The notes beneath the pieces were generated by a model. It was not told the origin of the DNA and did not search any database. It saw nothing but the letters and a program-made list of their open reading frames with translations. This document shows, piece after piece, positions 1-32,124 of a stretch of 32,124 nucleotides of DNA. Source of the DNA: Clostridia bacterium (GTDB taxonomy: Bacteria; Bacillota; Clostridia; Oscillospirales; CAG-272). Both the position numbers and the translations under genes were made by a program. Numbering within the stretch: position 1 is the first letter of the stretch; every line of letters begins with the position of its first letter. The DNA lies in NCBI GenBank assembly GCA_017628755.1, contig JAGBYM010000046.1, positions 1 through 32,124 of the forward strand. Direction: 5' to 3'.

Positions 1-161
1 ATGAGAACGTCGTGGTCGGTGTATGCGATTACCGAATATCCCATTGCCATATAGTTCTTTTTGACCTCTTCGGGAGTCCAGTTACCGTCGGAGACGGTGG
101 TGTGGCAATGGAGATTGGCTTTGTAGAAATTGCCCGTTTCGGGAAGCAGATATTTTTTCAT
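1..161 (-). CDS. PHP-domain metal-dependent phosphoesterase, N-terminal fragment
   Basis: Only the first 53 codons are inside the window; the gene runs off the left edge. The reading begins MKKYLLPETGNFYKANLHCH and contains HCH followed by TTVSDG (His18 and His20) and YTDHD (Asp49-His50). These are the first two metal-ligand motifs of the PHP superfamily, which holds phosphoesterases such as histidinol phosphatase and the DNA polymerase exonuclease domain. The start is the ATG at 161-159, with a GAGGT ribosome binding site just upstream. A good promoter lies further upstream on the minus strand. The substrate cannot be judged from so short a piece. It is divergent from the SGNH lipoprotein gene that follows. 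Confidence 0.8.
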   Translation of the reverse strand, partial: MKKYLLPETGNFYKANLHCHTTVSDGNWTPEEVKKNYMAMGYSVIAYTDHDVL

Positions 162-188
162 GTTAATGTACCTCGCGGCTTTTTTATG

Positions 189-217
189 ATTTTACCACAT
201 TTGTGCCGCTGTGTCAA
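189..217 (-). promoter_or_regulatory. promoter for PHP-domain gene
   Basis: On the minus strand, TTGACA (217-212) and TAAAAT (194-189) are separated by 17 bp, a near-consensus sigma-A promoter. It points at the PHP gene start at 161. Confidence 0.75.
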
Positions 218-256
218 TAATATTTGAGTGAAAACTTGTATTTTTCTTCAATCCTC

Positions 257-285
257 TTGACAAAATGAGAAATTATCTATATAAT
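257..285 (+). promoter_or_regulatory. consensus sigma-A promoter for SGNH lipoprotein
   Basis: TTGACA (257-262), a 17-bp spacer and TATAAT (280-285) match the sigma-A consensus at every position. The start codon at 318 follows about 25 nt after the expected transcription start. Confidence 0.85.
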
Positions 286-317
286 ATACCTATATTCATT
301 CCCGAAAGGAGATTATT

Positions 318-2192
318 ATGAAAAGAAACATTTTTATCAGACTTACTGCTATGGCTCTTCTGATTGTGATGATGGCTTCCGCGCTTATCGCTTGTGAGCC
401 GCTCGATTCAGATAACGAAACAACAGTACCCGTAGCTGATCCCACAGAAGCTCCCGAGATCACCGGTGAGCCAGACGTTACCACCGACGAGGTTACCGAG
501 CCCGAGGCAACTACCGAAGCCGAAGTAACCACCGCGGCTCCCGAGGTAACCACCGAAGCTCCCTCGAACGAGATGAAGGATTACGTTGTAACTCCCGAAT
601 GGAAGCTCGGCTACGTAGGTTCCGCGACCAACTCAAGCTGGAAGGAAAAGCTCAACCCCACCGGCGGTCTGTATTCCTACAGTGACGTTATCAACCTCGG
701 CCCCGCAGGTTCTACCATCACCTTCACCGATGACAACACTAACGCGAACGGTGACGGAAACTTTGCTTCCGCTGCCGCTTACGTTTTCTCTTCCTGGAAG
801 AAGGTAAACGGTATCTGGAACATTGACACATCCGCGTACAAGGCTGACGGTGCTGATGCCGCGTATACCGATGCGAACGGCGCAAGAACCTATACTTATA
901 CCTCGACCAAGGATAACGAGTGCATCCGTCTCTGTTTCCGCTCCGGTCAGTCCAATTCCTTTACTCCCGCTGCATACCCCGTGGTAACCGTAACCTCCAC
1001 CAAGCAGCCCGTGGTTGAAAAGGACGATGCAGGTGCTGGCACAACCACTCCCACCACTCCCACCGGAACCGCTATGGACGTAAAGTGGAATGCAGGTTAC
1101 GTAGGTTCCTCCACCAACCCCTACGGTTACGCTAACGGTATCAACGCTACTGAGCAAAACTACGCTTACACCGACGTTATTGAGATTGCAAAGAAGGGAA
1201 CAAAGATCACCTTCACTGACACCAAGAACGGTTCTACCTCCGGCAACGCATACGTTCTTTCCTTCTGGAAGAAGGACGGCGATAAGTGGGTCATCGACAC
1301 CTCCAAGAACAATATCCCCGGCGGCGGTCAGTACGTAATCTCCACCGGCACCAATGGTGTTGTTTACACCTATATTTCGAGCGAAGACAACGAGTGCATC
1401 CGCTTCTGCTTCCGTTCGAACGGTACTTCCAACAAGCCTACTCTCTATTCCTCCACAACCACAGAGCCCGGCACTCTTCAGGATGTAATCAATGCATCTG
1501 CTGCACTTGAAAAGTGGATCGAGGAAGACAAGAACCGCGCGTTCTACGATATCCTCAAGGGCAAGACCTTCACCGTAATCGGCGATAGCTACCTTGCGGG
1601 TAACGGACTTGAGAAGGAACTCGTATGGCCTGCACTTCTCGCGAAGAAGTACGATATGGAATTCAACAACTACGGTATGAACGGCTCGACCATGTCGAAT
1701 TACGTTACCACCAATAACCCCATGGTTGTAAGATATACCAACATGGCTAACAACAATCCCGATATCATCATTATCGAGGGCGGACGTAACGACTACAACA
1801 AGAACGTTCCGATCGGTGAGAACGGTAGCACCGACACTAAGACCATGAAGGGTGCGGCAAGATTCCTTATCACCAAGGTTCAGGAGAGATATCCCAATGC
1901 TCTTATCATCTGCCTTACCGTTTGGGAAGTAGGTGGAAGCAAGAACTCTGCCGGCAACTACTGCAGCGACTACGGCCGTGCGCTTCTTGAAGTTTGCGCG
2001 GATATGGGCGTTCCCTGCATCAACGCAATGGATCAGGAAGCTACCGGTGTCAAGATGACAGATTCTGCCTTCAGAAGCAAGTACTGCATGAAGCCCACCG
2101 ATATCAGCCATCTCAACGCAGACGGTATGAAGCTCGTTTTCCCCGCATTTGAAAAGGCAATTGCTGATTTCTACGCGAAGAAGGGTTCATAA
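318..2192 (+). CDS. SGNH/GDSL-hydrolase lipoprotein with two repeated N-terminal domains
   Basis: Predicted cell-surface esterase of 624 aa. A lipoprotein signal peptide ends at the lipobox LIAC (Cys26) and is followed by a Thr/Glu/Pro-rich linker to about residue 85. Two homologous domains come next (about 95-235 and 252-390). Each has a GYVGSxTN start, an ITFTD segment, a SxWKK motif and a DNECIR-CFRS ending. The C-terminal third is an SGNH hydrolase: GDSY (Ser424, nucleophile), an Asn in GGRND (Asn491, oxyanion) and DISH (Asp595/His598, catalytic pair). Families of this fold deacetylate or de-esterify polysaccharides. The repeated domains may bind carbohydrate, but that is inference. The start is set by AAAGGAG eight bases before the ATG. 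The gene has its own promoter and terminator, so it is monocistronic. Confidence 0.85.
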   Translation: MKRNIFIRLTAMALLIVMMASALIACEPLDSDNETTVPVADPTEAPEITGEPDVTTDEVTEPEATTEAEVTTAAPEVTTEAPSNEMKDYVVTPEWKLGYVGSATNSSWKEKLNPTGGLYSYSDVINLGPAGSTITFTDDNTNANGDGNFASAAAYVFSSWKKVNGIWNIDTSAYKADGADAAYTDANGARTYTYTSTKDNECIRLCFRSGQSNSFTPAAYPVVTVTSTKQPVVEKDDAGAGTTTPTTPTGTAMDVKWNAGYVGSSTNPYGYANGINATEQNYAYTDVIEIAKKGTKITFTDTKNGSTSGNAYVLSFWKKDGDKWVIDTSKNNIPGGGQYVISTGTNGVVYTYISSEDNECIRFCFRSNGTSNKPTLYSSTTTEPGTLQDVINASAALEKWIEEDKNRAFYDILKGKTFTVIGDSYLAGNGLEKELVWPALLAKKYDMEFNNYGMNGSTMSNYVTTNNPMVVRYTNMANNNPDIIIIEGGRNDYNKNVPIGENGSTDTKTMKGAARFLITKVQERYPNALIICLTVWEVGGSKNSAGNYCSDYGRALLEVCADMGVPCINAMDQEATGVKMTDSAFRSKYCMKPTDISHLNADGMKLVFPAFEKAIADFYAKKGS

Positions 2193-2199
2193 TTCACAA

Positions 2200-2236
2200 A
2201 AAACAAAAGCCGCGCATATGCGCGGCTTTTGTTTTG
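2200..2236 (+). terminator. intrinsic terminator of SGNH lipoprotein gene
   Basis: A perfect GC-rich stem (arm AAAGCCGCGC, loop ATAT) flanked by A-rich and T-rich runs lies 8-45 nt after the stop codon. It is nearly symmetrical and could work in both directions. It also isolates the next operon from this gene. Confidence 0.85.
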
Positions 2237-2305
2237 TATGAAAGTAAAAATGTTCAAAAGATTGTCAAATTGTGTATTTTTTTGTAACTACTTGCGGATT
2301 ATCCA

Positions 2306-2334
2306 TTGACAATATTTAAAAGCTGTGATATAAT
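2306..2334 (+). promoter_or_regulatory. consensus promoter of the TIR/MinD/SpeD-like operon
   Basis: TTGACA (2306-2311), 17 bp, and TATAAT (2329-2334) preceded by TGTGA. The first start codon is about 85 nt downstream, so the mRNA has an AT-rich 5' leader in which I see no clear riboswitch or operator. No other convincing promoter is visible before the end of the operon. Confidence 0.85.
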
Positions 2335-2425
2335 TATTAATAATACTATTTATTACAATATGTAAGTAATTTTTGTACAATATTGTCTTTTTCAACAAAA
2401 TCCTGTGTTTGCGGAAGGAGTCATT

Positions 2426-3586
2426 ATGGCGGAATATTATTCCAGAGAAGAAATAATAAAAAGCGATTTTCTGTTTGTCAGTTATAAGCATGATGACCGC
2501 GATCTGGTAATAAGCACGGTTGACTATCTGATATCTCTCGGCGTGCGCGTTTGGTGCGACATTGATTTGCGTATGGGTGATAAATGGGATGAAGAAGTAA
2601 AAGAATTAATAGAGCATTCCAAATGTAAGGGCGTAATTTTTTTCAACAGCGTCCAAGCGTTTATGAGCGAAGCTATTGCCAAGGAGCGTGACCTGGTCAG
2701 AAAAAAGATAAAGGCGTCCGAAGAGGAAAATAATACTTTCCTTGTCTTGCCTGTCAATATAGGTAAACCTTCAACTGCACGATTGCTCAAAAAGACTTTT
2801 GAAGTCCTTGAAGATGATGATTCGGACATCAATCGGAATTTCCCTCTTGAATATATTAACGATATCATTGAATTATTTAAGAGTGAAACTATTTATGCAT
2901 ATGCCGATGACAGTACCGTTGAAAAGATTGGCCAAGACATTTACAAGAGCATTGAAATGCTCGCGCCTAAAGCTATCGACAAGAGTAAGGTTAAATTGAA
3001 AGAACTGACTCATCAGACGTCACGCACCGTTGGTGATATGCCGTGCATTCGGTTTGGGGAGTATAAAGGAGCTGCAGTTAAAAACCTACCCCAGTATATG
3101 CTCTCAAAAGACAGTGTGGTAGAATATTTTGGCGAACGGTATATAGTTGATGGCGGTAAGGCCTATACGCCGGTCGGTATAAATTGGCAATGTATTTACT
3201 GTGACGGCGATGAGACCTGTATGGTGAGTGAAGAAATACTCGATTCACGCATCGGAGGTACCGATCTTGATAATTGGCTGAATACTCAATTTATCCAGTT
3301 TGCATTCAGTGAAAAGGAACGTGAATGCATAATCGGCAAAGTGAGTCTTGTTGGAGAAAAAGATATTGAAGCGGCAGAATCAAAAGAGTTCCTTAAAGCG
3401 ACCTGTTCTGAAAACACCAATGAAAAGTACTGGTGGATAAATGCTTTCAGTATGGGAGTTATGCAAAAAGTCGTGCGTGAAGACGGTACGATATACGGCA
3501 AAGGTTATAACAGCCGCACAACCAGATCCGGGGTTCGCCCTATGATCAAGGTTGATATGAATAAGTTAAGCAATTTGTCAAAATAA
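2426..3586 (+). CDS. TIR-domain protein with C-terminal DUF6273-like domain
   Basis: First gene of the candidate conflict operon, 386 aa, no signal peptide. Residues about 13-130 form a TIR domain: FVSYKH (17-22), WCDIDLRMGDKW (43-54), then FFNS, Ser81 and Glu87 in the SxxxxxE arrangement of the catalytic glutamate. Bacterial TIR domains of this kind cleave NAD+ or make signalling nucleotides from it. Residues about 195-386 resemble DUF6273: LDNWLNTQF, FSEKERE, YWWINAF, and a GVRPMIKVDM ending. That module is usually found on Clostridia surface proteins, so its fusion to a cytoplasmic effector is unusual; it may be a sensor or binding part. I chose the ATG at 2426, with GGAAGGAG upstream, over a GTG 21 bases earlier. 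The next gene starts 30 nt downstream. Activity is inferred. Confidence 0.85.
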   Translation: MAEYYSREEIIKSDFLFVSYKHDDRDLVISTVDYLISLGVRVWCDIDLRMGDKWDEEVKELIEHSKCKGVIFFNSVQAFMSEAIAKERDLVRKKIKASEEENNTFLVLPVNIGKPSTARLLKKTFEVLEDDDSDINRNFPLEYINDIIELFKSETIYAYADDSTVEKIGQDIYKSIEMLAPKAIDKSKVKLKELTHQTSRTVGDMPCIRFGEYKGAAVKNLPQYMLSKDSVVEYFGERYIVDGGKAYTPVGINWQCIYCDGDETCMVSEEILDSRIGGTDLDNWLNTQFIQFAFSEKERECIIGKVSLVGEKDIEAAESKEFLKATCSENTNEKYWWINAFSMGVMQKVVREDGTIYGKGYNSRTTRSGVRPMIKVDMNKLSNLSK

Positions 3587-3616
3587 AAAAGATAATAAAA
3601 GCAGGAGGATTTTTCC

Positions 3617-5962
3617 ATGGCTATTAAAAATATCGCGGATAGAGCTATCGCAGAAAACATAAGAGAGCTTGTTCTGAATGACGAATCGGATTCTATATTT
3701 AACAAGTATAGGAATAAAACAGAAATTGGCGAATTGATATTCAAGGATCTGTATTCTACCTATACGGAGCCCAAACGAATCGAAGGTAAGAAGAATAATA
3801 AAGGCGTAGGTTTCTGTCTGACAGACAAGGATATCGGTCTTCTTTCTCAGTGCCAGTCGCTACAGGCAATGCTGTTACTTGCTTCCGAATTTAACCTGGA
3901 CTTCGATACCGATTATACGCCGAAAGGCACAGGCTCCACGATCAGACAAATCATGGACGATGTTATCGACGATTTGTTGTCAGACAAGATAAAAAAAGAG
4001 GACGGTAGATTCGTTTTTGATGCGTCTCCGTATGAGGAAGAGTTGTTTACTGCAGAATATTCCAATATTGACGCTATACGTTGGGTAGTAACCACATTCC
4101 TTCTTGTTCTTAAATACCATGCTGAACAGCATGAAATATGTAAATGGGAAGACGATCTTATTAATATTATTTCATACGGTATGAAATACATTAATGAGGC
4201 ATTTATCGGTAATTATAATCTGACTGAAGAAAATACCAGCGAAAAGCTTGAAATTGGCTGGAACTTTACCAAAGACTGTGAAGAACCGTCTCTGTTCTAT
4301 ACCTTTGCGGTTTGTGAGTGCTATATAAGCTTTTACAGAACCTTTAAAGACCATCTCGACTATTTGTATGCATGCAGAACAGCAGAAGAGACTGATAATC
4401 TCATTCCAATCCCCGAAAGATTAGCTTTGTATGAAAAAAACAGAGAAGAAGATGAAATTAAAAACTCTGATAAAACAAAGAAAAGATATAAAGATGAAGT
4501 AAATAAACTCAGAGAGATAGCACAGTACGATACTCCTCATGATTTATGCCGTATTTATAAAAAAATCAATGGAATTCTTGAAGGAGATCCTTCAAGAATT
4601 GAGAACACGGTTTATGGTGAACTCGAACTGCGGTGTAAGGCGGTATCGAAAGAAATCTGGCGCTTGGTAAAAGACGGTTTCGCGGACAGTTTTTACTATA
4701 ATGATCTTCATTCCAAAATCAGCCAGGATGATATCAAAATGAGTACCACGAGTGACGCGCTCTTCAACAGCGTTTATATTATTAATACAATAATTGACGC
4801 CGGTCTCGATGAAGATATAATGAGTAATCATACCCACGCTAAAGCACTGGAAGAAAATGCTCAGAAAAAAGGAGAAGACGCTAAAGTAGTAGATGCGTTT
4901 GCAGAGGAAGCTGAAAAATATCTCAGAGATTATAACGAGCTTCTTGAAACCTGTCAGCTTGCTTCTCAGAAGGCATTGAGATCTTATGAGATCCTTAAAA
5001 AGGAAGGTAAGGAATATATCGTTGACCAGTTCCTTATCGGTTTTAACGAGAGCTTTAACACGCACAAAGACCTTATTAAAGAACTTCGTAAGCGCCGTAT
5101 GAGAGTTTTCTCACTCCTTCCTATGCTTATCAGAACCAACAACCTGATCAGTGAGTATCTCGTAAGATATCCTCAGGTGAGCATGAGTAAATACCTCGGA
5201 TATATTCTGGATAACCGCAGAAAGGGTAAGGGCAGTAAAGTATTCTGGATGTGGGAAGCTGATGGATTCTTCAGCGCAAGTAACTATTATTACGTAGCTG
5301 CGCTTGGTCAATTCTATGCCTACCACAAGGAGTATGAGGAAAGCTATATTGATATTTCAGATGTTAATGCAACCAAAAAGCAAGAGATCCGTGAAGAGTA
5401 CAAGCGAGAACTTGAACTCGACGGTGAAATTGCTCAGCTTAACACAAAATTGAGGGATAAAACAGCTGAATTTGAAAAATCCCTCGCCGATAAAGACAGG
5501 GAGATTGCAAATCTTAACGCTAAAATCGCAAGTCATCATAGTCCCATCGAAGATGCTGTTGTGTCGGTTGTTGAGGATACGATAAGAAAACAGCTTCCGA
5601 TGCTGTTCTGTGATTATTTAAATTCTGCCGCTGAGTCTTATGCTAAGCAGGAACTTGACCGCAGACAAAAGGGAAAACCGAATTATGTTACCAAAGATAT
5701 TGACGAAAGAAATAAAGTCAAATCTGCGGAAAAATTAATTGAAGCTTTTGAAAAGATTTTTGTAGCTTATTTGAGTAAAACGATTTATGCAGAAATAGAT
5801 GTTTCTGATGAAAAAGTTGACAAACAGTATAAAGAAAAGTCCGAGGGAATTTTAACAGAAACCAAGACATGTCTTGGCGGATATGCTATTAATATTATAC
5901 ATGGTAAGGTTCCTGAGGCAGATGTTCTGTTCCCTAAAGGTGATTCTAAGGAGGATAAATAA
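3617..5962 (+). CDS. large helical/coiled-coil protein of unknown function, conflict operon
   Basis: Unrecognised 781-aa cytoplasmic protein. It is Lys/Glu-rich with almost continuous predicted helix. Around residues 590-655 there is a heptad-like coiled coil (EIAQLNTKLRDK, DREIANLNAKIA). A WVVTTFLLVLKYH segment near residue 155 looks like a buried helix of an alpha-solenoid. I see no signal peptide, no membrane segment, no Walker motif and no nuclease motif. It lies between a TIR effector and a MinD-like ATPase, so a scaffold, adaptor or sensor role is plausible; this is inference from context. The start has AGGAGG eight bases upstream. The ribosome binding site of the next gene is inside its last codons, so the two are tightly linked. 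Confidence 0.8.
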   Translation: MAIKNIADRAIAENIRELVLNDESDSIFNKYRNKTEIGELIFKDLYSTYTEPKRIEGKKNNKGVGFCLTDKDIGLLSQCQSLQAMLLLASEFNLDFDTDYTPKGTGSTIRQIMDDVIDDLLSDKIKKEDGRFVFDASPYEEELFTAEYSNIDAIRWVVTTFLLVLKYHAEQHEICKWEDDLINIISYGMKYINEAFIGNYNLTEENTSEKLEIGWNFTKDCEEPSLFYTFAVCECYISFYRTFKDHLDYLYACRTAEETDNLIPIPERLALYEKNREEDEIKNSDKTKKRYKDEVNKLREIAQYDTPHDLCRIYKKINGILEGDPSRIENTVYGELELRCKAVSKEIWRLVKDGFADSFYYNDLHSKISQDDIKMSTTSDALFNSVYIINTIIDAGLDEDIMSNHTHAKALEENAQKKGEDAKVVDAFAEEAEKYLRDYNELLETCQLASQKALRSYEILKKEGKEYIVDQFLIGFNESFNTHKDLIKELRKRRMRVFSLLPMLIRTNNLISEYLVRYPQVSMSKYLGYILDNRRKGKGSKVFWMWEADGFFSASNYYYVAALGQFYAYHKEYEESYIDISDVNATKKQEIREEYKRELELDGEIAQLNTKLRDKTAEFEKSLADKDREIANLNAKIASHHSPIEDAVVSVVEDTIRKQLPMLFCDYLNSAAESYAKQELDRRQKGKPNYVTKDIDERNKVKSAEKLIEAFEKIFVAYLSKTIYAEIDVSDEKVDKQYKEKSEGILTETKTCLGGYAINIIHGKVPEADVLFPKGDSKEDK

Positions 5963-5965
5963 ACA

Positions 5966-6937
5966 ATGAGTAACAAAACACACACCATATCATTTTTCTC
6001 TTATAAAGGCGGCGCAGGAAGAAGCACGCTTGCTTATAATATTATTCCTATACTTGCCAATAAGTCTTTCAAACCCACTAAAGAAAAGCCAATGATCATT
6101 ATCGATACCGATGTTGATAGCTGCGGAATGTCATATCTTGTCGGTGTAAAAAAAGAGAATATTACCACTGAAAACTGTGTTCAGTATCTTCTCAGCCACG
6201 GATGCGATACTTCTCCTGCGATAAGATCTGTTGCGGCTCATCCGTTTTTGAGCAAGCTTTGTCCCGTAGGAAATGCTTACGGCTATCCTGAGAATGAAGC
6301 AATTCTTCTTATGCCCGCAAAAGACGGTATGGCTATTACTGGAAGAGATAATTACGGCGACAAGGACGAACCTTTCTCCAAGAAGATTGACAGCTTCCTT
6401 ACGGTATGTAACAATTTGGGTATACCCGCTGTTATTTTTGACTCCGCGGTCGGTAATACTGCAACTGCCAACATTTCCAATGAAGCATCCGAAATCATCG
6501 TGTGTTGCATGCGTCCGACAACTCAGTTTACAGACGGTACCGAGCGTTTCCTCAAATCACTCGAAAATATGGATAGCGATGAGATCGGAAAGTCTTTTTC
6601 CAAGAAGAATATTATTGTAGTTCCCAATGCTATTCCGCGCGGAGAAACCGTAATCAACGGAGATAAATATCCAGACACAGCATTCAGCAAGATCCGAAAT
6701 AATTTTGAAAATCGATTCATACCCGGAAGAACAATCCATAACTATTATTTTAATATGCTTGATAGACAAGAATTCGGAATTCCGGTTGTTGATAGATTTA
6801 TGTGGTACGAGGATATTCTTTATACTCGTCAGGATCTTGACGCTAACGAGAAGCTTGCTTTGGACAGATATGAAAAGCTAGTTGGAATAATTGATGATGT
6901 TCTTGAAGAAATCGACAATGATTCGGAGGACTTTTAA
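5966..6937 (+). CDS. MinD/ParA-like P-loop ATPase (KGGAGRST type)
   Basis: Protein of 323 aa of the SIMIBI (MinD/ParA) class. It has a deviant Walker A, SYKGGAGRST (residues 12-21), with the signature lysine at Lys14; the usual P-loop lysine is Arg19. It also has an A' motif, IIIDTDVDSCGMS, and a Walker B-like VIFDSAVGN. Relatives bind ATP and dimerise to position or switch partners. From general knowledge, KGGxGR-type ATPases also turn up beside TIR-like proteins in actinobacterial FxSxx-COOH loci, which agrees with its place here. There are no par sites, no ParB and no membrane-targeting helix in the neighbourhood, so plasmid or chromosome partitioning is unlikely. The gene starts 3 nt after the preceding stop with AGGAGG inside the upstream gene. 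The next gene starts 3 nt after its own stop. Confidence 0.88.
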   Translation: MSNKTHTISFFSYKGGAGRSTLAYNIIPILANKSFKPTKEKPMIIIDTDVDSCGMSYLVGVKKENITTENCVQYLLSHGCDTSPAIRSVAAHPFLSKLCPVGNAYGYPENEAILLMPAKDGMAITGRDNYGDKDEPFSKKIDSFLTVCNNLGIPAVIFDSAVGNTATANISNEASEIIVCCMRPTTQFTDGTERFLKSLENMDSDEIGKSFSKKNIIVVPNAIPRGETVINGDKYPDTAFSKIRNNFENRFIPGRTIHNYYFNMLDRQEFGIPVVDRFMWYEDILYTRQDLDANEKLALDRYEKLVGIIDDVLEEIDNDSEDF

Positions 6938-6940
6938 TTA

Positions 6941-9241
6941 ATGAGTGACCTTGCTTTTGAAGAACGCAATCAACAGTATAGAGCCAGATTGCAATATATT
7001 GAAGATGTGTTCAGAAACAAGATTACCGATCCGAACATTAGGTTTTATATCTTTAACAGCACCGAAAACAGAAAATGCGCAAACAAAGTAACCGATTACG
7101 TAAGTTATATTAATAACATTATGAAATTGGCGTTTGTTTTCGCATACGGATGTTTTAGGCTTGATTCCATTGATGAGCAGTCGTGCTGTGAAAGAGCAGT
7201 TAGAACCAGTTCTCTTCGAATAATCAACAGTTTGAAAAAAACATACGTTCAATATCCCGCAACCCCCGATCTTATCGAATTTGTTCTTACAGATATTCAG
7301 TTTGATATGATGCAGGGCTCAAATAGTGAGCTTTACGAGATATTCGAGCATCTTGGTAACTTTTCAAACAGAAATTTCAGCCTTTCCAGGTATTTTAAGC
7401 TCATAAAGACCTGGCTTAGCTGTCCTTCGAGATTTTCTATGGATCCGAATGAGTTAGCAGCTCGTTTTGCTTTGTTCCTGGATAATATGACTTTCCTCAG
7501 CAACTATAAGCTCGTTGAAAATAAGGATGCAGGCGATTTCTATTTTATAGAAAAAAAGGCAGAATTGTTTGATCAGTATGATAAATTCAGTATGATCCCT
7601 GCAAATCATCTTTTGTTCAGAGATGACGAAAAGTACTATGGAATATATACTTTGTTCGGATGTGACAGAAGAGATGACAAGGAGACAAAACTTAATCTTC
7701 GCTATATTTCCAGTGACGGATACACCTCAATTAACGTAACTGCTTCGGAAACGCCCCCCGAAGATGAATCCTATGGTATTATAGTTAACCCCGAGGAGTA
7801 TTATTCGGAGATTACTGGAACGTCTATGTCGGCGTCAGATCCCGAGGAAGGACAGAATCCGAACTCAAATTTTATTAACCAGGTACATACGATAAACTAC
7901 AAATATATAAAAAACTTAGCTCTTGCGGTTTCTGATGCTATATCGGGAAATATAGGTGCGCGAAAAGTTTTACTCGACGCTTTCAGAGTTCACCATCCAA
8001 ACATCTTTATTCGTGAAGGCAGAAGCACTGATATTCTCGAAAGCGCTGCGGATTGGGACGGCATAACAGTTATGTTACTTATAGAAGCCAGTCCCACGCG
8101 AGTGCTTGAGGTCCTGTTTCATAGAGAGCCTCAAACCTTCTATGATATATCCAAGAATTTATGCAAGCGAATAGATAATCCTGATATGCCTATTTACGGT
8201 TGCAATAACGCAATGTTGGATAAAAAGGTGGATGAGATTATTTGTTCTCACCGTATTGACGACGAATCTATTCGTAAGTGGCGAAACAGTAAGGTTGGCG
8301 GTAAGCTTTATGCTAAAGCTGCAGCAATTCTGATTATTTCCTCGCTCTCTTCGCTTATGGAAGAAGAAAGCGACGAAAAGCTGATATGCGTAGGCAATAT
8401 TCATGAGAACTTATCGTTGCTTACAAAGATGAGCTCGGAACCCCCCGATGACAAGACCGTACAAAACGTTTCTGCTATACTTGGCGAAACCTTCAGACGT
8501 TTGAATTGTTTTTATAAAGGCATCGAGGCATACGGAGCTATCAAAGCGCTGTTTGATAACGAATCAAGCGACTGTTGTCTTTCCAGAGCGAAAGTAAAAG
8601 TGTATCAGACTCAACTGAAAAACGCTTTTATGGAGTCTGCCAAAGCAGAGGCTCAAAGACTCGCCGGATATGATTCAACGAGAAACCAAGATACTGAGTT
8701 TATTATTAAAGAGTTTATTAAACTGTGCAATCAGTGTTCTTCTTCTTCGAACATGGGCGATAATTCGGGAAGAAGTTTGTATGTTACCCTGGGCAAATAT
8801 GAAATTATGAACGTAAATGAATTCAAAAACCGCGTATCTGCGTTTTTTGGTACTTACGGTGATATCGATCATTTGGATGAATCCGGTATTAAAGCTTATA
8901 TTCAGCTTGCATTGGATATTCTGAAGTTCTTGATTTTCGGTAACTTTGACAGTGGTGCCACAACCGGTATACCGATAAATGCAGTATATCCTTTGTCTGC
9001 TACCTACAGCAGAGGAAATGAAAATTACGACGGATATAAAACCGCAACGTTCACGTTGAATATCGATATGGATTTTGATGAAATCAACGATAAAGAGGAT
9101 GTGAATGTGCTTACCGAATTCTTCCACGTTCCGGGCGACGTATTTTACTGTCTGCCCAACGTTCTGAGATCCAACAAGAAATGGTGGATTGACCCGATTC
9201 TTGTAGGCTTCAAGGAATTCAATGAAATATTCACAAAATAA
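6941..9241 (+). CDS. 766-aa protein of unknown function, conflict operon
   Basis: I do not recognise this protein. It appears soluble and mostly helical, with a long middle helical part (about residues 320-620). The last 130 residues look more strand-rich (TATFTLNIDMDFDEIND) and end in an aromatic segment, KKWWIDPILVGF. There is an acidic, low-complexity break near residues 255-300 that may separate two domains. No enzyme motif is obvious. A strong GGAGG site lies in the last codons of the ATPase gene and only 3 nt separate the two reading frames, so it is probably made in fixed proportion to the ATPase and is a likely partner. A threat-recognition role is speculation from position and size. 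Confidence 0.8.
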   Translation: MSDLAFEERNQQYRARLQYIEDVFRNKITDPNIRFYIFNSTENRKCANKVTDYVSYINNIMKLAFVFAYGCFRLDSIDEQSCCERAVRTSSLRIINSLKKTYVQYPATPDLIEFVLTDIQFDMMQGSNSELYEIFEHLGNFSNRNFSLSRYFKLIKTWLSCPSRFSMDPNELAARFALFLDNMTFLSNYKLVENKDAGDFYFIEKKAELFDQYDKFSMIPANHLLFRDDEKYYGIYTLFGCDRRDDKETKLNLRYISSDGYTSINVTASETPPEDESYGIIVNPEEYYSEITGTSMSASDPEEGQNPNSNFINQVHTINYKYIKNLALAVSDAISGNIGARKVLLDAFRVHHPNIFIREGRSTDILESAADWDGITVMLLIEASPTRVLEVLFHREPQTFYDISKNLCKRIDNPDMPIYGCNNAMLDKKVDEIICSHRIDDESIRKWRNSKVGGKLYAKAAAILIISSLSSLMEEESDEKLICVGNIHENLSLLTKMSSEPPDDKTVQNVSAILGETFRRLNCFYKGIEAYGAIKALFDNESSDCCLSRAKVKVYQTQLKNAFMESAKAEAQRLAGYDSTRNQDTEFIIKEFIKLCNQCSSSSNMGDNSGRSLYVTLGKYEIMNVNEFKNRVSAFFGTYGDIDHLDESGIKAYIQLALDILKFLIFGNFDSGATTGIPINAVYPLSATYSRGNENYDGYKTATFTLNIDMDFDEINDKEDVNVLTEFFHVPGDVFYCLPNVLRSNKKWWIDPILVGFKEFNEIFTK

Positions 9242-9271
9242 GATGCGCACAAATTTTAAGCGGAGGCATTA

Positions 9272-10084
9272 ATGTTAGCAACACGTCACTATATGATTGA
9301 CGCGTATGGTTGTATTTCCGAACAGACGAACAATTATATGCTTGTCAATGATTTTTTGATAAATATTACTCATAAATTAAATATGGAGCCCGTAATGCCT
9401 CCGTTTATTTTGCCATATTATTACTGTGAGGACGCTGAAGACGTTGGTATAAGTGCATTTTGCATTTGCGACGAAGGATCTCATGTTACAATTCATACCT
9501 TCCCGCAAAGATCGTGTTACTTTATTGACATATTGACCAACTCTTTTATAGAAGAAGAAGGAGTGGCAGATTTTGTTAAAAGTCAGCTTTACGCCGGCAA
9601 TCTTCAGATACACACGGTTGACAGACGCGACTTTGATCCGGACGCAAGTAACGTGGACTCCAGAAACGATTTTGGCCCTCATTATATGGCAAATATAAAC
9701 GATTTGGATATTTCATTTGAGTCGATTTACCGTTGGCTTGATACCATAGCCCCCCAGATCAATATGCAGCCTATATCGCGTCCGTATGTTATTTACAATA
9801 CGGTGAGAGATGCCGAGTATATTTCCGGTATTCTTGTGGTTGCTCAAAGCCATATAGCGTTCCATTATTCTATTGAAGATCGAGTAGCAAATGTAGATAT
9901 CTTCTCATGCAGCTTCCTTGGTAACGGTGTGGTAGAATCACTGCTTGAAGAATGCTTCGGAGCTAAAGTAAAGTTGAAGCTTTTTGCCCGCGGAAGCAAG
10001 CACAGGATCGAATGCCAGCATTATTCCAGACAGTCACGAATTGAAAAGTGCCAAAGCTGGCGAAAGAATATTTACGATATATGA
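9272..10084 (+). CDS. duplicated S-adenosylmethionine decarboxylase-like (SpeD fold) protein
   Basis: Protein of 270 aa with two tandem AdoMetDC-type folds. Each half opens with an HYM motif (RHYMIDAYGC at 5-14; GPHYMANI at 135-142) and contains the SH-x3-H core. Copy 1 has GSHVTIHTFP with Ser70 and His75 but Asn90 where the catalytic Cys belongs. Copy 2 has QSHIAFHYSIE with Ser193, His198 and Cys213 (VDIFSC), exactly at the Ser63/His68/Cys83 spacing of bacterial SpeD. In SpeD the serine becomes the pyruvoyl group by self-cleavage after a Glu; here that preceding residue is Gly or Gln. No polyamine gene is nearby; the context is a TIR/MinD-like operon. It could decarboxylate SAM, a SAM-derived signal or an amino acid (SpeD homologues with ornithine/arginine decarboxylase activity are known), or it could be a ligand-binding relic. 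The substrate is unknown. Confidence 0.75.
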   Translation: MLATRHYMIDAYGCISEQTNNYMLVNDFLINITHKLNMEPVMPPFILPYYYCEDAEDVGISAFCICDEGSHVTIHTFPQRSCYFIDILTNSFIEEEGVADFVKSQLYAGNLQIHTVDRRDFDPDASNVDSRNDFGPHYMANINDLDISFESIYRWLDTIAPQINMQPISRPYVIYNTVRDAEYISGILVVAQSHIAFHYSIEDRVANVDIFSCSFLGNGVVESLLEECFGAKVKLKLFARGSKHRIECQHYSRQSRIEKCQSWRKNIYDI

Positions 10085-10410
10085 GACCCGCCATGGAAAA
10101 GTACGCATGGAAGGCGCGGATCGTTCCGGGTGCGCTTGACGAATATATCAGACGTCACGATGCAATCTGGGATGAGATGAAGCAAGTCCTGGCAGATGCC
10201 GGAATCGTTAACTACACGATCTGGAACGTCGGAGACGAGCTTTTTGGCTATTATGAATGCGAGATGGGCATCGAATACGCTGCGCGCGTTCAAAGAGAAA
10301 GCCCCGTAGTTGAGAAGTGGAACGAGTACATGAAGGATATCCTTATCATGGAACTCGACCCCATAACCGGCGCACAGCCGAAACTCACAAAGGTGTTTTC
10401 GTTTAAGTAA
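10081..10410 (+). CDS. rhaM: L-rhamnose mutarotase
   Basis: RhaM/DUF718 family: interconverts alpha and beta anomers of L-rhamnose ahead of rhamnose isomerase. The fold is recognised from WKARIVPG, the RRHDAIWDEM block with the family's conserved His, and NYTIWNVGDELFGYYE. The family is about 104 aa long. Starting at 10093 (MEKYAWKA) gives 105 aa. Starting at 10081 gives 109 aa and overlaps the previous stop as ATGA. There is no Shine-Dalgarno in front of either, so translation probably depends on coupling to the SpeD-like gene. Codon use changes sharply here to the GC-richer host style, which suggests the upstream operon was joined onto a resident rhaM. No other rhamnose gene is present in the window. 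Confidence 0.85.
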   Translation: MRPAMEKYAWKARIVPGALDEYIRRHDAIWDEMKQVLADAGIVNYTIWNVGDELFGYYECEMGIEYAARVQRESPVVEKWNEYMKDILIMELDPITGAQPKLTKVFSFK

Positions 10411-10417
10411 ATATCTC

Positions 10418-10452
10418 AAGCGGAGAGATCGAAAGGTCTCTTCGCTTTTTTG
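10418..10452 (+). terminator. intrinsic terminator of the conflict operon/rhaM
   Basis: Stem AGCGGAGAGATC with a GAAA loop pairing to GGTCTCTTCGCTT, followed by a T run, 8 nt after the rhaM stop codon. Confidence 0.8.
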
Positions 10453-10545
10453 GACTCAATATAACACAAAGTGAGAAAAAGTCTCGCATGATGAGTTATT
10501 GCAAAAGATAAAAAACTATGCAAGACTGCAGTAAATAAAAGAAAG

Positions 10546-10575
10546 ATCCCGTATCTGTTTTTGCAGATACGGGAT
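10546..10575 (-). terminator. intrinsic terminator of the peptide-utilisation operon
   Basis: Perfect 12-bp stem (ATCCCGTATCTG) with a 6-nt loop, just downstream of the stop of the M20 gene on the minus strand and followed on that strand by a T-rich tract. It also backs up the rhaM terminator from the other side. The 90 bases between the two terminators show nothing else. Confidence 0.8.
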
Positions 10576-10585
10576 TTTACTTTTA

Positions 10586-11737
10586 TTAAACTATAGCGCA
10601 GAGTATTTGGAGTGCGATGCGGAGAGAGTCCTCGTCGGGGGCGAGACAAGAGCTGTGGAGCACTTGGTCGTCGCCTTGGGATTTGCTGCGGCATCCAATG
10701 TTGAAATAACAGCAGCGTGCGTGCTTACAGAAAAATGCAAAATCGTCTGCGCCGAGGCTCGGAGCGTCCATCTTTTGTATATTGTCTTTACCGATCAAAG
10801 CGGCGATCTTACCTATGGTATTCTCGGTCAGCTCAGACTCGTTGTAAAGCACGGGATATTCGGTGGTGTAATTGATCTCTGCCGAGGCTCCAAAGCCCTG
10901 TGCGGTATTCTCGCAGGTCTCGCGGACGGTATCTTTGAGCTCTGCCATAACGTCCATATCGAGCGCGCGCAGAGTTCCGCTCATTTTCACTTCGCCCGCA
11001 ACTACGTTTTCTGCCGTACCGCCGTTGATCGTTCCTACTGTCACGATCGTGGGCGTGGTTGGTGCAAATCTTCGCGACGGGATTGACTGAAGCGCGGTGA
11101 CTATTCCCGCGGCGGCAACGATTGCGTCGATGCCTTGTTCGGGATGTGCGCCGTGGCATGATCTGCCGCGTACGGTAAGCTCAAAATCTGTAACAGCGGC
11201 GTTCATAGCACCTATGAGATACTCAACCGTTCCCGTCTTCTTCGTGGGAGAGATATGGAATCCGAAAACCGTGCGGACTTCGGGATTCTGCATACATCCG
11301 TGCAGGATCATATCGTTTGCGCCGCCAACGGTTTCCTCGGCGGGTTGGAAGAAGACGCGGACAACGTGATCGAGCTCTTTTTCGTACGGTTTCAGCAAGA
11401 GAAGAAGTCCGAGTGCTGCGGCAAAATGGATATCGTGTCCGCAGGCGTGCATAACGCCGTCGATTTTTGAAGCGTATTCAAGTCCGGTTTCCTCTGTGAC
11501 CGGCAGAGCATCAAGCTCGGCGCGTACGCCAACAGCATCACTTCCTTGACCGACAGAGGCAACTACGCCGCAGTTGTCGGGCAGAACCGTGTATGCAATA
11601 TTGTTTTTATCAAGAACGTCACAAAGGTACGCGGTGGTTTCTCTTTCTTCGCCCGAAAGCTCGGGGTACATATGCACGTGGCGGCGTATTCCGATCACTT
11701 CGGGGAGAATGCGGTCTATTTCGCAAGAAAGGTTCAT
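10586..11737 (-). CDS. M20-family amidohydrolase / N-acyl amino acid hydrolase
   Basis: Zinc-dependent peptidase or aminoacylase of 383 aa, cytoplasmic. The M20D landmarks are all present: RRHVHMYPELSGEE at 18-31, RAELDALPV at 72-80, HACGHDIH at 97-104 (Cys99 and His101 metal region), QPAEE at 131-135 (catalytic Glu region), GADDFAFF, and the LHSSCLAPDE ending. Relatives cleave N-acyl-amino acids, aminobenzoyl-glutamate or dipeptides. It is the last gene of the opp operon; its ATG shares one base with the stop of the upstream amidohydrolase gene (TGATG), so the two are translationally coupled. Together they probably hydrolyse what the transporter brings in. The exact substrate is not visible. 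Length and motifs indicate an intact enzyme. Confidence 0.9.
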   Translation of the reverse strand: MNLSCEIDRILPEVIGIRRHVHMYPELSGEERETTAYLCDVLDKNNIAYTVLPDNCGVVASVGQGSDAVGVRAELDALPVTEETGLEYASKIDGVMHACGHDIHFAAALGLLLLLKPYEKELDHVVRVFFQPAEETVGGANDMILHGCMQNPEVRTVFGFHISPTKKTGTVEYLIGAMNAAVTDFELTVRGRSCHGAHPEQGIDAIVAAAGIVTALQSIPSRRFAPTTPTIVTVGTINGGTAENVVAGEVKMSGTLRALDMDVMAELKDTVRETCENTAQGFGASAEINYTTEYPVLYNESELTENTIGKIAALIGKDNIQKMDAPSLGADDFAFFCKHARCCYFNIGCRSKSQGDDQVLHSSCLAPDEDSLRIALQILCAIV

Positions 11738-12876
11738 CAGTCTACCTGCTTGCCGTCCATGAAGACCATGCGTGTCTTGGTCAGATAGTGGAAGGGATGG
11801 CCGTTGTAGACAACGATATCGGCGTCCTTGCCGACCTTGATCGAGCCTACGCGATCCTCAATGCCGCAAACCTTTGCGCCGTTGAGGGTGATTGCACGGA
11901 ATGCCGCCTGCTCGTCGAGTCCTTCGCGTACTGCGAGTCCCGCAAAGTAGGGAAGCATCCAGAGAGCGCAAACGTCGTGGTCGGTTGTCAGAGTGAATTC
12001 AACACCCGCACGCGCAAGCTCTGCGCACATTGCAAGGTTTCCGCCAACAGTTTCGGGCTTGCCCGCGGGACCGATGCAGGGGCCGACGATGGGCATAATG
12101 CCCGCGCGTGCGATCTCCTCGATGATGTCCGAGCCGCCCGTGGTGTGTACGGTCACGCAACGGAGATTGAATTCCTCAGATAGGCGTATGGCGGTGAGAA
12201 TATCGTCACTGCGGTGCGCGTGGACATGCATGGGGATCTCGCGCTTGAGAAGCGGGATGAGAGCTTCGTATTTTGCATCGAAAACGTCGTCGCCCTTATC
12301 TTTCTTTGCCATGTATCTCTTGGCTTCAACCATCGTTCTGCGGAAGATTGCGGCGATTGCCATGCGGGTCATGGGAGTTGAACCGCCCGATTCACCGTAA
12401 TTGCGCTTGGGATTTTCGCCCATTGCGCATTTCATTGCCGCGGGAGTCTTGATGACCATATCCGCGATATTTCTGCCGTAAAGCTTTACAGCGGCGGTCT
12501 GACCGCCGATTACGTTTGTCGAGCCGGGGCAAGCGTTGACGGTTGTGATACCCGCGCGTCTTGCCTTCGGGATAGCGATGTCAAAGGGATAGAAGCCGTC
12601 CATTACGCGCATATCGGGGGTTACGGGATTGGTTGTCTCGTTGCAGTCCTCACCCTCCCAGCGCTTTCCTTCCTCGGAAATACCGATGTGGGAGTGCGCG
12701 TCGATCATACCTGGGAAGATGAATCCACCCTCGGCATCAAATATCTCGCCGTCGAATACGGGCGCATCGGCAAGTGCACCGAAGCCGATTATCTTGCCGT
12801 TTTCGATATCAACGTAACCGTTTTGGTAACTGCCGCATTCAACGGTGTGCAAGAGACCATTCTGTATACGAATCAT
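11737..12876 (-). CDS. amidohydrolase (imidazolonepropionase/dipeptidase-like)
   Basis: Metal-dependent amidohydrolase of 379 aa. PGMIDAHSHIG gives the HxH metal pair (His61, His63); further ligands are suggested by HVHAHRSDD, CVTVHTTGG and the late Asp in TTDHDV. The end, DRVGSIKVGKDADIVVYNG, is the usual return to the small beta domain. Members include imidazolonepropionase, isoaspartyl dipeptidase and prolidase-type enzymes; the sequence alone does not settle which. The gene lies 12 nt after the small membrane-protein gene and overlaps the M20 gene by one base, so it should act on substrates imported by the Opp-type transporter encoded upstream. Confidence 0.87.
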   Translation of the reverse strand: MIRIQNGLLHTVECGSYQNGYVDIENGKIIGFGALADAPVFDGEIFDAEGGFIFPGMIDAHSHIGISEEGKRWEGEDCNETTNPVTPDMRVMDGFYPFDIAIPKARRAGITTVNACPGSTNVIGGQTAAVKLYGRNIADMVIKTPAAMKCAMGENPKRNYGESGGSTPMTRMAIAAIFRRTMVEAKRYMAKKDKGDDVFDAKYEALIPLLKREIPMHVHAHRSDDILTAIRLSEEFNLRCVTVHTTGGSDIIEEIARAGIMPIVGPCIGPAGKPETVGGNLAMCAELARAGVEFTLTTDHDVCALWMLPYFAGLAVREGLDEQAAFRAITLNGAKVCGIEDRVGSIKVGKDADIVVYNGHPFHYLTKTRMVFMDGKQVD

Positions 12877-12888
12877 AATTATTTCTCC

Positions 12889-13356
12889 TTATTGCGGAAT
12901 TACGAAAGATGCGATCAAGAGCAGCACTCCCGCCGCAACGCGCGAGATTATCAGCGCGAACGAGCGCCGTTTTTCGCTGAATATCTCGATATCTGCGGTT
13001 GTCTGCGGAGTGAGATCGTCTTCAAAATCCTCGCCTTTTTGCATAAAGGCGGGCTTGTGACGCTTGATCTCTTTATCCTTGCGCCAAGCGTAAGGAGTTT
13101 TTGTCTTTCGGGGTTTTTGTTTGTGAAAGAAGGGAAGCGAATCGGTCAGCTTAAGGTATTCAAACCAGCCGAAGGCGATGAATATTGAACCGATAGCGCA
13201 GAGTGCCCAGATGAAATGCATTCTGTCACGGTAGAGTCCGCCGACGATGGCGGACAGGACGAGTCCCGTGCCGAGATATGAAAAGGTTCGGCGGAAGAGC
13301 ACAAGACGGTATTTCTTGGCTTCTTCCGGAGTCATGCGGTCATCGGGAGATTTCAT
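12889..13356 (-). CDS. small membrane protein of unknown function in opp operon
   Basis: Protein of 155 aa, not recognised. Hydrophobic stretches at about residues 26-42, 47-63 and 133-152 suggest three membrane segments, the last at the very C-terminus. Between them is a highly charged loop rich in Lys, Arg and Asp. The start overlaps the end of the ATPase gene by 17 nt, which implies co-translation with the transporter. It could be an accessory subunit, but nothing in the sequence proves that. Confidence 0.75.
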
Positions 13357-15442
13357 TCATATATCCTTCCATCTCTTTTGCGTTTGCGTAGATAAAGTGA
13401 CCGGGAGTGATTTCGGTCCATGCCGGCTTGTCGGTCGAGTAGTCGTGCATATCGGGATCGTACTTGACGAGAACCTTGTCTCTTTCGGTATCGGGATTAG
13501 GCTGAGGAACAGCAGAGAGCAGAGCCTTGGTGTAGGGATGAAGCGGATGTGCAAAGAGTTCCTCTGCGGGAGCAAGCTCAACGAGATGTCCCTTGTGGAT
13601 TACTGCGATACGGTCGGAAATGAATCTGACGGCAGAGAGGTCGTGCGCAATGAAGAGATAGGTCAGCGAACGCTCGCGCTTCATCTTGTTGAGAAGGTTG
13701 ATTACCTGCGCTCTAATCGAAACGTCAAGCGCGGAGATCGGCTCGTCAGCAACAAGAAAATCGGGATTCATAATAAGGCTTCGCGCGATACCGATTCTCT
13801 GACGCTGACCGCCCGAAAATTCGTGCGGGAAACGGGAGATGAATTCTGCGGTCAAGCCAACCTCGGAGAGGATGCTTTCGACCTTTGCGATTCTGTCCTC
13901 CTCATTTTCAAAGAGGTGGTAATTGTAAAGACCTTCCGAGATGATGTAATCGACCTTGGCACGCTCGTTGAGAGATGCCATGGGGTCCTGGAAGATCATC
14001 TGCATCTGCATGTGCAGCTTCTTTTTATCGGCGCGCGAGAGCTTACCCGTGATCTTCGAACCGTTGAATTTAACTTCTCCGTCCACGTTGTTCGTGTAAA
14101 TACGCATAATAGCGCGTCCGATGGTGGTCTTACCCGAACCCGATTCGCCGACAAGCGACAGAGTTTCGCCTTTGTAAATATCGAAGCTTACGCCGTCAAC
14201 TGCGCGGAAGGTGCTGCCTGCGATCTTGAATTTTACCGAAAGATCGCGGACTGTGATAAGCTTTTCAGCGTTTGTATAATCAAAGGGCTCTTCGGGGATC
14301 TGATTTTCCTTGCGTTCCGCGTCGCGCTTGATGAGTGCTTCTCGGTAATCCTTTGCCTGAGGGGAAAGAAGCCAAGTTCTTGCCCAATGAGTTTCGCTGA
14401 CGGGGAAGACGGGAGGCTCTTCCTCAAAGTCGATCTTCATTGCATCGGCGTTGCGGGGTGCGAACGCGTCACCCTTGATAGTCTTGAAAAGGCTTGGAGG
14501 TGTTCCGTGAATAGAATACAGGTCATTGCCTTTGGTTCCAAGCTGGGGAAGGGACTGGAGGAGTGCTTTAGTATAGGGATGCTCGGGGGATTTGAAAATA
14601 TCGTGTACGGTTCCGTACTCAACGATCTTGCCCGCGTACATTACTGCGACCCAGTCGGCAACGTTTGCAACGACGCCGAGGTCGTGGGTAATGAACACGA
14701 CGCTCATTTTGAGCTCCTTCTGGAGCGATTTTATAAGGTCAAGCACCTGAGCCTGAACGGTAACGTCAAGCGCGGTGGTGGGTTCGTCGCAGATAAGAAT
14801 TTCGGGTCTGCAGGCGATTGCTGTAGCAATAACTACTCGCTGGCGCATACCGCCGGAAAACTCTCCGGGATACTGCTTATAACGCTTTTCGGGATCCTGA
14901 ATACCTACCTTGTGGAGAAGCTCGATTGTTTCCTTCTTGGCTTCGTCGTGGGACTTGCCGAAATGCCACATGATAACTTCCGCGATCTGTTCGCCGATAG
15001 TGCGGACGGGGTTGAGCGAGGTCATGGGATCCTGGAAGACCATTGCAATCTTCTTGCCGCGGACCTTAAGCCACTGCTCCTCGGAGGTGTACTGAGCCAT
15101 ATCCTCGCCGTGGAACCAGAGCTCACCGTCCGTGATGCGTCCGTTTTTATCGAGCATACCGAGGAAGGTCTTGGTAAATACCGATTTACCCGAACCCGAT
15201 TCGCCGACGATGGCAAGAGTTTCGCCCTCGTAAACGTCAAGCGAGGCACCGCGGATAGCGGTAAGCTCCGCACCACGGAGGTTGAAGTTTACCTTGACGT
15301 TTCTTGCAGAAAGCAATTTCTCGCCCTTGTGGTAGGGAGCGCTCTGATCAATGATCTCTCTTTCACGTTCGATTCTTTCGATTTCTTCGGGTGTCAGTTC
15401 GGCTTTCTCGATAGGGAGCACAGTCTTTTTGTTCTTTTTCAT
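13340..15442 (-). CDS. oligopeptide ABC transporter, fused double ATPase (OppD-OppF type)
   Basis: ATP-binding protein of 700 aa that joins two nucleotide-binding domains normally encoded by separate oppD and oppF genes. Domain 1 has Walker A GESGSGKS (80-87), the signature FSGGMRQR and Walker [13 protein letters not shown]. Domain 2 has [17 protein letters not shown] and [12 protein letters not shown]. Each ends with the HPYTKALL motif typical of the oligopeptide/dipeptide subfamily. Both domains keep the catalytic Glu after Walker B, so both sites look competent. It powers uptake through the two permeases encoded just upstream (12 nt gap to oppC). The fusion fixes the 1:1 ratio of the two ATPases. 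Confidence 0.93.
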
Positions 15443-15454
15443 CTCGGTGCTCCT

Positions 15455-16414
15455 TTATACGTGGTTTCTGGGGTCGGATGCGTCTGCGAACTTGTTGCCG
15501 AGGTAGTAGAATGCAACAGTAATGATGCAGAGAACAGCCGCGGGCAGAAGCATCTGGTAGGGGTGAAGAGTGAAGGATGCGCGTCCGTGGTTGACCATGT
15601 TTCCGAGAGTGATCGCGTCAACAGGCATACCTACGCCGACAAATCCGAGGAATACCTCGGAGCCGATCGAGTAGGGTATGCAGAGGGCGGCTTCCATGAT
15701 AATAAGGCTGATGATATGGGGGATGATGTTGCGGGTTGCAATACGGCGCATGGGAGTGCCGAGGCACTGGGATGCGATATTGTATTCGGCATCGCGGATA
15801 GAGAGGATTCTGTTTCGGAAGAATCGCGCTTCAACGATCCATCCGCGCGACGCCATTGAAATGAAGAGCGTGATAAAGCTCGTGTTCATAATATAAGCCA
15901 ACAAAACGAGGTATACCGTTGAAGGTACATTGGTCATGATATTGTAAACTTCGATCATAATGGGGTCGAGCTTTTTGTTGTAACCCCAGAGCGCGCCCAT
16001 TATCATACCTATTCCGACGTCGGAAAGAGCAATACAGAACGCCAGAATGAAGGAGTTGCGGCAGCCGTACCAAGCGCGGGCGAAGATATCTCTGCCGAGC
16101 GCGTCGGTGCCGAAGGGATGCTTGAAGCTCGGGCGGTGATTCCAGTCAAGAGGATTGATAGATACCTTGGTGGGATCGATCGGTGAGAAGACCGGATACA
16201 GAAAGCTCATAAGCAATATGACGGATACAAGCACGCAAAGTGCGATGACCGCCTTTGATTTAAAGAAGGTGCGAAGGGTCGATCTCCAATAGGAATAGTT
16301 GGAGGCACCCGTTTTTTCGCTTTCCATGGCGCTGAATTCCGCGGGCTCGAAGAGTGCGGGATCACGCATCAGGGAATTATGAAGTGAGTTTAATTTCTTT
16401 TCGGAATGGTTCAT
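15455..16414 (-). CDS. peptide ABC transporter permease (OppC/DppC type)
   Basis: Inner-membrane permease of 319 aa. It has the OppC-type cytoplasmic N-terminus, a first transmembrane helix near residue 55, and the family hallmark HPFGTDALGRDIFARAWYG at about residues 93-111. The EAA loop that docks on the ATPase is AEYNIASQCLGTPMRRIATR, followed by the last membrane helices. It pairs with the OppB-type permease encoded 28 nt upstream and precedes the fused ATPase gene by 12 nt. Confidence 0.92.
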   Translation of the reverse strand: MNHSEKKLNSLHNSLMRDPALFEPAEFSAMESEKTGASNYSYWRSTLRTFFKSKAVIALCVLVSVILLMSFLYPVFSPIDPTKVSINPLDWNHRPSFKHPFGTDALGRDIFARAWYGCRNSFILAFCIALSDVGIGMIMGALWGYNKKLDPIMIEVYNIMTNVPSTVYLVLLAYIMNTSFITLFISMASRGWIVEARFFRNRILSIRDAEYNIASQCLGTPMRRIATRNIIPHIISLIIMEAALCIPYSIGSEVFLGFVGVGMPVDAITLGNMVNHGRASFTLHPYQMLLPAAVLCIITVAFYYLGNKFADASDPRNHV

Positions 16415-16441
16415 AATTACTCCGGTAAAATGAAATAAGAA

Positions 16442-17374
16442 TTAATCCGCCAGTTTGATTCTGGGGTCTACGAAGGTAAGCAGAATATCGCCGAGGAAAA
16501 CGCCGAGGATCGACATGACCGCGTACATAAGTACGAGGATCTGCACGAGATTATTATCCTGCTGTTTGATTGCGGTGGTAAGAAGACCACCGGTTCCGGG
16601 GATCGCGTAGAGTGTCTCGATAACGAGCGAGCCCGAGATGATGTTGAGCAGGTCTGCGGGGAGATATGCGGAAAGCGGGATTATCGCGTTTCGGAAAATG
16701 TGCTTTTTGAGCACCGCGCTCTTTGAAAGTCCCTTGACTGTTGCGAATTTGACGTAATCCTGGTTTTCTTCGTCTACCATGAATCTGCGCAGCCACAGAG
16801 CGTACCACGCGATACTGGAGAGTGCAAGGCTTACGATGGGCAGTATCCAGGAGAGGGGCTTATTGTCGTAATAAACCATCGGAAGCTTGAACCATTTGGA
16901 GATCTGCACCTGGATGAAGAACAGGTAAAGCAGGCTGGGGACCGCACGGATAATCATTATGTATCCGTTACCTATGGTGTCACCCGCCTTGTCGCGGAAG
17001 CGTACCATCATAAGACCCATTGCAAGTCCGGCAACGATACCGAGAAGCATGGACCAGAAGCCGAGGAATGCGGTAACGGGGATCTTTTCCGCGAGAAGAG
17101 TGGTTATCGGTACTTTGGGATAAACGGTGATGCTTCGTCCGAGATCACCCTTGAAAAGATTCTTTACGAAACGTCCGAGCTGGATTATGGGATGGTCCAG
17201 AAGTCCCAGATTGCGCAGATATGCCATTCTGGTTTGCTCGTCTGTTTCCTTGATCATTTCATCGGGGAAGTATCCGTTGAGAGGCATGAAGCGCAAAAGC
17301 ATAAATACCACAACGAAGACTATTGCGATTGTCATCAGCGAACGGAGCAGTCTTTTGAGAATATACTTTGTCAT
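16442..17374 (-). CDS. peptide ABC transporter permease (OppB/DppB type)
   Basis: Inner-membrane permease of 310 aa. It starts MTKYILKRLLRSLMTIAIVF, as OppB/DppB proteins do. The ligand-channel helices follow, and the EAA loop is DYVKFATVKGLSKSAVLKKH near residue 210. It is the first gene after the inverted-repeat element at 17401-17676, whose left end is only 27 bp from the start codon. Transcription of the permease-ATPase genes therefore either reads through the terminator after the binding-protein gene or starts inside the element. A modest AAAGGATCGG sequence serves as ribosome binding site. Confidence 0.92.
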   Translation of the reverse strand: MTKYILKRLLRSLMTIAIVFVVVFMLLRFMPLNGYFPDEMIKETDEQTRMAYLRNLGLLDHPIIQLGRFVKNLFKGDLGRSITVYPKVPITTLLAEKIPVTAFLGFWSMLLGIVAGLAMGLMMVRFRDKAGDTIGNGYIMIIRAVPSLLYLFFIQVQISKWFKLPMVYYDNKPLSWILPIVSLALSSIAWYALWLRRFMVDEENQDYVKFATVKGLSKSAVLKKHIFRNAIIPLSAYLPADLLNIISGSLVIETLYAIPGTGGLLTTAIKQQDNNLVQILVLMYAVMSILGVFLGDILLTFVDPRIKLAD

Positions 17375-17400
17375 ACGACCCGATCCTTTCGATCAGTAAT

Positions 17401-17676
17401 AGCCGTACAGGAGTCGAACAAAATTGGTTTTGGCGGACAGATTTTCCCGATAACCGCAGTTCTTTCCTTGATAATATTAATATATGATCATCGGAAAGAA
17501 CTTTGTTCTCGAAAAAATCTGCTCCGTCAAAACTGCTCGCACCTCACGGCGAATTAATTTTTGATGGATTTTGGTGGGATTTTGCGAAGCAAGGTATTAA
17601 CCTTGCGAGTAAAAGCACGCCGAAAGACGCGAAAAGCAATCGCCGTGAGGCAATTATGTTCAACTTCTGTACGGCT
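17401..17676. mobile_element. 276-bp element with 26-bp terminal inverted repeats (MITE-like)
   Basis: The two ends (17401-17426 and 17651-17676) are inverted repeats matching at 23 of 26 positions; the outer 10 bases AGCCGTACAG / CTGTACGGCT match perfectly. TA dinucleotides at both borders fit a TA target-site duplication. Inside are an 8-bp hairpin (TTCTTTCC 17461-17468 with GGAAAGAA 17494-17501) and a long hairpin whose outer arms are CCTCACGGCGA (17542-17552) and TCGCCGTGAGG (17640-17650). That hairpin encloses a second one, GCAAGGT-ATTA-ACCTTGC (17589-17606). There is no transposase, so if mobile it would need one in trans. It fills almost the whole gap between the binding-protein gene and oppB. 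Confidence 0.7.
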
Positions 17677-17679
17677 ATA

Positions 17680-17722
17680 AAACGCCGCTCCGCCCGCATG
17701 TGCTTGGGGACGGAGCGGCGTT
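17680..17722 (-). terminator. intrinsic terminator after the peptide-binding protein gene
   Basis: GC-rich 12-bp stem (AACGCCGCTCCG / CGGAGCGGCGTT) followed by a T-rich stretch on the minus strand, 24 nt past the stop codon. It is expected to let only part of transcription pass to the permease genes, which is common where binding protein is needed in excess. Confidence 0.75.
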
Positions 17723-17745
17723 ATTTAGATTAACTTTTGATTAAA

Positions 17746-19713
17746 TCAGTTCTGTGCGTTCTTGTTTGCTTCCCAAGCAGCCTCGAGGATCTTGTACTCG
17801 TCAAGAGTGAGGGCTTCGGTTGCAACCTTCAGACCCTTGAAGCGTACGTTACCGTAGAGGCATCTGGGGGAGGTGAAGGGGATCTCGTAGCTCATGTGGT
17901 AGCCGCGGAGAGAGGAGATAACGGGGATCATGTATGCGCCCTTGAGGAGGTATGCTTCTGCCTCTGCGAAGTACTGAAGTCTTTCGTCGAAGGTAGCTGC
18001 GCTCAGCGCCTGGTCGATAAGAGCATCGAATTCGGGAACGTTGTATGCACCTACGTTTTCAGCACCCTCGGTGGTGATTCTGCCGAGGATACCGGAGGGA
18101 TCTGCATAACCGGTGGAGAGGGAATCCCAGTAAATATCATAGTTGAAGGGGCCGCCTACGTTGCCGCCAACGGTGCCGTAGAAGTCTCCGCTGGTGTCGA
18201 ATGCGAGTTCAACGTCGATGTAATCCTTACCGATAGCTTCCTCAACCATAGCCTCGAAGAGCTGAGCCATGATGATCTCGCTTTCGTCATCGGTACCTAC
18301 GTAGATAAGAGTTACGGGGAGCTTACCGTCAACCTTGGTCTTGACAACAGGGAGGTAGTCAACGTCGCCTGCGGTAACGCCCTTGATGGTGCCGTCAGCG
18401 TTGCAGAGCTCTGCGATAGCAGCTTCCATGAACTTACGTGCTGCTGCGGGATCTGCGCTGTAGTCAGCATTTGTTACGTCTGCAAGAGGAGCGAGCTGGG
18501 TGTAGTCAACGCCCTGGGAGTTGAAGATCGCGCCTTCTGCGTTGATGGTGTTACGAACGAGTCTGGAAGGATCAACCGGCTCACGGAGTGCGCCGAAGGA
18601 GTTGCGGTTTACAGCGTGCTGAAGAGCCTTACGGAAGTTTTCGTTCTGAACGAAGGTGTTGAACTCGGGGTTAGCGCCCTTGAAGTCGAGCCAGAGGTAG
18701 TTGGTGGAGAAGCTGAACTCGTTGGGAATGAGGTTGTCGCCCCACTCGCCGCTCTGGAGAGACTGGTAAGCCTCGGACTCAACGGAGGTGTAGTCGAGCT
18801 CGCCTCTCTGGAACATTTCGAGAGAAGTGGTTCCGTCGGGGATCATCTGGTATTCAACGGTGGTGAGATTTACGTTTGCGGCATCCCAGTACTTATCGTT
18901 CTTGGTGAGCTTGATGAGCTTGTCACGCTTGAATTCGGAAACGTAGTAAGCACCGCAGTAAAGCATCTTGGTGTTATCAACGCCGAAGTCCTCGCCGAGA
19001 TTCTTTGCGTAGTCATACTCGATGGGGAGGAGAAGCATGGAGCTTTCGATGAGAGAGAGGAAGTAGGGAGCGCCGGATTCGAGAGTGTACTCTACGGTAT
19101 ACTCGTCGATAGCCTTAACGCCAACGATCTCAGAGAAGCGAGCCTCGAGATCCTCACGCTTGGTTACTGTGTCGATTTCGCAGTCGATGTCATCGAGACC
19201 CCAGTAATAGTCGTAAAGACCCTTGATGAGGTTACGGACAACGCGGAGGGAGTAAGCGCCGTTGAGGGGATCGCCGATGTATCTGATACCGTCAACAAAG
19301 TCCTGAGCGGTAAGAGCGTACTCGGTTTCAGCACCGGTGTGGTCGATCCACTTGAGACCCTGGCGGATCTTGAAGGTCCAAACAGTATAATCCTCGTTGT
19401 GCTCCCAGCTTTCAGCCATGGAACCAACGTAGTTGCCGTAGATGTCGGGCTCTACAAGACCGTCGATACAGTTGGTGACGATCTCACGGACTGTAGCGTA
19501 GGAAGTAGAGAAGTAGTTAAGGGAAGAATATGAAGTAGAGAAATACGTTTTATAAGTATCTCTGTACTCTTTGCTTGCAAGAATTTTTTCAGCATCCTTG
19601 ATCGCCTGTTCGGGATCAATCGGGCCGTCGTTACCCTTACAGCCAACAAAAGCGACTGCAAGCATACAAAGAACGAGCATCATTGCAAGTGCACGTGTGA
19701 AAAAGTTTTTCAT
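17746..19713 (-). CDS. peptide/solute-binding lipoprotein, family 5 (OppA/DppA type)
   Basis: Extracellular substrate-binding lipoprotein of 655 aa. The start is the ATG at 19713, with GAGGT upstream; the frame stays open 35 codons further but without a ribosome site. The signal peptide ends at lipobox FVGC (Cys25). The SBP_bac_5 fold is shown by EIVTNCIDGLVEPD, SMAESWEHNEDYTVWTFKIRQ and LKWIDHTGAETEYALTAQDF near the front, and ENFRKALQHAVNRNSF in the middle. At 655 aa it is longer than classical OppA (about 540). It hands substrate to the OppB/OppC permeases encoded downstream. A family-5 binding protein with adjacent amidohydrolases suggests peptides or N-acylated amino acids. It has its own promoter and terminator. 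Confidence 0.92.
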   Translation of the reverse strand: MKNFFTRALAMMLVLCMLAVAFVGCKGNDGPIDPEQAIKDAEKILASKEYRDTYKTYFSTSYSSLNYFSTSYATVREIVTNCIDGLVEPDIYGNYVGSMAESWEHNEDYTVWTFKIRQGLKWIDHTGAETEYALTAQDFVDGIRYIGDPLNGAYSLRVVRNLIKGLYDYYWGLDDIDCEIDTVTKREDLEARFSEIVGVKAIDEYTVEYTLESGAPYFLSLIESSMLLLPIEYDYAKNLGEDFGVDNTKMLYCGAYYVSEFKRDKLIKLTKNDKYWDAANVNLTTVEYQMIPDGTTSLEMFQRGELDYTSVESEAYQSLQSGEWGDNLIPNEFSFSTNYLWLDFKGANPEFNTFVQNENFRKALQHAVNRNSFGALREPVDPSRLVRNTINAEGAIFNSQGVDYTQLAPLADVTNADYSADPAAARKFMEAAIAELCNADGTIKGVTAGDVDYLPVVKTKVDGKLPVTLIYVGTDDESEIIMAQLFEAMVEEAIGKDYIDVELAFDTSGDFYGTVGGNVGGPFNYDIYWDSLSTGYADPSGILGRITTEGAENVGAYNVPEFDALIDQALSAATFDERLQYFAEAEAYLLKGAYMIPVISSLRGYHMSYEIPFTSPRCLYGNVRFKGLKVATEALTLDEYKILEAAWEANKNAQN

Positions 19714-19745
19714 GGTAAAACCTCGCTTTGAATTTTGTTTTAATA

Positions 19746-19774
19746 ATTGTATCATATTTTTAATAAAAATACAA
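19746..19774 (-). promoter_or_regulatory. promoter of the peptide-binding protein gene
   Basis: On the minus strand, TTGTAT (19774-19769), 17 bp, and TACAAT (19751-19746) form a good sigma-A promoter about 35 bp before the start codon. Confidence 0.75.
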
Positions 19775-19911
19775 TAGTTGCGGCACAATTTATTGCGACT
19801 TTTTTTCAAAAAATGCAATTTTTTTTAGCGTTCATTCAATTTTGATGAAAAATCTGCCTGAATTCAGCCGCAAAAAGGTATTTTTGCAGGGCGAATGCGC
19901 GATTCTTTCTT

Positions 19912-19960
19912 TAAAGTCAAATTCCGCATCCGATCTGATCGGATGCGGAATTTGACTTTA
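19912..19960 (-). terminator. 24-bp perfect hairpin terminator of GH43 gene
   Basis: Two perfectly complementary 24-bp arms (19912-19935 and 19937-19960) separated by one base. The stop codon of the GH43 gene is the outer end of the right-hand arm, so the hairpin begins within the coding sequence. Flanking A/T runs make it usable in both directions. Confidence 0.8.
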
Positions 19961-21358
19961 TTTTTTCCAAAGCTCCCAGATGAGAGTTCCGTTTTGCTCG
20001 CGGATGGGAAGAAAAACCGGAGTTTCTTTGCGCTCATCGATTATTTTGTTGGGAGAGTGGATCGAGAGATACATCTGTCCGTCGCGGTCGTAGAATATCA
20101 TACCGTGGCCGCCGTCGTATTTGCCGTGCAGTCCGCGGGAGTAGAGAAGATCGCTGTCATGTGTCCATTCGCCGTCGATCTTACCGTTCTTTGAGCGGGC
20201 GATACCGACGCAGTAGCCGTCCTTATCCGAGTTTGACCAGATCATAAGAAGCTGACCGTCCTCTGTGCGGTACATCCAACAGCCGTCTGTGACCTGTGCT
20301 CTTGACCATACCGGATCGTCGGCGCGGAAGAGTTCGATCGGCTCGGATATGAAATGTGTCAAGTCATCCGAAAGCTTTGCCGCAGCCATTCTGCCGATGC
20401 CGTCGTTGGTTGAAGTCCATTCGTGAACAAAGACCATCCAAGGTTGACCGTCTTCGTCTACGTAGAAGGTGCCGTCGATGCAGTCCCAGTCGTGCGGTGT
20501 GATCTGACCGTTTGTGATCTCGCGGAAGGGCCCCTCGGGTCTGTCTGACTTCATGATCGTGCATCCGCGGTGGTTTGTGACGGATGAATGGTATGTTGTG
20601 AACATATAATACGCGCCGTTATATTTATGAACCTCGGGCGCCCAGTAATTGTTGTCGGCTTCAGCGGGCTTTTCGGCAACAACGCCGAGGTCTTCCCATT
20701 CGCCGGCAAGATTTCCGCTTGTGTTCTTGTAGCAGACCCAACGGGTGCCGTATATGTAATAGGCGTTGTCCTCAACGAGAACGCAGGGGTCGCGGAGCTG
20801 TTCGATCGAAGAAACTATCATAGCATCTTCCTCCTTAAAACTTCCTTTTATATCAAGGTCTTTTGGAATTTCGATTTTGTCACCGCTTACGTATTCCGCG
20901 GTGAATCTGTCGATAGCGCACATCAGCGCGTAAGTTCCTTTGTAGGCAATGATGATCTTTTGCTTGCCTTCTTCTATGACGCATTTTATGGCATATTCGT
21001 CATCGCTCAAGGTATCGGCAACCGCCGTGTAGTCTGCGCGCAGAGTGGATCCGATAAGGATCTCGCATTCCTGTTCCTTTGTGCCGGGATAGTCGGAAAC
21101 TATATCGAGCTTGACATCAAGCGCGCTCTTGATCGCTTTCATCAGACGAGCCGAGTAGATATCGGTTGCCGGATCTTTGACCGCAGAAACTATTCTGAAA
21201 GCGCTTACCTCGCCTCGCGCAGCAACCGTTATGAAGTTTTCCTCGGGAGCTTCGGTTTCTGGCAGGGTATCAGCCGAAGTTTCCGCCGGAATATCCCCAC
21301 CTGCACATGAAGGCAGGAGAAGCAAAACTGTGAGTATCGGAATGAGTAATTTTTTCAT
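19958..21358 (-). CDS. glycoside hydrolase family 43-type lipoprotein
   Basis: Secreted, membrane-anchored sugar hydrolase of 466 aa. The lipobox is LPSC (Cys18), followed by a short Glu/Thr linker. Residues about 40-170 form an N-terminal domain with EILIGST and KIIIAYKGTYALMCAIDRF, similar to non-catalytic modules seen before polysaccharide hydrolases. From about 180 a five-bladed propeller starts: RDPCVLVEDNAYYIYGT (catalytic-base Asp), WAPEVHKYNGAYYMFTTY, WDCIDGTFYVDEDGQPWMVF (second Asp), VTDGCWMYR (general-acid position, Asp instead of the textbook Glu) and GGHGMIF. GH43 enzymes split arabinans or xylans. Given the Asp, activity and linkage need testing; some GH43 groups appear to use this form. 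Confidence 0.85.
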   Translation of the reverse strand: MKKLLIPILTVLLLLPSCAGGDIPAETSADTLPETEAPEENFITVAARGEVSAFRIVSAVKDPATDIYSARLMKAIKSALDVKLDIVSDYPGTKEQECEILIGSTLRADYTAVADTLSDDEYAIKCVIEEGKQKIIIAYKGTYALMCAIDRFTAEYVSGDKIEIPKDLDIKGSFKEEDAMIVSSIEQLRDPCVLVEDNAYYIYGTRWVCYKNTSGNLAGEWEDLGVVAEKPAEADNNYWAPEVHKYNGAYYMFTTYHSSVTNHRGCTIMKSDRPEGPFREITNGQITPHDWDCIDGTFYVDEDGQPWMVFVHEWTSTNDGIGRMAAAKLSDDLTHFISEPIELFRADDPVWSRAQVTDGCWMYRTEDGQLLMIWSNSDKDGYCVGIARSKNGKIDGEWTHDSDLLYSRGLHGKYDGGHGMIFYDRDGQMYLSIHSPNKIIDERKETPVFLPIREQNGTLIWELWKK

Positions 21359-21383
21359 TGGGTACCTCTTTTATTATGATGCT

Positions 21384-21412
21384 ATTTTACCATATTTGCG
21401 GAGAGTTGTCAA
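21384..21412 (-). promoter_or_regulatory. promoter of GH43 gene
   Basis: On the minus strand, TTGACA (21412-21407), 17 bp, and TAAAAT (21389-21384), about 26 bp before the start codon. It is back to back with the plus-strand promoter at 21419-21447. Confidence 0.8.
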
Positions 21413-21418
21413 TAGATG

Positions 21419-21447
21419 TTGCATTTTTGATTTATATATGCTATAAT
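21419..21447 (+). promoter_or_regulatory. extended -10 promoter of a small transcription unit
   Basis: TATAAT at 21442-21447 with the extended TGC just before it, and a weak TTGCAT -35 at 17 bp. The transcript would end at the terminator at 21635-21663, giving an RNA of about 210 nt. Confidence 0.6.
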
Positions 21448-21451
21448 AGGT

Positions 21452-21619
21452 TTGAGAAAGATTGAAAAACTTACCGTCAGGTCGAAAAAACGTAAGAACC
21501 ACGTAGATTATTATCATTTGTGCATTATCGCAGGAAAAGATAAAAAGAAGTATTATAAATTGCTGGATTCCGCAAGCACGGCGAAAAGAGTGAGGGAATG
21601 GTATAGAACGAAAGATTGA
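21452..21619 (+). other. possible small basic protein (55 aa) or small RNA
   Basis: A reading frame with only a TTG start (21452) and no ribosome binding site encodes 55 residues. It is strongly basic (VRSKKRKNHVDYYHL, GKDKKKYYKLL, TAKRVREWYRTKD). It starts right after the promoter, so any translation would be almost leaderless. It could be a short DNA- or RNA-binding peptide, a remnant of a longer gene, or by chance the sequence of a non-coding RNA. I recognise no family. Confidence 0.3.
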
Positions 21620-21634
21620 TAAAAGAATAATTTT

Positions 21635-21663
21635 AAGCCGACAGCGAAACTTGTCGGCTTTTG
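21635..21663 (+). terminator. intrinsic terminator of the small unit
   Basis: Stem AAGCCGACA / TTGTCGGCTT with loop GCGAAAC and trailing T's. It closes the small unit before the pfl promoter. Confidence 0.8.
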
Positions 21664-21689
21664 TCATTAAAAATTAATAAATAAAAAGA

Positions 21690-21718
21690 TTGACATTCCT
21701 ATTAATATATAGTATAAT
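21690..21718 (+). promoter_or_regulatory. consensus promoter of the pfl operon
   Basis: TTGACA (21690-21695), 17 bp, TATAAT (21713-21718): a perfect sigma-A promoter. It leaves a leader of about 100 nt before pflB. Confidence 0.9.
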
Positions 21719-21724
21719 TATTAT

Positions 21725-21800
21725 GTATCACTGGCGGAATCGTGAATTAACACAGTGTGATATAAATACATTTTCGAGCCTTGCCGACCGTCTGGGCGTT
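21725..21800 (+). promoter_or_regulatory. ZTP (pfl-motif) riboswitch-like leader
   Basis: The leader contains the two hallmark blocks of the ZTP riboswitch in the right order: CTGGCGGAATCGTG in the first domain and GCCGACCGTCTGGGC in the second. Outer stem P1 can form from GTATCA (21725-21730) and TGATAT (21758-21763), and P2 from GTG/CAC. The class is named after pfl genes and senses ZTP/ZMP, which build up when 10-formyl-tetrahydrofolate is short; formate from PflB feeds that pool. One conserved part, the GGGAG-like segment after P2, is shortened here to AGTG. Downstream, an AGCC...GGCT pairing and CTTTTT come immediately before the AGGAGG ribosome site, so control could be by termination or start-site access. 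Confidence 0.7.
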
Positions 21801-21825
21801 TTCGGGCTTTTTAGGAGGTTTCAAT

Positions 21826-24057
21826 ATGAAATTTGAACAATGGAACGGCTTCTACGGAGAAGAATGGCAGAATGAGGTAAACGTCCGTCAGTTTATCCAG
21901 GACAACTACACCCCTTATACCGGAGACGCATCCTTCCTTGCGGGGCCTACAGCGCGTACGTCTGCTTTGATGGACAAGCTGAATCTGCTTTTCAAGCAGG
22001 AAAGCGACAACGGAGGTCTTCTTGATATTGACACGGAGACTGTTTCCTCTCTCACAAGCTACGGCGCAGGTTATCTTGATAAGGATAATGAGCTTATCGT
22101 AGGTCTGCAGACAGACGCCCCCCTTCGCCGCGGAGTAAATCCCTTCGGCGGAATCAGAATGGCTCGCTCTGCATGTTCCGCTTACGGATACGAGCTTTCC
22201 GACAAGATCGAGAACGAATTCCAGTTCCGTACAACTCACAACGACGGCGTTTTCCGTGTTTACACCGATGAGATGAAGAAGGCGCGCCATATCGGCGTTA
22301 TGACCGGTCTTCCCGATGCTTACGGACGCGGAAGAATCATCGGCGACTACCGCCGCGTTGCTCTTTACGGTATTGATTTTCTTATTGAGCAGAAGAAAGC
22401 GGACAAGGCGAAGCTCGGCCTCGGCAACATGAACACCGATACCATCCGTCTCGCTGAGGAGCTCTTCCAGCAGATCGCCTTCCTCGGTAAGACCAAGGAA
22501 ATGGCGGCTATTTACGGCTATGATATCTCCGCGCCCGCTAAAAACGCGCGCGAGGCTATCCAGTGGACCTATTTTGCATACCTTGCGGCTATTAAGGAGC
22601 AGAACGGCGCGGCAATGTCCATGGGACGTGTTGCATCCTTCTTTGATATTTACATTCAGCGCGATATCGACGCAGGTATCCTCGACGAAGTTGGCGCACA
22701 GGAGCTTATCGACGATTTCGTAATGAAGCTCCGTATGGCTCGCCATCTCCGCACACCCGAATATAACGACCTCTTCGGCGGAGACCCGATGTGGATCACC
22801 GAGAGCGTCGGAGGTATGGGCGTTTCGGGTCAGACTCTTGTAACAAAGTCCTCCTTCCGAATCCTCAATACCCTTTATAACCTCGGCCCTGCTCCCGAGC
22901 CTAATCTCACTATCCTCTGGTCCGAGCATCTTCCCGAGGGATTCAAGAAGTTCTGCGCGAAGGTTTCGATTGACACCGACTCGATCCAGTACGAGAACGA
23001 CGACCTTATGCGCGTAAGCTACGGCGACGACTACGGAATTGCTTGCTGCGTTTCGGCAATGAAGATCGGTAAGCAGATGCAGTTCTTCGGCGCAAGATGC
23101 AATCTGCCGAAGCTCCTTCTCCTTGCGCTCAACGGCGGTTACGACAACACATCCGATATGAAGATCGGTCCGCAGATCGAGCCTTACGGCGGAGACAAGC
23201 TTGACTACGAGGCTGTCAAGGCGCGCTTCGGCATCTATCTCGAGTGGCTCTGCCGTCTCTACGTCAACACCATGAACGTGATCCACTTCATGCATGATAA
23301 GTACGCTTACGAGAAGATTCAGATGGCTCTCCACGATACTGACGTTGACCGCCTTATGGCGTTCGGCGTTGCGGGACTTTCGGTAATTGCCGACTCGATG
23401 AGCGCGATCAAGTACGCAAACGTAAAGCCTATTCGCGACGAAAACGGATATATCGTTGACTTTGAGACCGAGGGTGACTTCCCGAAATACGGCAACGACG
23501 ACGACCGCGTTGACACGATTGCCAAGGGAATCCTCAAGGACGTTATCGAGGAGCTCCGCAAGACTCCTACATATAAGAACGCGACCCATACCCTTTCCGC
23601 GCTGACGATCACCTCGAACGTTGTTTACGGAAAGAAGACGGGCGCGACCCCCGACGGCAGAAAGAAGGGCGAGCCCTTTGCTCCCGGCGCGAACCCCATG
23701 CACAACCGCGAGCAGAACGGTGCTCTTGCATCGCTCAATACCCTGACTAAGATGCCCTATGACTGTTGCCGCGACGGTATTTCGAATACCTTCTCAATCG
23801 TTCCCGATGCTCTCGGAAACAGCGATGACGCAAGAGTCGATAATCTTGTAAATATCCTTGACGGCTATTTCAAGAAGCACGCGCATCACATCAACGTAAA
23901 CGTTCTCAATAAGCAGAAGCTTATCGAGGCTTACGAAAATCCCGATCTCTATCCCAACCTCACAATCCGTGTTTCGGGTTACGCCGTAAACTTCCACAAG
24001 CTCTCGAAGGAGCAGCAGAGAGAAGTTATCAGCCGTACCTTCCACGAGAGTATGTGA
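21826..24057 (+). CDS. pflB: formate C-acetyltransferase (pyruvate formate-lyase)
   Basis: Glycyl-radical enzyme of 743 aa that splits pyruvate with CoA into acetyl-CoA and formate under anaerobic conditions. The active-site cysteine pair is Cys407-Cys408 in IACCVSAM, and the radical site is Gly718 in RVSGYAVNF close to the C-terminus, as in E. coli PflB. The start at 21826 follows TTAGGAGGTTTCAAT; an upstream in-frame ATG at 21781 lies inside the riboswitch and is rejected. It is followed directly by its activase and by two CHR transporter genes, all downstream of one promoter and the ZTP-type leader. The sequence appears complete. Confidence 0.96.
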
Positions 24058-24058
24058 T

Positions 24059-24766
24059 ATGATCGGCAGGATAAATTCAATACAAACGCTCGGGACCGTT
24101 GACGGTCCCGGCGTGCGTTTTGTGCTTTTTATGCAGGGATGCCCGCTCAGATGCGGGTATTGCCACAATCCCGATACGTGGGACTTTGCGGGCGGTTATG
24201 AAGTAAGCTCGGAAGAGATACTCGAAAAGGTTCTACGTTACCGCGAATATTTCGGCAAGGATGGCGGTATAACCGTTTCGGGCGGTGAGCCGACGATGCA
24301 GGTGGATTTTGTCCGCGAGCTTTTTGCACTTTGCAAGGGAGAGGGCATACATACCGCGCTCGACACGTCGGGATGCATCTGGAACGAGAAAATCGAAAAG
24401 CTTCTTGAACTGACAGATCTTTGTCTGCTCGACTATAAAATGTGCAACCCCGAGGATTATGAAAAATATACCCGATGCAAAAAAGAGTCGGTGGATTTCT
24501 TTCTCGGTGAACTTCAAAGAAGAAATATTGATACTTGGCTCCGTCAGGTTATCGTCAAGGGCATAAACGATTCGGCGGAAAGCGTCAGAATGCTTTATGA
24601 TGTTGCGGATGCGCATCCTTGCGTCAAAAAGGTCGAGCTTCTCAAATTCCGCAAGCTCTGTGCGCCGAAATATGAAAATCTCGGGATTGAATTTCCCTTC
24701 GGAAACCTTCCGGAAACTAAAGCGGAGGACATTTCCGCAATTATGTCAGCCATAGGAAAGGCATAA
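24059..24766 (+). CDS. pflA: pyruvate formate-lyase activating enzyme
   Basis: Radical-SAM enzyme of 235 aa that installs the glycyl radical on PflB. The 4Fe-4S cluster ligands are Cys28, Cys32 and Cys35 in GCPLRCGYCHNPDTW; SAM is held by the GGEP motif in ITVSGGEPTMQ. The ATG is one base after the pflB stop, so the pair is co-translated. Its C-terminal sequence, GIEFPFGNLPETKAEDI, recurs in diverged form in the remnant at 26098-26187. The next gene starts one base after its stop. Confidence 0.95.
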   Translation: MIGRINSIQTLGTVDGPGVRFVLFMQGCPLRCGYCHNPDTWDFAGGYEVSSEEILEKVLRYREYFGKDGGITVSGGEPTMQVDFVRELFALCKGEGIHTALDTSGCIWNEKIEKLLELTDLCLLDYKMCNPEDYEKYTRCKKESVDFFLGELQRRNIDTWLRQVIVKGINDSAESVRMLYDVADAHPCVKKVELLKFRKLCAPKYENLGIEFPFGNLPETKAEDISAIMSAIGKA

Positions 24767-24767
24767 A

Positions 24768-25334
24768 ATGATTCTTTTTCAGTTATTTATCTCCATGCTC
24801 AAGATCGGTGCTTTTGCCTTTGGCGGCGGTTACGCGATCATTGCGCTTCTTGAAAACGAGTTTGTCACGAAGCGCGGCTGGATCGATCACGATGAGTTTA
24901 TGAACGTTGTTGCCATCGCGGAAAGTACCCCCGGACCGATTGCGATCAACGTGGCGACCTATATCGGATATAAGCTGAAAGGTTTTCTCGGCGCGACTCT
25001 GGCAACGGTTGGAGTTTGCTTTCCTTCATTTATTATAATGTACGTTGTGTCGCTTTTTTACGAGAGATTTATGGAGATCTCGCTCGTTATGGCGGCATTC
25101 CGCGGAGTTCAAATATGCGTTATTTACCTTATCGCGTCTGCAGCGTTTAAGATGCTGAAAAAGATGAAGAAAACTCCGCGCAACATCGCGCTTTTTACCG
25201 TTACTTTCTGCGGTATGACGGCGTGCACCGTCTTTGATTTTAGAATCTCTTCGATAATTTTCATCTTCACCGCGGGCGTTGTTGGACTTTCTGCCTTCCT
25301 TATTAATAAAAAGAAGAAGGAGGCGAAGAAATGA
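24768..25334 (+). CDS. CHR-family (chromate-type) transporter, first half protein
   Basis: Membrane protein of 188 aa with a single CHR domain: LKIGAFAFGGGYA at the front, then AESTPGPIAINVATYIGYK and ATVGVCFPSFII. Short CHR proteins work as pairs in opposite orientation, and the partner follows with a 4-nt ATGA overlap. The family is named for chromate efflux, but most members in anaerobes have unknown substrates. Here it lies directly behind pflBA (one base gap), which suggests a link to fermentation or anion export rather than to chromate; that is inference. Confidence 0.88.
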   Translation: MILFQLFISMLKIGAFAFGGGYAIIALLENEFVTKRGWIDHDEFMNVVAIAESTPGPIAINVATYIGYKLKGFLGATLATVGVCFPSFIIMYVVSLFYERFMEISLVMAAFRGVQICVIYLIASAAFKMLKKMKKTPRNIALFTVTFCGMTACTVFDFRISSIIFIFTAGVVGLSAFLINKKKKEAKK

Positions 25335-25900
25335 TCTATCTGCAGTTGTTCCTGACCTTCCTTAAGGTCGGCACCTTTGCCTTCGGCGGCGGTTATGCGA
25401 TGCTTTCGCTGATCGGAGATTCGGTTCTTGCCTACGGTTGGATGACGGAAGAGGAACTCCTCAATTTTGTTGGAGTTGAAACGGTTATCCCCGGCCCTAT
25501 CGCGGTCAATATGGCGACCTTCATCGGCTACGAGCAGGGTGGATTCCTCGGTGCGCTTCTGGCGACTGTCGGAGTAGTGCTTCCTTCATTTATTATTATA
25601 CTGATCGTTGCGGCGCTGATAAAGAATCTGATGAAATATCCCGCGGTCAACGCCTTTAACACGGGCATGCGTCCCGCGCTCGGCGGACTTATCCTTGCTA
25701 CAGCGGCGACTATGGGACTTAAGGTCTTTATCGGATTCGAAAAGGTCGGATCGGCTGTCGCGTTTGATTGGCGCACGCTAGTTATCCTCGCAGTTGTAAT
25801 CGCCGTGCCGACAGTATACAAAAAACTCGTCAAAAAGGAATTTTCACCGATTCTGCTCATTATCGTTTCGGCAGGACTTGGAATGTTGTTTTTTGCGTAA
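25331..25900 (+). CDS. CHR-family (chromate-type) transporter, second half protein
   Basis: Membrane protein of 189 aa, the paralogous partner of the preceding gene. It repeats the same motifs (LKVGTFAFGGGYA, VIPGPIAVNMATFIGYE, ATVGVVLPSFII) and therefore arose by duplication. Its start overlaps the previous stop by ATGA, which favours equal amounts of the two halves. It is the last gene of the pfl operon and is followed by a strong terminator. Confidence 0.88.
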   Translation: MIYLQLFLTFLKVGTFAFGGGYAMLSLIGDSVLAYGWMTEEELLNFVGVETVIPGPIAVNMATFIGYEQGGFLGALLATVGVVLPSFIIILIVAALIKNLMKYPAVNAFNTGMRPALGGLILATAATMGLKVFIGFEKVGSAVAFDWRTLVILAVVIAVPTVYKKLVKKEFSPILLIIVSAGLGMLFFA

Positions 25901-25904
25901 ACAG

Positions 25905-25941
25905 AAAAGCAGTTTGCCTTATAAAGAGTCAAACTGCTTTT
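25905..25941 (+). terminator. intrinsic terminator of the pfl operon
   Basis: Perfect 12-bp stem (AAAAGCAGTTTG / CAAACTGCTTTT) with a 13-nt loop and T-rich tail, 5 nt after the last stop codon. Confidence 0.85.
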
Positions 25942-26097
25942 ATTATTTAGAATGTCATTATTACATTATATCTGTAGGGACCGACGGCGCTCGCACGGGT
26001 CGGCAGGTCCGAGCCCAATGTAATTTTAGCTGTGCATTTAATCAAGAAAGTATAATTATTTCTTCTGTTTTTCACCAAATTAATAAATTTATGACCA
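25942..26097. other. non-coding stretch, probably decayed
   Basis: No supported gene. It holds one imperfect GC-rich hairpin (GGACC at 25978 pairing with GGTCC near 26010) in otherwise AT-rich sequence. It leads into the pflA remnant, so the whole stretch is probably the ruin of a second pfl-type locus. Confidence 0.4.
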
Positions 26098-26187
26098 CTC
26101 GGAATCGAATTTCCCTTCGGTGATAAGCCCGAGACAACGGATACGGATATTTTCGATATACTAGAAAAAATCAACAGAATGATTTAA
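26098..26187 (+). pseudogene. 3' remnant of a second PFL-activating enzyme gene
   Basis: The last 29 codons before a TAA read LGIEFPFGDKPETTDTDIF and onward. They align with the C-terminus of the intact pflA at 24679-24766 (LGIEFPFGNLPETKAEDI). At DNA level the shared start (TCGGAATCGAATTTCCCTTC against TCGGGATTGAATTTCCCTTC) is obvious, while the later part has diverged. An in-frame stop lies two codons upstream (26092-26094) and no start exists, so this is a fragment and not a gene. It may come from a duplication of pflA or from a distinct activase of the same family. Confidence 0.65.
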
Positions 26188-26188
26188 T

Positions 26189-26222
26189 GTAGAAAAAGCA
26201 CGCTTTTGCGTGCTTTTTCTAC
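26189..26222 (-). terminator. bidirectional intrinsic terminator
   Basis: Perfect 15-bp stem (GTAGAAAAAGCACGC) with loop TTTT. It overlaps the stop codon region of the minus-strand membrane-protein gene, which it terminates, and it also faces the remnant on the plus strand. Confidence 0.85.
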
Positions 26223-26578
26223 AGATCTTGTATATTCATTCGCTTTATCTCGTTTTGAGCAGGGGTGCGTGCGTCGCGCGTTTCCTTTTGGCTATAATGT
26301 GCGGCTCCGAAGATGAGGAAGAGAATGATCGTGGGGATTTGCGGGATGAGGTGCCAAAGGATTATCTCGCCCGCGGGCTCCTCGAAGGTCAAGCCTTGCA
26401 GAGAGATGATAAGCGCAATGACAAAAAAGAGAATCGGCAATATCCAACCCAGAAAAGGATTTTTGCTTCTGCCGAGCAAAAATTCGATTATGCAGAGCGC
26501 GATGAGGAGAGGGAGTCCGATGATCAAAAGGATCATTGAGATATTGAGTGTAGAGGCGGTTGCAGATGCAGCAGTCAT
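26219..26578 (-). CDS. small membrane protein partnered with DUF2089 regulator
   Basis: Protein of 119 aa with three hydrophobic helices at about residues 12-33, 42-62 and 73-92 and a polar C-terminal tail. I recognise no family. Its start overlaps the stop of the upstream DUF2089 gene by ATGA. Regulator-membrane pairs with this layout are common in Clostridia, where the small regulator often controls its own membrane partner; for this pair that is inference. Confidence 0.75.
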   Translation of the reverse strand: MTAASATASTLNISMILLIIGLPLLIALCIIEFLLGRSKNPFLGWILPILFFVIALIISLQGLTFEEPAGEIILWHLIPQIPTIILFLIFGAAHYSQKETRDARTPAQNEIKRMNIQDL

Positions 26579-26871
26579 GATAAATGTTCCTTTCTGTATT
26601 CTTGGATCAGGATTTTTGCTGTGTCGAAATCAAGCTTGTCGTTCAAGGCCAGCCGCTTGATAAGTGCGATATAGGGTTCTTGGTCCGCATGGTCGTTGAC
26701 CTGGATCTTTTGGATCAATCGGTCAAGGCGAAGGCGTACCGTGGGATAAGTAACGCCGTATTGCGTTGCTATCTCCTTCAGCGATCCGGACGAGAGAATA
26801 AAATTCTTTATAAATTTGATATCTTCTTCATCAAGATTTGCAAGCCATTCGGGGATCACATTAGCTTCCAT
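26575..26871 (-). CDS. DUF2089-family helix-turn-helix regulator
   Basis: DNA-binding protein of 98 aa. The characteristic sequence is WLANLDEEDIKFIKNFIL, then SGSLKEIATQYGVTYPTVR and LRLDRLIQKI, a sigma-region-4-like HTH at about residues 20-58. I placed the start at 26871, where a GAGG site is well spaced; an in-frame start 10 codons further upstream overlaps that site and is less likely. It is co-transcribed and translationally coupled with the membrane protein that follows. Its promoter is at 26907-26935. Confidence 0.85.
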   Translation of the reverse strand: MEANVIPEWLANLDEEDIKFIKNFILSSGSLKEIATQYGVTYPTVRLRLDRLIQKIQVNDHADQEPYIALIKRLALNDKLDFDTAKILIQEYRKEHLS

Positions 26872-26906
26872 TATAGAAAACCTCACTTTTATTTTTAACA
26901 TTATTT

Positions 26907-26935
26907 ATTATACACTTGAATAAAGTTAAAGTCAA
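26907..26935 (-). promoter_or_regulatory. promoter of the DUF2089 operon
   Basis: On the minus strand, TTGACT (26935-26930), 17 bp, TATAAT (26912-26907). Confidence 0.8.
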
Positions 26936-27067
26936 GGGGATGAGATCAGGTTTAACAGATTGTTCATACTTTGCCTTGCATCGGCTCAAACCGTACTTGC
27001 TTCATTGGGAAATTACAGTGAGAGAATTAAAGTTACAGAAAAATCAATAAATAAAAAATTTTTTGTC

Positions 27068-27096
27068 TTGGCAAAAGGCATTTTTTATGATATAAT
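27068..27096 (+). promoter_or_regulatory. promoter of second SGNH-like lipoprotein
   Basis: TTGGCA (27068-27073), 17 bp, and TATAAT (27091-27096) preceded by ATGA. The GTG start is 33 bp further on. Confidence 0.8.
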
Positions 27097-27128
27097 GTAA
27101 GCGTAGAAAAATTTTGGAGGATACTGAC

Positions 27129-28196
27129 GTGAAAAGATATTTCAGAATGATCGTTTCAATGTTGATTTGCCTCTCAATGAGTCTCGGCTTTTTAGCCTGT
27201 ACAGACACCGGGACACCTCCGCCCGACACGACAGAGACCGAGCCTGCGGATACTACCGAAGAAATAAGCACGCAAGAGGAGACCACAGAAATGGAAGAGA
27301 TCGAGGAGACCGTATCCCTTGCCGGCAAGAGAGTCATTTTTATCGGAAATTCATACGTTTATTACGGCAGAACCGTAATTAATCAGTCATCATCGGTTAT
27401 GACTCAGGAGGAGCGCGAGAACGATAAGGGATTCTTCTATCAGCTTTGCAAGGAAAACGGGCAGGAGGTCAACGTGACCAACTGGACCTTCGGCGGTCAC
27501 GGACTTGCCGATTTTTTCGGTGCTCCCTGCGCTCATTCGACGAGCGCCTGCAAGGGTACACGCCACGAGGATGAGCTGAAAAACCGCTATTACGATTATG
27601 TTTTCGTTTCCCCCGGCGGAGGCGAGCGTCAGGCGCGAACGCTTGCGGATGATTTTGATTACATAACCCAATTTTTCAGGGAAGCAAATCCCGATGTAAA
27701 GATCGTCTGTCTCGGTAATCTCGGCTGTCACGGCTATTCATCATTTGGCACCGATCTGCCCGCGATTTACAATTATTATCCCACCCTTGCCGACAAGGGC
27801 GTTATTATGGCGGACTGGGGCGGACTTGTCTACCGCATTATGCACGGTATCTATACCGTCCCCGGCGGCTCGCAGACATACGGCAAAAATTCCTTTATCG
27901 TCAAGGATGGCTTCCATCCGAATATGCTTGCGGGATATATCACAACTCTCATGGCGTACTGTGCCGTCACGGGCGAGAGCGCAGTGGGTCAGCCTTATGA
28001 CTTCTGCAATGACAGAAGTCTGAATAACAAATTCAATTTTAATGTGTATCTCAAGGATTACTATACTGCGGAAATTACCACCAATTTTCCCGATATCTTT
28101 AAGTCTGAGGGTGATATGAAGGGCATTCAGGAGCTTGTTGATAGGTATCTATCCGAGAAGACGTATCTTGAGGCTATTGATAAGAAGTCGGAGTAA
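27129..28196 (+). CDS. SGNH-like hydrolase lipoprotein
   Basis: Surface lipoprotein of 355 aa. I take the GTG at 27129 as start because GGAGG lies nine bases before it and the signal peptide then begins MKRYFRMIV. The lipobox is FLAC (Cys24), followed by a Thr/Glu-rich linker to about residue 62. The hydrolase part begins KRVIFIGNSYVYYG (Ser75 as nucleophile, Asn in place of the usual Asp of GDS) and contains VFVSPGGGERQ at the oxyanion region and DGFHPN (Asp260, His263) as the catalytic pair. This resembles DUF4886/SGNH proteins. It shares only the general design with the lipoprotein at 318-2192. The substrate is likely an esterified glycan, by analogy. Confidence 0.8.
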   Translation: MKRYFRMIVSMLICLSMSLGFLACTDTGTPPPDTTETEPADTTEEISTQEETTEMEEIEETVSLAGKRVIFIGNSYVYYGRTVINQSSSVMTQEERENDKGFFYQLCKENGQEVNVTNWTFGGHGLADFFGAPCAHSTSACKGTRHEDELKNRYYDYVFVSPGGGERQARTLADDFDYITQFFREANPDVKIVCLGNLGCHGYSSFGTDLPAIYNYYPTLADKGVIMADWGGLVYRIMHGIYTVPGGSQTYGKNSFIVKDGFHPNMLAGYITTLMAYCAVTGESAVGQPYDFCNDRSLNNKFNFNVYLKDYYTAEITTNFPDIFKSEGDMKGIQELVDRYLSEKTYLEAIDKKSE

Positions 28197-28214
28197 ATAC
28201 GGATTTTGATAAAT

Positions 28215-28260
28215 GACAAAAGAAGAGCCTCGCGCTTTGGCGCGAGGCTCTTCTTTTGTC
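28215..28260 (+). terminator. 21-bp perfect hairpin terminator
   Basis: Two 21-nt arms (28215-28235 and 28240-28260) are perfectly complementary around the loop TTTG; the core is GAGCCTCGCGC. It lies 19 nt after the lipoprotein stop codon. Confidence 0.85.
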
Positions 28261-28386
28261 CGAAACGCCGGCGGGGCGCCGTCGTTTCGGAAGCATAAGA
28301 GAATGTTTCGACCTCCGCAGAGGTCGACTTAAGGCGCTGCCTTAAGGATCCGCAAACTTTTGAAAAAGTTTGATCAAAACTTTGAT
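28260..28386. repeat. cluster of five consecutive palindromes
   Basis: Immediately after the terminator come: CCGAAACG...CGTTTCGG (28260-28290, with an inner CGGCG/CGCCG); CGACCTC-CGCA-GAGGTCG (28309-28326); CTTAAGGC-GCT-GCCTTAAG (28328-28346); CAAACTTTT-GA-AAAAGTTTG (28353-28372); ATCAAA-AC-TTTGAT (28373-28386). The genes on both sides converge here. It may be a dispersed repeat, a multi-stem terminator for the minus-strand FAD gene, or a structured RNA. Confidence 0.7.
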
Positions 28387-28405
28387 CTGTGTTTGTGCGG
28401 TGCGA

Positions 28406-30223
28406 TTAATAAAGTTCAAAGTTGAAGATATGCGCTGTGGAGCTTCCGTAGTCCTCGCACATGGTCTCGCTGAAGTGGGTCGAGAGGGGAACGAGGCGGA
28501 TTGCCTTTGCGGTGATATCAAGATCGTGCTTGATGAAACGCTGGTGGTTGTCGAATACTTCCTTGACTGTATACCACTCGCCGTCCTCGTTCTGCGCCTC
28601 GATCTTATAGTGTTTGATAAGGCACTTGGGGAAGCCGAAGGTGGTGTTATCGTGGCTTGCAGCCATGAAGAGGATCATTGAGGTGTGCAGACCGTCGGGA
28701 TTGCCGTCGGTGTACTCGCGGTCAAGGTCGCTGTCGAATACGAGACGAACGCCGCCGATGTGAGTGGGCTCGTCGAAGGTATAGGTGATAGCCTTGTTGG
28801 TCTTGCCGTAGTAGCCGTTGTCGTTGCCCCAGATGCGGCGGTCGATGCCGTTGAGGAGCGCGGAGCAATCGCCGTAATCAGCGGTGAGGGTTGCCTTCTT
28901 GGTGAGCTCGGAGGGCTCGCGGCGGAAGCCGGGGAGGAAGCAGTCGTCATCCATAAGGATCTTCTGGATTTCCTTGATCTTCTGCGCGCAGACCTCGCGG
29001 GGAGTGAGATCGTTCTTGGTGGCAACAGCAGCCGCAGTACCTACAGCCTGTCCGATAACGCCGATGGTACCCATAACGCGGGTGGTGCTGAAGCCGATGT
29101 GAGTTGCGCTGATATTTCTGCCCGCGAACATGAGGTTCTCGATATTCTTCGAGTAGAGCGCGCGGAGCGGGATCGAGTAGGGCTCGGAAAGACGACGCTT
29201 CTGGAGGTGGCTGCCGCCCTTTGCGTTCATATGGAAACCGCCGGGGAGGTGGTTGTCGATCTGCCAGCCGCCGTACGCAACGGTGTCCTCAAAGCGAGGG
29301 CAGTTCTCAACGTCGTGCTGGGTGATGATGTAGTCACCGACGTAACGGCGGCTTTCGCGCTTGCCGGGAAGGAAGCCGATCCATTCAAGATCCCAGTTTT
29401 CTGCGCCGTGGTCGCCGTGGTTCTTGATGTGATCCCAAACGCCGAATGCGATCTTGAGAAGCTCGTCGCGGACCTCTTCGGTGTCGTCGATAGAGTTCTG
29501 CATACCACCAAGCTCGATCCAGTAGAAGTTGGTGTTCATCTCGTAGATCTTGTGGGGCTTGTTGTTCATCGCGTCATCATCGGGGAAGTCGTATGCCCAA
29601 GCGGGGGGAGTGTAGCTGATCGGATGATCGGTCTCGCGGCACTGTATCATAAGGCTCATGCCCATGGTATGATTGTCAGCCTCTTCGAGTCCGAATTCCT
29701 CGCCGAACTCGCTCTTTGCCTCGCGGCCTACGCGGTATTCCGCGCCGGTAAGGGGAGCGAGGATCGAGTCGCCTGAGCTGTCAACGAAGATCTTGGCGTG
29801 AACCTCGTGCCAGGTGTATGTGGTGAGCTGGAAGCCCTTGATATATTCGATCTTGTCGCCGTTCATCTTTGCGTCACAGCAGGCGCAATTGAGCATAAGA
29901 TCAATGTTGTCCTCGAAGCGCACCATTTCGTAAAGGAGTGCATCCCATATGGTGAAATTTCTCTTGGGATTGCGGTGCATGTTTTCGAGAAGAAGCTCCT
30001 CCATGATACCGGTCTCCTGAAGATCGCGCACTCTTGTGCCCGCGCCAGAGATCCACATTCTGATCTCGCTTGAGCAGTTACCGCCGAGAACGGGTCTGTC
30101 CTGCATAAGGGCAACCTTTGCGCCCTGTCTTGCCGCGGAAATTGCGGTGAACATACCGCCGATACCGCCGCCGATAACGCATATATCTACGTTATGTACC
30201 TTCGTCTTAAGCATTTCGCTCAT
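28406..30223 (-). CDS. FAD-dependent oxidoreductase (FAD_oxidored family)
   Basis: Flavoprotein of 605 aa. The dinucleotide-binding motif is VIGGGIGGMFTA (Gly18, Gly20, Gly23), followed by RPVLGGNCSSEIRMW, which is typical of the PF12831 group. A second FAD contact region is NLMFAGRNISATHIGFSTTR near residue 390, with VMGTIGVIGQAVGTAAA after it. From about residue 470 the C-terminus resembles a discoidin-like beta-sandwich (ITYTFDEPTHIGGVRLVF, AIRLVPLSTHFSE), possibly for carbohydrate binding. There is no signal peptide. Relatives often sit near glycan-degradation genes, and their substrates are mostly unknown. The start at 30223 has AGGAGA nine bases upstream. Confidence 0.85.
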   Translation of the reverse strand: MSEMLKTKVHNVDICVIGGGIGGMFTAISAARQGAKVALMQDRPVLGGNCSSEIRMWISGAGTRVRDLQETGIMEELLLENMHRNPKRNFTIWDALLYEMVRFEDNIDLMLNCACCDAKMNGDKIEYIKGFQLTTYTWHEVHAKIFVDSSGDSILAPLTGAEYRVGREAKSEFGEEFGLEEADNHTMGMSLMIQCRETDHPISYTPPAWAYDFPDDDAMNNKPHKIYEMNTNFYWIELGGMQNSIDDTEEVRDELLKIAFGVWDHIKNHGDHGAENWDLEWIGFLPGKRESRRYVGDYIITQHDVENCPRFEDTVAYGGWQIDNHLPGGFHMNAKGGSHLQKRRLSEPYSIPLRALYSKNIENLMFAGRNISATHIGFSTTRVMGTIGVIGQAVGTAAAVATKNDLTPREVCAQKIKEIQKILMDDDCFLPGFRREPSELTKKATLTADYGDCSALLNGIDRRIWGNDNGYYGKTNKAITYTFDEPTHIGGVRLVFDSDLDREYTDGNPDGLHTSMILFMAASHDNTTFGFPKCLIKHYKIEAQNEDGEWYTVKEVFDNHQRFIKHDLDITAKAIRLVPLSTHFSETMCEDYGSSTAHIFNFELY

Positions 30224-30273
30224 AGGAATGTCTCCTTTTATAATAAAGTCGTTGTTTCAAATCGGTATAAATA

Positions 30274-30282
30274 ATTATATCA
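30274..30282 (-). promoter_or_regulatory. extended -10 promoter of FAD oxidoreductase gene
   Basis: On the minus strand, TGATATAAT (an extended -10) lies about 50 bp before the start codon. I see no good -35. Confidence 0.5.
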
Positions 30283-30314
30283 TACACATTTGTATAAATC
30301 TTGAACAAATAACA

Positions 30315-30339
30315 AAAGCAGTATTTGAAATACTGCTTT
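30315..30339 (-). terminator. intrinsic terminator of zinc-ribbon gene
   Basis: Perfect 12-bp stem (AAAGCAGTATTT / AAATACTGCTTT) around one base, then TTTTGTTATT on the minus strand, just beyond the stop codon at 30345. Confidence 0.8.
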
Positions 30340-30344
30340 CATTG

Positions 30345-30749
30345 TTATAATACAGCTAAAAGAATGTAGATCACTGCGGCGGAGCCGATGGAGAATTTTG
30401 CCGCTGCAGCTTTGCGTTTTGAATATGCTTCCGAGTGGCACCACTGGATTACGAGTTGCTCGTACTGCCTCTGGAATATCGAGAAGAGGTAGGATGCGAT
30501 GAGTAAGATCAGTCCGATCACGAGGTGACCGATAGTTATGCTTTTTGCAACTATGAGCATCGCCGCGGAGATTGCAGTACAGAGGATCGCAAACCACGTG
30601 TGCTTGAGGAGATAGATCAGGTAGTATTTGCTGAAGACGATATGTTCTTTATATTCCGCGCAAATAGGCTCGTATGTGAGTGTGTTGCCGCAGATCGGGC
30701 ATTTGTTGCTCTCATCAACTATCGATTGGCAGACATTGCATTTTTTCAT
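30345..30749 (-). CDS. zinc-ribbon membrane protein, copy 1
   Basis: Protein of 134 aa. The N-terminal zinc ribbon is Cys4-x2-Cys7 ... Cys17-x2-Cys20 (MKKCNVCQ, KCPICGNTLTYEP), followed by hydrophobic helices at about residues 52-70, 73-92 and 117-134. It is closely similar to the next gene upstream (30924-31340) over its whole length: CPICGNTLTYEP, KYYxxYLLKxTWF, FxRQY. Function unknown; zinc-ribbon plus membrane proteins of this size are frequent and mostly uncharacterised. An AAAGGAGG site fixes the start. Confidence 0.8.
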   Translation of the reverse strand: MKKCNVCQSIVDESNKCPICGNTLTYEPICAEYKEHIVFSKYYLIYLLKHTWFAILCTAISAAMLIVAKSITIGHLVIGLILLIASYLFSIFQRQYEQLVIQWCHSEAYSKRKAAAAKFSIGSAAVIYILLAVL

Positions 30750-30779
30750 TTGATGATCCTCCTTTGAGATGCTGATACC

Positions 30780-30788
30780 ATTATAGCA
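30780..30788 (-). promoter_or_regulatory. extended -10 promoter, zinc-ribbon copy 1
   Basis: TGCTATAAT on the minus strand, about 30 bp before the start codon, without a clear -35. Confidence 0.5.
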
Positions 30789-30838
30789 TATAGATTTGGA
30801 CAGGTTTTGAACAAAAGAGTAATTGTGGTTGCTTGACT

Positions 30839-30858
30839 GTAGGGGCGCCGTCCCCTAC
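30839..30858. repeat. short GC-rich palindrome between zinc-ribbon genes
   Basis: GTAGGGG-CGCCGT-CCCCTAC, a 7-bp stem in AT-rich sequence. It has no T-run, so it is not a convincing terminator by itself. Confidence 0.5.
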
Positions 30859-30923
30859 GAAGTTGGGCGAATTAGAACGTAATTATCAGTAAAATTATTT
30901 AAGCAATCAACTCAAGTTTGGCT

Positions 30924-31340
30924 TTAAAGATTAGCCGCCATCATATGTATTGCCGTATAGAAAATTATTGCCACGATGCCTATTATGTATTTATACAGCT
31001 TGGTATATGTGAATGAATATTCCTTGGTGAATCTCCATCTTATTTTGCTTGCATACTGCCTCTCAAAAACAGACAGAATAAGAGATAAGACAGTACACAA
31101 CGCGGCAGGTGCCATCAATATGTTTAAGTTGTTTCGGCAAATAATTGCAGTTACAATTCCGTATATCAGACATGCAATCGAAAACCACGTGTTTTTCAGC
31201 AAATAAACCCAATAATATTTATTAAAAACAAATTTTTCCTTATCCTCCATGCAAGGCGGTTCGTATGTAAGAGTATTTCCGCAGATAGGGCATTCGCTTT
31301 TTTCTTCAACGATGCATTGGCAGACGTTACATTTTTTCAT
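30924..31340 (-). CDS. zinc-ribbon membrane protein, copy 2
   Basis: Protein of 138 aa, paralogue of the gene at 30345-30749, with cysteines at the same positions (4, 7, 17, 20) and an extra Cys9. Hydrophobic helices follow the ribbon at about 51-70, 74-93 and 115-133. I placed the start at 31340, preceded by GGAGG; the frame stays open 19 codons upstream without a site. The copies share gene order and orientation but have separate promoters, so this is an old tandem duplication and not a two-gene operon. Confidence 0.8.
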   Translation of the reverse strand: MKKCNVCQCIVEEKSECPICGNTLTYEPPCMEDKEKFVFNKYYWVYLLKNTWFSIACLIYGIVTAIICRNNLNILMAPAALCTVLSLILSVFERQYASKIRWRFTKEYSFTYTKLYKYIIGIVAIIFYTAIHMMAANL

Positions 31341-31368
31341 ATTACATACCTCCGATTGTTTTTTATTT

Positions 31369-31397
31369 ATTATATCATAATACTTTTTGAAAATCAA
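31369..31397 (-). promoter_or_regulatory. promoter of zinc-ribbon copy 2
   Basis: On the minus strand, TTGATT (31397-31392), 17 bp, TATAAT (31374-31369), about 29 bp before the start codon. Confidence 0.75.
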
Positions 31398-31486
31398 GTG
31401 TTTGGGATAATTAACGCATTTTAGGGATAATTTAAAAAATAGAAGAATAATTTTGTATAAAATTTGAACAATTTTTCAAAAAACTC

Positions 31487-31515
31487 TTGACATCGAGCTT
31501 TTTTTGCAGTATACT
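31487..31515 (+). promoter_or_regulatory. promoter of T-box-trpB2 unit
   Basis: TTGACA (31487-31492), 17 bp, TATACT (31510-31515). Confidence 0.85.
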
Positions 31516-31527
31516 ATGATAAACCGA

Positions 31528-31787
31528 TGAGAAAGAAGAGTAGCAGGTTACGATTCCGTTCAGAGAGCCGCGGGTGGTGTGATCGCGGTGGGATAGGGCT
31601 TGCGAATGGGCTTTTGAGGGCGAGGCGAAACCGAAAGGAAGTAGTTAAGACGTATGTCTACGTTACAGACGAGTGTATGAAGTACACGTGAGAGGATATC
31701 GATGTAACCGATATCAAGCAGGGTGGCACCGCAGGTTTTCCTGTCCCGGCAAGAGCTATATGGCTCAGGGGCGGGGATTTTTTGTTT
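31528..31787 (+). promoter_or_regulatory. T-box leader, tryptophan (UGG) specifier
   Basis: A tRNA-sensing leader. Stem I begins with the AGAGAG motif (31562-31567), followed by a GGTGTGA element. The 3' side of stem I reads GAATGGGCTTTTGAG, placing the specifier TGG at 31607-31609, the tryptophan codon. The T-box sequence GGGTGGCACCGC is near 31721. A terminator follows, formed by TCCTGTCCC pairing with GGGGCGGGGA around an inner GAGC/GCTC hairpin, and then TTTTTTG. Uncharged tRNA-Trp should stabilise the antiterminator and switch on the gene downstream, which fits a tryptophan synthase subunit. Confidence 0.92.
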
Positions 31788-31828
31788 TCCTGCCCGAACA
31801 AGAAATGCACCCAAAAGGAGAACACGAA

Positions 31829-32124
31829 ATGGAAAAGAAACAGATTCCCTACAAAATTTATCTGAGCGAAAACGAGCTTCCGCGCGAATGGTACAATCTC
31901 CGCGCAGATATGCAGAATAAGCCCGCTCCGCTTCTCGATCCCGCGACGCTCAAGCCGATCACTCCCGAGGCACTTGCCCCCGTTTTCTGTGAAGAGGCTA
32001 TCCGTCAGGAGCTTGACGACACCACGAGATTTTTCAAGATCCCCGATATAATTCGCGATTTTTACAAGATGTACCGTCCCGCGCCCCTCATCCGCGCATA
32101 CTGCCTTGAGGAAAAGCTCGGTAC
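31829..32124 (+). CDS. trpB: tryptophan synthase beta chain, TrpB2 type, N-terminal part
   Basis: The first 98 codons of a gene that runs off the right edge. The start has AAAAGGAG eight bases upstream. The residues IPYKIYLSENELPREWYNLR, the KPAPLLDPATLKPITPEAL block and FYKMYRPAPLIRAYCLEEKL match the N-terminus of the second class of tryptophan synthase beta proteins (TrpB2), which is longer than ordinary TrpB in this region. These PLP enzymes make tryptophan from indole and serine, and some do not need TrpA. The PLP lysine lies beyond the window. The tryptophan T-box directly in front supports the assignment. Confidence 0.9.
   Translation, partial: MEKKQIPYKIYLSENELPREWYNLRADMQNKPAPLLDPATLKPITPEALAPVFCEEAIRQELDDTTRFFKIPDIIRDFYKMYRPAPLIRAYCLEEKLG

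Follow-up and report, generated by a model that had tools for sequence, protein, structure and literature searches.

Organisation of the locus

The window, i.e. the whole stretch of 32,124 nucleotides that was analysed, comes from a gut bacterium and contains a cassette of five intact and co-directional ORFs separated by gaps of 30, 3, 3 and 30 nt. The features of the cassette and its immediate surroundings are as follows:

2306-2334 (+): sigma-70-type promoter-like site 5' of the cassette, TTGACA-17-TATAAT with TG, 12/12 consensus match
2405-3586 (+): gene 1, TIR protein, 393 aa from GTG 2405 or 386 aa from ATG 2426, with AGGAG upstream of ATG 2426
3617-5962 (+): gene 2, large protein without a recognised family, 781 aa
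5966-6937 (+): gene 3, MinD/ParA-like ATPase with a KGGAGR[ST] P-loop, 323 aa
6941-9241 (+): gene 4, large protein without a recognised family, 766 aa
9272-10084 (+): gene 5, fused SpeD domain pair, 270 aa
10093-10410 (+): rhaM, L-rhamnose mutarotase (78.1 bits), from ATG 10093
10418-10447 (+): terminator-like hairpin and T run 3' of rhaM, -20.3 kcal/mol, z -5.1

The initial annotation described a single operon with tight spacing, one consensus promoter and one terminator. The spacing was confirmed by the ORF calls, the promoter-like site by its full consensus match, and the single unit by the identical gene order in four distinct loci. A promoter scan of positions 1500-12000 returned 27 sites of all qualities compared to 24.2 (sd 4.1) in shuffled sequences. 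Since this is about the level of the shuffles, the site at 2306-2334 is notable for its quality and position only. A hairpin also lies at the end of the gene preceding the cassette (~2200-2235). The terminator claim holds only in part, as the hairpin is present but follows rhaM and not the SpeD gene. Similarly, the region up to 10410 does contain the five genes, but it encloses rhaM as a sixth ORF, which the initial annotation had not named. The hairpin at 10418-10447 was detected by its folding energy and is missing from the pattern-scan list.

As a candidate sixth component, rhaM was rejected. By ORF reading, the SpeD gene is not followed by rhaM in any of the three other SpeD-type loci. The composition of rhaM is host-like (GC3 0.613), and a congener that lacks the cassette at this locus has a version of it with 78% DNA identity. 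The gene is a resident that lies downstream by position and outside the system.

Distribution and exchange of the fifth position

Only six loci are known, four in the window's order and two in genomes labelled Oscillospiraceae. L004 and L005, being one contig, entered the count a single time, and L001-L003 and further loci that duplicate the window were not taken as separate. All five genes share one arrangement in the window, G120/L005, L006 and L007. The three carriers other than the window are Oscillospiraceae MAGs whose proteins are 26-56% identical to those of the window, and in 5/5 genes L006 and L007 are most similar to each other and the window is the outlier. L028 and L029 contain the four-gene core (TIR, protein 2, KGGAGR ATPase and protein 4) and lack the SpeD gene. 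The homology of this core is supported by BLASTP, with best E-values per protein of 1e-37 to 3e-15, and by hhalign, with probabilities of 98.7-99.9, in the case of the TIR protein over 101 columns only. The relative of gene 4 in L028 and L029 has a length of ~961 aa and carries a C-terminal GNAT domain (E 1.9e-10 in L028; protein 4 of L029 is 72% identical to that of L028).

The core genes are thus kept together and not mostly apart from each other, since the whole four-gene core is present in 6/6 loci found through the large proteins. For the SpeD protein as a fixed member of a set of five, the result is mixed: the order is shared in four loci, but in two of the six a GNAT domain fused to protein 4 is found instead of the SpeD pair. 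Next to a four-gene core, the SpeD gene is therefore a fifth module that can be exchanged, and this exchange is directly observed.

The core proteins

The TIR domain described in the initial annotation was confirmed. Gene 1 encodes an N-terminal TIR domain (TIR_2, PF13676, 44.6 bits compared to a cut-off of 28), which was matched in 6/6 relatives. Its Glu86 in alignment numbering, or Glu87 counted from ATG 2426, is invariant in 6/6 proteins at 18-32% identity to the window and aligns with a Glu in each of the structures 3h16 and 7qqk (TIR-SAVED). In other TIR enzymes, this Glu is catalytic. Against known structures, the gene 1 profile matched AbTIR (6.7e-5) and TIR-SAVED (0.0096). The C-terminal part is weakly DUF6273-like, in 3/6 relatives with a best E-value of 0.001.

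Gene 3 scored 51.5 bits against NF047398 (KGGVGR ATPase), below the curated cut-off of 90, and 6/6 relatives matched this family with an E-value of 0.001 or better. By sequence, it is related to NF047398 and is not a member. The KGGAGR motif and several Asp residues are invariant in 6/6 relatives, and a ParA-like match to phrog_164 was found (1.3e-5). Among weakly related KGGVGR ATPases, that of L034 adjoins a SIR2 gene and a HerA-like gene, and that of L035 adjoins restriction specificity-like genes. A further match to the ATPase profile, in G860 (7.6e-7), was rejected because the locus reads as a Tad/Cpa pilus-type locus, an unrelated context labelled by reading.

Relatives of gene 2 and of gene 4 are each present in 6/6 loci. 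Domain searches with both proteins gave only matches at chance level, which for gene 2 was checked with Pfam across six relatives. The AlphaFold models (pLDDT 48.9 for gene 2 and 51.8 for gene 4) are too poor for use. Of the previously described helical protein of 781 aa, the size stands, but its mostly helical nature appears only in this low-confidence model. A possible coiled coil lies at about residues 590-650 of protein 2, and coiled-coil-type PDB matches have E-values of 0.085-0.56. That proteins 2 and 4 are paralogues of each other found no support (hhalign probability 0.4).

The SpeD pair

Of the five genes, gene 5 shows the highest conservation (54-56% identity to the window), and it matched AdoMet_dc (PF02675) in two stretches with 82.5 bits compared to a cut-off of 25. 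In the C-terminal half, Ser193, His198 and Cys213 are kept in 4/4 cassette proteins; these are the equivalents of T. maritima S63, H68 and C83, the residues expected of the pyruvoyl arginine and ornithine decarboxylases SpeDA/SpeDC. The residue preceding the pyruvoyl Ser is Gln in 4/4 cassette proteins, compared to Glu in three ordinary SpeDs (the motif was recovered in 3/7 tried), both relatives from polyamine operons and the three phage SpeDs with a recovered motif. In the N-terminal half, Asn or Asp is found where an ordinary SpeD has the catalytic Cys.

The initial annotation proposed that this protein alters SAM or a SAM-derived signal, which is disfavoured by three observations. Firstly, the score against the AdoMet decarboxylase equivalog TIGR03330 (65.4 bits) is under the cut-off of 75.65. 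Secondly, the C-terminal, catalytic half reads H-Y-S compared to H-T-F-P in the three ordinary SpeDs, so that a proline is missing. PMC10407285 gives a proline, presumably this one, as fully conserved in true AdoMetDC. Thirdly, the nearest non-cassette relatives, L020 and L021 (33 and 31% identity to the window protein), adjoin a spermidine synthase gene (speE) and a separate SpeD in polyamine operons. The paper also gives Gln, Thr, Phe and Tyr as SpeDC diagnostic residues. Of these, all but Thr are found close to the site in gene 5, a comparison made by residue and not by position.

A role of gene 5 as the host's spermidine enzyme is likewise disfavoured, as neither another AdoMet_dc protein nor a spermidine synthase over the cut-off was found in 4/4 SpeD-type host genomes. 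Since G000 and G120 are only 73 and 77% complete, the absences in these two genomes are not firm. Among the GNAT-type hosts, G1036 encodes both SpeD and spermidine synthase, and G1021 neither. In the SpeD search, nine of the 12 genome matches scored 18.8-22.4 bits, the level of ordinary SpeDs, and were set aside.

Signs of acquisition and genomic neighbourhood

The described AT-richness of the block relative to its flanks is reflected in a GC3 of 0.37-0.42 in the five cassette genes compared to 0.53-0.74 in 11 further genes of the window for which it was determined. The GC content of the cassette is also below that of the flanks in L028 and L029, and slightly in L004. No foreign composition was seen in L006 (GC 0.386, flanks 0.393) or L007 (0.537, flanks 0.504). 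Within the genus, the cassette was found in one of 13 genomes, the window's own, and in none of the 12 congeners examined. The 19.5 kb compared from the congener's locus gave no BLAST match to window positions 2244-10092, and the cassette ATPase was not found in that congener's genome. In the families of two other carriers, the cassette occurs in 1/76 and 1/9 genomes. In L028, it is flanked by direct repeats of 510 nt, which correspond to the end of a folC-like gene and are 95.7% identical. The cassette has apparently been acquired and is apparently mobile.

Pattern scans of viral contigs with genes 2, 3, 4 and 5 confirmed no relatives, and plasmids yielded none of genes 2 to 5. In a phage collection, gene 3 had no match and gene 5 matched six records as weak SpeD matches. 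The neighbours of the cassette in the window are metabolic or transport genes, and the locus is no metabolic operon for the five genes, in line with the earlier reading. The expectation of a shared order near known defence genes was borne out for the order, but no known defence gene was recognised among the neighbours scanned, which were a subset. In L006 and L007, two of the six loci, a YkgJ-like gene lies upstream of the TIR gene and may be a further component.

Comparison with known systems

On the cassette, PADLOC returned partial TIR and P-loop matches, one match at chance level and nothing else. The best was to TIR-SAVED of CBASS (1.1e-9), covering the TIR part only (profile positions 14-131 of 404), followed by Aga_TIR of Aga TIR-PNTD (1.4e-4) and, on the TIR, ThsB of Thoeris (5.4e-4). 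The cassette shares with ThsB, TIR-SAVED and Aga a TIR domain with the conserved Glu. It differs from Thoeris in that no ThsA match was found among the five proteins (PADLOC, E up to 1), and from CBASS and Aga in that none of them matched SAVED, a cyclase or an Argonaute. The earlier statement that no named system has this set is consistent with these results, and a literature search found no description of it.

The vWA and VMAP conflict systems described in PMC7159879 also have a MinD/ParA-like ATPase linked to conflict genes. These ATPase domains are listed there among the effector domains and predicted to be inactive, whereas the cassette ATPase is a stand-alone protein of 302-323 aa with its P-loop motifs kept. 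Gene 5 resembles L020, L021 and the fused SpeD-SpeD decarboxylases of PMC10407285 in having two SpeD domains in ~270 aa. The published fusions precede speE and restore spermidine. L020 and L021 likewise have speE as a neighbour, whereas the cassette operon has no polyamine gene. The cassette pair also differs from all of these in the Gln before the pyruvoyl Ser and the lack of the Cys in the N-terminal half. The literature search also gave no case of a SpeD-type protein that left polyamine synthesis and was recruited into an operon of this kind.

Proposed function and alternatives

Judging from the sequences, the cassette is probably (at about 0.6) a conflict operon with a TIR effector that was gained by horizontal transfer. 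Its role would most likely be abortive defence against phage or other mobile DNA, and it would consist of a four-gene core plus a small-molecule enzyme that can be swapped. We infer a complex in which proteins 2 and 4 would be the sensor and scaffold and the KGGAGR MinD-like ATPase a nucleotide-driven switch or assembly factor. Upon activation, the TIR domain would cleave NAD or make a nucleotide signal, and growth would stop. The fifth position, whether SpeD pair or GNAT, may be the small-molecule enzyme. The C-terminal SpeD half would probably self-cleave to a pyruvoyl enzyme that decarboxylates arginine, ornithine or a related compound and not SAM. This enzyme could be an additional effector, or it could produce or consume a ligand by which the complex is gated.

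Alternatively, the SpeD pair may be catalytically dead and serve as a sensor or decoy for arginine, ornithine, SAM or a polyamine, or as a mimic of a phage SpeD, signalling ligand levels or interference by a phage to the ATPase. This is possible but rather unlikely. PMC10407285 and PMC9992855 describe phage SpeD homologues with shifted substrates, which fits such a decoy. The Gln in place of Glu, the Asn or Asp in place of the N-terminal catalytic Cys and the four hosts without a spermidine synthase over the cut-off are also consistent with it. However, the C-terminal Ser, His and Cys are kept in all four proteins, and gene 5 is the best conserved gene, as expected of an enzyme. A Gln, compared here by residue and not by position, is moreover among the four residues diagnostic of the ornithine decarboxylase group in PMC10407285.

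It is unlikely that the cassette is a growth-arrest module of a toxin and regulators, triggered by stress or competition and not aimed at phage or mobile DNA. TIR enzymes occur in diverse contexts, and the scanned neighbours without defence genes and the lack of phage and plasmid relatives in the searches made would agree with this. Nevertheless, the patchy distribution, together with the foreign composition and insertion-like flanks in some loci, fits mobile defence better than a housekeeping stress response. A MinD/ParA-like positioning function, in which the ATPase places a complex of proteins 2 and 4 and the TIR domain is a non-catalytic scaffold, is very unlikely. The ATPase retains the P-loop and Asp residues typical of MinD/ParA proteins and matched phrog_164, but the invariance of the TIR Glu despite 18-32% identity suggests catalysis. 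A polyamine biosynthesis operon with accessory genes is highly improbable, since despite the SpeD domains and the polyamine operons of the nearest non-cassette relatives, none of the four hosts has a spermidine synthase over the cut-off, two of the six loci have GNAT and no SpeD, and the neighbours are TIR and ATPase genes.

Two families of large proteins without a recognised domain, a TIR protein and a MinD-like ATPase in 6/6 loci make up a defined four-gene core. In a more far-reaching and quite doubtful version, the cassette would represent a new class of immune system, a TIR-armed and ATPase-switched complex that uses amine or polyamine chemistry as its gate or its means of action. At the fifth position, a pyruvoyl decarboxylase would then convert arginine or ornithine into an amine signal, or a GNAT would acetylate such an amine, and phage tampering with polyamines or the amine itself would lead to NAD loss. 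Polyamine genes are carried by phages (PMC9992855). If the enzyme is active, amine metabolism would be linked to cell-suicide immunity. The swap of the decarboxylase pair for a GNAT domain is a natural experiment on the role of the fifth position.

Operon layout and conservation of the cassette

The operon is real and modular, and, as the initial annotation proposed, it is best read as a predicted TIR-effector conflict system. The five-gene arrangement first observed in the window was correct: all five cassette genes are intact and co-directional, with a spacing of 30, 3, 3 and 30 nt.

Features of the operon in the window
2306-2334, +, sigma-70 promoter match, 12/12 with TG (consensus match)
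2426-3586, +, TIR gene (ORF)
3617-5962, +, protein 2 gene, 781 aa (ORF)
5966-6937, +, ATPase gene, 323 aa, KGGAGRST (ORF)
6941-9241, +, protein 4 gene, 766 aa (ORF)
9272-10084, +, SpeD-pair gene, 270 aa, two SpeD domains (ORF)
10093-10410, +, rhaM, sixth ORF, 3' of the SpeD-pair gene (ORF)
10418-10447, +, terminator-like hairpin, 3' of rhaM (hairpin)

A terminator-like hairpin also ends the gene preceding the cassette. GC3 is 0.37-0.42 across the five cassette genes, compared with 0.53-0.74 in 11 other measured genes, rhaM among these.

Among 245 genomes of the order, a sequence search with protein 4 matched two: G120 and that of the window. A GTDB 220 contig scan with the protein 2 alignment yielded 52 pattern matches, three of which were confirmed: L005 (the G120 contig), L006 and L007, each titled as an Oscillospiraceae MAG. 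All three carry the five genes in the window's order, and the view of these genes as one unit was thereby borne out. Across these loci the SpeD pair is the most similar to its window counterpart (54-56 % identity), ahead of the ATPase (46-48 %), protein 2 (40-41 %), protein 4 (32-33 %) and the TIR protein (26-32 %); for every gene, L006 and L007 form the closest pair and the window is the outlier among the four SpeD-type loci.

The protein 4 profile matched four of 394 genomes of the order, namely the window's, G120 and the remote G1036 and G1021. Loci L028 and L029 of the latter two keep the gene order of the SpeD type (TIR, protein 2, KGGAGRTS ATPase, protein 4), with no SpeD gene adjoining the four core genes. 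Their protein 4 is 961-962 aa long and has a C-terminal GNAT domain (Pfam 1.9e-10 in L028; the L029 protein is 72 % identical to that of L028). Homology of the core between the two types is backed by BLASTP and hhalign for all four proteins, with hhalign probabilities of 98.7, 99.5, 99.9 and 99.5 %, over 101 columns for TIR. Across the six distinct loci, of which four are of the SpeD type and two of the GNAT type, no core gene is missing. The fifth module is exchanged between loci, being either a SpeD pair or a GNAT. No further cassette was found with the ATPase profile in a phylum sample (2/398 genomes matched, the window's and the unrelated G860) or a class sample (3/391, the window's and two with remote KGGVGR proteins).

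TIR protein and ATPase

The TIR proteins of all six loci match TIR_2, and their glutamate is invariant and aligns with a Glu of 3h16 and of the TIR-SAVED protein 7qqk. The non-TIR part of the gene 1 protein shows a weak likeness to DUF6273 in three of the six. Two of six cassette loci, L006 (8279-8872) and L007 (8336-8866), have a gene for a YkgJ-like CxxCxxCC protein immediately 5' of TIR.

KGGAGR and several aspartates are invariant in the ATPase alignment (6/6), and the window ATPase matches NF047398 below the curated cut-off. Of the remote KGGVGR protein genes (G338, G407), one adjoins SIR2 and HerA-like genes and the other restriction specificity-like genes, the SIR2 label being derived from PADLOC and the other two from reading the sequences. 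In one such locus, L034 (989-3454 and 3736-6815), the KGGVGR-type ATPase protein has 821 aa; next to it are a SIR2 protein (PADLOC 4.8e-117) and a HerA-like gene, the latter reading as a pair of ORFs.

Proteins 2 and 4

Neither protein could be assigned to a family: Pfam matches were at chance level, as were the PADLOC match of protein 2 (0.009) and the PHROGs matches (0.0012 and 0.0078). Against the PDB, protein 2 gave E-values of 0.085-0.56, mostly to coiled coils, and protein 4 gave no match. Predicted models of both were too poor for use, and no relation was found when the two were compared with each other. Since they are large, have no recognised enzyme domains and are conserved together with the effector, they may sense and scaffold.

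Substrate of the SpeD pair

The initial annotation had the SpeD-like protein act on SAM or a SAM-derived signal. This part of its reading is disfavoured: the window protein, though over the AdoMet_dc fold cut-off, does not reach the equivalog threshold of true AdoMet decarboxylase, and the proline seen in ordinary SpeDs is missing from its C-terminal half. In all four cassette SpeD pairs this half reads AQSHIAFHYS, then DIFSC, compared with SESHLAIHTFP and DVFTC in the three of seven ordinary SpeDs that yielded a motif. Its Ser, His and Cys correspond in position to T. maritima S63, H68 and C83 (4/4), described as essential in PMC10407285. The N-terminal half retains Ser and His, with Asn or Asp replacing Cys.

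The same paper describes fused SpeD pairs, two of which decarboxylate ornithine, an activity that was assigned in one of them to the C-terminal half. It also describes a proline that true AdoMet decarboxylases conserve and arginine decarboxylases do not. On the basis of these activities and this proline, we infer that the substrate is probably other than SAM.

The SpeD-pair profile matched 12 of 391 genomes of the class; the three best scores (the window's genome, G426 and G463) were at least 170 bits and the other nine 18.8-22.4. The fused pairs of G426 and G463 lie within polyamine operons that also contain speE and a second SpeD; the G426 operon has a speB-like gene in addition, so labelled from reading. 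In the four SpeD-type hosts (G000 73 % and G120 77 % complete), no AdoMet_dc match besides the cassette protein and no spermidine synthase over the cut-off were found, with sub-cut-off matches in G120 and G1151. Among the GNAT-type hosts, G1036 has SpeD and spermidine synthase elsewhere and G1021 neither.

Microcystis phage MaAM05 (L062 1-1351) carries two adjacent SpeD genes upstream of speE. The motif is the ordinary SES...HTWPE in one and AES...HSF, lacking the proline, in the other. The pair may comprise an AdoMet decarboxylase and a decarboxylase of arginine or ornithine.

Acquisition and distribution

The cassette is acquired in the window's genome. The only congener found with a syntenic locus, G1154 (L060), matches the window by BLAST at the SGNH gene (80 %), rhaM (78 %) and the right-hand side (85-90 %), and window positions 2244-10092 have no BLAST counterpart within the 19.5 kb of L060. 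The position of rhaM relative to the SGNH gene differs between the two species; as rhaM lies upstream of the SGNH gene in L060, the site underwent rearrangement in addition to the insertion, and L060 does not represent a clean empty site.

In ATPase profile searches, the cassette was present in one of 13 genomes of the genus, one of 76 drawn from the family of G1036 and one of nine of the family of G120, in each case the carrier already identified, many of the genomes counted being incomplete (in the genus, only 3/13 reach 90 % completeness with contamination no higher than 5 %). In the window the cassette is poorer in GC than its flanks, as it is in L028 (0.376 versus 0.477) and L029 (0.314 versus 0.413) and, slightly, in L004, on the G120 contig (0.427 versus 0.464), but not in L006 (0.386 versus 0.393) or L007 (0.537 versus 0.504).

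Pattern scans of viral contigs confirmed no relatives of genes 2, 3, 4 and 5, and plasmids gave none of genes 2-5. With genes 3 and 5 as queries, a phage collection returned no match for the former and weak SpeD matches in six records for the latter. No description of the operon was found in PADLOC-DB 2023 or in the literature searched, which was mostly without subscription papers and preprints.

In L028, two direct repeats of 510 nt (5393-5902 and 13291-13800, 95.7 % identical) bracket the four-gene cassette. They correspond to the end of a folC-like gene, labelled from reading the sequence, and the cassette looks as if it had been inserted together with the duplicated gene end. L004 also contains direct repeats (13671-14050 and 15557-15954, 398 nt, 91 %), which overlap a ferritin-like gene and lie on either side of a BspA-type LRR gene, itself located shortly 3' of the SpeD gene.
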